Assembly: GCF_036250755.1 (NCBI RefSeq)
Contig: NZ_CP109583.1
Coordinates: 1,116,001-1,180,000 of the forward strand
DNA: 64,000 nucleotides
Source: Streptomyces uncialis
GTDB lineage: Bacteria; Actinomycetota; Actinomycetes; Streptomycetales; Streptomycetaceae
Direction of reading: 5' to 3'
Shown: positions 1 through 64,000 of the stretch, one piece after another
Position numbering within the stretch: the stretch's first letter is position 1
Layout of the letters: every line of letters starts with the position of its first letter
The notes under the pieces: generated by a model
The model's database searches: none
Told to the model about the DNA's origin: nothing
Seen by the model: only the letters and a program-made list of their open reading frames with translations
Made by a program: the position numbers and the translations under genes

Positions 1-1610
1 CCGTCGCCGCCGCTCTGCGGGGCCGTGGTCGCGGACGGGGGCGTCGGCTTCGGGGGCGCCGTCGGGCCGGGTTTCGGGGTCGGCTTCGCGTGCGGCCCCG
101 GGGTCGGCTTCGGGCCCTTCGCCGCTCCGGACTTCGCCGGTGCCTTGGTCGCCGCCTTGGCCTGCGGCTTCGGCTTGGCCTTCGCCCTGAGGTCCTTGGG
201 GCCCTTGGAGTTCTTGGGGTCCTTGGCGGCGGACGCGGCGGCCTTCGGCCGTCTCAGCACCGCCACCGGGTCGCCGACCCGTACGGTCCCCCCGGCCACC
301 GGGCCGGTCTCCCGCAGTTCACCCGCCGCCGGGGAGACGACCCGCGCGCGCTGCCGCCCGTCGGTCACGGACAGAAGCGTCTCGCCCGCCGCTACCGTGT
401 CCCCCGGCCGCCTGTGCCAGCGGACCACCGTCACCCGGTCCGCCCGCGCCAGTTCCCCCGGTAACGCGGGCAGCGCCACCGGTACGATCCGGTCCGCGCT
501 CGCCCTCCTCGCGTACAGCGCGCCCATCGCGTCGGCGGCCTCGGCCAGCAGCGCCCCTCGCAACCGCTCGTCCACCGGGTCCGGGTCCACCACGGGTTCG
601 CCCACCGGGACCGGGTCGCGTCCCGGGTCGTCCACCGGAGCCCGGCCCGCACCCGGTCCGTCGACCTCGGCCCGGCCCGCACCCGGCTCGTCCGCCCTGG
701 CCCGGCCCACGACCGGCTCGTCCATGATCCAGGTCGCGGCCAGCGCACCCCGTTCCACGATCATCGTGGCGATCCGATCGGGGTTGCGGCGCGCGGCGGG
801 GGTGTACGACTCCGTCGCCGCCGCGAACCGCTCCAGCAGTTGGGCCGCCGTGGGCCGTTGCGCCGGGTCCTTGAGCAGGCACGGCACCAGCAGGTCTGCG
901 AGCGTGGGCGGGACATCGGTCAGGTCGGGTTCTTCGTGGATGAGGCGGTGCAGGACGGCGAACGTCGTACCGCCGCCGAACGGGGCGCGTCCGGTCACGG
1001 CGTGGACCAGCAGGCTCGCCAGGCTGAACACATCGGACTCCGTGCCCGCTTCACCGTCCGTGACCTGTTCCGGCGACATGAACGCGGGGGTGCCGATCAC
1101 GCCTTGCGCGGTGAGGCGGGTGGCCGCGTCGAGGGCCCGGGCGATCCCGAAGTCGATGATGCGGGGGCCGTCCTCGGCGAAGATGACGTTCCCGGGCTTG
1201 AGGTCGCGGTGGACCAGGCCGTGGGAGTGGATCGCGGTGAGCCCCTCGGCGAGTCCGGCGCCGAGCGCGGCCACCGTCCCGACCGGCAACGGCCCATGGG
1301 CGTCCACCGCCTCCTGCAACGACGGTCCGGGTACGTACGCCGTCGCCAGCCACGGCGCGTCGGCCGTCGTGTCGGCGTCGACCACCATCGCCGTGTAGAA
1401 GCCGCCGACCTGCCGCGCCGCCGCCACCTCGACGGCGAACCGGCGCCGGAACTCCGGGTCCTTCGCGAGATGCGGCCGTACGACCTTGACGGCGACCAGC
1501 CGCCCGCCCCGCGAGCGACCCAGATACACATCCCCCATGCCCCCGCCGCCCAGTTGTCCCAGCAGGACGTACGGGCCTATCCGGGAGTCCGACCACAGCG
1601 CTTCGGGCAT
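1..1610 (-). CDS. Ser/Thr protein kinase with a C-terminal lipoyl-like domain (partial, runs off the left edge)
   Basis: The ATG at 1610 opens a frame that stays open to base 1, so about 536 residues are visible and the C-terminus is missing. Residues about 12-270 form a bacterial eukaryotic-type kinase: glycine loop GQLGGGGMG, ATP lysine K42, catalytic HRDLKPGN (D136), and DFG (D153). It should phosphorylate Ser/Thr on partner proteins in the cytoplasm; substrates are unknown. An acidic, proline-rich linker with repeated DEPGAGRA-like units follows. Residues about 388-455 then read like a lipoyl/biotinyl-type beta barrel (VRWHRRPGDTVAAGE, later PAAGEL and RVGDPVAVL). The usual modified DK pair is replaced by DG, so I expect no lipoylation. 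After this comes a Lys/Pro/Ala-rich tail. No transmembrane helix lies in the visible part. The kinase call is firm; the lipoyl-like fold is inferred from sequence pattern. Confidence 0.9.
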   Translation of the reverse strand, partial: MPEALWSDSRIGPYVLLGQLGGGGMGDVYLGRSRGGRLVAVKVVRPHLAKDPEFRRRFAVEVAAARQVGGFYTAMVVDADTTADAPWLATAYVPGPSLQEAVDAHGPLPVGTVAALGAGLAEGLTAIHSHGLVHRDLKPGNVIFAEDGPRIIDFGIARALDAATRLTAQGVIGTPAFMSPEQVTDGEAGTESDVFSLASLLVHAVTGRAPFGGGTTFAVLHRLIHEEPDLTDVPPTLADLLVPCLLKDPAQRPTAAQLLERFAAATESYTPAARRNPDRIATMIVERGALAATWIMDEPVVGRARADEPGAGRAEVDGPGAGRAPVDDPGRDPVPVGEPVVDPDPVDERLRGALLAEAADAMGALYARRASADRIVPVALPALPGELARADRVTVVRWHRRPGDTVAAGETLLSVTDGRQRARVVSPAAGELRETGPVAGGTVRVGDPVAVLRRPKAAASAAKDPKNSKGPKDLRAKAKPKPQAKAATKAPAKSGAAKGPKPTPGPHAKPTPKPGPTAPPKPTPPSATTAPQSGGD

Positions 1611-1926
1611 GAGGGCAGTCTGATCGGTAGGGGCGGCCTCGGCACGCCCTTCCGGAAAACGGACCGGGTTCCTGGAACACGGTTTCGGCTTGCCGAACAC
1701 AGGTCGAGGGACACCCGGACGCGCGTCCGCCGGGGACCATCGCCATCCGTGGGCGGAGCCCGCCGGGCCCGCCGAGCCCGGCAGGTCCACGACCGCCGCT
1801 GTCCGCCGGTGGTCCGGGAGCCTCCGCCCCCGGGTCGGCCGGTCACCCGTCCCGTACCAGGGCCCCCGCCCCGGGCCCTGGATCGGTACGGCGCTTACGT
1901 CCGCGGCACCGCCCGGCCGCGTTCCG
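1611..1926. other. Intergenic region upstream of the kinase
   Basis: These 316 bases lie between the kinase start and the stop of the small gene at 1927-2118, both read leftwards. I see no convincing coding frame, strong hairpin or clear -10/-35 pair. It presumably holds the kinase promoter. Confidence 0.5.
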
Positions 1927-2118
1927 TCAGCCGAACGGGGAGAACGCGCGCTCCTCCCGCGCGGACTGCGAGCGTTGCAGTCCGCTCCAGTCCAGGGCGT
2001 CGCGTGCTACGCGCTGGGTGAGCTCAGCCGCCTTGCGGGACTCGGACACGACGTCGCCGCGTTCCTGGATCAATCGCTCGTAGATCGGTGAGTGGCCTGA
2101 TGTTTCCACGGTGTTCAT
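1927..2118 (-). CDS. Small conserved actinobacterial protein, 63 aa, function unknown
   Basis: The ATG at 2118 follows a good GGAGG site eight bases upstream, which decides the start. A longer in-frame extension upstream is only the translated 7-bp repeat. The product is hydrophilic, probably helical (YERLIQERGDVVSESRKAAE) and ends in REERAFSPFG. It has no signal peptide or membrane segment. It resembles short Streptomyces proteins of unknown function that I cannot name. It lies behind the kinase gene on the same strand with a 316-base gap, so co-transcription is uncertain. The gene is very likely real because codon use is typical and the ribosome binding site is strong. Confidence 0.65.
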   Translation of the reverse strand: MNTVETSGHSPIYERLIQERGDVVSESRKAAELTQRVARDALDWSGLQRSQSAREERAFSPFG

Positions 2119-2297
2119 AGGGATGATCCTCCCCCGTCCACCGGTGGCCTGTGAAGGCGGGCTGGTACGAGGTGCTCCGCCCGTCGTCCCCGGCCGCCCC
2201 GGTGGGGCGTGCCGACCCCGTGACCGCACGGCCGCCGGGCAGGCGTTTCCCGCCCGCCGCCTCCCGGTCCGGACGGGCACCCCGGTCGCCGCTCGCA

Positions 2298-2401
2298 TCG
2301 CGGGTCGCGGGTCGCGGGTCGCGGGTCGCGGGTCACGGGTCACGGGTCACGGGTCACGGGTCACGGGTCACGGGTCACGGGTCACGGGTCACGGGTCACG
2401 G
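2298..2401. repeat. 7-bp tandem repeat, 14 full copies plus a partial one
   Basis: Five copies of TCGCGGG (2298-2332) run without interruption into nine copies of TCACGGG (2333-2395) and a partial copy to 2401. The array fills much of the divergent intergenic region 2119-2457, between the small protein gene and the pirin gene, and ends 56 bases before the pirin start. The single-base switch from G to A in all later copies suggests slippage expansion of a variant unit. The array may vary in length between strains. No gene is needed to explain it, although it reads open in several frames. Confidence 0.95.
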
Positions 2402-2457
2402 TAAGCCCGGGCCGGGGCAGCGGTCGCGGTTCGACCGGCTCCGCTAGGTTGTCCGAC

Positions 2458-3423
2458 ATGAGCAATCTTGACCGCGCACCGGTGCCCGCGCTCTGCGGCG
2501 GGCGGGGCTTCGTCGTCGCCGAGCCCGTCCGCGAGCTGCTGAGCCCCCGCCGTGTGAAGCTCGGTGAGTCCACCGAGGTCCGCCGTCTGCTGCCGAACCT
2601 GGGCAGGCGCATGGTCGGCGCGTGGGCATTCGTCGATCATTACGGCCCCGACGACATCGCGGACGAGCCGGGTATGCAGGTTCCCCCGCACCCCCACATC
2701 GGTCTCCAGACCGTGAGCTGGCTGCACGAGGGCGAGGTGCTGCACCGGGACAGCACCGGCAGCCTCCAGACGATCCGGCCGCGTGAGCTGGGCCTGATGA
2801 CCTCCGGCCGGGCGATCGCCCACTCGGAGGAGTCCCCGAAGTCGCACGCCCGGTTCCTGCACGGCGCGCAGCTGTGGGTCGCGCTGCCGGACGGCGACCG
2901 CCATGTCGAGCCGCACTTCGAGCATCATGCGGTCCTCCCGACCGTCACGGCCCCGGGCCTGACCGCGACCGTGATCCTGGGCGACCTCGACGGCTCCCGC
3001 TCCCCGGGCACGGTGTACACCCCGATCGTGGGCGCGGATCTCGCCCTGACCCGGGGCGCCGATGTCCGGCTCCCGCTGGAGCCGGACTTCGAGTACGCCG
3101 TCCTGTCGATGTCCGGTGAGGCGAGCGTGGACGGGGTTCCGGTGCTGCCGGGCTCGATGCTGTACCTGGGCTGCGGCCGCACGGAGCTCCCCCTGCGCGC
3201 CGGGTCCGACGCGGGCCTGATGCTCCTCGGCGGCGAGCCGTTCGCCGAGGAGCTGGTCATGTGGTGGAACTTCGTCGCACGGACCAACGAGGAGATCGTC
3301 CAGGCGCGCTCGGACTGGATGAACGGCGACAGCTTCGGTGAGGTGAAGGGGTACGACGGGGGGCCGCTGGCCGCTCCGGAGCTGCCGCCGGGGCCGCTGA
3401 AGAAGCGTGGGCGCGTGCGCTGA
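2458..3423 (+). CDS. Pirin family protein (cupin, Fe-binding)
   Basis: This 321-residue product is a complete pirin-type bicupin. The iron ligands expected in the N-terminal cupin are present: H78 and H80 in PHPHIG, then H122 and E124 in AHSE. Pirins are cytoplasmic non-haem iron proteins. Some are quercetin dioxygenases and others act as redox-linked regulators, and sequence alone does not say which applies here. The ATG at 2458 was chosen because the in-frame TTG nine bases upstream lacks a better ribosome site; an AGG lies about nine bases before the ATG. It stands alone on the plus strand, converging with the gene at 3453-3929. The 7-bp tandem repeat sits directly in its promoter region. 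Confidence 0.93.
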   Translation: MSNLDRAPVPALCGGRGFVVAEPVRELLSPRRVKLGESTEVRRLLPNLGRRMVGAWAFVDHYGPDDIADEPGMQVPPHPHIGLQTVSWLHEGEVLHRDSTGSLQTIRPRELGLMTSGRAIAHSEESPKSHARFLHGAQLWVALPDGDRHVEPHFEHHAVLPTVTAPGLTATVILGDLDGSRSPGTVYTPIVGADLALTRGADVRLPLEPDFEYAVLSMSGEASVDGVPVLPGSMLYLGCGRTELPLRAGSDAGLMLLGGEPFAEELVMWWNFVARTNEEIVQARSDWMNGDSFGEVKGYDGGPLAAPELPPGPLKKRGRVR

Positions 3424-3452
3424 ACCGGGGTCATGGCCCCGCTCCGGCGCCG

Positions 3453-3929
3453 TTACGACGCCCGGCGCGGGCTCCCTTCGCCGCCGCCCAGGTACGCGGG
3501 GTCGCTCCGGCGGCGGCGCCCGTGGATCTGGAGGTACAGCAGGGCCACGGATTCCTCCGCTCCGTGGTCGAAGCGCTTCAGGATCTTGCCGAGCGGGTTC
3601 CAGAGCCGGCCGTCGGGCATCCGGACGCCCAGCGGCTGGCCGAACACCTCGCGCTGGTCGCGGTCCAGTTCGACCCAGACCGCGCCTGCCTTCCGGACCA
3701 GGACTTCCCCCGCGTACGCGCCGAACCCGAAGAGCGCCTCCAGCGGGCGGGCTCCCGCCCCTCCCGCACCACCTCTCCGGAGGCCGTCCACCACGAGATC
3801 CACGACGCGCAGACTGCCGACCGAGTAGTCGAGGGGTAATCGCGCCCGTGCGTTGACGCGCTCGACGAACTCCGCCACGTAGTGCCGCATCTGGGACGCG
3901 GCGGGTACCGGATCGACAGCCGGACGCAT
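3453..3929 (-). CDS. Conserved hypothetical protein, 158 aa
   Basis: The reading frame has typical Streptomyces codon use, and a purine-rich ribosome site (GAGAAGGTGAG) precedes overlapping GTG and ATG starts at 3932 and 3929. The ATG is preferred. The protein is soluble, with an N-terminal helical part and a beta-rich middle ending in WVELD, RMPDGRLWNPLGK and a C-terminal Arg-rich tail. I do not recognise the family. It converges with the pirin gene, leaving 29 bases, and is divergent from the ECF sigma factor across 273 bases. Nothing in the sequence indicates export or a catalytic motif. Confidence 0.65.
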   Translation of the reverse strand: MRPAVDPVPAASQMRHYVAEFVERVNARARLPLDYSVGSLRVVDLVVDGLRRGGAGGAGARPLEALFGFGAYAGEVLVRKAGAVWVELDRDQREVFGQPLGVRMPDGRLWNPLGKILKRFDHGAEESVALLYLQIHGRRRRSDPAYLGGGEGSPRRAS

Positions 3930-4004
3930 CACGACTCACCTTCTCCATCGGGACCGGGCCGGGGAACCGACCCGTAGAACCAAGCGGAAGGAGGCTGCCT
4001 GGCG

Positions 4005-4015
4005 TCACGGCGTGA
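4005..4015. promoter_or_regulatory. Short perfect inverted repeat in the hypothetical/sigma-factor divergent region
   Basis: TCACGGCGTGA is a 5-1-5 palindrome. Its surroundings also contain CGTGATTGCG and GCGTGATGAC, so the motif CGTGAT occurs twice within 30 bases. It lies between the divergent genes starting at 3929 and 4203 and could be an operator for either. This is inference from position and symmetry only. Confidence 0.35.
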
Positions 4016-4202
4016 TTGCGCCGCGATTGCGTGATGACCCCGGTGGGGAGGAAGCATCCGGCACATGCGGCACCCCACGTCCCGCCCGTGATGCGGGCCA
4101 CCGACCCGGCCGGCCTTCAGCCCACGGCACCCGTCGCTCCGCGTGCGACCGGTACGCGGAGCGGCGGCGGGACGGAGGCGCCGCTCGGAGGAGGGGAACC
4201 GG

Positions 4203-4946
4203 ATGAGCGCACGGAGCCGCGGGCAGGGCGCCGCCGCGGGCGAGAAGGAACTCGGAAGAGCGATCGTCAGGGCGCAACAGGGGGACGAGCGGGCGTTCGC
4301 CGCGGCGTACGCACTCGTACAGCCGTCCCTGCTGAGCTATCTGTACGGACTGGTCGGGTCGGACGCGGAGGACGTGGCCTCCGACGCCTGGCTGGAGATC
4401 GCGCGCGATCTGGACCGGTTCAGCGGCCACGGGGCGGGCTTCCGCGCCTGGGCCACCAGCATCGCGCGGAACAGGGCGGTCGACCATCTGCGCCGCCAGC
4501 GGAGCAGACCCCGCGCCACGCTGCTGAACGAGGACATGCACGAACGGCCGAACGGTCAGGACACCGCCCGGGAGGCTCTGGAGAGCATCTCCACGCAGCG
4601 CGTCCTCTCCTTGATAGCGCTGTTGCCCGGCCGTCAGGCGCAGGCCGTACTGCTCCGTACGGTCATGGGCCTGGACGGGGTGACGGCGGCCCGGATGCTG
4701 GGTCGCCGCCCCGGCGCGGTGCGATCGGCCGCGCACCGGGGTCTGACCCGGCTGGGCCGCCGGCTCGACCCGGGCGGCCAGGGGCCGGCCGGGCGCCGCG
4801 GCCCGGACCGGGAGCGCCGCGTGGGCGCCGGGCCCTGGGGAGGGGGCTCCACGGCGTGGGCCGCGCGAGGGACGTCCGGTACGGCGGGGCCCGCGGCCTC
4901 CGGTGGCGCGGGCCCGGGCGTTCCGGGCGGGGCCAGGAGACCCTGA
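4203..4946 (+). CDS. RNA polymerase ECF-type sigma factor
   Basis: The product has 247 residues. Region 2 (about residues 25-95) shows the pattern DAEDVASDAWLEIARDL and a WATSIARNRAVDHLRR segment that contacts the -10 element and core polymerase. Region 4 (about 130-185) reads LLPGRQAQAVLLRTVMGL and ends in a helix-turn-helix, AARMLGRRPGAVRSAAHRG. About 60 further residues form a Gly/Pro/Arg-rich tail that is likely disordered and is unusual in length. The ATG at 4203 is preceded by GGAGGAGGGG. No anti-sigma factor gene follows, since the next gene converges from the other strand. The signal and regulon are therefore unknown. Confidence 0.88.
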   Translation: MSARSRGQGAAAGEKELGRAIVRAQQGDERAFAAAYALVQPSLLSYLYGLVGSDAEDVASDAWLEIARDLDRFSGHGAGFRAWATSIARNRAVDHLRRQRSRPRATLLNEDMHERPNGQDTAREALESISTQRVLSLIALLPGRQAQAVLLRTVMGLDGVTAARMLGRRPGAVRSAAHRGLTRLGRRLDPGGQGPAGRRGPDRERRVGAGPWGGGSTAWAARGTSGTAGPAASGGAGPGVPGGARRP

Positions 4947-5041
4947 GCGGGCCCCCGCGCGAGATACGGGGGTGCGTGGCGTTCGAGCGGTGGCATCACC
5001 TGGTGCTCCCCGGTGCGCCGCGCACTTCGACAGGAACGGAA

Positions 5042-5077
5042 GCGGGTGCCCCGGCGCACAAGCGCCGGGGCACCCGC
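5042..5077. terminator. Strong bidirectional hairpin terminator
   Basis: A perfect 16-bp stem (GCGGGTGCCCCGGCGC and its complement) encloses the 4-base loop ACAA. It lies between the convergent sigma-factor and SUKH genes and can end transcription from both sides. There is no long T-run, as is usual in Streptomyces. Confidence 0.9.
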
Positions 5078-5101
5078 CCTCCTTGGCGTTTCAGCGGACC
5101 G

Positions 5102-5650
5102 TCAGAAGTCCTCGTCCGCGGCACTCACGAACTCGGCCTCGCTCAGTCCCCACAGCGAAGTGTCCCGCAGGGGGCATTCGTCGAAGTCCGCCCGAAGGGT
5201 CCGGTGGAGGAACTCCACCATTCCGACGTCATATCGGGACCACTTTCCGGTACCGCGGTCCCAGACCACGACGGGCCACTCGTCCGGATTGTCGGCCGAT
5301 GCGTCCCAGCACAGGATATCGGCGGCGGAGTCGACTCCCCAGGCGATCAGAAGGGGCTCGGGAGGAACATCGAAGTTCCTGTCGGGCTCCATCCGCCAGG
5401 TGAGGCGCGCGGTCTTCGTCTCCGCCGAGAAACCGTCGCCGACCTGCTGCTCGTCCCAGGGCTGCGGTTCCAGGATCTCCAGGAAGTCCTCGACGGCACC
5501 GGGGCCGTAAACCTCCATGAACTGCCGGAAATCCGAAGGGAAGGAGGAACTCAGGCCCCATGAAGCGGAGATCAGGTCCCAATTGATTCCCTCGGGGGAT
5601 TCCCCCTCGGGTGCGGGGAGCAACGAGCGGAGACTCTCCAGATGTGTCAC
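5102..5650 (-). CDS. SUKH (SMI1/KNR4-like) immunity protein for the adjacent Rhs toxin
   Basis: The 182-residue acidic protein has the SMI1/KNR4 pattern: an N-terminal helical part with FPSDFRQFMEVYGPG, a beta-rich centre, and WPVVVWDRGTGKWSRYD. SUKH proteins commonly serve as immunity proteins that bind and neutralise nuclease toxins. The GTG start at 5650 overlaps the TGA stop of the Rhs gene by four bases (GTGA), so translation is probably coupled and immunity is made with every toxin. Position, size and family together make the immunity role likely. Binding to the nuclease domain encoded at about 5650-6480 is inference. It is the last gene of the unit, followed by the strong hairpin at 5042-5077. 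Confidence 0.85.
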   Translation of the reverse strand: MTHLESLRSLLPAPEGESPEGINWDLISASWGLSSSFPSDFRQFMEVYGPGAVEDFLEILEPQPWDEQQVGDGFSAETKTARLTWRMEPDRNFDVPPEPLLIAWGVDSAADILCWDASADNPDEWPVVVWDRGTGKWSRYDVGMVEFLHRTLRADFDECPLRDTSLWGLSEAEFVSAADEDF

Positions 5651-8600
5651 TTCATCCCTCCGACTGGCACGGCATCACCGGTTTCGGGATCATTGTATGT
5701 GCCCAGGTTTCTCCCGTTGATGAGTTCATTGGTGACGGTGGCCTGGAACATCAGCCCCGTGACTCCATTGGCGTTCGTTCCTATGGCCTGCATATGGAAC
5801 GACTCCGCCACGGTCCGACTCCCCTTGTACTGGGGTGTGACCTTGTAGTACACCGTCATGCCCGCCTCCAGGGCCTGCTGCACCTCCCTCTCGTACTGGC
5901 GCATGTTCTGGGAGCCCTGGGTCGAGCCGTCCTGCCAGGTGTTGGCGCCGCGTGAGCAGGTGGCGATGTTCTTCAGGTCGGTGCCCGAACCGCTGAGCTT
6001 GTCCCCCAGCAGATGGCAGGCGTTGATGTTCGTCCTCATGCTCAGATTGTGGAACGCGGCTGTCCGCCTCGCCCAGTCGTACCCGGGCGGCTTGACCTCC
6101 TTGACCTTGGGTGCACTCCCTCGGGACTTGTTGTCCTCCACATATTTCTGGGTCAGGCAGGCTTCCATCCCGGTGGCCCGTCCGCCGTTCGCCTTGTCCG
6201 TCTCGCCGAGATTGAGCCAGCCGCCCGAGCCGGCGTCGCAGCCGCCGGGACCACGGGGCGAGAAGGGTTTCGGTGTCACCGCGTCGAAGAGCCGGTCGAT
6301 CGCGGTGTCCACCGGGTTCTCGTAGCCGAAGACCCAGCTTCCGGCCTCGATCCCCAGACCCACGGGGGTGCGCTTGGTTCCGAACTTGGCTGCCTTGCGG
6401 CCCCAGTCCCTCGCGGTGTCCAGGAATTGGTCGAAACCGAAGTCATGGCCGTCGAGTTCGACGAAGGTCGTCGGATTGCCGCCGGTGAAGGCGTAGCGGC
6501 TGCCTGTGTAGGGGTCGGACCCCAGGTTCATGTCCGCCAGGGCCCCGTTGTACATGTCCCGGCTGGTGAACCTGTTCAGACCCGGGTTGTAGTCACGGAA
6601 GCCCATGTCGTACGTCCCCGTCGAGGCGTCCCAGCGCTTCGCGTTGTACCGGTAGGGGTTGTACGCCTCCTGTGCCGGGTTGGCGGCGTCCGGCCGGTCT
6701 ATTCCGGTGAAGTCCTGGACGTCGTCGGAACCGTAGGCGGTGTATCCGTAGGTGGCCTTGGAGTTGCCGTTCCCGTCGGTGAGGATCTCCACGTCCGTGT
6801 GGCTGTTGTAGCCGTAGTAGCCGTCCTCGGTGGTGCCGTCGGTGTTGTGCTTCACCTGCGACAGCCGTTCACCCCAGGGGCTGTACTGGTAGGACTTGCG
6901 GAGCGCTCCCGCGACCTCCTCGTTGAGCACCTCGTCGGCCAGACCGAGGTAGGTGAAGTCGGTGGTCCTGGAGCCTTCCGTCTTCGAGGCCGTGCGGTCG
7001 AGCGGGTCGAAGGAGTACGCGGTGGTCTCCATCGTTCCGGCCTGGTTCCGCTTCTGCGACTGGACGACATGGTCGAAGCCGTCGTAGACGCTGCGTTCGA
7101 CGACCTGGCCGCCCCGGGTGACGGTGCCCTGCCGGCCGAAGGGGTCGTAGGCGTAGACCGAGGTGCTGCCCGCGGAGGTGGCGGAGACGAGCCGGTTGCG
7201 GTCGTAGGCGAAGGTCGTGGACGCGCCCTTGACCGTCTGGCTGACGACGTTCGCGTTGTCGTCGTGCACATAGACGTCGGTGCTCGCCGCGTGGCCGGTC
7301 CGCGTCGAACGGGTCAGCCGGTCGGCCGGGTCGTAGGTGTAGTCCGTGGTGGATTCCAGGTAGGACGTGTGGGCCTCGGCGTTCATCTTCTTCGCCACGT
7401 CCCGCGCCTTGTTGCCGTTGGCGTCGTAGCCGTAGGTGTGCGAGGCGACGAGGGTGCCGTTGGCCTTCTTCTCGGTCTGGCCGCTGACGGAACCGTTGAG
7501 GTGGTAGGTGCGGTCGACCGTGTTCTGGTTGGCCTTGGTCTCCTTGAGCTTGAGCCCTCGGGCCGTGTAGGTGTACGAGGACAGCTTCGGCGCGGTGTCC
7601 GCGGCGGAGCGGCCCACCGAGACGGTCGACACCAGATCCCGCAGATCGTAGGTGTAGGCGGAGTGCTGGTCGGGATGGCTGACGGTGACGGGGCGGCCGT
7701 TGGCGTCGTACGTGTACGCCGTCGACTTCCGCTCCTGGCCCGCGAGCGCCTCGGTCACCTTCGACACCCTGTTCAGGGAGTTGTAGACCACGGTGTAGGC
7801 GTCGACCTTGGTGCCGGTCGAGGTGTCGTCGATCGACGTCATGTTGCCGTTGACGTCGTAGGCGTACGCGAAGGAGCGCCTCTCGTCGTCCGTCTCACCC
7901 GCGGTGTCGCGGACCAGCTTCACGCCGTCGGCGACGACCGTGCCCGCGCTGTCGCGGAACAGCTGGAGCTTGGCCTGGTTGCCATGGGTCAGCGGGAACG
8001 AGCCGAGCGAGACCCAGGTCCCGGCACCCGTGGCCTGGTTCCGGGTGATGTCGGCCGTCGTACCGTCGGTCTTGGTGAAGGTGTACTTCGCGGTCGTGGC
8101 CGCCCCGCTGACCGGCGGGTACTTCACATAGGCGGTGTACGTGCCGCTCTTGGGGACGTCGAGGTTCCAGGTGAACGCCTCGGTGCCCGTCCCCGCCGCC
8201 TGCGTCTGGTGGTCGTAGCCGTGCTGGCCGGTGGCGGTGGCCTTCGGCCAGGTGCCTGTCGCGGAGGTGCTCTGCGTGTCGGAGTTGTCCACGACGACGA
8301 CCGCGCTGCCGACCGGCACTCCGTCGTCCGTCTTGGTCCTCAGCTTCCCGTCCGGGAAGAACGACCAGCCCATGGTCCGCGTCGCGGTGCCGTTGGCCGA
8401 GGTGATCGTCCGGGCGGTCTGCTGTCCCAGTTCGTTGTAGTCGTACGAGGTGGAGATGGACCAGGGATCGGTGGACTTCTTCGCCCAGCCGTTGTCGTAG
8501 TACTCGTGGTCGGTGTCGTTGCGGACCGTCTGCCCCTCCGACGGCGGCAGCGAGGTCCGCTTCACCCGGCCCACGGCGTCGTAGACGGTCTCCGTGTAGA

Positions 8601-11600
8601 TCCGCTGGTTGTGCCGGGGGTCGGCCGGGTCGTACGGCTGGTACTGGCGCACCGGCCGGTTCAGCGCGTCGTAGACGGTTTCCGAGGCGAAGTCGTCCGG
8701 CGCGGCGGTGTTCACCCCGCGCGGGCTGATCTTCCTGGTGTTGTTGCCCACCCGGTCGTACTCGAACCTGGTCGTCCGGTAGGTGGTGCCCTCGTAGGGA
8801 ACGCGGACCTCCGTCCGGGCACCGCGCTCGTCATGGACGGTGTGGGTGGTGTTGTTCTCCTTGTCGGTGGCGGACGTGACCAGGGAGTCCTTGTCGTAGG
8901 TCTGCGAGGTGGTGTGCCCCGCGGCGTCCGTCGTCCCGACGACCCGGTGGTTGAGGTCGTAGGCCGTCTTCGTGGTGAAGTCGTCGGGGTCAGGTGTGGC
9001 GGTCTTCTTCGGGTCGCGCATCGTGACGAGGTTGCCGACGTTGTCGTAGACGTACGAGACCGTGTCACCGGCGTGGTTGGCGACGCTCGTCAACTGGTCG
9101 ATGCCGTCGTAGGTGTTGACGGTCCGGTAGTCACCCGGGTCCGTCGTGGTCAGGGCGCCCTTGGGCTCGGTGGTGACGAGCAGATTGCCGACCTTGTCGT
9201 AGGTGTACAGGGACCGGCGGATCGGGGCGGTCGGGGTGTCCTGGGGAGCCGCGGCCTCGGTGATCTGGTCGGCGGCGTCGTAGACCGCGGTGGAGACCGC
9301 GCCCGTGGGTGAGGTCGAGGTGGTGACGTTGTCGTTCGCGTCGTAGACCGGTGCGGGGGTGGTGATCACCACTCCGCCCTGCTGGTCCTTCGGCGCCCTG
9401 TGCACCAGCGGGCGGCCGTAGACGTCATAGGTCTGGGTGGTCCTGATGCCCAGCGCGTCGGTGACCTCCCGGGTGCGGCCCCGCTCGTCGTAGACGAAGT
9501 TCCTGGCCTTGTCGAGCGCGTCGGTGACGGTGGCCGGGAGCCCGTGCGGACCGAAGCCGCTGTTGGAGGAGACGTTGCCGTTGGCGTCGGTCACCTTGGT
9601 CATCAGACCGTGGGCGTTGTACTCGTACTTCGTGGTGTAGTCGTCCGGTATGGACGGGGTGGCGACGCCCTTGGGGTCGGTGACCGTGGTCAGATTGCCG
9701 AAGGAGTCGTAGTCGAACTGCCAGCCGCGGCCCTCCGGTGACGTCTTACGGAAGAGGTCGGCCGAGAAGCCGTCGACCCGCGTCTGGTACTCGTACTTCG
9801 ACGCGTTCGCCGGATAGGCGCCCGGGGCGCACTCGGCGGCGGAGGGGACACCGGTCCGGTTCTGCTCCGGATCCCGCTTCCACCGCGGATAGCCGGTCTT
9901 CTGGTCGTAGCAGTAGGCCGTCCTCGCTCCGTTGGCCTCTTCCAGGAGGACGACGTTGTTGTCGGCGTCCCATGTCGACTTCGTGAGCTGGGACTTGGCG
10001 TTGGTGTGCCGGACGCCGCGACCATGACCGTCCGTCAGATAGCTGGAGACGCGCTGCTCGGAGTCGGTGACGGTGGTGTCGGTGCGGGTGGCGTCGGTGG
10101 TGTCGACCGCGTAGGTGAAGCCGGTCGTGCCCTGGAGCCGGTCCGTGAGCGTCTTCGTACGCCAGTTGTCCTTGACAGCGGTGCCCGCGCCCGGCACGTG
10201 GTAGGCGAGTGCGGTGCCGTTGCCGCGCGGGTCCTCGGCCCTGACCAGTTTGACGTTCCGGTCGCTCTGGGCCGTGTCGTAGGAGAAGGAGAACACCTTG
10301 GGCTGGCCGGACCCGTCACCGTCGGTGATCCGGCCGAGCAGCCCCTTGGTGGTGTAGTGGAAGGAGACCTTACGGTCGGCGATGTCCGTCATGGACTTCA
10401 CATGGTCGTGGATCCGGGGATTGTCGAGATCGGTGCCCGGGACCTTCGCACCCGCGTCGTTGATGTACTCGTAGGCCGCGTCGCCCTTCTCCCAGTAGTC
10501 GACGGTGAGTGACTGCCGGTTGGCCGGGTCGGTGACATAGGTGAGGAACTTGATGGTCCGGTTGTTGGAGACCCGCTCCTCGTAGGTGAACTCCTGGGTG
10601 TTGCCGTTGTTGTCGACGGTCTCGGTGAGATAGCCGTCGCAGCCGAACCGGAAGCGGGTGCCGTCGGGCCGGGTGAACGTCCACGCGTCGGAGACGGTGT
10701 CCTGGTCGGGTGTGCAGGTCACACCGGCCTTCCTGGCCAGCCGGTAGTGAACGCCCGGCGGTGCCTTCCAGGTGCCGTCGGACTGCTTCGTGAAGAGAAG
10801 CGTGGTGCCGTCGCCGTCCGTCAGCCGTATCTCGGTGGGGTTGTCGCGCGGATGGAAGTCGAGCGGTGTGCCCAGCCGGACGGGTCCGGCGAGCTGCGCG
10901 GACCAGCCGTGCCCCAGGACGGTGTCCGAGGTGTCCTGGGAGTTGTAGGAGAAACGGGCGAAGGTGGTCAGACCCCGGCCCGGGTTCGTGAAGGCGTTGT
11001 AGGACCAGACGCTGTTGCCCGCGCCGATATTGTTCATGACCGTCGAGCCGGCGCCGGTGTTCTTCCCGGTGTACGAGTAGAACTTCTCCATACCCAGGTG
11101 GTGCGCCTTCAGGTCCTCGACCGCCACGTCCTGCTTGAGCGGCGGGATACCACCCGCGCCCGCCGAGAGCCAGGTACCGTCCGAGACCTTGCGGATGTCC
11201 CAGTTGATGTAGTGCTCGGCGCGTTCGTTGCCGGTGGTGGTGATGTCGGGCGAGCGGATGGCCGCGTTGACCGTGGCCGACTTGCCCGGCAGCAGCGCCG
11301 GTATCGCGGTTCTCTTCTGGTTGGCGGGCGTGGTGACGTCGCTGCCGTCGGGCAGCTTCCAGGTGTACGAGAGTTCCCGCTCACCGGCGGCCCACGCCGT
11401 CGACGTGGTGTTGGTGATGGTGACCGCGCCCGTGTAGTCGGTGTTCGTCGTCATCCGGTGCGGGGTGCCGGGCGCGTAGTAGGTGTTCTCCGCGGTGGCG
11501 TCCACATAGATCACCCGCAGCAGCGGGCGCAGTTGGGCGTCGGGCGCGCCCGCGGAGAGGAACATCGAGCGCTCCTGTGCCCCGGCGGCCGTCTCGTTGT

Positions 11601-14349
11601 TCAGTTTGACCAAGGCGCCCTTGTTGCTGCCCGGGGTCTTCACCCAGTTCTGGGTGAGGCCGGTGGCGTCCCACCAGTGGCGGCCCAGATCGGTTCCGAA
11701 GGACGGCACGTGGTCGGCGACGGCGGCCGAGTGGTCACCGCCGGGCGAGGTCCACGCGGTGGTGGCGTTGGCGTTGTTCCAGGTGGCGGTGGTGTCGGTG
11801 AACTCCCGGGTGAGACCGTGCAGGTCGTACCGGGCTTTCGCGGTGCCGCCGCGTTCGGTCAGTGTCGACCAGAGGAACATCCGGCTTTCGAGGACGGTCG
11901 CCGTGCTCGGGATGGCGGTGGTGGGGAAGTCGACCACGGCGCGGGTCCTGCCGTACGTCCCCGAGTTGTTGCCCACGCTCAGCCACTGCTGGCCGACCGT
12001 GCCCTGCTCGATGGTGTTGAGGTTGGTGGTCGGCTTCAGGGACGACAGGGTGGTGTCGGTCTGTCCCGCCTGGATGAGCCGCATGGTGCGGCCCGCCTTG
12101 GGGATGGCGACCAGCCGGGTCGGTGAGCCGAGGACCTGGTTGTCCCTGGTTCTGACCGCGATCTGGTAGTAGTACACCTTCCCGATCTCCTCCGGACTGC
12201 TGTCCGGGGTGGGTACCGCGGTGGTGTCGGTGTACCTGGTGACCGTCCTTGCGATCGGCGCGATCCGCGTCGCGGAGGACGGGGTGAACACCTGCTGGGT
12301 GGAGCGGTGGAGCTGGTACTCGACGATGTCGAGGGACGCGTCACCGCTGGTGTTCGTGTAGGCGGGCCAGGACAGCTCGGGGCCGGTGGAATGGATGACC
12401 GTCGGCGAGCGCAGCGAGGTGCCGACCTTGCCGAAGGTGACGGTCAGCCGCGGGATGGTGGAGGTCTCACCACCGTAGTCGTAGTCCGCGGCCTCGTAGG
12501 CGGGCCCGCCGAGCGGCGCGGTGGCGCTCTCGTTGACGGCCTTGACGACGAAGCCGTGGTTCGGCGAAGTGCCGTTGACCCACTTCTGCACGGTGTCGGC
12601 GACGGCGAAGTTGTGCCAGGAGTTGTACTCTCCGATGTCCTTGCGGATCTGCCCCGGGTTGACGAGCCGTACGGCGTCGGCCATGGTCCGCCGGGAGGCG
12701 TCGCCGGTGTCCCCGAGTACGATGGAGCCGGTGCTGCCCTTGGCGAAGCTGATCTGACCGGTGCCGAGCATCCGCCAGCCCGCGGTGCCGGTCGACTGGT
12801 CGACCGTGTCGTTCTGCGCGGGTACGGCCGAGTTGATCGTGTAGGGGGCGGCGGTGGCGCCGTCCGCGAGCGGAGTGGTGTACGCCTCGACGCGGTAGTC
12901 CGTCGGGTCGTGGACCTGCGGCCGGTAGGTGTAGCTCTCGCCCGTGGCCGCGTTCTTGTTGTACGAGTAGTCGCCGCCGGAGCCGGTACCGGCGACCCTC
13001 GGCCACTCACCGACGGCGGCCGTCCCGGGGTCACCGTCGTCCAGCTGCACGGTGGTGGAGGACTGCTCCCCGGCCAGTGCGCTGGTGTTGTTCCAGTTGG
13101 CCGTCGCCTCGTCCCAGGCTCCGGTGGCCCGGCGGATCTCGACGTCCACATTGGTGGTGCCGGTGGTGTGGACCTGGTCGTAGTACAGGCCCAGCCGGGC
13201 CGCGTCGATCTTGGCGCCGGCCGGTATCGCGGTCAGCGGGAACTTGATGAGGGACCGGGCGATACCGGTGGCGCTGGTCTTGCCCGCCGCCATCTCCCAG
13301 GTGCCGTTGAAGTTGGTCGTGGGCTGGTCCGAGCGGACCATCACGTCCTGGGAGACCGACGCGGAGGGCGCGATGGTGATCGTCGGGTCGACGACCACCG
13401 GGTACTTCCGCCCGGGCGCGGCGAGCCAGTCCGCGTCCGGGGTGAGGGTGAGCCGCCAGCCCTTGCCGTGGCGGGTGAGCTTCTGCGTGACCTTCGGGCT
13501 GAAGGACTTCCCGTACGGGGAGGTGCGGTCCTTCCTGCTGTCGGTCATGAACGCGGGCGGGATCACCAGCACGGGGGTGGCCGGGTTCTCGCCGAACAGC
13601 GCGATCGAGCCGTCCGGCCGCTCCTTGGGCCGCAGGGCGCCCGCGTCGAGGGTGAAGACGTACGTCACCGGGTTCACGGGCCGCCGGGCGAGGGTGATGT
13701 TCTCCTTCACCCGGCCCGCGCCGACCTGGTACGACACATCGGCGCCGTCGGCCAGGCCCTTGTAGGTGACCGTGTCCCCCTTGGCGGTGGGCTTGACGCC
13801 CTTGGCCGCGCCCAGGAGACCGAGGCTGACGGCCTGGCCCTCCGGGGTCTCGAAGCGCAGCAGCCTTCGGGAGTCCGTACCGAACCAGCTACGGCTGGTG
13901 TTCGCGGTGTTGGCGAAGGCGAAGTCCTGGCCCTTGACGGCCTTTACCGTGGTGTCGACTGGCTTCCATGCCTTGCCCGACCGATAAGAGACTGGGCTGG
14001 CCGATAATTCAGCCTCGACCCGTCCGTCGGAGAGCTGCCAGAACCGGGCCTGAGGCGTACGCCTTTCGGCCAGTTCCCTGATCCGCTTGGCCGGGGGAGC
14101 CTTCTTCCCCTTGGCCAGTTTCTCCCGGCTGGGTATCTCCAGCTTTGCGCCTGCCGGAGGTTTGGCGAGCCCGGGGCCTTTCTTGTCCTCATCGCCCGAG
14201 AGCCAGCCCTTGACGGTCTCGACGACTCCCTTGTCGTCACCCTTGCCCGTCGGCGACTTCGGTTCGGCGTAGGCGATCTGCGGCAGCATCGTGCCCGCGA
14301 TCGCTGCCGCGACCAGGCATGACACGTACTTCGCGTACGGAGATCTCAC
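5647..14349 (-). CDS. Secreted Rhs/YD-repeat polymorphic toxin with C-terminal DNA/RNA non-specific endonuclease
   Basis: The product has 2900 residues. The GTG at 14349 is chosen because AAGGACACCGAG precedes it and a signal peptide follows at once (cleavage after PQIAYA, about residue 28). Two DNRLRE-like regions (about 325-430 and 760-880) precede a long shell of RHS/YD repeats from about residue 1215 to 2590. A golvesin-C-terminal-like beta domain (about 2010-2150) is inserted within the repeats. The Rhs core ends near FRDYNPGLNRFTSRD. The variable C-terminus (about 2620-2900) contains CHLLGDKLSGSGTDLKN, then RGANT and VTPQYKG, which fits the non-specific nuclease family (His near 2780). 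It should be a contact or secreted toxin that degrades nucleic acid in competitors. The SUKH gene overlapping its stop is the probable antidote. Confidence 0.92.
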   Translation of the reverse strand: MRSPYAKYVSCLVAAAIAGTMLPQIAYAEPKSPTGKGDDKGVVETVKGWLSGDEDKKGPGLAKPPAGAKLEIPSREKLAKGKKAPPAKRIRELAERRTPQARFWQLSDGRVEAELSASPVSYRSGKAWKPVDTTVKAVKGQDFAFANTANTSRSWFGTDSRRLLRFETPEGQAVSLGLLGAAKGVKPTAKGDTVTYKGLADGADVSYQVGAGRVKENITLARRPVNPVTYVFTLDAGALRPKERPDGSIALFGENPATPVLVIPPAFMTDSRKDRTSPYGKSFSPKVTQKLTRHGKGWRLTLTPDADWLAAPGRKYPVVVDPTITIAPSASVSQDVMVRSDQPTTNFNGTWEMAAGKTSATGIARSLIKFPLTAIPAGAKIDAARLGLYYDQVHTTGTTNVDVEIRRATGAWDEATANWNNTSALAGEQSSTTVQLDDGDPGTAAVGEWPRVAGTGSGGDYSYNKNAATGESYTYRPQVHDPTDYRVEAYTTPLADGATAAPYTINSAVPAQNDTVDQSTGTAGWRMLGTGQISFAKGSTGSIVLGDTGDASRRTMADAVRLVNPGQIRKDIGEYNSWHNFAVADTVQKWVNGTSPNHGFVVKAVNESATAPLGGPAYEAADYDYGGETSTIPRLTVTFGKVGTSLRSPTVIHSTGPELSWPAYTNTSGDASLDIVEYQLHRSTQQVFTPSSATRIAPIARTVTRYTDTTAVPTPDSSPEEIGKVYYYQIAVRTRDNQVLGSPTRLVAIPKAGRTMRLIQAGQTDTTLSSLKPTTNLNTIEQGTVGQQWLSVGNNSGTYGRTRAVVDFPTTAIPSTATVLESRMFLWSTLTERGGTAKARYDLHGLTREFTDTTATWNNANATTAWTSPGGDHSAAVADHVPSFGTDLGRHWWDATGLTQNWVKTPGSNKGALVKLNNETAAGAQERSMFLSAGAPDAQLRPLLRVIYVDATAENTYYAPGTPHRMTTNTDYTGAVTITNTTSTAWAAGERELSYTWKLPDGSDVTTPANQKRTAIPALLPGKSATVNAAIRSPDITTTGNERAEHYINWDIRKVSDGTWLSAGAGGIPPLKQDVAVEDLKAHHLGMEKFYSYTGKNTGAGSTVMNNIGAGNSVWSYNAFTNPGRGLTTFARFSYNSQDTSDTVLGHGWSAQLAGPVRLGTPLDFHPRDNPTEIRLTDGDGTTLLFTKQSDGTWKAPPGVHYRLARKAGVTCTPDQDTVSDAWTFTRPDGTRFRFGCDGYLTETVDNNGNTQEFTYEERVSNNRTIKFLTYVTDPANRQSLTVDYWEKGDAAYEYINDAGAKVPGTDLDNPRIHDHVKSMTDIADRKVSFHYTTKGLLGRITDGDGSGQPKVFSFSYDTAQSDRNVKLVRAEDPRGNGTALAYHVPGAGTAVKDNWRTKTLTDRLQGTTGFTYAVDTTDATRTDTTVTDSEQRVSSYLTDGHGRGVRHTNAKSQLTKSTWDADNNVVLLEEANGARTAYCYDQKTGYPRWKRDPEQNRTGVPSAAECAPGAYPANASKYEYQTRVDGFSADLFRKTSPEGRGWQFDYDSFGNLTTVTDPKGVATPSIPDDYTTKYEYNAHGLMTKVTDANGNVSSNSGFGPHGLPATVTDALDKARNFVYDERGRTREVTDALGIRTTQTYDVYGRPLVHRAPKDQQGGVVITTPAPVYDANDNVTTSTSPTGAVSTAVYDAADQITEAAAPQDTPTAPIRRSLYTYDKVGNLLVTTEPKGALTTTDPGDYRTVNTYDGIDQLTSVANHAGDTVSYVYDNVGNLVTMRDPKKTATPDPDDFTTKTAYDLNHRVVGTTDAAGHTTSQTYDKDSLVTSATDKENNTTHTVHDERGARTEVRVPYEGTTYRTTRFEYDRVGNNTRKISPRGVNTAAPDDFASETVYDALNRPVRQYQPYDPADPRHNQRIYTETVYDAVGRVKRTSLPPSEGQTVRNDTDHEYYDNGWAKKSTDPWSISTSYDYNELGQQTARTITSANGTATRTMGWSFFPDGKLRTKTDDGVPVGSAVVVVDNSDTQSTSATGTWPKATATGQHGYDHQTQAAGTGTEAFTWNLDVPKSGTYTAYVKYPPVSGAATTAKYTFTKTDGTTADITRNQATGAGTWVSLGSFPLTHGNQAKLQLFRDSAGTVVADGVKLVRDTAGETDDERRSFAYAYDVNGNMTSIDDTSTGTKVDAYTVVYNSLNRVSKVTEALAGQERKSTAYTYDANGRPVTVSHPDQHSAYTYDLRDLVSTVSVGRSAADTAPKLSSYTYTARGLKLKETKANQNTVDRTYHLNGSVSGQTEKKANGTLVASHTYGYDANGNKARDVAKKMNAEAHTSYLESTTDYTYDPADRLTRSTRTGHAASTDVYVHDDNANVVSQTVKGASTTFAYDRNRLVSATSAGSTSVYAYDPFGRQGTVTRGGQVVERSVYDGFDHVVQSQKRNQAGTMETTAYSFDPLDRTASKTEGSRTTDFTYLGLADEVLNEEVAGALRKSYQYSPWGERLSQVKHNTDGTTEDGYYGYNSHTDVEILTDGNGNSKATYGYTAYGSDDVQDFTGIDRPDAANPAQEAYNPYRYNAKRWDASTGTYDMGFRDYNPGLNRFTSRDMYNGALADMNLGSDPYTGSRYAFTGGNPTTFVELDGHDFGFDQFLDTARDWGRKAAKFGTKRTPVGLGIEAGSWVFGYENPVDTAIDRLFDAVTPKPFSPRGPGGCDAGSGGWLNLGETDKANGGRATGMEACLTQKYVEDNKSRGSAPKVKEVKPPGYDWARRTAAFHNLSMRTNINACHLLGDKLSGSGTDLKNIATCSRGANTWQDGSTQGSQNMRQYEREVQQALEAGMTVYYKVTPQYKGSRTVAESFHMQAIGTNANGVTGLMFQATVTNELINGRNLGTYNDPETGDAVPVGGMK

Positions 14350-14506
14350 CTCGGTGTCCTTCCGTTCCGGCGCCCCCGAACCCTTCACAGAAAGGCGGAA
14401 AGGGCACGCCGAATGTGCTGGAACGGAGTTTTCCGTCCAGCCGGAACCATGTGCCTGCCGGGCTTGAGAGTTCGGGGATGTTTCCCCTCCTGGGCACGGC
14501 AGCGAA

Positions 14507-14537
14507 AGTATCGACCGTACGACTGACACCATGTCAA
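14507..14537 (-). promoter_or_regulatory. Likely promoter of the Rhs toxin operon
   Basis: Read on the minus strand there is a consensus -35, TTGACA (14537-14532), and a -10-like CGATAC (14513-14508) after an 18-base spacer. The -35 overlaps the inverted repeat TGACA-CCA-TGTCA at 14524-14536, which could bind a regulator. The predicted start lies roughly 150 bases before the GTG at 14349. Confidence 0.6.
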
Positions 14538-14604
14538 CCCTGCGGACATATAGGGCGGCAGAGAGCCCATGGTGGCGCCAATTGGTCCGCTTTTTCCGGC
14601 TGCT

Positions 14605-14633
14605 TTCACAGCCGCCACGGAATGGTGTATAAC
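14605..14633 (+). promoter_or_regulatory. Likely promoter of the membrane-anchored protein gene
   Basis: TTTCAC (14605-14610) and TATAAC (14628-14633) are about 17 bases apart and lie 37 bases before the GTG start at 14671. The match is reasonable for a housekeeping-type Streptomyces promoter. Confidence 0.5.
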
Positions 14634-14670
14634 CCTGCCGGTCAGCTGTCCGTCCACTCGGAGGAAGGCG

Positions 14671-15243
14671 GTGCGGGTCATTTCAGCCAGCAAAGAGGGG
14701 GAATCGACGGAGCCCGGAGCGGGCTCGGCCGCAGGTGCCGGGCCGAGTACGGTGACCGAGGCGGAGGCCGGTGCGGAGGCCGGGCAGGGCGCGGACCCGG
14801 GGCAGGACAAGGCGGCGGGCCGGGGTGCCAGGAGCCGACGGTGGATGTGGGTGACCGCCGGGGCGCTGGCGCTGGTCTGTGCGGGCATCGCGGGACTCGC
14901 GGTCCACGAGCCGTCCGGCGGGGGCGGTTCCGGGGAGCGGCGTCCCGCGCGGGCCGTGCCCACGGCGGAAGTGACGTACGTGGTCACCGGGCGGGGCACG
15001 GCGGAGATCACCTACCGCCCGGAGGGCGGAACGGACGCGACGACGGTTGTCCGGGAGGCCGCCCTGCCCTGGAGGAAGTCGATCCGGCTCCCCGTCGGCA
15101 AGTCACCGACCGTCGCCGTCGTCCTCGGCGGGAGCGGCGGCCGGGCCGCCTGCACGGTCGCGGTACGCGGCGAGCATGTCCAGCGGGCCACCGCGACGGG
15201 CAGCTACGGGCGGGCGACGTGCGGCGGGGAGCGTCTGGAGTGA
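14671..15243 (+). CDS. Membrane-anchored extracytoplasmic protein, 190 aa (MmpS-like topology)
   Basis: GTG at 14671 follows GGAGGAAGG and is the best start. The first 65 residues are an acidic, Ala/Gly-rich cytoplasmic segment. One transmembrane helix (about 70-90, WVTAGALALVCAGIAGLAV) follows a basic stretch, RGARSRRW. The outer part begins with a Gly/Ser-rich linker and forms a small beta-rich domain (VTYVVTGRGTAEITYRP to CTVAVRG) with two cysteines that could pair. This layout resembles MmpS-type or DUF4307-like proteins, but I cannot assign a family firmly. It is divergent from the Rhs gene with separate promoters. No catalytic motif is visible. Confidence 0.6.
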   Translation: MRVISASKEGESTEPGAGSAAGAGPSTVTEAEAGAEAGQGADPGQDKAAGRGARSRRWMWVTAGALALVCAGIAGLAVHEPSGGGGSGERRPARAVPTAEVTYVVTGRGTAEITYRPEGGTDATTVVREAALPWRKSIRLPVGKSPTVAVVLGGSGGRAACTVAVRGEHVQRATATGSYGRATCGGERLE

Positions 15244-15347
15244 GACGCGGGCAGGACGATCGGGCCTTGGCGCCCGAGGGTGCGGTGAAGCGGCCGGGTG
15301 GCGGCCCCCGTGCGGCCGGGGCACCGCCCTTGACCGGATCACTTCGC

Positions 15348-15396
15348 ACCCGGTGTGACCGAGGACCGGATCTCTACGTACCCGGTGTGACCGAGG
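15348..15396. repeat. 17-bp direct repeat upstream of the TPR gene
   Basis: ACCCGGTGTGACCGAGG occurs exactly at 15348-15364 and again at 15380-15396, 32 bases apart (three helical turns). It sits in the 318-base gap 15244-15561, which otherwise holds no gene that I can support. The helical spacing fits tandem binding of a regulator to one DNA face. Confidence 0.6.
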
Positions 15397-15561
15397 GGGG
15401 TGATCGCGTCATTGTGCCGATCCGGCCGCTCGCGTACCACCGCGCGATCAAGGTCGCGCGAACCCGCCGTCCCGAACGCGGCGCCCTCCTCCCATGAGCC
15501 CCGTCACCCACACGGAATATTCACGTGTACCCCCCCGTTGCCGCGATCGAAGGAGGTTCGA

Positions 15562-15915
15562 GTGAACACGTACTACGAGTTCGGGACGGCCGCGGAGCGC
15601 TGGGAGCGCGCGCAGATGTTCTTCGACGCCAAGGAGTACCTGACGGCGGCGCGCATCCTCGACGGTCTGGTGGCCGAGGCGCCGGAGCAGGTCGCCCCGC
15701 GGCTGCTGCTGGCCCGTGCGTACTACCACTCGGCCCGGCTCGGCCGCGCCGAGGAGCAGCTGAAGGCCGTGCTGGAGCGGGACCCCGTCGAGAGCTACGC
15801 CCGGCTGATGCTCGGCCGCACCCTGGAGCGCCAGGGGCGGGACGCCGAGGCCGCCGGACATCTGCGGATGGCCGCGGCCTTCGCCGGGGACTTCGGCCCG
15901 ACGGACAACGGATGA
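15562..15915 (+). CDS. Tetratricopeptide-repeat (TPR) protein, 117 aa
   Basis: GTG at 15562 follows an AAGGAGG ribosome site, which fixes the start. The product consists almost wholly of two to three TPR helix pairs (for example AAERWERAQMFFDAKEYLTAA, RLLLARAYYHSARLGRAEEQL and ARLMLGRTLERQGRDAEAA). Such proteins are cytoplasmic scaffolds for protein-protein contacts; the partner is unknown. It is transcribed alone and is followed by a strong hairpin at 15970-16013. No signal peptide is present. Confidence 0.85.
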   Translation: MNTYYEFGTAAERWERAQMFFDAKEYLTAARILDGLVAEAPEQVAPRLLLARAYYHSARLGRAEEQLKAVLERDPVESYARLMLGRTLERQGRDAEAAGHLRMAAAFAGDFGPTDNG

Positions 15916-15969
15916 TCCGTTGACCGGATGATCCGACCGGCTCTGCGGCTGTAGGGCCGTGGGCTCACG

Positions 15970-16013
15970 GCCGGCGCCGGTCCGTGCCCGGGTGGGTGCG
16001 GACCGGCGCCGGC
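15970..16013 (+). terminator. Hairpin terminator after the TPR gene
   Basis: A perfect 15-bp stem (GCCGGCGCCGGTCCG and its complement) has a 14-base loop and starts 55 bases after the TPR stop. Confidence 0.85.
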
Positions 16014-16178
16014 GTGCGGCAGGCGTGCCTCTGCCTGACCCCAGGTGATCACCCAGCGTGGCCACGGATGCGACGCGCCCCGGGTAGCGCGGCCCGGTCC
16101 GGCGCTGTACGAGTGGTGGGTACCGTCCCGGCACCCGGTACGGGGGTACCGGGCCGCTCCGGGAGAAAGGCGGCACCC

Positions 16179-17420
16179 TTGCGTGCGACGCATCGGTCAC
16201 CCGACGTCCTGGTCGTGGGCGCGGGGCTCGCCGGGCTCGTCTGCGCCCATGACCTGCTCCGGTCCGGTCTCGACGTGTGGGTGGTCGAGGGGTCGGACGG
16301 GGTCGGGGGCCGGATGCGTTCCGACCGTCACGAGGGCTTCGTCATCGACCGGGGCTTCCAGGTCCTGAACACCTCGTACCCCCAGATGCGCGCCCGGCTG
16401 GCCCTGCGTGACCTGCGCCTTCGGCCCTTCACCCCCGGTGTGCTGGTGCACACGGAACGCGGTCGGCTGCGCTTCGGCGACCCGACCAGGGAACCCCGCC
16501 GACTGGCCGGGATGCTGCCGGGGCGGCTCGCACCGGTCCGTGACGTGCTGGCCCTCGGGCTGATGTCGGCCCGTGACATGTTCGGGCCCGTCCGGGCGCT
16601 GAAGCACGCCGAGGACCGTACGACCAGGACCGCGCTCGCGGCGGCGGGCTTCTCGGAGCGATTCGTCGAGGAGTTCTTCCGCCCCTTCCTCTCGGGTGTC
16701 TTCCTGGAGGACGAGTTGGAGACGTCCAGCCGGTTCTTCCATCTCGTCTGGCGCAGCATGCTGCGCGGCACCCTCTGTCTGCCCGCGCGTGGGATCGGCG
16801 CGGTGCCCGCCCGGCTCGACGACGCGCTGCCGACCGGCACCGTCCTGCTGGAGACACCCGTGGAGCGGCTCACCGACAGCGGTGTCCTGCTCGTCTCGGG
16901 CCGTGAGATCGCCGCCCGTGCCGTGGTCGTCGCGACGGGCCCGGCGGCGGCCGGCACGCTGCTGCCCGGTCTCGGGGTGCCGCCGTACCGCGTCGTCACC
17001 ACGTACTTCCATGTGTGCGGTTCCTCGCCGCTCACCGAGCCGACCCTGCTGACGGACTCCCGGCGGCGGTTCCTCAACACCTGCGTGCTCAGCGAGGTCG
17101 TTCCCGGGTACGCGCCCGAGGGCCACTGCCTGGTCGAGACGTCGGTGCTCGGCCCCGACATCCCCGGCCGGGAGGCGCTGGTACGCAAGGCTCTCGCGGA
17201 GGTGTACGCGACGGACACCGGCGGCTGGGACCTGCTGACCGTGCGGACCGTTCCGCAGGCGCTGCCCGCCATGCCTCCTCCGCAGCCCCTCAGCCGTACG
17301 ACCCGGCTGGGCGCGGGCCGCTATGTGTGCGGCGACCACCGGGCCACGGGCTCGGTCCAGGGCGCGATGGCCTCCGGGGCGCGAGCGGCCCAGGAGCTGC
17401 TGTCCGACCTCGGACGATAG
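16179..17420 (+). CDS. FAD-dependent oxidoreductase (phytoene-desaturase/amine-oxidase type)
   Basis: The 413-residue protein starts with a Rossmann dinucleotide motif, VLVVGAGLAGLVC, followed by the FAD-contact pattern GGRMRS. It ends with the typical second FAD motif, RYVCGDHRATGSVQGAMASG. These define an NAD(P)/FAD-dependent oxidoreductase of the flavin amine oxidase/phytoene desaturase superfamily. The substrate is unknown, and no carotenoid genes lie nearby. The start is set at TTG 16179, about ten bases after GGGAGAAAGG, because longer in-frame extensions lack coding character. The protein should be cytosolic or membrane-associated. It is probably monocistronic: the next gene is on the same strand 98 bases downstream with its own apparent promoter. 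Confidence 0.85.
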   Translation: MRATHRSPDVLVVGAGLAGLVCAHDLLRSGLDVWVVEGSDGVGGRMRSDRHEGFVIDRGFQVLNTSYPQMRARLALRDLRLRPFTPGVLVHTERGRLRFGDPTREPRRLAGMLPGRLAPVRDVLALGLMSARDMFGPVRALKHAEDRTTRTALAAAGFSERFVEEFFRPFLSGVFLEDELETSSRFFHLVWRSMLRGTLCLPARGIGAVPARLDDALPTGTVLLETPVERLTDSGVLLVSGREIAARAVVVATGPAAAGTLLPGLGVPPYRVVTTYFHVCGSSPLTEPTLLTDSRRRFLNTCVLSEVVPGYAPEGHCLVETSVLGPDIPGREALVRKALAEVYATDTGGWDLLTVRTVPQALPAMPPPQPLSRTTRLGAGRYVCGDHRATGSVQGAMASGARAAQELLSDLGR

Positions 17421-17518
17421 CGGTGCCGTACCGACCAGCCTGACGCACTTCGGTGTGGGGGACCCGGCATCGATACGGCTGCGGGTACGCGTCCCGGACC
17501 CCGGCGTACCGTGGGTCC

Positions 17519-18184
17519 GTGGACACGACCGTACGAGGAGCCGAGCGGACGACCGGGCCGCCGCGGACCGCCGACTTCTGGTTCGACCCCGTCTGCCCCT
17601 ACACCTGGATCGCCTCGCGGTGGCTGGTGGAGGTGACCCGGGTACGGCCAGTGACCGTGCGCTGGCGGGTGATGAGTCTGTCGGTGCTCAACGAGCACCG
17701 GGACGACGACCCCGAGGGCGAGTGGGGGGAGTACATGTGGGCGCCGGTGCGGGTGTGCGCCGCGGTGGAGCGGCGGCTGGGTCCGCGGGCGCTCGGTGAG
17801 CTCTTCACCGCGATGGGCACCCGCTTCCACCTCCGGGGCGACTGGGGGGATCTCGTGGGGGCGCTCGACGACGCCGGGTTGCCGAGGGAGTTCGCCGACG
17901 CCGCCGGTTCCACGGCGTACGACGGGGTGATCCGCGCGTCGCACGCGCGGGCCGTCGCCCTGTCGGGCCCTGATGTCGGCACCCCGGTGCTCTCGGTCAC
18001 CGGGGCGGACGGGGAGCGGGTCGGCTTCTTCGGCCCGGTCGTCTCCCCCGCGCCCACCGGGGAGGCGGCGGGACGGCTGTGGGACGGCTTCCTGCTGCTG
18101 GCGGACACCCCCGGGTTCCATGAACTCACCCGCGCCGCCACCGCGGAACCCGATGTCGGCCGGGCGGACCCGACCGCGCGCTGA
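17519..18184 (+). CDS. DsbA-like thioredoxin-fold protein, Rv2466c (mycothiol-dependent nitroreductase) type
   Basis: The 221-residue product opens with the family hallmark DFWFDPVCPYTWIASRW and continues with VRWRVMSLSVLNE, as in Rv2466c of mycobacteria. That enzyme uses mycothiol for reduction reactions. Here the active site reads CPYT, so only the first cysteine of the CxxC is kept. This occurs in many actinobacterial homologues and suggests a monothiol mechanism. GTG at 17519 lacks a ribosome binding site, and a possible -10 (TACCGT) lies only a few bases upstream, so the mRNA may be leaderless. The protein is cytoplasmic with no signal peptide. Confidence 0.85.
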   Translation: MDTTVRGAERTTGPPRTADFWFDPVCPYTWIASRWLVEVTRVRPVTVRWRVMSLSVLNEHRDDDPEGEWGEYMWAPVRVCAAVERRLGPRALGELFTAMGTRFHLRGDWGDLVGALDDAGLPREFADAAGSTAYDGVIRASHARAVALSGPDVGTPVLSVTGADGERVGFFGPVVSPAPTGEAAGRLWDGFLLLADTPGFHELTRAATAEPDVGRADPTAR

Positions 18185-18527
18185 GCGAGGCAAGACGACC
18201 GACCGGGGCTGGGGCACCCGGTAGGGCACCCCGTCCGGGCCCGACATCCCGTCCGACGGTGACCCCCGTCCGGCGCTGACGCACCGGCGCATTCCGGAGA
18301 CCGGAGCGCCCGCCCATGCCGGGTACGCCAGCCAATCGTTTTATATGAGCCATTGGTCCTCTGTTCGATATGCAGGGACTCGTCCGGCATGCTCGACTGT
18401 TCCCCGCACATCCTCCGCTTCCCTTTCCACCGGCTTCGTGCTGCTGCGCTGCGGCGGCCGGTTGGTTCTGTCCGCATGCCCAGCCGCGCCCCTGAGCGGG
18501 CGCGTCCGAACAGAGACGGGATGACCG
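18185..18527. other. Intergenic region with an AT-rich island
   Basis: This 343-base gap contains an unusually AT-rich stretch at about 18330-18375 (CGTTTTATATGAG, then TTCGATATG) flanked by CCAAT (18332-18336) and ATTGG (18352-18356), an inverted pair. It probably carries the promoter and an operator for the gene at 18528. I see no coding frame in it. Confidence 0.45.
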
Positions 18528-19013
18528 ATGACGACCACCGACCAAAGCGTGCTGAAGATCTACAGCGACCGGGCCTACGAACACACGACGATGGTGCGCC
18601 ACCAGGGCACCACCCTGGCCTTCGCCATGGACGACAAGCGCCGCCTCGTCTGCACCGTGCTGGACCTCTCCGCGTACGACGCCGAGCGCGGCGAGCTGGA
18701 CGCCGCGTACTGGTCCGAGAACCCGGTGGAATTACCGTTCCCGAACGAGATCGTGAAGGTCGGCTACGCCCTGGTGGGGGCGACCGCCATGCCCGTCGTC
18801 AAGAAGGGCGGGCGGACCGAGGCGCGGCCCCAGGACGAGCTGGAGCCGGAGGAGACCGACCGCTTCCTCTCCACCACCGCGCGGCTGACCGTCAGTCCCG
18901 GACGACCGGAACGAGTGACGCCACCGGGTGTGCGGGGTGCGGCCCTGGCGCCGCACACCCGGTGCGGTGCGGTTCCGGCTCGTCTCACCGGGCGCCGAGG
19001 ACCTTCGCGGTGA
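18528..19013 (+). CDS. Hypothetical protein, probably truncated or frameshifted at its 3' end
   Basis: The frame from ATG 18528 gives 161 residues. The first about 125 have strong coding character (VLKIYSDRAYEHTTMVRHQGTT, WSENPVELPFPNEIVKVGYA). The last about 35 are compositionally different, read through a perfect terminator hairpin (18922-18964) and overlap the 3' end of the opposite gene by 29 bases. A stop in another frame at 18916-18918 could be the true end after a single-base slip near 18895. I recall similar N-termini on much longer actinobacterial proteins, so this may be a remnant of a larger gene. Function is unknown. The start follows about 100 bases of ordinary leader with no striking ribosome site. 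Confidence 0.55.
   Translation: MTTTDQSVLKIYSDRAYEHTTMVRHQGTTLAFAMDDKRRLVCTVLDLSAYDAERGELDAAYWSENPVELPFPNEIVKVGYALVGATAMPVVKKGGRTEARPQDELEPEETDRFLSTTARLTVSPGRPERVTPPGVRGAALAPHTRCGAVPARLTGRRGPSR
18922..18964. terminator. Bidirectional hairpin terminator
   Basis: The 14-bp perfect stem CACCGGGTGTGCGG and its complement are separated by 15 bases. It lies between the convergent genes and inside the dubious C-terminal part of the upstream reading frame. Confidence 0.8.
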
Positions 19014-19503
19014 AGCCCGCGCGGGTCGCGAGCGACACCAGCTCCTTGGCCCGCGCCCCGCGCAGGCACACCACCGGATAGCAGTCCGAGTCGATGTCGA
19101 GGACGACGAGGGCGGCACCGATCTCGCGGTAGTGCCGACCGCAGGCACGCAGGAACCGGGCCGTCGGCAGAAGCATCTCATCGGCATCGAACAGCACCCA
19201 GGGATCGATGGACGGACGGGAGGCGAGCCCTCGCAGCCCGCTCCGGATCTCCTCCGGCGCCTCCTTCCAGTCGAACTCCGCGAGCAGCCGGTGCTCTTCG
19301 AGCGCGTCGACGAGCGCTATCCAGGGCAGGGCCGGGAAGGGTGCGTCGATGCCCCGGTCCGCCAACCGCGCCGCGTGCCGGCGGACATACCCCTCGGGGT
19401 CGTCGTACGCGTGCAGCACCTGCTCGGCGACGGCCGCAAGGGCGGGCGCCAGAAGCGCCGCGACGGCTGCCAGGGAAGTACGCTCGGCGTCGGTTTCGGG
19501 CAT
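18985..19503 (-). CDS. DUF6630-type conserved protein, 172 aa
   Basis: ATG at 19503 follows AAGGAG and is the chosen start. The protein is soluble, with an N-terminal helical region (DDPEGYVRRHAARLADRGI), then LPWIALVDALEEHRLLAEFDWKEAP and a beta-containing half (ALVVLDIDSDCYPVVCL). I associate this pattern with DUF6630-like proteins of unknown function, with moderate certainty. It has no export signal or clear catalytic residues. It ends inside the overlap with the gene at 18528-19013 and is separated from the aminopeptidase gene upstream by a terminator. Confidence 0.7.
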   Translation of the reverse strand: MPETDAERTSLAAVAALLAPALAAVAEQVLHAYDDPEGYVRRHAARLADRGIDAPFPALPWIALVDALEEHRLLAEFDWKEAPEEIRSGLRGLASRPSIDPWVLFDADEMLLPTARFLRACGRHYREIGAALVVLDIDSDCYPVVCLRGARAKELVSLATRAGFTAKVLGAR

Positions 19504-19724
19504 GCTGCGGCACTCCTTCGACAGCCGTACGGCTGCGGATCGGCACGGAGGACGGGCGCGCTGTTCGACACCCACGAACACCATGACACGGGGGTCTGAC
19601 ACCGGCCGTCGGGCCGCCCCGCGTCCGCGTCGCCCCGGACTCGGCTTCCAGAGCGCCGACTTCAGCGTCGCCGCCCTCGGTGAGCACACGCGGCGCGAAC
19701 GCGGGCTCACCGTCCCGGCGGACA

Positions 19725-19758
19725 GCGGGGGCCGGACCCGTACAGGTCCGGCCCCCGC
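19725..19758 (-). terminator. Hairpin terminator after the aminopeptidase gene
   Basis: A perfect 14-bp stem (GCGGGGGCCGGACC and complement) with a 6-base loop lies 70 bases beyond the stop of the gene at 19828-21240. The rest of the 324-base gap 19504-19827 shows no gene and should hold the promoter of the 172-aa protein gene. Confidence 0.85.
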
Positions 19759-19827
19759 CATGTGCACCCCGCCATGTGCACCCCGTCAGGCCCTCACCGG
19801 CGAGGACCTGGCCGAAGTGCGCAACAG

Positions 19828-21240
19828 TCAGCCCGCGAAGCGGGCCATCCACGCCTCGACATCGGCCGACGAACGCGGCAGGCCCGCCGACAAGTTCTCG
19901 TGGCCGTCCTCGGTGACGACCAGGTCGTCCTCGATCCGGACGCCGATGCCGCGCCACTCCTGCGGCACGGTGAGATCGTCCGGCTGGAAGTACAGGCCGG
20001 GCTCGACGGTGAGCACCATGCCCGGCTCCAGGACACCGTCGACGTACTCCTCGTTGCGGGCCTGCGCGCAGTCGTGGACGTCCAGTCCGAGCATATGACC
20101 GGTGCCGGCCATGGTGAAGCGGCGCTGGAGGCCCAGTTCGAACGCGCGCTCCGCCGGGCCCTCGATGAAGCCCCACTCGACCAGCCTGGCCGCGAGACTG
20201 CGCTGGGACGCCTCGTGGAAGTCGCGGTACGGGGCGCCCGGCTTGACGGCGGCCATGCCGGCCTCCTGGGCCTCGTACACCGCGTCGTAGACCTCGCGCT
20301 GGAGGGGGGTGAAGGTCCCGCTGATGGGGAGGGTGCGGGTGACGTCGGCGGTGTAGAGGGTGTGCGTCTCCACGCCCGCGTCCAGCAGGAGCAGGTCCCC
20401 TTGGCGCACCGGACCGTCGTTGTCCGTCCAGTGCATGATCGTGGCATGGTCGCCCGCGGCGCAGATCGAGCCGTAGCCGACGGAGTTGCCCTCCAGACGG
20501 GCGCGGCGGAAGAAGGTGCCCTCGATCCAGCGCTCGGACGACGCGACCGCCCGGGAGAGCTCACCGATCACATCGGTGAATCCGCGCACGGTGGAGTCCA
20601 CGGCCTTGCGGAGCTCGCCTATCTCCCAGTCGTCCTTGACGAGACGCAGATCGCTGAGCACCCCTTCCAGCTCTTCGTCGCGGTCCTCGTCGGAGGTGAC
20701 GGCGGCTTCCAGGGCCGGGGCGAGGCCACGGACGATCCGGGTCGGCGCCCCGGAGGCGGCGGCCAGGTCGGCGGCCGCCGTACGGACATCACGGCAGGGC
20801 AGACCGAGGACGGTCCGCGACTCGGCGAGGGAGCGGCGGCGGCCCATCCACAGCTCCGCCGCGGGGCCGGTCCAGAACTCGTCGTCCTCCCGGCTGTCCC
20901 GGGGCAGCTGGTAGCAGTAGGCGTCATGGCCGCCGTCCGCACGGGGTTCGAGGACGAGGGCGCCGTCCCGGGCCTGGTCCCCGGTCATGTGCACATAGCC
21001 CGAGTACGGGCGGAACGGGTAGGTGTCGTCGTTGGAGCGGACCTTGAGACTCCCCGAGGGAATCACGAGGCGTTCGCCCGGGAAGCGCGCGGAGAGCGCG
21101 GCGCGGCGGCGGGCCGCGTGGGGGGCCTGTTCGCCGGGCCGCAGATCGTGCCGCTCGGTGTCCGCCCATCCCGTCCGCATCAGTGCGGACAGTTCCTCGG
21201 AGATCTCCGAGTAGAGACCGTTCTTGCGGCCTTTCGCCAT
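19828..21240 (-). CDS. pepP: Xaa-Pro aminopeptidase (aminopeptidase P, M24B)
   Basis: The 470-residue protein has the N-terminal domain and C-terminal pita-bread fold of aminopeptidase P, which removes N-terminal residues in front of proline. The five metal ligands are visible in order: D in LLLDAGVE, D in YTADVTRT, H in GTGHMLGLDVHD, E in VLTVEPGLYF and E in VRIEDD. It therefore should be an active dinuclear, usually Mn-dependent, cytoplasmic peptidase. ATG at 21240 follows GGGAAGG. The gene is monocistronic, divergent from the regulator at 21461, and ends before the hairpin at 19725-19758. Confidence 0.94.
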   Translation of the reverse strand: MAKGRKNGLYSEISEELSALMRTGWADTERHDLRPGEQAPHAARRRAALSARFPGERLVIPSGSLKVRSNDDTYPFRPYSGYVHMTGDQARDGALVLEPRADGGHDAYCYQLPRDSREDDEFWTGPAAELWMGRRRSLAESRTVLGLPCRDVRTAAADLAAASGAPTRIVRGLAPALEAAVTSDEDRDEELEGVLSDLRLVKDDWEIGELRKAVDSTVRGFTDVIGELSRAVASSERWIEGTFFRRARLEGNSVGYGSICAAGDHATIMHWTDNDGPVRQGDLLLLDAGVETHTLYTADVTRTLPISGTFTPLQREVYDAVYEAQEAGMAAVKPGAPYRDFHEASQRSLAARLVEWGFIEGPAERAFELGLQRRFTMAGTGHMLGLDVHDCAQARNEEYVDGVLEPGMVLTVEPGLYFQPDDLTVPQEWRGIGVRIEDDLVVTEDGHENLSAGLPRSSADVEAWMARFAG

Positions 21241-21446
21241 GTCGTACGCCTTCCCCTGGGTGGTCCGTCACCGGCGAGGGACATGGGGAGCCGCCCGCAC
21301 CGGCTGCCTCCCCGTCGCGGCCGCGGCTCGCGCGCCCTCGCTGCCGCCGGTCGTCGGCGGCCCTCGGACGGTATCCCGCGCCGCGCCCGCCCGGTGCCGA
21401 ACCGCGCCACTGGCACAGATCGGCCACGGGGCGGGCCGGGGGCTGT

Positions 21447-21452
21447 CGATAA
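21447..21452 (+). promoter_or_regulatory. -10 element directly before the TrmB/LuxR-type regulator start
   Basis: GATAAT at 21447-21452 places a transcription start at or next to the ATG at 21461. No ribosome binding site precedes that ATG, so the transcript is probably leaderless, a frequent situation in Streptomyces. Confidence 0.5.
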
Positions 21453-21460
21453 TGGGGCCC

Positions 21461-22444
21461 ATGACGAACGCGAAACTCGGCGAGGCCCTTCGGCTGCTGG
21501 GGCTGGACCGCACGGCGGCCCGGGTCTATCTGACGCTCCTCGAACTGGCCCCCGCCCCGCTGGACGCGGTCGCGGCGGCGGCCGGGGTGGGCGGTGCGGA
21601 GCTCGCCACGGCGTACGGCACGCTGGTCGACGCGGGGCTCGCCAGTGCCGCCGGGAAGGGCGGGGACGTGGTCGCCCCGGTGCCGCCCACCGCCGGTCTG
21701 GAGATCCTCGCCCGGCACCGGGCGGCCGAGGTCGAGGAGTCGCGTATCGCCGTCGGGGGCGCGTTCGACTCGTTCCGGCGGCAGCGGCTCGCCGCGTACA
21801 ACGAGGATCTCGTCGAGGTCGTCACCGGTGACGCCATCGGCCCCAGGATCCGGCAGGCCTGGGCGAGCGCCCGCGAGCAGATCCGGCAGTTCGAGTCGCC
21901 GCCGTACTTCCCGCTGTCCGGTTCCACGGACGACGCGCTGGCCACGCTCGCCCGCGGGGTGACACAGCGTGTCGTGTACTCACGGGAGTCGCTGGAGCAT
22001 CCGGGTCATCTGAGGGAGGTGATCGAGCCGTGTGTGCGGGCCGGCGAGCAGGCCCGGGTGCTGTCGTCGGTGCCGGTCAAACTGGTGATCATCGACGACG
22101 CGTACGCACTCGTCTCGTTGTCGATCAAGGAAGCCGACGTGCACAACACCATGCTGGTCGTGCAGCCGTGCGGCCTGCTCTCGGCGCTCATGGCACTGTT
22201 CGAGCAGTCCTGGCACAACGCCCTGCCCTTCCAGGGCCGCACCACCCGTCCGGGCGGCCTGCCACCCGCGGACCGACGGCTGCTGTGGCTTCTCGCGGGC
22301 GGCGCGGGCGACGACGTCATCGCCCGCGAGATGGGGATCAGCCGCCGCACGCTGTACCGGCGCCTCCAGGTGCTGATGGCCCAGCTGGGCGCCGCGAACC
22401 GCTTCCAGATGGCCTTGCAGGCGCAGCGCAGCGGGTGGTTGTGA
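21461..22444 (+). CDS. Transcriptional regulator with TrmB-like N-terminus and LuxR-type HTH C-terminus
   Basis: The 327-residue protein begins with a TrmB-like winged helix (about residues 1-70: LRLLGLDRTAARVYLTLLEL). A central ligand or phospholipase-D-like domain follows (about 100-255, with VVYSRESLEHPGHL and VKLVIIDDAYALVSL). It ends in a LuxR-type helix-turn-helix (about 265-327: RRLLWLLAGGAGDDVIAREMGISRRTLYRRLQVLM). Such regulators are common in Streptomyces, often next to metabolic clusters. The effector is unknown. ATG 21452 is an alternative start in frame, but the -10 element overlaps it. The gene is divergent from pepP. Confidence 0.87.
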   Translation: MTNAKLGEALRLLGLDRTAARVYLTLLELAPAPLDAVAAAAGVGGAELATAYGTLVDAGLASAAGKGGDVVAPVPPTAGLEILARHRAAEVEESRIAVGGAFDSFRRQRLAAYNEDLVEVVTGDAIGPRIRQAWASAREQIRQFESPPYFPLSGSTDDALATLARGVTQRVVYSRESLEHPGHLREVIEPCVRAGEQARVLSSVPVKLVIIDDAYALVSLSIKEADVHNTMLVVQPCGLLSALMALFEQSWHNALPFQGRTTRPGGLPPADRRLLWLLAGGAGDDVIAREMGISRRTLYRRLQVLMAQLGAANRFQMALQAQRSGWL

Positions 22445-22601
22445 CCGGCGTGTCCGTGGCCCGGACGCGTCTCTCACCGGGCTGTGTCCGTCGGCTGGGC
22501 AGACCCTTTCGCCAGGTGTGTTCCTCGCCCGTCCGGGGGCGGTACAGCCACTGCGGCGGCCGGGCGGCCTGACGATCCGCTCTGCCGGGCGCCCGCGCCG
22601 G

Positions 22602-23183
22602 TCAGCCCTGGCCGAGCCCGGCGAGTTCGGCGCCGATGGCGCCGCGCAGCAGTTCCCGCGCGTGCGGGATCGTGATGCCACCGCTGAGCCATCGCATGCT
22701 GAGCCCTTCCAGCAGGGCGGTGAGCCGTTCGGCGGCGGCGGCGAGCGACGAGGCCGACGCCGTGGGCCGGGCGTCACCCAGCAGCGCGGCGACCTCCCGC
22801 ACCCAGACCAGGGTGGCCCTGGCGAGATCGTCGCGCAGCACCTCGTCGAAGACGGCGCTCGCCCGCAGCTCGCCCCAGGCCGAGCTGTTCTCCCGTACCT
22901 CCGCGGTGTCCTGGAGTTCGCGCAGGAGAGCGTTCTCCAGCTCCTGGTGGGGGGTGAGCGGCGGATCGTCCGGATCGCGGTCGGTGGTGTAGCGCGCGGC
23001 GCGGTCGCTGATGAATTCGAGGGTCTGGCGCAGGACCCCCGTACGGTCCTTGAAGTGGTAGTAGATCAGGGCGGTGGAGACTCCGGCCTCGGCCGCGAGT
23101 TCGTCCACACGCAGCCCTCGGACCCCGCGCCGGGCGATCACCCGGGCGGCCGCTTCGAGGATCTGAGTGCTGCGAGCCGCCAT
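22602..23183 (-). CDS. TetR/AcrR family transcriptional regulator
   Basis: The 193-residue protein has the N-terminal TetR helix-turn-helix (RVDELAAEAGVSTALIYYHFKDR, about residues 24-46) and an alpha-helical ligand-binding C-terminus. It is divergent from the agmatine-deiminase-like gene. A perfect 18-bp palindrome at 23416-23433 in the shared region is the natural operator, so it probably represses that gene and perhaps itself. The ligand is unknown. The start ATG at 23183 is immediately followed by AARSTQILEAAARV, the usual beginning of the fold. Confidence 0.92.
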   Translation of the reverse strand: MAARSTQILEAAARVIARRGVRGLRVDELAAEAGVSTALIYYHFKDRTGVLRQTLEFISDRAARYTTDRDPDDPPLTPHQELENALLRELQDTAEVRENSSAWGELRASAVFDEVLRDDLARATLVWVREVAALLGDARPTASASSLAAAAERLTALLEGLSMRWLSGGITIPHARELLRGAIGAELAGLGQG

Positions 23184-23230
23184 GATCCGCAGTTTACCGG
23201 GGCGTTCCGGGGCGGATGCGTGCGGCCTGT

Positions 23231-23345
23231 CGCCGGGTGTGCGGACCGATGGCGGGGCGGATGTGCACCATCCGCCGCCGGGTGTACGGACCGGTGACGG
23301 GGCGGATACGCACCGTCCGCCGCCGGATGTACGGACACGGCGACG
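23231..23345. repeat. 45-bp direct repeat, two and a half copies
   Basis: Units beginning CGCCGGGTGTGCGGACCG start at 23231, 23276 and 23321. The first two are near-identical over 45 bases; the third matches for about 25 bases. Each unit also carries GCGGAT and ATCCGC-like arms. The array lies upstream of the TetR gene start and is not part of a supported coding region. Confidence 0.8.
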
Positions 23346-23415
23346 GGCGACCGGCCGGGCTCGGGAGGGGCTGAACCGGCGCCGGGCTCGCGCGGTCCGC
23401 CGCCCGGGCAGGGTT

Positions 23416-23433
23416 TGACTGAATTTTCAGTCA
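23416..23433. promoter_or_regulatory. Perfect 18-bp palindromic operator, probable TetR site
   Basis: TGACTGAATTTTCAGTCA is a perfect inverted repeat (8-2-8). It overlaps a -35-like TTGACT on the plus strand, upstream of the lipoprotein gene at 23589. Length, symmetry and position in a tetR divergent region are typical of a TetR operator. Confidence 0.8.
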
Positions 23434-23588
23434 GTGTCACAGTGGCGACACGTGGCCGTACCACTCATCCGTGGTCCGGCCGTTCACCGGGTCGAGCGCG
23501 CACCCTTGTCCCAGGGCCGATGCCGCGCCTCCCGCGCTCGCCAGGGCCGGAACGCGCGCGTTCCGGCCGGTCCCACGATCGGAGTCCC

Positions 23589-24752
23589 ATGCCGAACCCT
23601 TCCACCACCCGCCGGACCACCCTCCGCGCGCTCGCCGGGCTCGGCACCTTCGTCTTCGGCGCCGCGGCCTGCGGCCCTGCCGGGGCGCCCGTCCGGTCCA
23701 GCGCTCCCGCCGACTCCCCGCGGCAGGCTTCGCCGGGCCGGGAACGCCGCCTCGGCGCCGAGTGGGAGAGCCACACCCGCACGTTCATGTCGTGGCCGGC
23801 CCTCTCCTCGGTCTGGGAGGAGGACCTGCCTTATGTGCGCGAGGACATCGCCCGGATCGCCCGGGCTGTCGGCGAGTACGAGGCGGTCGTCATGATGGCC
23901 CGGCCCGCCCAGGTGAAGGCCGCGCAGCGGGCCTGCGGCGCACAGGTCGAGGTCGTCCCGCTGGCCGTCGACGACCTCTGGGCGCGCGACACCGTGCCCG
24001 TCTTCGTCGAGGAGGACGGCGAGATCGTCGGCGTCGACCTCAACTTCAACGGCTGGGGCGACAAGCAGGAACACCCGAACGACGCGCTGGTCGGCCGCGC
24101 CCTGCTGCGGAAGTACCGGATTCCGCGGGTCCAGGCGCCGTTCGTCTCGGAGGGCGGCTCCTTCGAGACCGACGGGGAGGGCACCTTGTTGATCACCGAG
24201 AGCTCGATCGTCAACGACAACCGGAACAGAGGCAAGAGCCGGGAGACGATCGAGGCGGAGCTCAAGGAGGTCCTGGGCGTCACGAAGGTGGTCTGGCTGG
24301 CGGGCGTGCGCGGGCAGGACATCACCGACGCGCATGTGGACAGCCTCGTGCGCTTCACCGCACCCGGTGTGGTCCTGCTGGACCGGGCGCATCCGAGCAC
24401 TCCGCGGGACTCCTGGTCGCGCTCCGCCGACCAGGCGAAGTCCGTCCTGTCGAAGGCGGCCGACGCCCGTGGCCAGCGCTTCGAGGTCATCGACCTGCCC
24501 CAGCCCGACCTGAACAGGATCACCGGCGAGGGCGACGACTTCCTCGCGACGTACGCCAACTTCTACCTCGCCAACGACGCCGTCCTCATGCCGAGGTTCG
24601 GTGACCGCAAGGCCGACGACCGCGCCCGCGGCATCCTCCAGGAGCACTTCCCCGAGCGGGACATCGTGCCGGTCGGGATCGACACGGTCGCCTCGGGCGG
24701 CGGCGGAATCCACTGCGCGACCCACGACCAGCCCGGCAAGCCCGCCGCGTGA
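23589..24752 (+). CDS. Exported agmatine-deiminase-like protein (peptidyl-arginine deiminase family)
   Basis: The product has 387 residues. The N-terminus TRRTTLRALAGLGTFVFGAAAC reads as a twin-arginine signal ending in a possible lipobox cysteine, so the protein is probably a Tat-exported lipoprotein. The remainder is the agmatine deiminase fold, with H249 in DAHVDS and nucleophile C376 in GGGGIHCATH, plus WARDT and EGGSFETD substrate-site segments. The family hydrolyses agmatine to N-carbamoylputrescine and ammonia. Classical agmatine deiminases are cytoplasmic, so the export signal suggests a different guanidino substrate or extracellular scavenging. GGAG lies five bases before ATG 23589. 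Control by the divergent TetR regulator is likely. Confidence 0.88.
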   Translation: MPNPSTTRRTTLRALAGLGTFVFGAAACGPAGAPVRSSAPADSPRQASPGRERRLGAEWESHTRTFMSWPALSSVWEEDLPYVREDIARIARAVGEYEAVVMMARPAQVKAAQRACGAQVEVVPLAVDDLWARDTVPVFVEEDGEIVGVDLNFNGWGDKQEHPNDALVGRALLRKYRIPRVQAPFVSEGGSFETDGEGTLLITESSIVNDNRNRGKSRETIEAELKEVLGVTKVVWLAGVRGQDITDAHVDSLVRFTAPGVVLLDRAHPSTPRDSWSRSADQAKSVLSKAADARGQRFEVIDLPQPDLNRITGEGDDFLATYANFYLANDAVLMPRFGDRKADDRARGILQEHFPERDIVPVGIDTVASGGGGIHCATHDQPGKPAA

Positions 24753-24882
24753 GCGGGACAACGCGCACCGTGGGGGTGACCGGGTGAACCGGGTGGGCGG
24801 GGAGGGCGGGTGACCCGGTGGTCGGTTGGTCGGGGGCGCGGGGCCGGGTTGTCGGGGAGTCGGGTTTGCCAGGGGTCGTGGT

Positions 24883-27800
24883 TCAGCCGGTGGGGGCTGA
24901 GGGGGCGGTGGGGGCTGTCAGGCCGTCGGTCCAGGTGCGGACCGCCTGGGCCGTGGTGGCGGCGTGTTCCTCCACGATCGTGAAGTGGTCGCCCGGGACC
25001 TCCGAGGTGTCGCACGGGCCGGGCCAGGCCGCCTGGCCCGCACGGTCGGCGGAGGTGCCGCCGGGGGTGTCCGCCTCGGGTGGCCGGTCGGCGGCGCGGA
25101 CCAGTAGGACGGGCACGCCCGGCGGTTCGGGACGCCATCCCCGGAGCATCCGCGTGTAGGCGCCGAACGCGACCAGTGCCATGTCGTCCACCGCTGTCTC
25201 GAACTCCGGTCCCATGGCCAGGGCCGCGCGGGCGGGCATGGCGAGCAGCCAGGGCTCGGCCTCGCGTTCGGGGGTCACGTGGTAGGTGTCCAGGAGAACC
25301 AGTCCGGCGGGCGGTGTGCCGGTGGCCGCGAGCCGCGCGGCTACCGCGTGGGCCGGGCAGCCGCCCATCGACCACCCCACCAGGACGGGGCGGCGCCCGC
25401 CCAGCCGTTCGCGCAGGGTGGCCGCGTGCAGGTCCACCAGCGTCGCCCAGTCGCGCGCCGGCGCGTCGCCCGAGGCGACCGCCGGGTGCCGCATCTCCAG
25501 TACGTCCCGCTCGTCCTCGAAGTGGCGGGCCAGGGTGGCGTACCAGGGCCTGCCGAGGGCCGGCGAGAAGCCGGGGAAGCACACCAGCGGCGGCCGGTCG
25601 GCCTGCCCCTCGGCCAATTGGATCGGGTCCAGGGCATGCGCGGCGGATTCCTCGAGGCCGAAGCCGGGGACCGCCAGCGACGCCGTCACGAGCAGATGCA
25701 TCGCCGAGACGACGTCACCCGTCGCGCACACCCGGCGGTAGAGGGAGGCGAGGGTCTGGCGGGACCGGGACTTCGCGGTACCCGTCGGCCCGGCGGTACC
25801 CCCCGGCCCGGCGGCGGCCTTCTCCCGGTGCGGCGCACGCGTAGGCGCTGCTTCGGGCCCTGCCGTACGCGCTGCCCCGGGTGCTGCCGTAGGCGCTGCC
25901 CCGGGTGCTGCCTCGGGTGCTGCCTCGGGTGCTGCCTCGGACAGCCGGGTCAGTAGATGCTCCGTCAGCTGCTCGCAGGTGGGGACCTCGAAGAGGAGGG
26001 TGACCGGTAGCTCCAGACCGGTGAACAGGCCCATCCGGTTGCGCAGTTGGACGGCGGCCAGCGAGTCGAGGCCGAGTTCGGTGAGGTCGCGGTCGGCTGG
26101 TACGGCGGCCGCGCCGGTGTGCCCGAGCACGTCGGCGACCGTCTCACGGACCAGGTCGAGCAGAGCGGGGGCGCGGTCGGCGACGGGCAACCGTGTCAGC
26201 CGTTCTTGCCACGTGCCCGGCGTTTCATGCCATGCGCCCGGTGTCCCGTCCGGCATCCGGTCGGCGCCGGACGGGACCGGCCCTCCCCCGCCCTCACCGG
26301 ATGCTCGGCCTTCACCAGGCTCCACGGCGGTGGTCGGCGGAAGGCCGGACGGACCGGGCAGCAGGTCCCGCAACAGCAGCGGGAGGGGCCGTCGGGCCCG
26401 GGGGACCAGCGGGAGCGGCGCGAGAACGGGCCCGCCAACTGCCAGGGCGGCGTCGAACAGCGCCAGGCCCTCGGCCGCGGTGACGGCCCGGAGCACGCCG
26501 TCATCCGTCCGGCCGGTGCGGGCGGCCATCCCCTCGCCGCCCGCCCATGGTCCCCACACCAGCGAGAGCGCGGGCAGCCCCCGGGCCGTCCGGTGCAGCG
26601 CGAGGGCGTCGAGGAAGGCGTTCGCGGCGGCGTACCCCGCCTGGCCGGGGTTCCCGAGCAGGCCCGCCGCCGAGGAGAAGAGCACGAACCGTGACAGGGG
26701 CAGATCCTCCGTCAGCTCGTGCAGATGCCAGGCCGCGTCCACCTTCGGCCGCAGCACGGCGGCGATCCGCTCGGGTGTCTGGCCCTCCAGCACCCCGTCG
26801 TCGAGTGTCCCCGCCGCGTGCACCACGGCGGTCAGGTCGGCGGAGCATCCGGCGATCACCCCGGCCAGCGCGGAGCGGTCGGCGGCGTCGCAGGCGACGA
26901 TGTCGACCCGGCAGCCGGTCCGCTCGATCCGCTCCCGCAGCAGCCGCGCGCCGGGCGCGTCCGGGCCGCCGCGGCTGGTGAGCACCAGTCGGCGTACCCC
27001 GTGACGCTCCGCCAGATGACCGGCCAGCAGGGCGCCGAGCGCCCCCGTCCCACCGGTGACCAGCACCGTACCGTCCGCGTCGAAACCGGCCGCCCGAGCG
27101 GGCTCGACGGCCGCCGGGCGGATCAGCCGCGGCACATGCACCCGGCCCGCGCGCACGGCGAGCTGGGGTTCGCCGGTCGCCAGGGCGGCCGGCAGCCGGT
27201 GCACCGAATCCGGGTGGCCGTCGAGGTCGACGAGGGTGAGACGGCCGGGGTACTCGGACTGGGCGCTGCGCGCCAGCCCCCAGACCGCGGCGGCGGCCAG
27301 GTCGGGGTCCGCGCCGGTGGCACCCCGGGTCACCAGGACCAGGCGTGTTCCCGGGGCCGACGCGGACAGCCGGTCCCGCAGCAGCTCCAGGGCCCGCGCC
27401 ACCAGCCCGTGCGTGGCGGCGACCGGTCCCCGGGGCGGGCCTAACGGATCGGCCGGACCAGCCTGACCGGGCGAGTCTGCCGGATCTGCCGGACCGGACG
27501 GACCGGACGGAGCAGACGGACTGGACGGAGCAGACGGAGCAGACGGACCGGGCGGAGCTGACGGACCGGGCAGTCCCGGCGGGCCTGACGGGCCGTTCAG
27601 CGCTGGGCTGGACGGGGTTGACGGACCGGACTGGCCGAGTCGACGGGGCAGGTCGGGCGCGTCTGCCCGGTCCGACTGACCGGGCACGCCTGACGAGACT
27701 GCCGGGCCGAGCGGGGCCAGGGAGACGACGACGAGGGCAGGGGCGGACGGTGCCGTCCAAGAACCGGCGGCGGGCGACCAAGGCTCCGGCTCGCCCGGAA

Positions 27801-30800
27801 CGGACACACCGTCGTACGGGGTCCTGCCCCCGACCGACGCGGGACGCCCAGCGCCGGACAGCGTCGCGGCCAGCCCGAGGTCGTCCGGCGCGCCCACCTC
27901 CCAGACGGGCGGGGCCGAGCGGGCCGGTTCGGCGGGCGTCCAGTGCGGCCGGTACAGCGGTTCGGGGCGGGGGGTGCCGCCGTCGGGGGCGGGTACCGGG
28001 CGGGGGGTGCCGCCGTCGGGGGGTACCGGGCGGGTGGTCAGTTCCGTCACCCGCAGCACCGGCCGCCCCGCCGGGTCGGTGAGGTCCGCCGCGACGGTGT
28101 GGTCACCGGTGGGGCGCAGCCGGACCCGCAGGGCGGTGGCCCCGGTGGCGTGACCGCTGACACCCCGCCAGGCGAACGGCAGCCGACCGGTCCCGGCGGG
28201 CCGTCCCGGGCTCACGGGGAGCAGCAGCGACGCGTGGAGGGCCGCGTCGAACAGCGCGGGATGAAGGCCGTACCTCTGCGCCTCGGCCACGGCCTCGTCC
28301 GGAAGCCGTACGTCGGCCAGCAGGTCGTCGCCCTGGCGCCACATCGCCCGTACGCAGCGGAACGCGGGACCGTACGCGTGACCCTCCGCCGCCAGACGCT
28401 CGTAGGCTCCGGTGAGGTCGACGGGCACCGCGTCCGGGGGTGGCCAGGACGCCTCGTCGGCTTGCGCCGGGGCGGGCGGGTCGGCCCGCGGCCCGAGACG
28501 GCCGGTGGCGTGGTGGGTCCATGCCCCGAGGGGGTCGCCGTCCGCGGGGCGCGCGTGCAGGTCGACGGTCCGGCGGCCGGACGGGTCCGGTGCGCCGAGC
28601 GTCACCCGCGTCTCGACGCGCCCGCCGGAAGCGGGCAGGTACAGCGGGAGCAGCAGCGTCAGCTCCTCAAGTTCCGCCAGATCACAGGCGGCGCCGGTGT
28701 GGAGCGCCAGGTCGGCGAGAACGGTGGCGGGGACCAGTACCCGGCCGTGCACGACGTGGTCCCGCAGCCAGGGCTGTCCGGCCTCCGAGAGGTGTCCGGT
28801 GCTCAGCAGGCGATCCGTGTCCGGCAGGCTCGTCGTCGCGGAGAGCACCGGGTGGCCCGTGGTGTGCGGGGGCGCGGCCGTGTCGACGGTTCCCGTAGCG
28901 GTGGGGGCGGGCTCGGCCAGCCAGTGGCGTTCGCGCTGGAAGGGGTAGGTGGGCAGGGCGATCCGCCGGGCGGGCGGGCCCGGGGACGCCTGCCGGACGG
29001 CCTCCCAGTCGACCGGGAGGCCGTGCACATGCAGCCGGGCGAGCGCCGCCAGAAGCGTGCCGGGCTCCGGGGGGCCGGTCCTGGTCGTGGCGGTGAACAC
29101 CCGGTCCCCCGGTTCCCCGACGGTGCTCAGCGCGGCCGAGGTGAGCTGGGTGCCGGGGCCGACCTCGGCGAAGGCGGTCACCCCCGCCTCGTCCGCGAGG
29201 TGGCGTACGGCTTCGGCGAAGCGCACGGTGCCACGGGCGTGGCGGACCCAGTAGTCCGGTGACCGCAGGTCGTCGCCGGTGGCCGGGCGTCCGGTGAGGG
29301 TCGGGACGACCGGGATCCGGGGCTCATGGAAGGTGGCACGCGACACGGCCCGGGCGAATTCCGCCAGCACCGGTTCGACCAGCGGGGAGTGGAACGCGTG
29401 ACTGGTCCGCAGCCGGTCGGTACGGCGTCCGCGGGCCTCGAAGCGCGCCGCCACCGCTGCCACCGCCCGCTCCTGCCCGGAGACGACCACCGACCGGGGG
29501 CTGTTCACCGCGGCGATCGCCACCGGCCCGGCGGCGGCCGGGGTCCTCGCGAGTTCCGCCGTCGCCTCCTCCTCCGTGGCCTCCAGGACGACCATGGCGC
29601 CACCCGCCGGAAGGCTGCGCATCAACCGGGCTCGCGCGGCGACCAGTTCGACGGCGTCGTCCTCGGTGAGGATTCCGGCGGCGTGCGCCGCGGCCAGCTC
29701 ACCGACGGAGTGTCCGGCCAGCAGGTCGGGCCGCACGCCCCAGGAGGTGAGCAGCCTGAACAGCGCGACCTCGAACGTGAACAGCCCGGCTTGGGCGACA
29801 TCGGTCCGGTCGAGGGCGTCGGTGGCGTCGCCGGGTCCGGGCCACAGGCTCTCGCGCAGCGGCCGGTCCCCCGTCATGACGGCGTCGAAGCGGTCGCACA
29901 GCGCGTCGAAGGAGTCGGCGAAGACCGGGTAGGCGGTGTGGAGTTCCCGGCCGAGGCCCGGCCGTGCGGCGCCCTGCCCGGTGAAGAGCAGGGCCAGCCG
30001 TGGGCGGGAGCGGACCGGTACCGGGTCCGTCGTCCGGGCGGCGAGCCGGTCCAGTCCGTCGAGCAGGCCGGCGCGGTCGTCCGCGGCCACCGCGGCCCGA
30101 CAGCGGAGCGCGGCGCGTGAGGTCGCGGCGGAGAACACCACGTCCCGCAGGGGCTGTTCGGGCCGCTCCCGGAGGAACGCGGCCGTACGCCGCGCCTGGG
30201 CCCGCAGCGCGCCCGCGTCGGCGCCGGACAGCAGGAGCGACGGGTACGGCGGCTGCCACGGGGGTGACGGGTGCGGCGAGTCCGGGGTGCCGTCGGGTTC
30301 TCCCGCGTCCCGCTCGGCGGCGAACTCCTCAAGGATCACATGGGCGTTGGTGCCGCCGATGCCGAAGGCCGACACGGCGCCGCGGCGGGGCCGACCGGGG
30401 ACGGGCCGCCACGGCTGTTCCCGGGTGAGGGGCTTCACCGCGCCCGAGGACCAGTCGACGCCGTGGGAGGGCTCGTCGAGGTGCAGCGTGCGCGGCAGCA
30501 CTCCGTGCCGCATCGCCAGCACGGTCTTGATGACCCCGGCGACACCGGCCGCGGCCTGGGTGTGCCCGAGGTTCGACTTGAGCGATCCGAGCCACAGGGG
30601 CCGGTCGGCCGGGCGGTCGCGTCCGTAGGCGGCGAGGAGCGCGCGGGCCTCCACGGGATCGCCGAGCGGGGTTCCGGTGCCGTGCGCCTCGACGGCGTCG
30701 ATGTCCGCCGGGGTGAGTCCGGCGGCGGCGAGGGCCTGGCCGATCAGCCGCTCCTGGGCGGGTCCGCTGGGCGCGGTCAGGCCGTTGGACGCGCCGTCCG

Positions 30801-33750
30801 AGTTGACGGCGGAGCCGCGGAGCACGGCGAGCACCGGATGGTTGTTGCGCCGTGCGTCGGCGAGCCGTTCCAGCAGGACCAGTCCGACACCCTCGCCCCA
30901 GGCGGTTCCGTCGGCCGCGGCGGAGAACGGCTTGCAGCGGCCGTCCGGGGAGAGCGCGCGCAGCCTGCTGAACGCGGTGAACGGCACCGGACCGGCCATG
31001 ACGGTGGCGCCGCCGGCCACGGCGAGGGAGCAGTCCCCCGAGCGCAGCGCCCGCGCCGCCCAGTCCATGGCCACCAGCGACGAGGAGCAGGCCGTGTCGA
31101 CGGTGACCGCGGGCCCCTCCAGACCGAGGGTGTAGGCGATGCGCCCGGAGGCCACGCTGCCGGCGGAGCCGAGCGCGAGATGGGCCTCCTGCGGGTGGCC
31201 CCCTCGGTGCAGCAGACGGCCGCCGTAGTCGCCGTGCATCACCCCGACGAAGACGCCGGTGTCGCTGCCGCGCAGGGTGGTGGGGGCGAGGCCCGCGCGC
31301 TCCACGACCTCCCAGGCGGTCTCCAGCAGCAGCCGCTGCTGGGGGTCGGTGGCCAGCGCCTCCCTGGGGGACATACCGAAGAAGGCGGCGTCGAAGTCGG
31401 CGGCCCGGCGCAGGAACCCGCCGCGCCGGGTGACGGAGGTGCCCGGCTTGTCGGGGTCGGGGTCGTGGAGGGCGGCCAGGTCCCAGCCCCGGTCGGCGGG
31501 GAACGCGGAGGTGGCGTCCGCTCCGTCGGCGAGCAGCCGCCACAGCTCCTCCGGGGTGCGGACGTCGTCCACGGGGCCCGGGAAGCGGCAGGCCATCGCG
31601 ACGACGGCCACCGGCTCGTCGGCCGCCTGGGTGTCACCGCGGGTGCCGGACCGGGCCGGACGTGCCGCCCGGGGCGGGGCACCGAACAGCGCGTCGTACA
31701 GGAAGCCCGCCACCGCGTCGGGTGTCGGACGGTCGAAGACCAGGGTCGCGGGCAGGTCGAGGCCGGTGGCCGACCTCAGCCGGTCGCGCAGCAACACGCC
31801 CTGGAGGGAGCCGAGTCCCAGGTCGGCGAAGGTCTGGCCGGGGTCGGGGGCGGTGCCGGTGCCCTCGGCCGACCCGGCCGTGGCGTCGAGGACGAGTCGC
31901 AGCAACGCGCGGCGCCGCTCCGGGGCGGGGGACGCGAGCAGCCTGGCGCGCAGTCCGGCCCGGGTCCTCGCACCGTCCCGCGCGAGAGTCCCGGTCAGCC
32001 GGGCGGCGAGCACGGTCCGCCGGATCTTGCCGGAGGAGGTGCGGGGCAGGGTGTCGCTCGGCCGGATCTCGTCCGGCACCTTGAACGCGGACAGCCGTTC
32101 GCGGCACGCGGCCAGCAGCCCGGCGAGGACGGTGTCCCGCGCGACGGGATCGGGGTCCTGCCCGGCGAGGCTGGTCTCCTGCCCGGCGAAGCTGCTGTCC
32201 TGCCCGGGGCGGTCGACGCCCTGCTGGGCGAGGTCGGCGTCCTGCCCGGCGAAGCCGGGGTCCCGCCCAGCGGGGTCGGCGTCGTGCCCGCCGAGGTCGG
32301 GGTCCTGTGCCGCGAGGACGACGAACGCCACCGGGACCTCCCCCAGTACGTCGTGGGGGCGGCCGACGACCGCCGCGTCCGCGACTCCGGGGCAGGACAG
32401 CAGTACCTGCTCCACCTCCACCGGGTTGATGTTCTGGCCGCCGCGAATGATCAGGTCACCCACCCGGCCGGTGACCCGCAGGCCGCCCTCCGGTGTGCGG
32501 TGGCCGAGGTCACCCGTGCGGTACCAGCCGTCCCGCAGGACCCGGGCCGTGTCGTCGGGGCGGTTGTGGTAGCCGGTCATCAGGCCGGGACCACGCACCC
32601 AGAGCTCACCCTCGCCGCCGTCCGCGAGGATGTCCGTGGAGACCGGGTGGGCGATCCGGACGTCGATGCCGGGCAGCGGCCGGGGCACGCGGTCCGGGCC
32701 GGGTGCACCGGGCCGGGCGAGCGCGATCTTGCCGCTGGTCTCGGTGGCGCCGTAGCCGTCCAGCAGGGGCGCGCCCAGCAACTCCGCCACCGAGGCGCGC
32801 AGTTCCGTGGGGCAGGGCGCTCCGGCGGTGACGCACACCCGGAGGCCGCCGGGTACGGGCCCGGTGCGTCGTATCGCGCTCACGAGCAGGTGGTAGGTGG
32901 CCGGGACCCCGGCCAGCATCGTGAAGGGCTCGCCGGACGGACAGCTCCGCAGGGTCTCGGCGATGTCAACGCCCCGGTCCAGCAGGCGGGCGCTCGCGCC
33001 GGTGGCGACCACCGCGACGACGCACAGCGAATGCGCGTAGGCGTGGTGCGTCGGCAGCGGCCACAGCAGCCGGTCCCGGTCGGACATGCCGAGGAGCGGC
33101 GCGTAGCCCGCGGCGGTCGACCACAGCGCCGCCCGCTGACTCGTCACCGCGCCCTTGCGCGCGCCGGTGGTGCCGGAGGTGTAGAGGATCCACGCCGGTT
33201 CGTCCAGACCGAGGTCGTCGCGCGGCGGGTCCTGCGCGTCGGTCCCGTCGCTCCCGGCGAGTTCCTCGTACGGCACGGCGCTGTCGGGTCCCCCGGCGGC
33301 ACCACTGTCGGATGCCCCGGACGGCGGTGCCACCGGGCCGACGACGACGCGCGTCCGCAGCGGGTGCCGCCCGGCCGCCATCCGCGTCAGCCGTTCGAGC
33401 AGCGGGGCCTCGGCGACGACCGCCACCGCGCCGCTGTCGGCGAGGACATGGGCCAGTTCGTCGTCGGACGCTCCCGGGTCCAGCGGTACTCCGACGGCGG
33501 CGGCCCGCAGGGCCGCCAGCGAGCTCTCCACCATTTCCACCCGGCTGGGCAGACAGAGCAGCACCCGGTCCCCGCGGTGTACGCCCAGCCGGGCCAGATG
33601 CCCCGCGAGGCGTGCCGTCCGGAGCTCCAACTGCGCCCAGGTCAGCGAACGTCGTCCGTCACGGAAGGCGGTCCTCCCACCCGTGCGCGCGGCGTGCTCC
33701 CGCAGCGCCTCGGCCAAGGGGCGTACCAGTTCCGCGCGAACTTCCGTCAT
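24883..33750 (-). CDS. Type I PKS: acyl-AMP ligase-ACP-KS-AT-DH-KR-ACP-TE
   Basis: The 2955-residue protein starts at ATG 33750 (GAGGGG upstream). Domains in order are: acyl-AMP ligase (1 to about 620, [11 protein letters not shown] near 192), ACP (GLGSL near 648), KS (from about 710; DTACSSS near 887, HGTGTP, KSNLGH), AT (GHSVGE near 1348; HAFH near 1453 predicts malonyl-CoA), DH ([10 protein letters not shown] near 1667; [10 protein letters not shown] near 1836), KR (TGGTGALG near 2236; LDD near 2315 predicts B-type; YAAAN), ACP (GLDSL near 2560) and TE (GWSMGG near 2793; GDHF near 2922). There is no ER. A free acid is activated, extended once by a malonyl unit, reduced and dehydrated to an alpha,beta-unsaturated acyl chain, then released. 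Repetitive inserts interrupt the ligase and the DH-KR region. All catalytic motifs that I can see are intact. Confidence 0.95.
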
Positions 33751-34016
33751 GCGTACCCCTCTTGTGCACCCGGGTCCTCGGACGTCCGACGACTATAGAT
33801 CAACTACGTGCCGGGGCCATCCGGTTGCCCCGCGCATGGCGTGCCGAGCGGCTTCGGACGGGAGCGCGGCCCGCGCCGGGCTCGGGGTACCGGCCGGGCC
33901 GGCCGGGCCTGGACCTCGCGCGTCGCCTGGATGCGGGCCCCGCGCCCGCCGGCGGACCAGGGACCCGGCGGCTCACCAGGGAGCGGCCCGTCGCCGGTGC
34001 GGCAGGGCACCCGACC
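33751..34016 (-). promoter_or_regulatory. Upstream region of the PKS gene
   Basis: On the minus strand a good -10, TATAGT (within GATCTATAGTCG, about 33790-33801), lies about 45 bases before the PKS start. It is preceded by GTAGTTG, and the hexamer TAGTTG also occurs in the MarR intergenic region at 34609-34614. A shared MarR site is possible but unproven. No gene is visible here. Confidence 0.4.
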
Positions 34017-34562
34017 CTACGCACCCTCCGCCCGCCGCCTCCGGCCACCCGCGGTCCACCCACCGCCTCCACCCGCGAGCGGACCGCGACCCCGCGCGCG
34101 CCCTACCGTCTCGCGCCCGGCGCCGTCCTCGTCCGCCGCCTCATGGAGCCGTTGCAGGAAGTCCGCCACGGGCCCGGACTCCGCCGGGAGGAGGTGCCGG
34201 GCGAAATGGTGCTCGATCCCGGCCAGGTGGACGCGGGACGCCTCCGCGAGGCGTTCCCGGCCCCGCTCGGTGAGGACCGCGTGCACCACCCGCCGGTCGT
34301 CGGGGGAAGGCACCCGTTCGACGAGTCCGGCCCGGTCCATCCGCGCCAGCAGGCGGGTCAGCCCCCCGGTGCTGTAGACGACGGACGTGGCGAGATCACT
34401 CATCCTCATCCGGCCGCCGGGGGCCTCGGCCAGCCGCAGCAGTACGTCGTACTGGGAGAGCGTGAGGCCGGTGCTCCGGTTCATCTCCCGCTCCATGGCC
34501 TGAGTGATCCGCCCATAGGCGAGAACGAGATCGGTCCAGGCATCCAGCGCCTTCTGCTCCAT
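34017..34562 (-). CDS. MarR family transcriptional regulator
   Basis: ATG at 34562 follows GGTGGAGG and gives 181 residues. The winged-helix core is clear: LTLSQYDVLLRLAEAPGGRMRMSDLA, then STGGLTRLLARMDRAGLVERV and the wing SPDDRRVVHAVLTERG. The C-terminal about 40 residues are Gly/Arg-rich and low in complexity. MarR proteins bind palindromic sites and release DNA on binding small phenolic or metabolite ligands. It is divergent from the flavin oxidoreductase-YceI pair and lies directly upstream of the PKS gene on the same strand. Candidate targets are both, from context. Confidence 0.92.
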   Translation of the reverse strand: MEQKALDAWTDLVLAYGRITQAMEREMNRSTGLTLSQYDVLLRLAEAPGGRMRMSDLATSVVYSTGGLTRLLARMDRAGLVERVPSPDDRRVVHAVLTERGRERLAEASRVHLAGIEHHFARHLLPAESGPVADFLQRLHEAADEDGAGRETVGRARGRGPLAGGGGGWTAGGRRRRAEGA

Positions 34563-34589
34563 CGGGCCTCCACCGGTCCCTCGTCCCAG

Positions 34590-34618
34590 GAAATATATCT
34601 GCACCGACAATAGTTGCA
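34590..34618. promoter_or_regulatory. AT-rich divergent operator/promoter candidate between MarR and oxidoreductase genes
   Basis: The 119-base region 34563-34681 contains AATATATCTGCA and AATAGTTGCAG, which form an inverted CTGCA-N11-TGCAG pair within A/T-rich flanks. It is the only AT-rich stretch here and the natural MarR site. The exact boundaries are uncertain. Confidence 0.4.
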
Positions 34619-34681
34619 GCGGAAGACACTTTACGACGCCGGGTCCATGGGACCGGTGCCATTTCCCAGAGGAGAGCGATC

Positions 34682-35593
34682 ATGGGCATCCCCGCCGGTT
34701 CCGTCGGTATCAACATCGATCCGTCCGCCGCGGGCTCGGCGGCGGCGCTGCGTCTGGCCCGGCTCGCGGACGACTCCGGGCTGGACTTCGCCGGTGTGCA
34801 GGACCACCTCTACCATCCGGAGTTCCTGGACGCCTGGACGCTGGTCACCACCCTCGCCGGGGCGACCAGCCGGCTGACCCTGCTGCCGAACGTCGCCAAC
34901 ACCGTCCTCCGGCTCCCGGCACCGCTGATGAAGGCCGCCAACACGCTCGGCCACCTCAGCGGCGGCCGGGTCGTCCTCGGCGTCGGCGCGGGAGCCTCCG
35001 CCCCCGCCATCGCCGCCTACGGCGGTCCCCAGCACACCCCCGGCCAGGCCGTCAGCGCCTTCGAGGAGGCCCTGACCGTCATGCGGGCCATGAGCGACCC
35101 CGCCCAGCGGTCCGTCCGCTTCGACGGCGAGCACCACCGCGTCCAGGGCGCCCGCCCCGGGCCGTTCCCTGAGCGGCCCGTGCCGCTGATGGTCGGCGCG
35201 TACGGGCCGAGGATGCTGCGGATCACCGGCCGTCTCGGCGACGGCTGGCTCCCCAGCAACGGCTACGCGCCACCGGAGCGCGTCCCCGGCATGCAGCGGA
35301 TGATCGACGAGGCCGCCGTCGCCGCCGGGCGTGACCCCGGGGCCGTCCAGCGGATCTACAACGTCATGGGCACCATCACCGCCGAGGGCGCACCCGTGTC
35401 CGACAGCAAGGGCGTCGTCGGCCCGCCCGGCTTCTGGGTGGACACCCTCCTCCGCTACCGCGAGGAGCTGGGCTTCGACTCCTTCCTCTTCTGGCCCGTC
35501 GACGGCGACAGCGAGACACAGGCCGCGCTCTTCGCCGAGCACGTCGCCCCCCGTATCCGTACGGCCACTCCGCGAGGACCTCAGCAGTCATGA
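34682..35593 (+). CDS. LLM-class flavin-dependent oxidoreductase (F420 or FMN)
   Basis: The 303-residue protein is a luciferase-like TIM-barrel enzyme. Motifs include DDSGLDFAGVQDHLYHPEFLD near the N-terminus, TSRLTLLPNVANTVLRLPA, LSGGRVVLGVGAGA and PVPLMVGAYGPRMLRITGRLGDGWL. The last pattern is frequent in F420-dependent members, but FMN cannot be excluded. GAGGAG lies before ATG 34682. It overlaps the YceI gene by four bases (ATGA), so the two are co-translated. Divergence from MarR suggests induction by a small molecule. It could tailor the PKS or NRPS product or detoxify an electrophile. Confidence 0.88.
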   Translation: MGIPAGSVGINIDPSAAGSAAALRLARLADDSGLDFAGVQDHLYHPEFLDAWTLVTTLAGATSRLTLLPNVANTVLRLPAPLMKAANTLGHLSGGRVVLGVGAGASAPAIAAYGGPQHTPGQAVSAFEEALTVMRAMSDPAQRSVRFDGEHHRVQGARPGPFPERPVPLMVGAYGPRMLRITGRLGDGWLPSNGYAPPERVPGMQRMIDEAAVAAGRDPGAVQRIYNVMGTITAEGAPVSDSKGVVGPPGFWVDTLLRYREELGFDSFLFWPVDGDSETQAALFAEHVAPRIRTATPRGPQQS

Positions 35594-36216
35594 ACGCCAC
35601 CCCCGCCGCCACCGCTCCGGCGGAGCGGACCCTCAGCACCCCGCCCCCGGGCACCTGGCACCTCGACCCCCTGCACTCCAGCATCGGCTTCGTCGCCCGC
35701 CATCTCGGCTTCGTCCGCGTCCACGGCCGCTTCACCGACGCCGAAGGCACCCTCACCATCACCGACCCCGTCGAGGCGACGACCGCCGAGGTAAGGGTCG
35801 CCACCGCCACCATCGACACCGGCGTGCCCGTCCGGGACAACCATCTGCGCTCGCCGGAGTTCCTCGACGCCGACCGGCACCCCCTGATCGGGTTCCGCGG
35901 CCACCGGGTCCACCGCACCGGCGACGGCTGGGCCATGGACGGCGACCTCACCGTCGCGGGCGTCACCCGCCCCCTGACCCTCACCGGACAGTTCCTCGGC
36001 CAGGACGTCTACCCTTTCACCGGGGGCCGCCGCCTCGGCTTCACCGGCCGCGCCACCGTCGACCGCCGCGACTTCGGCGTCTCGGGACTGCCCCCGCTCC
36101 CCGGAGCCCGGATCTTCGTCGGCGCGGGTGTCGACATCGAACTGGACATCAGCATGATCGACCACGACATCCAGCCCTTCAACCAGCAGCTCCTCGGACG
36201 CCCCCAGGCTCTCTGA
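35590..36216 (+). CDS. YceI family protein (lipocalin-like, isoprenoid-binding fold)
   Basis: The 208-residue protein shows the YceI barrel pattern: WHLDPLHSSIGFVARHLGFVRVHGRF near the start, DNHLRSPEFLDADRHP in the middle and an F-G-V-S segment near the end. YceI proteins bind long isoprenoid or lipid chains; there is no enzymatic motif. No signal peptide is visible, so it is probably cytoplasmic, unlike E. coli YceI. Its ATG overlaps the TGA of the oxidoreductase gene. Co-expression with that enzyme under a MarR regulator suggests stress handling or lipid-like substrate presentation. Confidence 0.92.
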   Translation: MNATPAATAPAERTLSTPPPGTWHLDPLHSSIGFVARHLGFVRVHGRFTDAEGTLTITDPVEATTAEVRVATATIDTGVPVRDNHLRSPEFLDADRHPLIGFRGHRVHRTGDGWAMDGDLTVAGVTRPLTLTGQFLGQDVYPFTGGRRLGFTGRATVDRRDFGVSGLPPLPGARIFVGAGVDIELDISMIDHDIQPFNQQLLGRPQAL

Positions 36217-36307
36217 GCAGTGCGGGACGGGCCCGTCACCGTGGGGCGCCGGACACCCCCGCGGCCACGAGGACGCGCCCCCGTCCCATCCCCAGCGGAG
36301 GAATCAG

Positions 36308-37009
36308 ATGAGCAGAAGGAAGACCGGCGGCCGCGGGCGCGACCCGTACGCCGGAAGCGGCCGGGCGCGGGGGCAGGCGCCGACGCGCGGCGGCCGGCCG
36401 CAGGGACCGGCGCCGACCCCCGCGCCGAAGCAGCGCCACAGCACGAAACGCGCACTCCAGGAGTCCACCCGCCCCACCGCCCCGAAGCCCGCCCGGGACA
36501 CCGGGACCACCCGCCAGGGCCACGACGAGGCCCGCCGTCTGATCGACGTACACAATCACTACCGGCGGGAGCTCGCACAGGTACGGGACCTGCTGCGCCA
36601 GGTCAGGAAGGGCGGCGCCACCATCGACCGGGCCCGCGGCCGGGTCAACGCCCTGGCCCTCGCCACCGCCGACGGCGGCTTCAGCGAGATATGCCGCGCC
36701 GCCTGCCGTTCCCTGACCGAGCACCACCGGCTGGAGGACCGCGGCGTCTTCCCCCATCTGCGGCGCAGCCGGCGCGACCTCCAGCCGGTCCTCGACCGGC
36801 TGGACGAGGAGCACCGCACCATCCACTCCCTGCTCACGGACGTGGACCGGGCCCTGGTCCACCTCGCCCGCAACCCCGGCGACCACGGCCCCGTCACCAA
36901 GGCGATCGACCTGCTCACCGATACCGTCCTGTCCCACTTCGCCTACGAGGAACGTGAGCTCCTCGGCCCTCTCGCCCGCTACGGCTTCGCCCCCGGACGC
37001 CGTCGCTGA
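36308..37009 (+). CDS. Hemerythrin-like (HHE) domain protein
   Basis: The product has 233 residues. About 65 basic, Pro/Arg-rich residues precede a four-helix HHE domain with the expected di-iron ligands: H in DVHNHYRREL, H and E in EHHRLEDRGVFPHL, H in DEEHRTIHSLL, and H and E in SHFAYEERELL. Such proteins bind oxygen or sense oxygen or nitric oxide in the cytoplasm. GGAGG precedes ATG 36308. It follows yceI by 91 bases and may be on the same transcript. The basic N-terminus is atypical and could bind nucleic acid. Confidence 0.88.
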   Translation: MSRRKTGGRGRDPYAGSGRARGQAPTRGGRPQGPAPTPAPKQRHSTKRALQESTRPTAPKPARDTGTTRQGHDEARRLIDVHNHYRRELAQVRDLLRQVRKGGATIDRARGRVNALALATADGGFSEICRAACRSLTEHHRLEDRGVFPHLRRSRRDLQPVLDRLDEEHRTIHSLLTDVDRALVHLARNPGDHGPVTKAIDLLTDTVLSHFAYEERELLGPLARYGFAPGRRR

Positions 37010-37111
37010 GCCGTCGGGCAGGGCGAGGGCGCGCCCGCCACGGCTTCGGCCGTCCTGCAAGGCACGGCAAGGCAAGGCGCGGGCACGGGCACAGGCACGG
37101 GGGCAGCAGCT

Positions 37112-37432
37112 TCAGTGCCAGCCGCGGTCGACTCCCGTCGGGTTGTCGCCCTGGACGGGGCCGATGAAGTCCTCCATGATCCCGCGCAGACGTTCCACCC
37201 GGGCGCGGTCGAGCATGAAGTCCCGAAAGCCCCTCGGGTCGGTGTTGGGGTACTGGTCGATGGGCTTCCAGCCCGGTACCCGCACATCGCGGCGCGCGGG
37301 CCACTGCGCCGACGCCTCCTGGGCCTGCCGCGAGAGGCGGTAGCTCATATAGAGCTTCGCGGCGTCGGGGTGCGGGGCGTCCTTGAGGATCGCCCCGGTC
37401 AGGAGGCACCCACCCGGCCGGTTCGGCGTCAT
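37112..37432 (-). pseudogene. C-terminal fragment of an ABC-transporter substrate-binding protein
   Basis: The 106-residue frame starts abruptly with TPNRPGGCLLTGAILKDAPHPDAAKLYMSY and ends with YPNTDPRGFRDFM and RLRGIMEDFIGP. This corresponds only to the last third of periplasmic binding proteins of the Fe(III)/2-aminoethylphosphonate type (AILKDAPHPxAAKLY). About 250 N-terminal residues, including the signal peptide, are missing, so it cannot act as a binding protein. Its ATG overlaps the stop of the FMN reductase gene by four bases, so a deletion that fused the two regions is the simplest explanation. No permease or ATPase genes remain nearby. Confidence 0.75.
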
Positions 37433-38049
37433 GGTGGATCGTGCTGGAGAAGGCGCTCCATGGTGGCCAGGTCCTCGGTGAGGGGGTCTTGCCTCCGGCG
37501 GGGCCCGCAGCCCTGGACGAGGCGGGCGTAGTCGGCCGCCGCCCGGTCGACCCGTTCGCCCAGGGCGGCGCCGCTCTCGTGGGAGCCGAAGTCGTCGGTG
37601 GCGGCGTAGACGCCCCGGGGCGAGACGATGGCGTGCAGATAGGAGAACATCGGCCGCAGCGCGTGTTCCAGGACCAGGGAGTGCCGCTCCGTGCCGCCGG
37701 ACGCCCCGATGAGCACGGGCATGTCCGCGAACGTGTCCTCCGGCAGCACGTCGAAGAACGACTTGAACAGCCCGCTGAAGGACGCGTTGAACGCGGGGGT
37801 GACCGCGATGACGCCGTCGGCGTCCGCGACCGTGCCGAACGCCTCCTCCAAGGGCGCGGTGGGGAAGCCGCTCAGCATCGCGTCGATGATCGCGCGGCCC
37901 AGTGGGCGCAGTTCGACGAACGAGGACTCCACCGTGTCGCCCGCGCGGGTGAGTTCCGCGCGCACGGACGCCTCCAGCCGGTCGGCCAGCAGACGCGTCG
38001 AGGAAGGATCCCGCAGCCCGGCGGTGATGATCGCGATCTTGGTGGTCAT
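37429..38049 (-). CDS. NAD(P)H:FMN reductase (CE1759-like)
   Basis: The 206-residue flavodoxin-fold protein reads IAIITAGLRDPSSTRLLADRL at the phosphate-binding loop and FNASFSGLFKSFFDVLP in the flavin-binding region. It matches NADPH-dependent FMN reductases (SsuE/CE1759 type) that hand reduced FMN to partner monooxygenases. The gene starts 15 bases after the stop of the luciferase-like monooxygenase gene at 38065-39195, the usual arrangement of a two-component system. It may also serve the RutA-like enzyme upstream. Confidence 0.92.
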   Translation of the reverse strand: MTTKIAIITAGLRDPSSTRLLADRLEASVRAELTRAGDTVESSFVELRPLGRAIIDAMLSGFPTAPLEEAFGTVADADGVIAVTPAFNASFSGLFKSFFDVLPEDTFADMPVLIGASGGTERHSLVLEHALRPMFSYLHAIVSPRGVYAATDDFGSHESGAALGERVDRAAADYARLVQGCGPRRRQDPLTEDLATMERLLQHDPP

Positions 38050-38064
38050 CCCCTCACGCTCCTC

Positions 38065-39195
38065 TCAACTCCCCGTGGTCTGCGATGACTGCGGTGACTG
38101 CGACGCTGCTTCCGCGTCCCGCGCCCGCAGCAGCGACTGATGCGTGGGGGCGTCCGGGGCGTCGGGGGACCTGCCGACGGCGAACTCCTTGCGCAGTACC
38201 GGCACGACCTCGCCGCCCAGGAGATCGAGCTGTTCCAGCACCGTCTTCAGCGGCAGTCCGGCGTGGTCGACGAGAAAGAGCTGGCGCTGGTAGTCCCCCG
38301 CGTACTCACGGAAGCCGAGGGTCTTCTCGATCACCTGCTGGGGAGAGCCGACCGTCAGAGGTGTGAGCGAGCTGAACTCCTCCAGCGACGGCCCGTGCCC
38401 GTACACCGGCGCGTTGTCGAAGTAGGGACGGAACTCCCGTACCGCGTCCTGGCTGTTGGGCCGGATGAAGACATGTCCGCCCAGTCCGACGATGGCCGCC
38501 TCCGGGGTGCCGTGCCCGTGGTGCTCGAAGCGCTGCCGGTAGAGCTCGATCATCGTGCGGGTGTGGGAGGCGGGCCAGAAGATGTGGTTGGCGAAGTACC
38601 CGTCCCCGTAGTAGGCGGCCAGTTCGGCGATCTCGGGGCTGCGGATGGAGCCGTGCCACACGAAGGGCGGAATGCCGTCCAGCGGACGGGGGGCCAGGGT
38701 GAAGCTCTGCAACGGGGTGCGCAGCTTGCCGTCCCAGTCGACCACCTCCTCACGCCACAGACGGCGCAGCAGCCCGTAGTGCTCGACGGTCAGCGGGAGC
38801 GCCTGGCGGATGTCCTGGCCGAACCAGGGGTACACCGGCCCGGTGTTCCCCCTCCCCAGCATCACATCGGTCCGTCCCTCGGCCAGGTGCTGGAGCACGC
38901 TGAAGTCCTCGGCTATCTTCACCGGGTCGTTCGTGGTGATCAGCGTGGTGGACGTCGACAGGATGATCCGCTCGGTCACCGCCGCGATATAGCCGAGCAG
39001 GGTGGTCGGTGAGGACGGTACGAAGGGCGGGTTGTGGTGCTCGCCGGTGGCGAAGACGTCCAGCCCGACCTCCTCCACCTTCCTCGCGATGGCCACGGTG
39101 TCCCGGATGCGCTCCGCCTCGGTCGGCGTACGGCCCGTGGTCGGGTCGGGGGTCACGTCACCCACGGTGAAGATGCCGAACTGCGTACCGGTCAT
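38065..39195 (-). CDS. FMN-dependent luciferase-like monooxygenase (CE1758-like)
   Basis: ATG 39195 gives 376 residues. The TIM-barrel pattern of LLM monooxygenases is clear: FGIFTVGDVTPDPTTGRTPTE, KVEEVGLDVFATGEHHNPPF, SSPTTLLGYIAAVTERIILS and LQHLAEGRTDVMLGRGN. It resembles the FMN-dependent CE1758 type that is encoded with a CE1759 reductase. It should insert oxygen into a small organic substrate using FMNH2 supplied by the adjacent reductase. The substrate is unknown; cluster tailoring is one option. The C-terminal about 40 residues are a Ser/Gln-rich tail. GGGAGAG lies about eleven bases before the start. Confidence 0.9.
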   Translation of the reverse strand: MTGTQFGIFTVGDVTPDPTTGRTPTEAERIRDTVAIARKVEEVGLDVFATGEHHNPPFVPSSPTTLLGYIAAVTERIILSTSTTLITTNDPVKIAEDFSVLQHLAEGRTDVMLGRGNTGPVYPWFGQDIRQALPLTVEHYGLLRRLWREEVVDWDGKLRTPLQSFTLAPRPLDGIPPFVWHGSIRSPEIAELAAYYGDGYFANHIFWPASHTRTMIELYRQRFEHHGHGTPEAAIVGLGGHVFIRPNSQDAVREFRPYFDNAPVYGHGPSLEEFSSLTPLTVGSPQQVIEKTLGFREYAGDYQRQLFLVDHAGLPLKTVLEQLDLLGGEVVPVLRKEFAVGRSPDAPDAPTHQSLLRARDAEAASQSPQSSQTTGS

Positions 39196-39546
39196 AGCGC
39201 TGTCACTCTCCCTGCCTGTGTGACGCACACCCCTGTTCGCGGTTGCCGTCCTTCCCGCTGAACGGGCGGGTGGCGAGATCCTTGACGACCTCCTGGCGGC
39301 CTCCGCGGGGCGTCCTCGCTCCCGTACGGTGCGGAGCCGGTGCGGGCCCACCGCGTCCGGCCGGCCACGGCGAGCTACCGCCGCATCCGCCCCACCGGCC
39401 TCACCGCACCCCTAGCTATTCCCCCACGGCCGGAAGCCGAACCACTCTCCCGCGAACCAGGTCAAAGATGCACCAATGGGAAAAGGTGGTAGAGGTCTGC
39501 CGGAATCCGGTCCAGGGAGCACGGTCCCGGGAGCACGGCCCGGTGC
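39196..39546. other. Intergenic region before the luciferase-like monooxygenase operon
   Basis: The 351-base gap contains no supported gene. On the minus strand TTTGACC (about 39460) and AATAGCT (about 39415) are promoter-like but poorly spaced. GAGCAC-N6-GTGCTC at 39531-39548 overlaps the stop of the RutA-like gene and may form a weak terminator; GGGAGCACGG is repeated in direct orientation next to it. Confidence 0.4.
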
Positions 39547-40614
39547 TCAGGAGGTACGGGATCTCATGAGCGGCTGGATACGGGTGCCGAAGTTCTCCAT
39601 GCCTTCGAGGAAGTCGTCGAAGACCAGGATGACGCCTGTGACGCCGTCGATCCCGCTGATCCGGTCGAGCATCCCCGCGACGGTCGCGAAGGACCCGACG
39701 AGCGTTCCCATGTTGAGGTTCACCGCGCCCTCGGGGAGCGCCACGGTCTTCGCGGTCGAGGACGCGTCGGCGTCCTTGTCCGTCGCGGTCTGTTCCGTCA
39801 GATAACCGAGCGCGGCGAGGTCGGCGTTGTCGTGGTAGTCCTTCCATTTCGCCCGCGCGGCGTGGTCCGTCTCGTCCGCGATGACCATGAACAGCGCGAG
39901 TGCGCCGACGTCACGGCCGGTCGTACGTACTTGTTCGGTGAGTGCGGCGGTGGCGTCGGAGAGTGCGAGCGGAGTGTTGACCCCACTGCCCAGGATGAAG
40001 TTCCCGTCGGCGTGCTCGGCGGCGAACCTCATACCCGTACCGCTCTGTCCGGCGGCGAGGATGTCGATGTGTCCGTTCACCGGGCGCGGCGACAGCACAC
40101 AGTCGTCCATCCGGTAGAACTCGCCCTGGAAGTCACTCGTACCCTCGCCCCACAACTGCCGTAGCACGGTGACGTATTCGGCGGCGCGCCGGTATCGATC
40201 GGCGAAGTGCCCGTCCCCGGGCCAGAGATCCATCTGCGCGTACTCGGCGGGCGACCAGCCGGTGACGATGTTGACCCCGGCCCGGCCGGGGGCGATCGCG
40301 TCGATGGTCACCGCCATCCGGGCGGCGATCGCCGGGGGCAGGGCGAGGACCGGCGCGGACGCGTACAGCCTGATCCGTTCCGTGACGGCGGCCAGGGCCG
40401 CCGTCAGGGTGAACGACTCAAGACAGTGGTCCCAGAACTCCGTCTCGCCACCGAAACCCCTGAGCTTGATCATCGACAGCGCGAAGTCCAGTCCGTACTC
40501 CTCGGCACTCCGCACGACGGCCTTGTTCAGTTCGAACGTCGGCATGTACTGCGGAGAGCTTTTCGAGATGAGCCAGCCGTTGTTGCCGATGGGGAGAAAG
40601 ACCCCGATCTCCAT
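39547..40614 (-). CDS. rutA: RutA-like pyrimidine monooxygenase
   Basis: The 355-residue protein closely follows E. coli RutA from the start: [113 protein letters not shown] and [14 protein letters not shown]. RutA uses FMNH2 and oxygen to open the uracil ring, giving ureidoacrylate. None of rutB-G lies nearby, so a complete Rut degradation pathway is not encoded here. An FMN reductase sits two genes away. Location directly after the NRPS operon suggests precursor supply or tailoring rather than nitrogen scavenging. ATG 40614 follows GAGGAG with five-base spacing. Confidence 0.9.
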
Positions 40615-40793
40615 ACCGCTCCTCAGTCGCCGGGGCAGGCGATCCCCGCACCGCTTCCCGCCCCCACCGCCGCCCCGCCGGGGCGGCCCTGCCCGGGTAC
40701 GCCGATCCTGCCCATGGCACGGCGCGGTACACAACGGCACGCGGTCGCGGTCCATCCGCCCGTCCGCCGACGGGTGGCGGCCGGGGTACGGGT

Positions 40794-40839
40794 ACGGGTA
40801 CGGGGTCGCCCACCGCGCGGCGGACGACCCCGTACCCGT
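40794..40839 (-). terminator. Strong terminator of the NRPS operon
   Basis: A perfect 15-bp stem (ACGGGTACGGGGTCG and complement) with a 16-base loop lies 16 bases after the stop of the NRPS-MFS gene. It separates the NRPS operon from the RutA-like gene, which therefore probably has its own promoter. Confidence 0.85.
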
Positions 40840-40854
40840 TTCCGCTCCGTCCGG

Positions 40855-43800
40855 TCAGCCGGTCCGCATGGGGCGGGTCCCGGCGGTGGTGGGAGTACCG
40901 GGGGCGGGGCGGTCCGAGGTGAGGGCGGCGAGGCCCACCAGGTCGTCCGCCTGCGCGTCCGGGACCTCTCTGTCGAACCGGGCCAGCACCCGCACCCGCA
41001 GCGAGACCGCTCCCAGCAGCAGGATCGCGACCCCGAGGAGGATGTACAGCAGCCCGATCCCCCGCCCGTCGCCCGCACCCAGAACAGCGCCCACGGTATC
41101 GGCGAGCGCGCCGTCCGAGGCCATCAGCGGCTCCAGGTACCGGCTGCCGAACGGCGCGATCAGCAGGAAGCCCACCGGCAGGGTGGACCACGCGACAAGC
41201 TGGTTGAGCGCCATCACCCGGCCGTGGAACCGCTGCGGCACCTTTACCTGAATGATCGTCAGATAGATGCCGTTGAGTATCGACAGCGACGCCGACATCC
41301 CGAACACCCCGGCGCAGACCATCAGCAGCTCGGGCCGCAGCCCGGTCAGGACGGAGAAGAACGCCAGCACCGGCAGCACGAGCAGCATCCCGCGCATCCG
41401 GCGGTGGCGCGGCCCGCCCCAGACACCCATCGCCAGGCCGCCGACGATCGCGCCGATCCCGCCCGCGAGGGAGACCGTGGCCACCGTGCCGAGCCCGGAG
41501 AAGCCGAGCACCAGCGGCGGGACGAGCTGGAAGAGGACCGGCAGGAAGAGGTTGAGGACGGCGAAGAAGAGCAGCATCGCCCGGAACCCGGGCCTGCGCC
41601 AGACCAGCCGGAACCCGGCCGTGATCTCCTGCTTCAGGGTCTCGCGCCGCCGCGCGGCCAGCGTGCGCGGGAACCGGACCGCCAGCAGGATCAGCGCCGC
41701 CACCACATAGCTGACCACGTCGATCAGCAGCACACCGCCCAGACCGATACCGGCGAGCAGACCGACCGCCGCGAGCGGGGCGACCACCTGGGCCATACCG
41801 CCGGATATCTGTACGACGCCGTTGGCGTGGCCGAGATAGCGCTTCGGCACGAGCTGCGGGATCGCCGACTGGAAGGCGAGCCGCTGGCCGGTGAGGGAGA
41901 CCGAGAGGATCGCCATCAGCACCCCGACATGCCAGGGCCGCAGGGTCCCGAGCACATGGAGCAGCGCGAGGACCGCCTCGGACGTACCGCAGACCAGGGT
42001 CGACACCAGCATCACCCGGCGGCGGTCGACACGGTCGACCAGGCCGCCGAGGAGCGGGGCGGCCAGCAGCCCCGGCACGATACCGAGGACGGCGAAGAGG
42101 CCGAACCAGGCGACCGAGTCCGTCGAGAGGTAGATCCACAGCGGCAGGGCGAACTCGGTCAGCGCCGAGCCGGTCTGCGAGATCATCTGGGAGGCGGCGA
42201 CGGCCACGAACCGACGGGTGTCCCGGCGGGTCGCCGGGGTGGCGGACCGCTCACCGGCGGCCGACGCGTGGTGAACACCGTCCAGCCACCAGGTGGCACG
42301 CCCGGGGCGGTGGGCACGGGTGAGGGCGACGACATCGGCGTGTTCCAGGCCGTCGGACTCCGTGTCGCCCGGTCCCGTGCTGTCGTTCTCCGGACTGACG
42401 GGTTCCGTGCGGTCGCGCTCTGCGTTGTCGGGTTCCGTGGTCCGTGTGGTGTCCGTGGCTCCGGCGACCCCGGTGGCCTTGGTGGCTACTGGGGCTTTGG
42501 TGAACGCGGAGTGCTCCGGTTCGGTGCCGGGCGCGCTCCCCGGGCCGGGCCCCGTGCGCGACGCCGCGACCGCCGGGTGGACCGTGGTGACGATCTCGGC
42601 GAGTTCCGTGGCGCGGTGCTTGAGGAAGTAGTGGCCGCCCTCGTCGAGCACGGCGACGGCGGTGGTGGGGCCGACGAAGCCCCACTCCCGGAACCGCTCG
42701 CGGTGGAAGTCGGTCCCCGGGTCGGCGGAGCCGATCACCGAGACCACCGGGGACGCCAGCGCGGGCGCGGGCCGGGCGAGTTGCTCGGTGAAGTACGCCT
42801 CGGCCGCGCGGGAGTCCTCCCGTACGTTCCGTACGATCGTGGCCAACTGCTCCGGTTCCAGGCCCTCCAGGTCGGCGCCCATGGAGCGGAGCCAGTTCAG
42901 GTGGAGCCGTCCGCTGCGTCGCCGGTCCAGCACGGAGAAGCGGGCGAGCAGCCCGAGCAGGCCCTCGGTGGGCCGGGCGAAGGGGAAGATCCCGCCCAGA
43001 TAGACGGCGGCGGGCTCCCGTCCGGCGGCGGACAGCTGGTGGGCCAGTTCGACGGCGAGTGCGGCGCCCACCCCGCAGTGCCCGTACACGGCGACCGGTC
43101 CGGTCACCCCGCTCAGCACCTCCTCGGCGCAGCGGCGGGCCACCTCCTCCAGCGGCAGCGACTCCTCGGACATGCCGAGGTCGTGGCCGGGGACGGCGAC
43201 AGCGTGCAGGGCGACACCGGGCGGCAGGGCGTCCGCGAGCGGCTGGTAGACGACGGCACTGCCACCGCCGTACGGCAGACAGACCAGGGAGAGCGTGACC
43301 CGGTCGACTGATTGACGGGGCGTCAGTTCGTGCAGGAAGCGGCTCGGTCCGCGCTCGGAGTCGGAGCGGTCGGCGAGGGCCGCGAGCGCGGCGACGGTCC
43401 GCTCCCGGAAGACGTCCATGAGGGTGATCCGGGCCTCGGGGCCCAGCAGCCCGCGCAGGGCGGCCACCATCCGCATGGCCAGCAGGGAGTGTCCGCCGAG
43501 GTCGAAGAAGTCGTCGTGCGCGCCGACGCGTTCCAGTCCGAGCAGAGCGGCCCAGCAACCGGCGACCGCCTCCTCGGTGGGGGTGGCGGGGGCCGTCCAG
43601 ACGGCGGCCTCGCCGGGGCCGGGCGTGCCGGGCTCGGGCAGCGCCCGGCGGTCGACCTTGCCGTGGGCCTGCCGGGGCAGGTCGGGCAGGACGACGAAGC
43701 GGGAGGGGACGAGGTAGTCGGGCAGCTTCTCGGCCAGCAGTCGGCGCAGTTCGGCGACCGGCGGCGGGGCCTCGTCGGCGGTGGGGACGAGGTAGCCGAC

Positions 43801-46800
43801 GAGGACGAGTTCACCGGCGGGGCCCCGGGCGGCGGCGACGGCCTGGGCGACCCCGGGGAGCCGGGCGAGATGAGCCTCCACCTCACCGAGTTCGACCCGG
43901 TAGCCACGGATCTTGACCTGGTGGTCGTCGCGGCCGAGGAATTCGATCGTGCCGTCGGAACGGTGGCGGGCGAGGTCCCCGGTGCGGTACATGCGCGGTG
44001 CGGCGGCAGCCTGCACGATCTCGGCGTCATCGGCATCCCCGGAGCCTTCGGGTCTGTCCGGTCTCCCAGGTCTCTCCGGTCTCTCCGCTCTCGCGGATCT
44101 GTCAGGTCTCCTGGCTTCCTCGGTGACCGGGGCGGTGACCGAAGCCGTGTCCGAAGCCGTGACCGGGGAGGTGGCCGTGCGTGGGGCTTCGGCGAAGGGG
44201 TCGGCGCGGAAGCGTTCGGCGGTCAGGTCCGGCAGGCCGAGATAGCCGCGCGCCAGCCGGTCGCCGCCGATCCACAGCTCCCCCGGTACCCCGGCGGGCA
44301 CCGGCTGCCGACGGGCGTCGAGCAGATAGACCCGTGCGCCCGGCAGCGGGTGCCCGATGGGGGTGGTGGGTCCCGCCGCGGGCAGGTCCGGGTCCACCAG
44401 GTGGGTGGTGGCGCCCACGGTGGCCTCGGTCGGTCCGTAGTGGTTGATCACCCGGCAGCCGGTACGGGCTCCCGCCACCGCGAGCCGGCGCGCCCACTCC
44501 CAGCCGGACGCCTCGCCGCCGAGGACGAGCAGCCGTCGGGGCAGCAGCTCCGCCGGGTCGTCCACCTCGGCGCACAGCGCGGCCAGATGGGAGGGAGTGA
44601 GCTTGACGCAGTCGATGCGCCACTCGGCGAGATGGGCGGCCAGCTCCGGGCCGGGGGTGCGCGGGGGCAGCAGATGCAGGGTGCCGCCGGTGGTGAGCGC
44701 GAGATACAGGGTGGTGAGGCCGAAGTCGAAGGCGAGCGACTGGAGCAGGACGTAACGGGCGCCGTCCGCGAGCCCGGCCTCGCCGAAGCGCTGTCTCACT
44801 CCGGCGAGGTAGGTGAGCACCTGGCGGTGCTGCACGGCGACGCCCTTGGGGGTGCCGGTGGAGCCCGAGGTGTAGATGACGTACGCGAGGTGGTCGGGTC
44901 CCGCGCCGTCGCCGTCGCCGGGCGGGGTGTCGGGGACGGCGGCGAGCCGGTCCGCGAGTCCGTCGAGCAGCAGGACCGGGGCGTCGGACGCGGTCAGCAG
45001 GGACCGCCGGAGGGAGGTGGTGACGAGGGCGACCGGCGCGGAGTCGGTCAGCATATGGGCGAGACGTTCGCGGGGCTGCTCGGGGTCGAGCGGTACGTAC
45101 GCGGCGCCGGACTTCAGCACGGCGAGCAGGCAGACGGCCTGGTCGAGGCCCTGGTCGAGACAGACGCCGACGAGCCGGTCGGGTCCGGCGCCGGTGCCGC
45201 GCAGCAGCCGGGCCAGCCGGTTGGCCCGGCGGTCGAGTTCGGCGTAGGTGAGGGTGCGGCCCTCATGGACGAGGGCGATCGCGTCGGGGGTGCGGGCGGC
45301 CTGCGCGGTGACGGCGGCGGCGAGGGTCGCGGCGGCCGGGCGGGCGGCGCCGGAGTCGTTCCACTCGTACAGCACCCGGTCGCGTTCGCCGGGGGTGAGG
45401 AGGTCGAGGGCGCCGACGGGGGTGTGCGGGTCGGCGGCGGCCCCGGCGAGGACGCGTTGCCAGTGCCCGGCGAGGCGGGCGACGGTGGCGGCGTCCCAGA
45501 GGTCGGTGCGGTAGGTGACGAAGGCGTCGAGGCCGTCCTCGGTCTCGGTGCAGTACAGCCCGAGGTCGAGATGGACGCCGGTGCCCTCGAAGGGGAAGGT
45601 CCGCCACTGGAGGTCGCGCGGCTGGACGGTCTGGGCACGGTGGTTCTGGAGGGCGAAGGAGACCTGGAAGAGGGGCGGCCGGCCGAGGTCGCGCGGCAGG
45701 TTCAGCGCCTCGACCAGCCGCTCGAACGGCGCCTCGCGGTGCTGCTGGGCGCCGAGGGCGGCGGTGCGGACGCGGTCGAGGACGACCGCGAAACCGGGCC
45801 CGGCGTCGTCACCGTCGACCGCGTCGTCCCCCGGCCCCGGCTCGGACGTGCCGAGGTCGGCGCGGATCGGCAGCATCGTACTGAACAGACCGATCAGGCC
45901 CTCGGTGGCCTCGTCGGGACGGCCCGCGAACGGTGTGCCGACGGCGAAGTCCCGCTGCCCCGACCAGCGGCCGAGCACCACCTGGAAGGCGGCGAGCAGA
46001 GTCATGTAGAGGGTGGCGCCCCGGGCCCGGGAGAGCGCGCGGACGGCCTGGTACGTGTCGGCGTCGAGCCGGAAGGCGTGGGTCGCTCCGCCGGGGCCGG
46101 GTACGGCGGGGCGCGGCCGGTCGGTGGGCAGGTCCAGCGGCGGGACCCCGGTCATGGCCTCGCACCAGTACCGCAGGTCGGCGGCGGCCCCCGGCAGGCT
46201 CTGGCGCTCGCGCTGCCAGTGGGCGAAGTCGCCGTAGCGGATGGGCAGCGGCGGCGGGGAGGGGGTGGCGCCCCGGACCAGTTCCTCGTAGCCGGTGAGG
46301 AGTTCGTCCAGGAGCACACCGGCGGACCAGCCGTCACCGACGAGATGGTGCTGGCAGATCACGAGCACGTGGTCGTCGTCGGCGAGGCGCAGCAGCAGGG
46401 CCCGCAGCAGGGGCCCGTCCACGAGGTCGAAGGGCAGTGCGACCTCGTCCTCGACGGCGGCGCGGGCGGCGGTCTCGCGTTCCCCGGCCGGGAGTCCGGT
46501 GAGGTCGCGGGTACCCCAGGGCACGGTGAAGCCGTCGGCGGGCGTGACACGTACCCGGGGCATGCCGTCCTCGTCGGCGGGGAAGGTGCTGCGCAGCGTG
46601 TCGTGGCGGACTGCGATCAGACGCAGCGCCTCGGCGAGGGCTTCGTCCCGGAGCGGGCCGCGCAGCCGTCCGGCGGTGGGCAGGACGTAGGCGGCGGTGC
46701 CGGGGGTCAGTTGCTCGACGAACCAGAGACGTTCCTGCGCGAGCGACAGCGGCTGGGGTTCGTCGTCCGGGCGGGCCGGAATGCCGGTGGGCCGGGCGGC

Positions 46801-47226
46801 CGCGGCGGCGGCGCGTTCGCGCAGTCGCCGGGCGAGCAGGGCACGCTGATCACCGCTGAGCGCCCGCCGGGGCGGACGGTCGGTGGGCGTGGGTGGCGCC
46901 ACGACGGGGTCGGGCGGCGCGGCGGCGGTGGGGGCGGGGTCCGTGGGGACGGTACGCGCCGGAGCGGTGGCCACCGACGCGGCGGCGCTGGGCATGGCGT
47001 CCACCGATGCGGAACGTGTCACCGTGACACCCGTCGGCGCGGGCACGGCCGGCGCCGGGGCGGCCTGCGCGGAGACGGACGGTGCAGGCGCCGCCGGTAC
47101 GGAGACGGACGGTGCAGGCGCCGCCGGTACGGAGACCGTGAGCGCGGCGGCCGTGGGCGTGAGGGCTTCCGGGGAGCCCAGGGAGTGGGGCGAGCCCGGG
47201 GAGTGGGGCGGGTTCAAGGGGTCCAT
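40855..47226 (-). CDS. NRPS C-A-PCP-TE fused to an MFS exporter
   Basis: The product has 2123 residues from ATG 47226. An Ala/Pro repeat N-terminus (1 to about 115) is followed by C (HHLVGDGWS near 293), A (YTSGSTGTPKG near 793), PCP (LGGHSLLAM near 1246), TE (about 1300-1560) and a 12-helix-type MFS domain (about 1670-2100, motif DRVDRRRV). By-eye alignment to the GrsA core gives code D-F-T-K-V-G-H-V-G-K, closest to Asp/Asn-type codes. The TE nucleophile elbow is GHCGVG with C1384 (TGC at 43075-43077) where Ser is usual, and GGHYF supplies the histidine. The MFS part resembles EntS-like exporters. Release and export are thus in one chain. The A domain carries a long Arg/Pro/Glu insert before MYRTGDLA. 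The start overlaps the upstream NRPS stop (TGATG). Confidence 0.94.
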   Translation of the reverse strand: MDPLNPPHSPGSPHSLGSPEALTPTAAALTVSVPAAPAPSVSVPAAPAPSVSAQAAPAPAVPAPTGVTVTRSASVDAMPSAAASVATAPARTVPTDPAPTAAAPPDPVVAPPTPTDRPPRRALSGDQRALLARRLRERAAAAAARPTGIPARPDDEPQPLSLAQERLWFVEQLTPGTAAYVLPTAGRLRGPLRDEALAEALRLIAVRHDTLRSTFPADEDGMPRVRVTPADGFTVPWGTRDLTGLPAGERETAARAAVEDEVALPFDLVDGPLLRALLLRLADDDHVLVICQHHLVGDGWSAGVLLDELLTGYEELVRGATPSPPPLPIRYGDFAHWQRERQSLPGAAADLRYWCEAMTGVPPLDLPTDRPRPAVPGPGGATHAFRLDADTYQAVRALSRARGATLYMTLLAAFQVVLGRWSGQRDFAVGTPFAGRPDEATEGLIGLFSTMLPIRADLGTSEPGPGDDAVDGDDAGPGFAVVLDRVRTAALGAQQHREAPFERLVEALNLPRDLGRPPLFQVSFALQNHRAQTVQPRDLQWRTFPFEGTGVHLDLGLYCTETEDGLDAFVTYRTDLWDAATVARLAGHWQRVLAGAAADPHTPVGALDLLTPGERDRVLYEWNDSGAARPAAATLAAAVTAQAARTPDAIALVHEGRTLTYAELDRRANRLARLLRGTGAGPDRLVGVCLDQGLDQAVCLLAVLKSGAAYVPLDPEQPRERLAHMLTDSAPVALVTTSLRRSLLTASDAPVLLLDGLADRLAAVPDTPPGDGDGAGPDHLAYVIYTSGSTGTPKGVAVQHRQVLTYLAGVRQRFGEAGLADGARYVLLQSLAFDFGLTTLYLALTTGGTLHLLPPRTPGPELAAHLAEWRIDCVKLTPSHLAALCAEVDDPAELLPRRLLVLGGEASGWEWARRLAVAGARTGCRVINHYGPTEATVGATTHLVDPDLPAAGPTTPIGHPLPGARVYLLDARRQPVPAGVPGELWIGGDRLARGYLGLPDLTAERFRADPFAEAPRTATSPVTASDTASVTAPVTEEARRPDRSARAERPERPGRPDRPEGSGDADDAEIVQAAAAPRMYRTGDLARHRSDGTIEFLGRDDHQVKIRGYRVELGEVEAHLARLPGVAQAVAAARGPAGELVLVGYLVPTADEAPPPVAELRRLLAEKLPDYLVPSRFVVLPDLPRQAHGKVDRRALPEPGTPGPGEAAVWTAPATPTEEAVAGCWAALLGLERVGAHDDFFDLGGHSLLAMRMVAALRGLLGPEARITLMDVFRERTVAALAALADRSDSERGPSRFLHELTPRQSVDRVTLSLVCLPYGGGSAVVYQPLADALPPGVALHAVAVPGHDLGMSEESLPLEEVARRCAEEVLSGVTGPVAVYGHCGVGAALAVELAHQLSAAGREPAAVYLGGIFPFARPTEGLLGLLARFSVLDRRRSGRLHLNWLRSMGADLEGLEPEQLATIVRNVREDSRAAEAYFTEQLARPAPALASPVVSVIGSADPGTDFHRERFREWGFVGPTTAVAVLDEGGHYFLKHRATELAEIVTTVHPAVAASRTGPGPGSAPGTEPEHSAFTKAPVATKATGVAGATDTTRTTEPDNAERDRTEPVSPENDSTGPGDTESDGLEHADVVALTRAHRPGRATWWLDGVHHASAAGERSATPATRRDTRRFVAVAASQMISQTGSALTEFALPLWIYLSTDSVAWFGLFAVLGIVPGLLAAPLLGGLVDRVDRRRVMLVSTLVCGTSEAVLALLHVLGTLRPWHVGVLMAILSVSLTGQRLAFQSAIPQLVPKRYLGHANGVVQISGGMAQVVAPLAAVGLLAGIGLGGVLLIDVVSYVVAALILLAVRFPRTLAARRRETLKQEITAGFRLVWRRPGFRAMLLFFAVLNLFLPVLFQLVPPLVLGFSGLGTVATVSLAGGIGAIVGGLAMGVWGGPRHRRMRGMLLVLPVLAFFSVLTGLRPELLMVCAGVFGMSASLSILNGIYLTIIQVKVPQRFHGRVMALNQLVAWSTLPVGFLLIAPFGSRYLEPLMASDGALADTVGAVLGAGDGRGIGLLYILLGVAILLLGAVSLRVRVLARFDREVPDAQADDLVGLAALTSDRPAPGTPTTAGTRPMRTG
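47071..47130. repeat. Exact 30-bp tandem duplication inside the NRPS-MFS gene
   Basis: Bases 47071-47100 are repeated exactly at 47101-47130. They encode two identical decapeptides, VSVPAAPAPS, within a longer Ala/Pro repeat at the N-terminus of the NRPS. The repeat is in frame and probably a flexible tether. Confidence 0.95.
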
Positions 47227-50200
47227 CACGCCTCCTCCGCCAGCAGTTCGAGCACGACAGCGTCGGTCACCGTGGCCACCGTGGTGGACTCCTCGTAGAA
47301 GACATGCAGGGGTACGTCGACCCCCAGGCGGTCCCGGATACGGGCCGCGACCTGGGTGATGGTCAGGGAGTGCGCGCCGAGGTCGACGACATCGTCGTGG
47401 TGGCCGATGACGGGCAGGTCCAGCACCTCGCACCAGATGGCGGCTATCCCGGCGGCCAGCTCGTCCCATCCGTCGTCCGGGCCCGGGTCGCCGTCCGGGG
47501 ACACGGTGTCCGGCGCGGACTCCGTTGTGCCCCGGGCCGGTTCGGGCAGGGCCGCGCGGTCCGTCTTGCCGTTGGGGGTGAGCGGGAGGGCCGGGAGCGG
47601 GTGGACGACACCGGGGACCATCGCGTCCGGCAGTACCAGGGTGAGGAAGGAGCGCAGTTCGGCGCTGGTCGGTACAGGGGCCTCCGGGCGCCAGACCGGG
47701 TACGCGACGAGTATCCGGCCGACCGGGTCGCCGTCGTCGCCCCGGACCGCGACGGCCGCCGCCGCGACGGCGGGATGGTCCTGGAGACGGGCCTCGATCT
47801 CGCCGAGTTCGATCCGGTGGCCGCGCAGCTTGATCTGGTCGTCGCGGCGGCCGAGGCAGTCGAGCGCGCCGTCGGGCCGGACCCTCGCGAGGTCGCCGGT
47901 GCGGTAGTGGCGGGCGCCGGTGACCGGGTCGGTGACGAAGCGTTCGGCGGTCTGCTCGGGCCGGCCCCGGTAGCCCCGGGCCAGTCCGGCGCCGCCCAGG
48001 GCCAGTTCGCCGGTGACCCCGTGCGGTACGGGGTGCCCGGCCGGGCCGACGACGAGGGCGGTGGTACCGGCGATGGGGCGGCCGATGGTGATCCCGTCGG
48101 GTACGGGCGGCACCTCGGCGGCGGTGGACCAGATGGTGGTCTCGGTCGGCCCGTACACGTTCCACAGCCGTGCGACACGTGTCCGCAGCCGGCGGGCGAG
48201 CGCGAGGGGCAGGGCCTCGCCGCCGCTGAGGGCGATGAGGGCGGGGGCGTCGAGCCCGCCGTCCAGCAGGAGCCGCCAGCCCGACGGGGTGGCCTGCGCG
48301 TGGGTGACGCCGTGCCGCCCGACCAGGGCGGCGAGGGCGCGGCCGTCGCGGGTGTCCGTCTCGCGCGCGATCACCACCCGGCCGCCGGTGATCAGCGGCA
48401 GCAGCAGTTCGAGGGCGGAGATGTCGAAGGAGAGCGAGGTGACGGCGAGCCAGACGTCGTCGGGACCGGCTGCCAGGGTGTCGCGGAAGGCCAGCAGGAG
48501 ATGGGCGAGGGCGCCATGGGGAACCTCGACGCCCTTGGGGCGTCCGGTGGAGCCGGAGGTGTAGATGAGGTAGGCGAGGTCGTCGGGGGTGGGGGACGGC
48601 AGCGGTGGGCCGTCGGCCCCGCCGGTCACGTCCCCGGTGAAGAGGTCGTCGAGCAGGAGGGTGCTGCCGTGTCCTTCGACCAGGTGGGCGGTGCTCCGCT
48701 GGGCGAGTGCGAGGGGAGTACCGGCGTCGGCGAGTACGAGGGCGACGCGCTCCGCCGGGTAGGACGGGTCGACGGGCAGGTACGCGCCCCCGGCGAGGGT
48801 GACGGCGAGCACGGCGGCCACCATCTCGGCGGAACGCTCCGCGCAGACGGCGACCACGGTGCCGGGGGTGACCCCGGCGGCGGTGAGCCGCCGGGCGAGG
48901 CCGGTAGCGGCGGTGGCCAGTTCCGCGTAGGTCAGGGTCTGTTCGCCGACCGACACGGCGGGGCGTGCGGCGTGCGCGGCGAAGGAGCGGGTGAGCAGCG
49001 CGGGCAACGTTGCGCCGGGTGCGTCGGGGGCGGGTTCGGGTCCGCGCAAGGGGGCGCGTTCCGTCTCGTCCAGGATCGGCAGGTCGGCCAGCGGGGTGCC
49101 GGGGGCGGCGGCGATCGAGGCGAGCAGTCGGCGCAGATGTGCGCCGACCCGGTCGGCCCGGACGGGGGACGGCAGGTCCGTACGGTGCATGAGCAGGACG
49201 CGGAGCCGGTCCGGGCCGTCGAGGAGGTGGAACCGCAGGGCGCCGCGCGCGGTGCCGGGGAAGAGCGTCCAGTCGATGGTGGCGCGTACCCCGGCGAAGG
49301 TGACGGGGGCGATCCGGCGGCGGTAGGTGAGGATGACGGGCGCGAGGGCGGAACCGGGCTGTACTCCCCGGACGGCGCGGGGCAGGGGGACGCGGCGGTG
49401 CGGGTAGCAGCCGCGCAGCTCGGCGCGGACCGTGTGGGCGAACTCGCTGAAGGGGGTGCCTGGTTCGGGGGTGGTGACCACGGGCAGCTCGTTGGCGTGC
49501 ATGCCGATCCGGTCGGCGGCGTCGGGGGTGCGGGTGCCGAGGCCGACGGTGACGGCGGGGCGCTCGTTCCCGTACCGCAGCAGGAGGGTGTGCACGGCGG
49601 CGAGGAGCAGTTCGAAGAAGGTGACGCCGAGCTTCTCGGCGGTGTCGGCGAGGCCGGTACGGAGCGCCGGGTCGATGTCGAAGTCGACGGCCGCGCCCGG
49701 ACCGACGCCGACGGCGTCGCCCGCGCCGGTGTCGAGGCCCGGCAGCAGCACCGTGGGACCGGGCAAGGGGCGGTCGGCCCAATAGGCGGACGCCTCGGCG
49801 ATCGTCCGGGCGTCGGGCTCGGGGAGGTCGGCGGCGTGGGCGAGCGAGCCGTCGGTGGCGGCCGGGGCCGGTGCGCCGCCCGTGCGGTGGGCGTAGCAGG
49901 CCGCCAGGTCGGTCAGGAACACATCGGTGGAGGTGCCGTCGAAGGCGATGTGGTGCGCGACGACCAGCAGGGTGGCGTGGGTCGGGCCGGTGCGCAGCAG
50001 GGTGAACCGTACGGGGGGTCCGGCCGCGAGGTCGAACGGCTCCGCGCTCGCGGCGGCCAGCTCGCCGGGCAGCCGTTCCGGTGTGGTGTCACGAACGGTC
50101 AGCGCGGGCGGCGGACCGGAGGTGAGCAGGGGGACCCCGTCCCGCTCACGGACGGTCAGGGCCAGGGCGGGGTGACGGTCGGCCACATCGGCGCAGGCGG

Positions 50201-50333
50201 CGGCGAGTGCGGCGGAGTCCAAGGGGCCGTCGAAGCGGACGGCGAAGGGCATGTGGTGGACGGAGCCGAGCGGCGCGATCCGCTCGTTGATCCAGATGCC
50301 CTGCTGGGCAGCGCTGGCCGGGGTGCTGGTCAC
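47226..50333 (-). CDS. NRPS module C-A-PCP, glycine-type A domain
   Basis: The 1035-residue protein starts at GTG 50333 after GAGGAAG. C domain: about 8-430 with HHIAFDG near 125. A domain: about 450-930 with YTSGSTGRPKG near 592, YGPTETT and GRRDDQIKLRGHRIELGEIE. PCP: LGAHSLTI near 987, with A replacing the second G of LGGHS; the phosphopantetheine serine is present. By-eye alignment to GrsA gives D-I-L-Q-L-G-V-I-W-K, essentially the glycine code. It therefore should add glycine. It sits between the A-PCP-C and C-A-PCP-TE-MFS proteins and overlaps the latter by one base. The upstream protein ends in a C domain, so two C domains meet at this interface. Confidence 0.94.
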   Translation of the reverse strand: MTSTPASAAQQGIWINERIAPLGSVHHMPFAVRFDGPLDSAALAAACADVADRHPALALTVRERDGVPLLTSGPPPALTVRDTTPERLPGELAAASAEPFDLAAGPPVRFTLLRTGPTHATLLVVAHHIAFDGTSTDVFLTDLAACYAHRTGGAPAPAATDGSLAHAADLPEPDARTIAEASAYWADRPLPGPTVLLPGLDTGAGDAVGVGPGAAVDFDIDPALRTGLADTAEKLGVTFFELLLAAVHTLLLRYGNERPAVTVGLGTRTPDAADRIGMHANELPVVTTPEPGTPFSEFAHTVRAELRGCYPHRRVPLPRAVRGVQPGSALAPVILTYRRRIAPVTFAGVRATIDWTLFPGTARGALRFHLLDGPDRLRVLLMHRTDLPSPVRADRVGAHLRRLLASIAAAPGTPLADLPILDETERAPLRGPEPAPDAPGATLPALLTRSFAAHAARPAVSVGEQTLTYAELATAATGLARRLTAAGVTPGTVVAVCAERSAEMVAAVLAVTLAGGAYLPVDPSYPAERVALVLADAGTPLALAQRSTAHLVEGHGSTLLLDDLFTGDVTGGADGPPLPSPTPDDLAYLIYTSGSTGRPKGVEVPHGALAHLLLAFRDTLAAGPDDVWLAVTSLSFDISALELLLPLITGGRVVIARETDTRDGRALAALVGRHGVTHAQATPSGWRLLLDGGLDAPALIALSGGEALPLALARRLRTRVARLWNVYGPTETTIWSTAAEVPPVPDGITIGRPIAGTTALVVGPAGHPVPHGVTGELALGGAGLARGYRGRPEQTAERFVTDPVTGARHYRTGDLARVRPDGALDCLGRRDDQIKLRGHRIELGEIEARLQDHPAVAAAAVAVRGDDGDPVGRILVAYPVWRPEAPVPTSAELRSFLTLVLPDAMVPGVVHPLPALPLTPNGKTDRAALPEPARGTTESAPDTVSPDGDPGPDDGWDELAAGIAAIWCEVLDLPVIGHHDDVVDLGAHSLTITQVAARIRDRLGVDVPLHVFYEESTTVATVTDAVVLELLAEEA

Positions 50334-50979
50334 AGGTCTTCCTCGGTCTGTTCGGCGTCGGGACGCGTGGCAGGAGTGGGGCGGGGGGCAAACGGACGGG
50401 GCGGGCGTAGCGAGGGGACAGGGGGAATGCGGGTGCGGTGGGGTGGTTCGGGGTGGAGGTGGGTGCGCGCGGAAGCGTGGTCGAACTCCCGCTGCTGCCC
50501 GGCACGGGTCGACGCGGAGGCGCGACCGGGCAGAGCGGTGCGGGGACGGGGCGGAGCGGAGGCGCGGGGACGTGTGCCCGGCGTCGGCGCTGACGGCGGG
50601 GCGGGGTGCGACAGGGGCGGGCGGCGGCCGTCGGCGAGCGACGGTGCTCGGTGGGCCGGCGCCGGGGCGGGTGACGCGGTCGGGGCGGGGGACGTCGGAG
50701 CCGGGGTCGTGGCGGTGGGGGCGGGTGCCGTCGGAGGCAGGTGGTGGTGCCGGAGCAGGTCGGCCGTCGGAGGAGCGACGGTCGGGACGGGTGCCCGCGA
50801 GGACGTGTCGACGATCAGGGCGGGCGACGCCCGGAGGGGGACGCCGGTCGAAGCGGGACAGGGGTCAGGACAGGCGATGCCCGGGACAGGACGCCGGTCG
50901 AAGCGGGGGACAAGGGTCTGAACAGGCCGATGGTCAGGACAGGGTGGCGGTCAGGACGGGCCGGTGGTCACGGCGGTTG
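50334..50979. other. 646-bp G-rich, repeat-like gap within the NRPS operon
   Basis: I find no supported gene on either strand. The plus strand is strongly G-rich and made of degenerate short repeats, for example ACGCCGGTCGAAGCGGG, which occurs twice about 50 bases apart near 50841 and 50890, and many GGGCGGG-like units. It could be a long leader, an eroded coding segment or a slippage-prone linker. The gap is unusual between NRPS genes that otherwise overlap. Confidence 0.6.
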
Positions 50980-53900
50980 TCAGGAGCCGGCGGCCGTGGT
51001 CAGGGCCGCGTGGAAGTCGTCGGCGAGCGCGGTGATGACCGGCTCGTCGAAGGCGAGCGCGTTGTACTGGATCCAGCAGTTCAGCGACCCGTCCGGCTTT
51101 TCCACCACGGTCAGTTCGGGGACCCCGAGGTCCCCGCCGGGCAGCGGCCAGGGCACGGTGGTGCCCCGCGGCAGCTCCCACGGTTCGCAGCGCAGGCCGG
51201 GCAGATGGGCGTCGGCGGCCCAGCTCTCGTACCGCAGCCAGGCAGGGAACGCCACCACATGCGGTTTGAACTCGGCGTAGGGGTACATCTGGTGGTCGAG
51301 CGCGCCGGTGGCGGCCCGTCGGACCCGCTCGGCGAGTTCGGCGAAGCCGGGGCCGCCGGAGCAGTCCACCCGCACCAGCAGGGACTGCACCAGACAGCCG
51401 ACGGCCTGCTGCGCCTCGGCCCTGGTCCGGCCGGGGACCGGGGTCATGAGCACCAGGTCGGGGCTGTCGGCGCGGGCCGTGAGCAGTCCGCTCCACAGGG
51501 CGGCGACGGCCATGAACGGGGTCACACCGAGTGCGCCCGCCCGTTCCCGCAGCCGTCCGGCGGGGCCGGACCCGACGGTGAAGGGGTGCGCGACGGTGTG
51601 CACACGGTCGACGGCACGCCGCCCGGGGAAGGGATCGAGCGCGGACGGGGCGCCCGCGAGCGCCGTCGCGAAGTGCCTCCGGCCGCTCCCCCAGCGGTCG
51701 TTGGCCCAGCGCACCAGCTCCGGATAGGACAGTCCGGGGTCGGGCAGCCGGGGGGTGCGGCCCCTGCGCAGGGCGTCGTAGGCGAGGCCGAGTTCGCGCA
51801 GCAGGACGCCGATCGACCAGCCGTCGGCGACCATATGGTGCACGGCGAGCAGGACGATGTGGTCCTCGGGGCCCCGGGAGACGACGAGCAGCCGGGCCGT
51901 CGGGTCGGCCGCCAGGTCGGTGAGGCGGTCCCGTTCGGCGATGAGCAGGGCGTTCACCTCGTCGTCGGTGGCGCCGGGGGCGTCCTTCAGCGTGACGCGG
52001 GGGTGGGCCTTCTCGTCCAGCACGGTCCGGACCAGCCCGTGCACGCCGCCGGGCACGGGGACGAACCGTGTCCGCAGGGCGGGGTGGCGTTCCACGAGCG
52101 CGGACAGGGCGCGGCCGAGCGCGGGGCGGTCGAGCGGGCCGGTGACACGGAAGAGGGCGGTGACGGCGCCGACATCGCGGCCGTCCTCCTCGGCCATCCA
52201 GTCGAGGAAGTTCTCCTGCTGGCTGGTGAGCGGGATCTCGTGGTGCTGGGCCCGCAGGGCGCGCAGATAGGGCGGGAGCTGCGGGTCGGGTGCGCGGTCC
52301 ACGGGGATGTCCCCGGAAGCGTGGGCGTCCGGGGTGGGTTCCCGGGCCGCCTCCCCGTCCAGCCAGGCGGCCTGGGCCCGCAGGGACGGCCGGCCGAAGA
52401 CGAGGTCGGCGCCGGTGTCGACGCCGAACCGGTCGGCGACGGCGGTGGCGAGGTGCACGGCGCGGAAGGAGTCGCCGCCGAGGGCGAAGAACTCGTCGGC
52501 CGCGTCCCGTACCGGGCGACCCAGCACCTCCTGCCAGATCGCGGCGAGGCGCAGTTCGGTGGTGGTGCCGGGTGGTCGGGCGGCGGCCGGGGCGATGGCG
52601 GCGACGGCGCCCACGCCCGCAGGGGCCGCCGCGCCGGTGTCCGTGGCGCCTGCCGCGCTCGTCACACGGTCCCCGTCCGCCGAGTGTTCCCCGTCCGTCG
52701 CGAAGAGCGGGCGCAGTCGCCGCTTGACCACCTTGCCGGAGGCGTTGCGCGGCAGGTCGTCGGCGAGCAGAACGCGTACGGGCAGTTCGGCACGGGCGAG
52801 CCGGGTGCTGAGGAAGAGCCGGAGTGCGTCGAGGTCCAGACCACTGGCGGCGGGTACCACGACGGCGACCGGTACGGACCCCATGACCGGGTGCGGTACG
52901 CCCAGTGCCGCCGCGTCCGCGACGTCCGGGTGCTCGTGCAGCGCGTCCTCGATCCGGAGGGTGGAGACCTTGAGCGCCCCGGACTTGATGACGTCGCTCT
53001 CGCGGTCCACCAGGTACAGATAGCCGTCCTCGTCCAGCCGCCCGAGGTCGCCCATCCGTACCCAGCCGTCGCGGAAGACCGTGGCACCGGCGGCCGGGTC
53101 ACCGGCGTACGAGCGCGGAGGGCCGGGCTGGCGCAGCCAGATCTCGCCCGTCCGGCCGGGCGGTACGGGGGTGCCGTCCGGAGCGAGGACGCGCAGGTCC
53201 CCGGGGTCGGTGGGGCGGCCCACCGCACCGGGCGGGGCCTGGCCGACGACGGCGGAGAGCTGCGCGGGAGCCGCTTCGGACGAGGTGTAGACGTTGACGA
53301 CGGTGGCTTTCGGCAGGGCCTCGGCGAGGGCCCGGGCGACGGGAGCGGGGAGAGCGGCGGCGGAGGAGCTGAGCAGCAGGACGCTGGAGAGGTCGTGCCG
53401 GTCGGCCGCACCGGAATTGAGCAGTTCGATCGCCATCGACGGCACGAGGAAGACGGTGCCGACGCGGCGTTCCTCGATGGTCCGGCCGAACTCCTCGGCG
53501 TCGAAGCGCGGGAGGACCACGGTGGTGGGTGCGCCGGTGAGGGCGCTGATGAGCATCACCTGACCGGCGTTGGTGCCGATGGGGAAGGAGTGCAGGGCAT
53601 GGCGCGAGTGGGCGTAGGGCCGGGGGCGGGGGTGGAGCCGCAGGCCCGCCGTGAGGTTGGCGTGGGAGGCGCGTACGCCTTTGGAGTCGCCGGTGGTTCC
53701 CGAGGTGCCGACGACCTGCGCGAGGTCGCCGGGGTCGGGACCCGTACGCCTGCGGCCGTGCGGTGAGCCGGAGCCGGTGAGGGCGTCGGGGGCGGGGCCC
53801 GTGTCCTCCCGGCGGAGCGGTGAGTCGGCTCCGGCCAGGGTGGCTCCGGCCGCCTCGATCTCGGACAGCGACAGGTCGGCGCCGCCCAGGGCGGCTCCCA

Positions 53901-54273
53901 GCGGCGGCAGTTCGGCCCCGCGCAGGACCGTCGTGGCACCGCAGATCCCGGCGAGCCGTACGGCCTCCGGTTCGGTGAGGTCGGCGCGGAGCGGCAGCGC
54001 CGCCGCCCCGGCGTGGTGGACGGCGAGGTTCGCGACCGCGTAGCCGTCCCATTCCCGGTCGGTGAAGCGCAGGGCGACGAGTTCGCCGGGCCGGACACCC
54101 GCGTCCGCCAGCCCCCGGGCGGCCCGGACGGCCCGTTCACGCCAGTTCCCGTAGGTCAGCGAGCCGCCGCCGCGTACCTCGATCGCGACCCGGTCGGGCT
54201 GTTTCGCGGCCCGGGCGTCGAGAAGGTCGGGAACGGTCAACGGTGCGGGCTTGGCGTTGATGACGTCCTCCAA
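50980..54273 (-). CDS. NRPS initiating protein A(acyl)-PCP-C
   Basis: The product has 1097 residues. I chose TTG 54273, seven bases after GGGGAG; an in-frame ATG at 54336 is possible, but the extra 21 codons lack Streptomyces codon bias. The adenylation domain (1 to about 520; GTSGTTGDSKG near 195; RNASGKVVK) lacks the Asp that binds an amino group: the FDxxxW region reads FPIGTNAG. It therefore probably activates a carboxylic acid rather than an alpha-amino acid. PCP follows (LGGDSF near 598), then a C domain (HHMVADGWS near 813). It should load an acyl group and start N-acylation. A likely donor is the acid released by the PKS at 24883-33750, by inference. Confidence 0.92.
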   Translation of the reverse strand: MEDVINAKPAPLTVPDLLDARAAKQPDRVAIEVRGGGSLTYGNWRERAVRAARGLADAGVRPGELVALRFTDREWDGYAVANLAVHHAGAAALPLRADLTEPEAVRLAGICGATTVLRGAELPPLGAALGGADLSLSEIEAAGATLAGADSPLRREDTGPAPDALTGSGSPHGRRRTGPDPGDLAQVVGTSGTTGDSKGVRASHANLTAGLRLHPRPRPYAHSRHALHSFPIGTNAGQVMLISALTGAPTTVVLPRFDAEEFGRTIEERRVGTVFLVPSMAIELLNSGAADRHDLSSVLLLSSSAAALPAPVARALAEALPKATVVNVYTSSEAAPAQLSAVVGQAPPGAVGRPTDPGDLRVLAPDGTPVPPGRTGEIWLRQPGPPRSYAGDPAAGATVFRDGWVRMGDLGRLDEDGYLYLVDRESDVIKSGALKVSTLRIEDALHEHPDVADAAALGVPHPVMGSVPVAVVVPAASGLDLDALRLFLSTRLARAELPVRVLLADDLPRNASGKVVKRRLRPLFATDGEHSADGDRVTSAAGATDTGAAAPAGVGAVAAIAPAAARPPGTTTELRLAAIWQEVLGRPVRDAADEFFALGGDSFRAVHLATAVADRFGVDTGADLVFGRPSLRAQAAWLDGEAAREPTPDAHASGDIPVDRAPDPQLPPYLRALRAQHHEIPLTSQQENFLDWMAEEDGRDVGAVTALFRVTGPLDRPALGRALSALVERHPALRTRFVPVPGGVHGLVRTVLDEKAHPRVTLKDAPGATDDEVNALLIAERDRLTDLAADPTARLLVVSRGPEDHIVLLAVHHMVADGWSIGVLLRELGLAYDALRRGRTPRLPDPGLSYPELVRWANDRWGSGRRHFATALAGAPSALDPFPGRRAVDRVHTVAHPFTVGSGPAGRLRERAGALGVTPFMAVAALWSGLLTARADSPDLVLMTPVPGRTRAEAQQAVGCLVQSLLVRVDCSGGPGFAELAERVRRAATGALDHQMYPYAEFKPHVVAFPAWLRYESWAADAHLPGLRCEPWELPRGTTVPWPLPGGDLGVPELTVVEKPDGSLNCWIQYNALAFDEPVITALADDFHAALTTAAGS

Positions 54274-54831
54274 GAGCGAACTCCCCGGGAGAATTTGTTC
54301 CGGGGATGCGAGGGCACAGGAGATGTTCACGGGCATGGCGCGCGGTTGTTGCCCTTGGATATGGTCTGGACCTTCGGCAGGGCATGCGAACAATAGCGTG
54401 CCTGTGTCGTAGTTGTGTCGCAATGATGGAGAGTTCATGGACATCGGTGGGCATCGGGTGCGTTGGCCGAACCTCGCCAGCACCTGAGCACAGCAACAAA
54501 TCCCCTCGTCAGAGGGGGTGTATCAGCCAACTCCGCAGCAAGCCGGAGCCAGGGATCCTGGATCGCTCCGTCCCACGTCCACCCGCGTCACAGGTCCCCG
54601 TCCCACCGGAAAACGGGCTCCCCAACCGGGTTCACCCGCAACGACGTTCCGCGTCCGTCCGCACGTACCGGCAGCTCCGACCCCGCCCGCCGCCGTACCC
54701 GCGCCCGTCCATCGGAACGTCCCCCGCCAACCCGCACCACCCGTCGGAACGGACGGGAGCCGAGGCGGACGCGTCCCTCGGTCCCCAGCCCCGTCCTCAC
54801 CCCACGCCCCCATCCCAAGGAGGAAGAACGC
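54274..54831. other. Divergent regulatory region of the NRPS operon and the NodB gene
   Basis: The 558 bases carry no supported gene. The part from about 54290 to 54450 is much more AT-rich than its surroundings and holds promoter-like elements for the NRPS direction (TTGCGA, then CGCTATTG on the minus strand, about 54390-54422). A small perfect hairpin, CCCCTC-GTCA-GAGGGG, lies at 54502-54517. Regulation cannot be read with certainty. Confidence 0.5.
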
Positions 54832-55899
54832 ATGCTGTACGCGGGAATCGCCTGGTCAGCCGACGGTTACGACGTGGAGGTCATCGATTCCGACGGGAAC
54901 CGGGCAACTGCCCCCACCCACTGGGGCGCCGAGCGCACAGCGGAGCTGACCGCCTGGCTCGGAGCGCCCGGCTCGTCGTCCGAACCTCCCCGCGCCGTGG
55001 TCGTCGAGAGCACCAACGGCCTCGTGGACGGGCTCTTCACGGCGGCCGGTCTGACGGTCTACCGCGCCGACCCCTGGGTACTTCCCGATCGGCCCGACTT
55101 CGGCTCCGTCCCGGCCCTGGCCCTCGCCGAACGGGCCAGGACCGACCTCGCGTCCCTCTCCCCGCTGACGGCGGAGGGCGGCGGCCAGACCGGCCGGGAC
55201 GACGACTACCACGGCGGCATCCGGCGCAGCGCGGCGATCGAGGAAGAACTCACCAGGGCGGGCCGCTGGTTCCGCCACGGAGCACGCGACCGCCACGAGA
55301 TCGCCCTGACCTTCGACGACGGCCCCGACCCGGTCCACACCGGTCAGGTGCTCGACATCCTCGCCCGCTACGGCGTGCACGCCACCTTCTTCTGCGTGGG
55401 CCTCCATGTGAACGCGCTCCCCGACGAGGTGCGGCGGATCGTGGCCGCGGGGCACAGCCTCGGCAACCACACCTGGTCGCACCCGTTCATGCCGGACCTG
55501 AGTCCCCGCCAGTTCCGGCTCCAACTGGAGCGGACCGACGACGCGTTCGACCGCGCGGTGGGCCGGGTGCCGACGGTCTTCCGCCCCCCGTACGGCTCGC
55601 GCACCCCGGAGACCCTGGGCGAACTCCTGCCCGGTGGGCCCGCCCTGGCCCTGTGGGACGTCGACTCCTGGGACTGGGCCCGTCCCGGCCCGGAGAAGAT
55701 CGCCAGTACGGTGCTGGACCACGCCGGTCCGGGCTCCCTGATCCTGATGCACGACGGCGGCGGTGACCGCCGCCAGAGCGTGGCGGCCCTGCCGGCCGTG
55801 ATCGAGGGGCTGCTGGAGCGGGATCTGCGCTTCGTGGCGGCGGACGCGCTGCTGGCCGGGGCGCGGGCGCGGAGCGCGGTGGCACACCTCGGGGAGTGA
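54832..55899 (+). CDS. NodB polysaccharide deacetylase with degenerate IS110-transposase-like N-terminus
   Basis: ATG 54832 follows AAGGAGG and gives 355 residues. Residues about 155-340 form a complete NodB domain: TFDDGPDP (D161 and D162 region), HTWSH metal site (about 212-216), RPPYG and LILMHDG. It should hydrolyse an N-acyl group from a sugar polymer or a small molecule. Residues 1 to about 120 look like the DEDD/RuvC-like domain of IS110 transposases: YAGIAWSADGYDVEVIDSDG, AVVVESTNGLVDGLFTAAGLTVYRADP and ALAERARTDL. The first catalytic Asp (GIDW) is Ala here, so it cannot be an active transposase. There is no signal peptide, so the enzyme is probably cytoplasmic. Divergent from the NRPS operon, it could be a pathway deacylase. 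Confidence 0.88.
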   Translation: MLYAGIAWSADGYDVEVIDSDGNRATAPTHWGAERTAELTAWLGAPGSSSEPPRAVVVESTNGLVDGLFTAAGLTVYRADPWVLPDRPDFGSVPALALAERARTDLASLSPLTAEGGGQTGRDDDYHGGIRRSAAIEEELTRAGRWFRHGARDRHEIALTFDDGPDPVHTGQVLDILARYGVHATFFCVGLHVNALPDEVRRIVAAGHSLGNHTWSHPFMPDLSPRQFRLQLERTDDAFDRAVGRVPTVFRPPYGSRTPETLGELLPGGPALALWDVDSWDWARPGPEKIASTVLDHAGPGSLILMHDGGGDRRQSVAALPAVIEGLLERDLRFVAADALLAGARARSAVAHLGE

Positions 55900-55922
55900 C
55901 ACCCGCGGCGACGAAGCCCGCC

Positions 55923-55944
55923 CGCCGGTCCCCGCCGACCGGCG
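55923..55944. terminator. Hairpin between convergent NodB and SUKH-like genes
   Basis: CGCCGGTC-N6-GACCGGCG is a perfect 8-bp stem in the 63-base gap between two convergent stops and can serve both. Confidence 0.65.
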
Positions 55945-55962
55945 GCGTGGGGACACCGCCGA

Positions 55963-56529
55963 TCAGGACAGCGAGGCGAGGAGCCCGAGCCCCGGAGCCA
56001 GCACACCGGGCTGCCCGAGAGCGCGGAAGTCCGCCTCGACGGCCGCCAGGTCGAGGACTCCGGCGCGCACGGCGTGGTACCGGACGACCGACCAGAGGAA
56101 GACGTCGAGGTTGTCGAACTGCGTGCCGGCCTCGATGACTTCCTCCTCGTGGAACCACACCGCGACCCGGCCGCTGGTGAGCACGACGTAGTAGTTGCCT
56201 CCCCCGTCGGCGCCGATGGACCACACGTCGCCGTCGGAAAGCTCCGTCCGGTAGTCGGAGCCGAGTATCCGGCAGTCGTTGGCCTCGAAGTCGAAGGCGT
56301 ACGACCAGCCGTGTATGTCGAGGCGCTGCGGCAGGGTCCCCGCGCGGACCCTGCGGTCGAAGCCGGACAACGCGGTCGCGGCGTCGGGCGGAAGCTTCGC
56401 GAGGAACGGTTCGACGGGGCGGGTCGACGCCGGGATACCGACCCGCGCGTCGCCGGGGAACCAGCGCGCCAGCTCGCTGTCCAGATCCCGATCCACGTAT
56501 CCGGCCAGCCGGTCAACGGTGAGAGGCAT
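55963..56529 (-). CDS. SUKH/SMI1-like protein, orphan
   Basis: The 188-residue acidic protein starts at ATG 56529. The second half has the SMI1/KNR4-like pattern SIGADGGGNYYVVLTSG, RVAVWFHEEEVIEAG, then FDNLDVFLWSVVR. Unlike the SUKH gene at 5102, no toxin gene lies beside it, so it may be an orphan immunity gene or have another role. It is divergent from the hypothetical gene at 56806. The fold assignment is by pattern and not certain. Confidence 0.65.
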   Translation of the reverse strand: MPLTVDRLAGYVDRDLDSELARWFPGDARVGIPASTRPVEPFLAKLPPDAATALSGFDRRVRAGTLPQRLDIHGWSYAFDFEANDCRILGSDYRTELSDGDVWSIGADGGGNYYVVLTSGRVAVWFHEEEVIEAGTQFDNLDVFLWSVVRYHAVRAGVLDLAAVEADFRALGQPGVLAPGLGLLASLS

Positions 56530-56805
56530 GCGGTGAGGCTAGACCGAGGGGTCCTGCGGTGCCAAAAGGGGTCGGGGCGGGGGGCCTTGGCCCTGCGGCA
56601 GACCTGCCGCGGATCCCGGCTGGCGCCCGGGGTACGGGAAGCGGTGCCGTGGGACCAGGAGGTCCGAAGCCCGGCACGGATGTCCGCAACGGTGCCCGTG
56701 TGAGACGCCTGCGGGCAGTGTCCGTACCGGTCTTGCGCCGATCCGTCCGAGCGGATCCTCGCCGGAACCGACTCGCCTCATGCCCAAGTACACGAAGGAG
56801 CAGAG

Positions 56806-57579
56806 GTGGCGTTCACCATGAGACTCACCCTCGACAACGACTGGACGGTGACGGTGACGGTGACGGGCGATCCTCTGCGGATCAGCCCACGTTTCGACTT
56901 CCGGGACTTCCGTGTGCGCGTCGCGCCGTACGCGAACGTCGAGGAACGCGGACAGTTCCTTCTGGACACCTTCGGCAGTCAGCCGTGGTTGTGGGACACG
57001 CCGGACGAGCTCCGGTTCGATCAGGCGGGCCGGGAACTGATCGGCGCCGAGTTCCAGATCGCCGGTGAGGCCGCCGATGCCGAGGACTCCGCCCGCGTCC
57101 CCCTCACGCCCCTCGTCCGCCCGGGCGGGCTCCGCGCGGACGAGGCCCGGGACTTCCGCCTGGACGTGACCACAGAACTCTGCCGTTCCCCCGGGGATGC
57201 CGTGCTCACCGGCCTGCGCGACCTCGATGTTCTCGACGAGCCGCTGGAGGCCCGGATCGGCATCGCACCCGGCTTGGCGCTCCTGGTCCAGCACAACACC
57301 GTGGTCGGATGGAGCCTCACCGACCCCGTGCGGTACCTGACCACCGGCTTCGCCGCCCCGGACCCGGCTCCGCCGCTCCCGGTGACCCGAGTCCTGTTCA
57401 CCACGTGCATGGACCTCGTCACCTCACCGCTGCTCGACCACGTGCGGGACCGCGAACCGGCCGCCCTGACCCGGCTCCGGGCACTCGACCGCGCCCTGCG
57501 CGACCAGCGCGAGGACCGGCACCGCGCCGACGCCCTGCTCGGCCTGATCGCCACCTACGTCGAGGACTACGCAACGTGA
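56806..57579 (+). CDS. Hypothetical protein, 257 aa
   Basis: GTG 56806 follows AAGGAG and is preferred to the ATG four codons on. The N-terminus is a short beta-rich segment containing WTVTVTVTG, followed by FDFRDFRVRVAPYANVEERGQFLLDTFG and a mostly alpha-helical C-terminus rich in Arg and Leu. I do not recognise a family or catalytic motif. No export signal is visible. It precedes the TOPRIM gene by 166 bases on the same strand, so they may be related in function. Confidence 0.6.
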   Translation: MAFTMRLTLDNDWTVTVTVTGDPLRISPRFDFRDFRVRVAPYANVEERGQFLLDTFGSQPWLWDTPDELRFDQAGRELIGAEFQIAGEAADAEDSARVPLTPLVRPGGLRADEARDFRLDVTTELCRSPGDAVLTGLRDLDVLDEPLEARIGIAPGLALLVQHNTVVGWSLTDPVRYLTTGFAAPDPAPPLPVTRVLFTTCMDLVTSPLLDHVRDREPAALTRLRALDRALRDQREDRHRADALLGLIATYVEDYAT

Positions 57580-57745
57580 AGGTGAACCGGCCGGGACGAC
57601 GGACACACCGGCCTGGCCCGGCTCCGGGGTGTTCATGGGCTTCGCCTGTCGCCCGATGAATCGTCGGAGGCCGGAGTTAACCACCGCTCGGCGTGCCCGA
57701 GGAAATTCGCTGTCGCGGTGGCCGGAAAGGGCAGAGGATCGCACC

Positions 57746-58366
57746 ATGACAGACATGGGGGCGTTCCGGGACGCGGTCACCGCGTGGGCGGCCGACGGCG
57801 GGGGCGGCGACCGTGCGAGCGAGCTCGGCGCGCGGCTGCCCGTGCGGACGGTCGTCCTGCTGGAGGGCTTGAGCGACGCGGCGGCCGTCAACGCGCTGGC
57901 CGCGCGCCGCGGGCGGGATCTGGCGGCCGAAGGAGTCTGCGTCCTGTCGATGGGCGGTGCGACGAACGTCGGGCGCTTCGCCGGTCTCCTCGGGCCGTCC
58001 GGCCTCGGCCTTGACCTCACGGGGCTGTGCGACGAGGCGGAACGCCCGTACTACGACCGCGGTCTGGAGCGGGCCGGAGCGGCACAGCGGGAGTTCTTCG
58101 TCTGTGCGGCGGATCTGGAGGACGAACTGATCCGCGCGCTGGGTGTGCCACGGGTGGAGGAACTGGTCCGTGAGGAGGGCGACCTGCGCGCTTGGCGGAC
58201 CTTCCTGCGGCAGCCGGCACAACGGGGTCGCGCCCCGCAGCAGCAGTTGCGGCGCTTCCTCGGCACGAAGAAGGGACGCAAGATCCGCTACGGCCACGTC
58301 CTCGTCGAGGGCCTCGGCCCCGACCGCACCCCCGCCCCGCTCGACCGCCTGCTCACCAGCCTCTGA
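57746..58366 (+). CDS. Stand-alone TOPRIM-domain protein (OLD-nuclease C-terminal type)
   Basis: The 206-residue protein has the TOPRIM signature: VVLLEGLSDAAAVNALA with the invariant Glu (E40), VLSMGGATNVGRF, LTGLCDEAERPYY and FVCAADLEDELIRALG. This corresponds to the nuclease half of OLD family proteins, without their ABC ATPase. The C-terminal part, RRFLGTKKGRKIRYGHVLVE, is conserved in such stand-alone actinobacterial proteins. It may act as a metal-dependent nuclease in DNA repair or phage defence; no ATPase partner is nearby. ATG 57746 follows AGAGGA. Confidence 0.8.
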   Translation: MTDMGAFRDAVTAWAADGGGGDRASELGARLPVRTVVLLEGLSDAAAVNALAARRGRDLAAEGVCVLSMGGATNVGRFAGLLGPSGLGLDLTGLCDEAERPYYDRGLERAGAAQREFFVCAADLEDELIRALGVPRVEELVREEGDLRAWRTFLRQPAQRGRAPQQQLRRFLGTKKGRKIRYGHVLVEGLGPDRTPAPLDRLLTSL

Positions 58367-58449
58367 CCAGCGGTCGGGCAGCCTCTGACCACAATCGGTC
58401 GGCAGTATCCGACCACAACCGGTCGGCGGCCTCTGAACACCGGTCGACG
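58359..58449. repeat. Four tandem copies of a ~24-bp unit overlapping the TOPRIM stop
   Basis: Units start at 58359, 58381, 58405 and 58429 with consensus GCCTCTGACCACAACCGGTCGGCG. The third unit contains the perfect inverted repeat CCGACC-N6-GGTCGG, and the others contain degenerate versions. The first unit includes the TGA of the TOPRIM gene. They could be a terminator array, operators or a variable repeat. The remainder of the 479-base gap up to 58845 shows no gene. Confidence 0.85.
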
Positions 58450-58845
58450 CCGATCGTCCTCCCGGCCTCGCCAAGAGCACCGTCCACCCCGCCGCACGGG
58501 CCGGGCGGACCCGACCACCGCGGCTCGCCCACACACATCAGACGGCTGATGGCGCACGGCACCAAGGTCGGTACGGATGTTGACGATTTGGCCCCGGCGC
58601 GCGGCATGGCGGTGCCATGCTGAGCGCGCTGACGCGGGGCCTTGCGCCGCATCGGCTGTCGGGCATCATCAGACCGTCGCGGACCCGTCCCAGGGCGCTG
58701 ATCAGGTCGCGGCCGTGTGGCCCGCGTCCTGGCCGTCGGCCCCACGGTCCGGTCCGTGGCTGTCGGCCGCCCCGCCACGGTTTCCCGAGGGGCCGGCCGG
58801 TCCCCGCCGTCGCGGCGCGGACCAGGGAAGGGGAACACCATCCTC

Positions 58846-60264
58846 ATGTCTTCACGCTCCGCGTTACGCCCGGTGCCACGTGTCGGGTCGCGCCGCCGGT
58901 CGACCGCGTTGTTGGCCACCGGTGCGCTGCTCTGCTCCGGGTTCGTCGCGGTGGCAGTTCCGGCCGCGACCGCCGCCCCGGCGGTCGCGGGCGCACCGGC
59001 GGCGTACATCGCCAACAGCGAGTCGGACAACGTGTCGGTCGTGGACACGGCCACCGATACGGTGACCTCGACCGTAGCCGTCGGTGACAGACCGTCCGGA
59101 GTGGCGGTGACCCCCGACGGCGGCAGGGCCTACGTCGCCAACCGCGGCTCCGGTTCGGTGTCGGTGATCGACACCGCCACCGGCGCGGTCACCGCGACCG
59201 TCGCCGTCGGCGACGGACCGTTCGGCGTGGCCGCCGCTCCCGACGGCGACAGTGTCTACGTCACCAACTTCCAGTCCGACTCGGTCTCGGTGATCGGCAC
59301 CGCGACGAACACCGTCACCGCGACCGTGCCCGTCGGAGCGCAGCCGAACAGCGTCGCGGTCGCTCCGGGCGGAGACCGCTTCTACGTCAGCAGCGCCTCC
59401 GCGGTCTCGGTGATCGACACCGCCACCCAGACCCTCATCGGCACGGTCCCCGTCTCCAGGCCCAACGGCCTGACGGTGACCCCCGACGGCGCCCGGCTCC
59501 ACGTCAGCTCGCAGAACGCGGGCGTGGTCACCGTGATCGACACCGCCACCCGCACCGTCACCGGAACCGTCCCCGTCGGGAACAGCCCCTTCGGCGCCGC
59601 GGGGTCCCCGGACGGGTCCCGCGTCTATGTGACCAACATCGGTGGCAACAGCACGTCGGTCATCGACACCGTCACCGGCACGGTCGTGGACACCGTCGGT
59701 GTCGGCTCCACCCCGATCGGCGTCGCGGTGACCCCTGACGGCGGCGAGGTCTACGTCGCCGACAGCAACAGCGGCACCGCCTCGGTGATCGACACGGCCA
59801 CCAACACCGTCACCGCCACCGTGCCCGTCGGCAGCGGTCCGTACGCCGTGGCGTTCGCCCCGGCACCCACGTCCTCCTCGGACATCGACGTCGATGTCAC
59901 CGCGCGGCCGAACCTGGGCATCCTGGTCCCCTATCTCACCTACACCGTGACCGCCCGCGCGCTGGGCCCGGACGCGGTCACCACGGGTACCGTCACCGCC
60001 ACCCTGCCGCCCGGTGCCACCGCCACCAGCCTGTCCCCCGGCTGCACCACCGCGACCGGCACCGTCACCTGCTCGTACGGCACCATCGCGACGGGAGCCG
60101 CGGCGAGCAAGACGTTCCGCGTCCCCCTGCACCTGCTGTCCCTCGGCACCGTGAAGGTCACCGGCACCCGGACCGCCTCCTCACCCACCGACCCCAACCC
60201 GGCCAACGACCGCGCCACCGCGACCTGCACCGTCGTCTCCATCCTCCTGGCCACCTGCGCCTGA
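58846..60264 (+). CDS. Secreted seven-bladed YVTN/YncE-type beta-propeller with C-terminal DUF11-like domain
   Basis: The product has 472 residues. A signal peptide (residues 1 to about 45, ending ATAAPAVAG) follows ATG 58846. Seven repeats of about 42 residues form a propeller, each with a blade such as VYVTNxxSxSVSVIDTATxTVTATVPVG. Residues about 345-470 form a DUF11-like beta-sandwich (VTARALGPDAVTTGTVTATLPPGA, then PTDPNPANDRA). Such proteins are extracellular and bind other proteins or polymers; enzyme activity is unlikely. The gene is alone between the repeat-rich region and the hairpin at 60341-60370. Confidence 0.9.
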   Translation: MSSRSALRPVPRVGSRRRSTALLATGALLCSGFVAVAVPAATAAPAVAGAPAAYIANSESDNVSVVDTATDTVTSTVAVGDRPSGVAVTPDGGRAYVANRGSGSVSVIDTATGAVTATVAVGDGPFGVAAAPDGDSVYVTNFQSDSVSVIGTATNTVTATVPVGAQPNSVAVAPGGDRFYVSSASAVSVIDTATQTLIGTVPVSRPNGLTVTPDGARLHVSSQNAGVVTVIDTATRTVTGTVPVGNSPFGAAGSPDGSRVYVTNIGGNSTSVIDTVTGTVVDTVGVGSTPIGVAVTPDGGEVYVADSNSGTASVIDTATNTVTATVPVGSGPYAVAFAPAPTSSSDIDVDVTARPNLGILVPYLTYTVTARALGPDAVTTGTVTATLPPGATATSLSPGCTTATGTVTCSYGTIATGAAASKTFRVPLHLLSLGTVKVTGTRTASSPTDPNPANDRATATCTVVSILLATCA

Positions 60265-60340
60265 CCGTCCCGGCCCCGGCGGGCAGCCGAAACCCGCTGG
60301 GGCACCATCCGGGGAGCATGGCCGGCCGCCATCCCCCGCC

Positions 60341-60370
60341 CGGGCAGGCAGCGGGACTGCCGACTGCCCG
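60341..60370. terminator. Hairpin between convergent propeller and TetR genes
   Basis: Outer arms CGGGCAG (60341-60347) and CTGCCCG (60364-60370) enclose an inner GGCAG-CGGGA-CTGCC stem. It is placed between the stops at 60264 and 60402. Confidence 0.65.
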
Positions 60371-60401
60371 GTCAAGGGGCGACGGTACGGCGCCCGTCCG
60401 C

Positions 60402-60941
60402 TCAGGCGGGGCGGAGGCCCTTGGTCAGTGACTCGACCACCATGTCGGCTCCCTGGGCGTTCGTCAGCTCCGGCATCTCGTGCGCGGCCATGGCGGTGAG
60501 CTGGACGAGCAGCGAGCGGGCCCAGCGGTCGGGAAGTCCGGGGCGGATGACACCTTCGCGCACCGCGCGGTCGATGAAGCCGTCGAGCCGCTCCATCAGC
60601 CGGCGGAGACGATCGGCCCCCGCCTCGTCCCGCACCTGCCGCACGTCCACCGGCAACCGTCTGCTGACGGCGATGATGCCTTCCGCATAGCGGTGCAGGG
60701 CGACCAGCACGGGCGCCTCGGTCAGCCGCGCCTCGGTGACGACCTGCTCGCAGGCATCGAGCTTGGCGGTATGGACCGCGGCCAGGAGCTCCTCGCGCGT
60801 GGTGAAGCGGCGGTAGACGGTACGCCGGTCGACCCCCGCCGCCACCGCGATCGCCGCGATGCTCGCGCCGGGGTCGGCCGCCAGCAGGCGCGCGCCGGTC
60901 CGGAGGACCGCGTCCAGGTTGCGTTCCGCGTCAGCTCTCAT
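60402..60941 (-). CDS. TetR/AcrR family transcriptional regulator
   Basis: ATG 60941 gives 179 residues; the longer in-frame extension lacks a ribosome site. The DNA-binding domain reads ASIAAIAVAAGVDRRTVYRRFTTREELLAAV (about residues 28-58). The C-terminal half is the helical effector domain. It is divergent from the PPOX and SDR genes across 146 bases and probably controls them. The ligand is unknown. It resembles small TetR proteins often adjacent to SDR or oxidoreductase genes. Confidence 0.92.
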   Translation of the reverse strand: MRADAERNLDAVLRTGARLLAADPGASIAAIAVAAGVDRRTVYRRFTTREELLAAVHTAKLDACEQVVTEARLTEAPVLVALHRYAEGIIAVSRRLPVDVRQVRDEAGADRLRRLMERLDGFIDRAVREGVIRPGLPDRWARSLLVQLTAMAAHEMPELTNAQGADMVVESLTKGLRPA

Positions 60942-61087
60942 CGTGACCCGGAGTCTACGCGGAACAGCAGATGAGCCATCAACGATCCCAAAACTGTTGC
61001 GCATCCTCGATCAAATGTCCCATAGTTGTGGCACTTGATTCATTCGACGTGTCGTTCGCAGCGTCCGCACTCAGTCAGGAGTCACGC

Positions 61088-61501
61088 GTGAGCCCGGTCC
61101 GCCTGTCCGTGAAACTCAAGGAGGCCCTCGATGCCCGGATCTTCGTCACTGTGGCGACCCTGCGGCCCGACGGGAGTCCGCACCAGTCGGTGGTCTGGAT
61201 CGGGAGGGAGGACGACGAGCTCTTCTTCGTGACCGGTGTCGACAAGCTCAAAGTCCGCCATCTGCGGCACGATCCACGGCTGGGCGTCATGGTGAACCCG
61301 CCGGACGAGCCGTACGGATACGCGTCGATCAGCGGCACAGCCCGGCTCGAAGGCCCGGGCAGCGGCGAGCGCATGGACCGACTGGCCGTCAAGTACACGG
61401 GCGTGACCTGGGCCGAGCACAACGCGGAATCCCACGCGGCCCTCCCGGAACTGGTGACCGTCCTCATCACTCCCGAGAAGATCGCGGCACGGTTCCTGTG
61501 A
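61088..61501 (+). CDS. PPOX-class (F420- or FMN-dependent) oxidoreductase
   Basis: GTG 61088 follows CAGGAG and gives 137 residues. The split-barrel flavin fold is evident: RIFVTVATLRPDGSPHQSVVWIG, FFVTGVDKLKVRHLRHDPRLGVMV and YASISGTARLEG. The length and pattern fit the F420-dependent PPOX enzymes of actinobacteria (TIGR03618 type), cytoplasmic reductases of varied substrates. It lies 28 bases before the SDR gene in the same operon, divergent from TetR. Confidence 0.9.
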   Translation: MSPVRLSVKLKEALDARIFVTVATLRPDGSPHQSVVWIGREDDELFFVTGVDKLKVRHLRHDPRLGVMVNPPDEPYGYASISGTARLEGPGSGERMDRLAVKYTGVTWAEHNAESHAALPELVTVLITPEKIAARFL

Positions 61502-61529
61502 GCCGGGGGCACGAGCGAGGAGTACCGCG

Positions 61530-62375
61530 GTGAAGACCTACGTCATCACCGGCGGCACGGACGGCATCGGCGGGGCCATCGCCCGCACCTACCTGGACAG
61601 GGGACAGGAGGTGGTGGTGGTCGGACGCGACACGGCGAAGGGCGAGGCATGGCTGGAGACCGCGCGACGACGCGACGCGGCCTCCCGGGCGCACTTCCTC
61701 CGCGCCGACCTGAGCCTGCTGTCCGAGACCGGAGCCCTGCTCGACACGCTCCGTGCGTCCTTCACGAAGGTCGATGCCCTGGTGCTGTGCGCCCGGCACT
61801 TCCGTACCACCCGCCTGGTCACCGCCGAGGGATTCGAGAACACCTTCGCCCACTTCTATCTGAGCCGATTCGTCCTGAGCCACGGGCTGACCGGCCTCCT
61901 CGACTCCGCCGACGCCCCGGTCATCGTCAATGTCGCGGGACCCGGCGGCGAAGGGAAGATCCACTGGAACGACCTCCAGCTCACCCGGGACTACGACGGG
62001 CACACAGCCCTCACACAGGGCGGGCGGCTCAACGACCTGCTCGGCGTCTCCTACGCGGACCGCCGGCCAGGGACGAAAGTGCGGTACGTCCTGTTCCACC
62101 CGGGAACGGTCAGCACCGGATTCTCCGGGGAGTACACCCCGGACACCCAGGCCCGGATCGCCGACATCCGCCGAACCGCCCAACCGGTGGAGGAAGCCGT
62201 GCTCCCGATCATCCGCGTGCTCGACAGCCCACCCGACACCGCACTCAGCGCCTTCGTCCGGGACACCCCCCTCCTCCCCCAAGGCCCCGCATTCTCGGTC
62301 GAGCAGGCCCGCCGACTGCGTCTGCGTACCGAGGGGATACTGGCGGACCACGCCACAGCCATGAAGAGCGACTGA
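61530..62375 (+). CDS. SDR-family dehydrogenase-like protein, degenerate active site
   Basis: GTG 61530 follows GAGGAG; 281 residues. The Rossmann motif is intact (VITGGTDGIGGAIA), and FRTTRLVTAEGFENTFAHFYLSRFVL is typical of SDRs. Where the catalytic YxxxK should lie the sequence reads ALTQGGRLNDLL, so both Tyr and Lys appear absent. The PG motif (FHPGTVSTGF) is kept. It may bind NAD(P) without classical catalysis or use a different mechanism. It is in an operon with the PPOX gene, followed by a hairpin at 62551-62585. Confidence 0.85.
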   Translation: MKTYVITGGTDGIGGAIARTYLDRGQEVVVVGRDTAKGEAWLETARRRDAASRAHFLRADLSLLSETGALLDTLRASFTKVDALVLCARHFRTTRLVTAEGFENTFAHFYLSRFVLSHGLTGLLDSADAPVIVNVAGPGGEGKIHWNDLQLTRDYDGHTALTQGGRLNDLLGVSYADRRPGTKVRYVLFHPGTVSTGFSGEYTPDTQARIADIRRTAQPVEEAVLPIIRVLDSPPDTALSAFVRDTPLLPQGPAFSVEQARRLRLRTEGILADHATAMKSD

Positions 62376-62550
62376 CACGGCCCACCGTGCGGGCGGCTTG
62401 AGCGGCGGTCAGCCCTGCCGGTACGCCTCCAGCAGCAGCCGTGAATGGTCAGCCGGACCTGGTGGGACAGGCACCTCCGTGTGGTGAGGCCGGCGGCATT
62501 CCGCAGTACGCGCTGTGCGGCCTGAGTCGCTGACGCTTCATCAATTCCCA

Positions 62551-62585
62551 AGAGAGCCGGGCCACTTCGCGTGGTCCGGCCTCTT
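62551..62585 (+). terminator. Imperfect hairpin after the PPOX-SDR operon
   Basis: GAGAGCCGGGCCAC and GTGGTCCGGCCTC pair with a few mismatches around a 5-base loop, followed by TTGTGTG. The other bases of 62376-62666 show no gene. Confidence 0.6.
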
Positions 62586-62625
62586 GTGTGCACCCCCTGG
62601 CATGGGCTAGATCTCTTCTCGCGAT

Positions 62626-62637
62626 TGGTACAGACCA
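62626..62637 (+). promoter_or_regulatory. DasR-type box (dre) upstream of the chitinase
   Basis: TGGTACAGACCA differs from the Streptomyces dre core TGGTCTAGACCA at two central positions. It lies 29 bases before the chitinase ATG. DasR represses chitin-utilisation genes until glucosamine-6-phosphate releases it, so this gene is probably in that regulon. Confidence 0.75.
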
Positions 62638-62666
62638 TCTGACCCCACTCAGACAAGGCCACCAGT

Positions 62667-63989
62667 ATGTTCAGACGCATCTCCGCGTTCCTGGCGACGG
62701 CTCTGCTCGCCTCGCTCGTCGCGGTCCCCTCGACCGCTCACGCCGATGACGACGACAGCCGCCGGCTGCCCGGCCACCGCGTGGCCTACTTCACCGGGTG
62801 GAGCGTCTACAGCGGCTTCTCCGCCAAGAAGGTCCAGGACTCGGGCCAGGCGGCGAAGCTGACCGTGATCAACTACGCCTTCGGCAACATCTCCCCCGAG
62901 GGCACCTGCTTCGCGGACAACCTGGCCGACCAGGCCGACGCCTGGGCCGACTACCAGCGCCCGATCGGCGCGGCCGACTCGGTGGACGGCGTCGCCGACA
63001 CCTGGGACCAGCCGCTGAAAGGCAGCTTCAACCAGCTGCGGAAGCTGAAGGCGAAGAATCCCCACCTGAAGGCCGTCATCTCGATCGGCGGCTGGGGCTG
63101 GTCCAAGTACTTCTCGGACGTGGCCGCAACCGACGCCGCGCGCAAGAAGTTCGTGGCCTCCTGCGTCGACCTCTACATCAAGGGCAACCTGCCGCAGCTG
63201 GGCTCGCTGGAGGGCGGCCCGGGCAGCGGCGCGGGCGTCTTCGACGGCATCGACCTCGACTGGGAGCACCCGGGCGGCGACGGTCTGCCGGACAACTCGG
63301 TGCGTCCCGAGGACGGCCGCAACTTCACTCTGCTGCTGGCCGAGTTCCGGCGGCAGCTGGACGCGCTGGGCGGCGGCGGGCGGGGGCGCCACCTGCTGAC
63401 GGCGGCCGTCGCCGCCAACACCGACGTGGCGGACCGGCTGGAGCTGCGGAAGGTCGCCCGCCAGGTGGACTACCTGAACCTGATGACCTACACGATGCAC
63501 GGCTCCTGGGAGCCGCAGGGCCCGACCAACCACCAGGCGAACCTCTACACCGACCCGGCCGACCCCTCCGGCGTCGACCACAGCTACAGCGCGGACCGGG
63601 TGGTGCGGCACTACCTGGCCGGCGGCCTGCCGGCCCGCAAGGCGGTGCTCGGGGTGCCGTCCTGGGGCTACGGCTGGACGGGAGTACCCGCCGGGGCGAA
63701 GAACGGCCTCTACCAGCCCGCCACCGGCATGTCCCCGCGCGGCGGCGGCCAGCTGCCCTACAAAGCCGTCAAGGACCTGCCGGGCACCGTGCACACCGAC
63801 CGCGAGCACGGCGCGGCCTGGAAGTACGACGGCACCGAGTTCTGGACGTACGACACCCCGGCCACCGCCGCCCAGAAGGCCCGCTACACCCAGCGGAACG
63901 GTCTCGGCGGCGTGATGGTCTGGTCCCTGGACGGGGATGACGCCCAGGGTTCGCTGATCACCGCGCTGGACCGCGGTCTGCGGCACTGA
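62667..63989 (+). CDS. Secreted GH18 chitinase
   Basis: The 440-residue enzyme has a signal peptide (cleavage after STAHA, about residue 26) and a complete GH18 catalytic domain with no separate chitin-binding module. The catalytic motif is DGIDLDWE (D193, D196, D198, E200), where E200 is the acid and the substrate N-acetyl group assists. Further family features are VISIGGWGWSKYFS, LNLMTYTMHGSWE and GVMVWSLDGDD. The DTWDQPLKGSFNQLRKLK and NHQANLY segments match Streptomyces ChiC/ChiD-type enzymes. It hydrolyses chitin outside the cell. The dre-like box upstream indicates DasR control. It ends 11 bases before the window edge and appears complete. Confidence 0.95.
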   Translation: MFRRISAFLATALLASLVAVPSTAHADDDDSRRLPGHRVAYFTGWSVYSGFSAKKVQDSGQAAKLTVINYAFGNISPEGTCFADNLADQADAWADYQRPIGAADSVDGVADTWDQPLKGSFNQLRKLKAKNPHLKAVISIGGWGWSKYFSDVAATDAARKKFVASCVDLYIKGNLPQLGSLEGGPGSGAGVFDGIDLDWEHPGGDGLPDNSVRPEDGRNFTLLLAEFRRQLDALGGGGRGRHLLTAAVAANTDVADRLELRKVARQVDYLNLMTYTMHGSWEPQGPTNHQANLYTDPADPSGVDHSYSADRVVRHYLAGGLPARKAVLGVPSWGYGWTGVPAGAKNGLYQPATGMSPRGGGQLPYKAVKDLPGTVHTDREHGAAWKYDGTEFWTYDTPATAAQKARYTQRNGLGGVMVWSLDGDDAQGSLITALDRGLRH

Positions 63990-64000
63990 CCCGCGGTCGC

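What the first reader, a model, noticed from the sequence alone, without database searches (positions are those of the whole stretch)
43030..43320. Thioesterase domain with cysteine in place of the catalytic serine
The nucleophile elbow reads GHCGVG (TGC codon at 43075-43077, C1384), whereas most NRPS TEs have GxSxG. Cys-type TEs are rare and are known from obafluorin (beta-lactone) and sulfazecin (beta-lactam) assembly, where strained rings are formed on release. With an Asp/Asn-type residue last in line, an unusual ring-forming release is conceivable.
Basis: partly seen in the sequence, partly recalled or inferred. Interest (0 to 1): 0.8.

Follow-up and report, generated by a model that had tools for sequence, protein, structure and literature searches.

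The report
Cysteine thioesterase fused to an exporter
A Streptomyces peptide-assembly enzyme carries a cysteine thioesterase resembling the one that makes the beta-lactone antibiotic obafluorin, fused to a built-in exporter; the same design occurs in many actinomycetes and its product is unknown.

Summary
Confirmed: the nucleophile elbow is GHCGVG, Cys codon at 43075-43077 (minus strand), Cys1384 of a 2,123-aa protein with architecture C-A-T-TE-MFS. Its TE is closest to ObiF1 in the PDB (77 of 226 residues identical) and keeps the five residues whose mutation lowered ObiF1 product (C1146, D1254, H1284, G1173, R1190). Cys is a family trait: 203 of 206 distinct TEs, the window's included; 197 of 206 have an MFS-length tail. 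Terminal A-domain codes are Asp-like (97), Ser-like (91), Cys-like (12). Two close relatives share only three NRPS genes and a deacetylase with the window; predicted chain acyl-Gly-Asp. It fails three SulM beta-lactam criteria. Asp has no beta-hydroxyl and no hydroxylase is conserved, so a beta-lactone does not follow directly. I favour, narrowly, release from the Cys-thioester by the last residue's own side chain (beta-lactone for Ser, beta-thiolactone for Cys, cyclic anhydride for Asp); plain hydrolysis is a serious rival. No structure model could be run and no product is known. Searches found no paper on this family.

The parts
40855..47226 (-). NRPS gene 3: C-A-T-TE-MFS, 2,123 aa; ATG at 47226 overlaps the stop of NRPS gene 2 by one base
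42589..43287 (-). Thioesterase domain, residues 1314-1546
   Evidence: Pfam PF00975 E 1.6e-17; ObiF1 best PDB match
43075..43077 (-). Nucleophile Cys1384 (GHCGVG), aligned to ObiF1 Cys1146
42721..42723 (-). Triad Asp1502, aligned to ObiF1 Asp1254 (position II)
42631..42633 (-). Triad His1532, aligned to ObiF1 His1284
42991..42993 (-). Gly1412, aligned to ObiF1 Gly1173 (where EntF-like TEs have their Asp)
42916..42918 (-). Arg1437, aligned to ObiF1 Arg1190
41191..42198 (-). MFS exporter domain, residues 1677-2012, after a low-complexity linker
   Evidence: PF07690 E 1e-24, PF05977 E 1.7e-10; TIGR00900 at 1673-2029, below its cut-off
44239..45309 (-). Adenylation domain of module 3, code DFTKVGHVGK, Asp-like
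45379..46755 (-). Condensation domain of module 3 (HHLVGDG)
43375..43569 (-). Carrier (T) domain of module 3
47226..50333 (-). NRPS gene 2: C-A-T, code DILQLGVIWK, Gly-like
50980..54483 (-). NRPS gene 1: A-T-C starter protein with a fatty-acyl-CoA-ligase-like A domain; the start may be the ATG at 54444
54832..55899 (+). Divergent polysaccharide-deacetylase-domain protein found beside the three NRPS genes in two close relatives
   Evidence: 77% and 80% identity in G094 and G187; PF01522 E 7.2e-37

Best explanation
The domain is an ObiF1-like type I thioesterase. The predicted chain acyl-Gly-Asp is passed from the carrier domain to Cys1384 as a thioester; His1532 and Asp1502 activate the Cys, Gly1412 leaves room for the pantetheine arm and Arg1437 helps transfer (roles inferred from ObiF1). 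Because in ObiF1 this active site favours intramolecular capture over water, the last residue's own side chain probably attacks the thioester. That would give a beta-lactone in Ser-terminated relatives, a beta-thiolactone in Cys-terminated ones and, in this Asp-terminated one, a five-membered cyclic anhydride. The fused MFS domain would export the reactive product at once. Shown: the Cys, the aligned triad, architecture, conservation, codes. Inferred: acyl-enzyme, ring closure, export. My confidence that this is a functional ObiF1-like Cys TE is about 0.9; the figure below is for side-chain capture in this cluster.
For: ObiF1 is the best PDB match: 107 bits against 66 for the next, 120 against 77 by profile. 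The five ObiF1 positions whose mutation lowered product are kept in the window TE. In ObiF1, C1146S gave only the hydrolysed acid (PMC6668435 section 9), a reason for keeping Cys. Distinct TEs with a Ser-, Thr- or Cys-like terminal code have Cys in 104 of 104 cases, Asp-like ones in 95 of 97; three further Ser/Thr-coded places have Cys. Asp-coded members keep the Gly in 86 and the Arg in 94 of 97. The one member of the 206 with a basic-like terminal code (L098) has Ser and lacks the Arg. 197 of 206 have an MFS-length tail, which fits a product that must leave quickly.
Against: Asp has no beta-OH, and an aspartyl anhydride would hydrolyse fast in water (general knowledge). In a Streptomyces clade with DIWQSTA-type terminal codes both Cys (7) and Ser (41) nucleophiles occur, so nucleophile does not strictly follow terminal residue. 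Two Asp-coded TEs have Ser. Two ObiF1 determinants are not family-wide: the Gly is Ala in 72 of 91 Ser-coded and 12 of 12 Cys-coded TEs, and the Arg is kept in only 56 of 91 Ser-coded ones. Rows are related and not independent. The tree does not place ObiF1 as sister of this family. No structure model, no metabolite.
Confidence: 0.42

Rival explanations
1. Hydrolytic release: the Cys TE hydrolyses its thioester and the fused MFS exports a linear acyl-Gly-Asp lipopeptide. Cys is an inherited feature of this TE clade, kept without ring chemistry.
For: Asp lacks a beta nucleophile; no hydroxylase among the four shared genes; Cys and Ser TEs with similar terminal codes in one clade; two Asp-coded Ser variants.
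Against: Cys in 95 of 97 Asp-coded and 104 of 104 Ser/Thr/Cys-coded distinct TEs; the ObiF1 residues kept in the window TE; in ObiF1 the Cys favours ring closure over water.
Confidence: 0.38
2. Beta-lactone from beta-hydroxy-Asp: the A domain loads 3-hydroxy-Asp, or the carrier-bound residue is hydroxylated by an oxygenase coded elsewhere, and the TE closes an obafluorin-type beta-lactone.
For: [quoted passage not shown] ObiF1-like TE.
Against: No hydroxylase among the four shared genes; none among six neighbours scanned in the Asp-coded Streptosporangium locus L039, one of which has no Pfam match; the flavin monooxygenases at 38065-40755 have no match in the two relatives' regions. The rest of the genome was not searched for oxygenases.
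Confidence: 0.13
3. Capture by another nucleophile: the Cys-thioester is taken by an external amine or alcohol, by a second chain, or through the extra condensation domain, giving an amide, ester or oligomer.
For: One C domain more than acyl-Gly-Asp needs: the C domain of gene 1; stand-alone C genes in 36 of 78 relatives' loci.
Against: The extra C domain may serve the starter; no candidate partner substrate was found.
Confidence: 0.07

Closest known systems
ObiF1 thioesterase (obafluorin beta-lactone; PDB 6N8E; PMC6668435)
   Same: Integrated TE after C-A-PCP; Cys nucleophile; position-II Asp; His; Gly1173 and Arg1190 equivalents; 77 of 226 aligned residues identical
   Different: Followed by an MFS exporter instead of an MbtH-like domain; A domain Asp-like, not for a beta-hydroxy amino acid; GHCGVG where ObiF1 has GHCAG; Asp1177 is Ala (dispensable in ObiF1)
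SulM thioesterase (sulfazecin beta-lactam; PDB 8W2C/8W2D; PMC11298585)
   Same: Cys nucleophile and position-II Asp
   Different: No Gln-Cys-Asn motif, no Dap code, no sulfotransferase among 31 window ORFs scanned; weaker match
Type II proofreading TEs (RifR, 6VAP)
   Same: Related fold and Asp position; PMC11298585 grouped ObiF1 and SulM TEs with them
   Different: Ser nucleophile; other side of the deepest branch (midpoint root)
NCBI-named 'non-ribosomal peptide synthetase/MFS transporter' proteins
   Same: Same protein family and architecture
   Different: No product or function found in print in the searches made here

Membership tests
ObiF1-type beta-lactone thioesterase | Catalytic Cys in the nucleophile elbow | tested here: met
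   C1384 aligned to C1146
ObiF1-type beta-lactone thioesterase | Position-II Asp, triad His, Gly1173 and Arg1190 equivalents | tested here: met
   D1502, H1532, G1412, R1437, by sequence alignment only; Gly and Arg are not kept by all relatives
ObiF1-type beta-lactone thioesterase | Terminal beta-hydroxy amino acid | tested here: not met
   Asp-like code DFTKVGHVGK; no hydroxylase among shared genes. Ser-coded relatives would meet it.
ObiF1-type beta-lactone thioesterase | Beta-lactone product | not testable with these tools
   No metabolite data
SulM-type beta-lactam thioesterase | Position-II Asp | tested here: met
SulM-type beta-lactam thioesterase | Gln-Cys-Asn motif | tested here: not met
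   His-Cys-Gly; criterion from PMC11298585 section 10
SulM-type beta-lactam thioesterase | Dap-activating last module and sulfotransferase gene | tested here: not met
   Asp-like code; no sulfotransferase among 31 window ORFs scanned with Pfam; rest of the genome not searched
SulM-type beta-lactam thioesterase | Two of three Arg positions in the active site | not tested
   Positions not mapped
Type II thioesterase | Stand-alone protein, Ser nucleophile, clade with RifR | tested here: not met
   Integrated after a T domain, Cys, apart from RifR and 6VAP (midpoint root)
NRPS/MFS fusion family | C-A-T-TE-MFS on one chain with conserved Cys | tested here: met
   118 of the 120 homologues listed (of 1,219 matched) carry MFS Pfam domains; 203 of 206 Cys

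The most novel reading that the evidence does not exclude
A widespread actinomycete family of assembly lines that each fuse a warhead-forming Cys thioesterase to its own exporter and choose the warhead by the last residue loaded: beta-lactone from Ser, beta-thiolactone from Cys, and an aspartyl anhydride from Asp, made and expelled before it can react inside the cell.
Probability: 0.18. Interest if true: 0.9.

Novelty: new variant of a known kind. Interest (0 to 1): 0.62.

Why it matters
In the papers read here, Cys thioesterases that close four-membered rings are described for obafluorin and sulfazecin. A large family with an ObiF1-like active site, three predicted terminal residues and a built-in exporter, for which I found no paper, would be a ready source of reactive peptides. 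It offers a natural test of what a catalytic Cys is for: natural Ser variants (L098, L029, L031) sit beside Cys members. The TE-MFS fusion also makes coupled release and export directly testable.

Tried and rejected
SulM-type beta-lactam formation: rejected on the published motif, residue and gene criteria. Ordinary type II TE: rejected by architecture and, with the rooting caveat, by tree. Random Ser-to-Cys change or assembly error: rejected by conservation. Siderophore regulation: no iron-box match with up to 3 mismatches in the window (consensus recalled). Flavin monooxygenases at 38065-40755 as tailoring enzymes: no match in the regions of two close relatives. 'Cys strictly follows the terminal residue': weakened by the DIWQSTA clade. 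The C-terminal MFS part matched no PDB chain by sequence. A phylum-wide sample at E 1e-40 found only the own genome (1 of 396), so the family is patchy. A first count of nucleophiles by a text pattern was wrong, because the pattern also hit an upstream GHS; one search replaces it by aligned position (the tail-length and Arg counts do not use the pattern; one search repeats the residue counts). One search used a like pattern; I held its Ser/Cys labels for the DIWQSTA clade against the position-based labels and they agree for the places in both.

Literature: searches gave no paper on the NRPS/MFS family (35 gave two fungal papers, 62 one paper on largimycins, 63 and 64 none). Searches (none; three) were for A-domain codes. 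Papers seen: PMC6668435 (abstract and other passages, section 9), PMC11298585 (passages, sections 9 and 10), PMC12283262 (passages); all others only as search listings. The library holds open-licence papers only.

Full report
OBSERVATION. The window lies in a Streptomyces genome (G000:C1:1116001-1180000); its TE is identical to that of S. uncialis DCA2648. Translation of 47226-40855 on the minus strand gives a 2,123-aa protein with the motif GHCGVG; the Cys is residue 1384, codon 43075-43077. Pfam finds Condensation, AMP-binding, PP-binding, Thioesterase and MFS_1/MFS_3 in one open frame. The fusion is real: 118 of the 120 proteins listed (of 1,219 matched) carry MFS domains too, and NCBI names several 'non-ribosomal peptide synthetase/MFS transporter'.

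WHAT THE TE IS. Of 14 distinct PDB sequences matched, ObiF1 is clearly first: 107 bits, then 66 for 6VAP, 59 for RifR and 39 for SulM. With a profile of 16 relatives (A1) the order is ObiF1 120, 6VAP 77, SulM 62, RifR 50. Placing the ObiF1 authors' numbers on the alignment (chain number minus 20) gives H1145=H1383, C1146=C1384, G1173=G1412, R1190=R1437, D1254=D1502, R1263=R1511 and H1284=H1532, with 77 of 226 aligned residues identical. D1177 is replaced by Ala; in ObiF1 D1177A and R1263A were like wild type. PMC6668435 section 9 reports that C1146A, D1254A, H1284A, G1173L and R1190A lower product and that C1146S gives only the hydrolysed acid. PMC11298585 says ObiF1 and SulM share a Cys and a position-II Asp, lists SulM-type criteria (Gln-Cys-Asn, Arg positions, Dap code, sulfotransferase), of which three are not met here, and reports that in its tree both grouped with type II domains. 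It also notes one uncharacterised TE, AB3403, with Cys but the usual Asp position, so Cys alone proves nothing.

HOW GENERAL. Related TEs came from two searches with the window TE and from 392 genomes of the genus (91 genomes at E 1e-25 or better; 23, the own one included, at 2.5e-76 or better). Among 206 distinct TE sequences, the window's included, read by aligned position, 203 have Cys and 3 Ser. By terminal A-domain code: Asp-like 95 Cys and 2 Ser; Ser-like 91 Cys; Cys-like 12 Cys; Thr-like 1 Cys; basic-like 1 Ser (L098); other or unread 4 Cys. 197 of 206 have more than 350 residues after the TE. The triad Asp is present in 206 of 206 and the His in 205, one unread. The Gly1412 position is Gly in 86 of 97 Asp-coded TEs but Ala in 72 of 91 Ser-coded and 12 of 12 Cys-coded ones; Arg1437 is kept in 94 of 97, 56 of 91 and 12 of 12. 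So the Asp-coded members, this window among them, are the most ObiF1-like, and the Ser-coded ones less so; this weakens the extension to Ser.

In a wider set of 100 Streptomyces TE places (95 of the 98 plus five distant own-genome ones), 52 have Cys, 47 Ser and one neither. A 117-row tree (midpoint root, several long branches) puts RifR, 6VAP, the five other own-genome TEs and L180 on one side and ObiF1, SulM, the MFS family and the rest on the other (100/99). Within that side ObiF1 is unresolved and SulM joins another clade (90/73), so neither is shown to be the sister of this family. A clade of 39 Ser TEs lies inside the mostly Cys side. Codes read upstream for 75 regions show that this clade has DIWQSTA-type codes (41 Ser, 7 Cys in all such places), so nucleophile and terminal residue are associated, not locked. 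Five Cys places and one Ser place gave no readable code.

THE CLUSTER. Gene 1 (50980-54483) is A-T-C with a fatty-acyl-ligase-like A domain; gene 2 (47226-50333) is C-A-T with a Gly-like code; gene 3 is the C-A-T-TE-MFS protein with an Asp-like code. The code meanings are backed by passages of PMC12283262 (DLTKVGHVGK Asp/Asn, DILQLGMIWK Gly, DVWHLSLVDK Ser, DLYNMSLIWK Cys). The predicted chain is acyl-Gly-Asp. In two relatives with 92% and 91% TE identity (G094, G187; about 39 kb each) only the three NRPS genes and a divergent deacetylase-domain gene match window proteins at E 1e-10; the flavin monooxygenases beside gene 3 do not. Across 78 loci longer than 9 kb other members come with a stand-alone C domain (36 loci), PDH-like E1 beta (24), E1 alpha (21), E2 (17) and a small carrier protein (15) (representatives scanned). 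Three-module members place a basic-like code (DTEDIGT.., resembling the Arg pattern described in PMC12283262) between Gly and Ser, Cys or Asp. Neighbour clusters 10, 11, 13 and 19 look like antisense gene calls and were not scanned; 14 and 15 have no Pfam match. No oxygenase is among the recurrent neighbours that I scanned; not every neighbour was scanned.

MECHANISM. The confident part is an ObiF1-like Cys thioesterase working through a Cys-thioester. The less certain part is what resolves that thioester. For Ser- and Cys-coded relatives a beta-lactone or beta-thiolactone is the natural intramolecular product. For Asp, side-chain attack would give a cyclic anhydride, chemically easy but short-lived; a beta-lactone needs hydroxylation that the shared genes do not supply; water would give a linear acyl-Gly-Asp. 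I put side-chain capture slightly above hydrolysis because Cys, Gly1412 and Arg1437 are kept in the Asp-coded members (95, 86 and 94 of 97) and because a fused exporter fits a reactive product. This is inference; no product is known and no structure model could be obtained (queue full in 16 tries).

NOVELTY. The chemistry type is known (obafluorin). The TE-MFS fusion, the Asp and Cys termini and the breadth across Streptomyces, Streptosporangium, Embleya, Nonomuraea, Herbidospora, Micromonospora and others are not described in any paper found, which search open-licence papers only.

Noticed in passing
L098:10001-10753; L126 (=L029); L127 (=L031): Natural Ser-for-Cys variants of this TE family; L098 also has a basic-like terminal code (DTEDIGTVI) and lacks the Arg1190 equivalent, and L127 is a Gly-Asp NRPS with Ser TE and no MFS tail.
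   Followed up: partly
window 50980-54483 and relatives: One condensation domain more than an acyl-Gly-Asp chain needs: the starter protein ends in a C domain although gene 2 begins with its own; many relatives carry a stand-alone C gene instead.
   Followed up: partly
window 54832-55899: The deacetylase-domain protein has an N-terminal part of about 150 residues without a Pfam match, whose start recalls IS110 transposases (resemblance from memory, not confirmed by Pfam).
   Followed up: partly
window 50334-50979: A 646-base gap between NRPS genes 1 and 2 with short imperfect tandem repeats (periods 17-50); the gap is 118 to 344 bases in L116, L118, L037 and L038.
   Followed up: partly
window 24883-33750: A separate hybrid synthase in one open frame: AMP-binding, KS, AT, DH, KR, two carrier-domain stretches and a TE.
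   Followed up: no
window 5102-14532: A 2,961-aa RHS-repeat protein with Golvesin_C and a C-terminal Endonuclea_NS_2 domain, followed by a SUKH-family gene: looks like a polymorphic toxin with its immunity gene.
   Followed up: no
window 37429-40755: A RutA-like flavin monooxygenase next to a CE1758/CE1759-like monooxygenase and FMN reductase pair, without a match in the two close relatives' regions.
   Followed up: partly
Streptomyces loci among L207-L258: A common Streptomyces TE clade with DIWQSTA-type terminal codes and an ObiF1-side TE that is mostly Ser (41) but Cys in 7; substrate unknown to me.
   Followed up: partly
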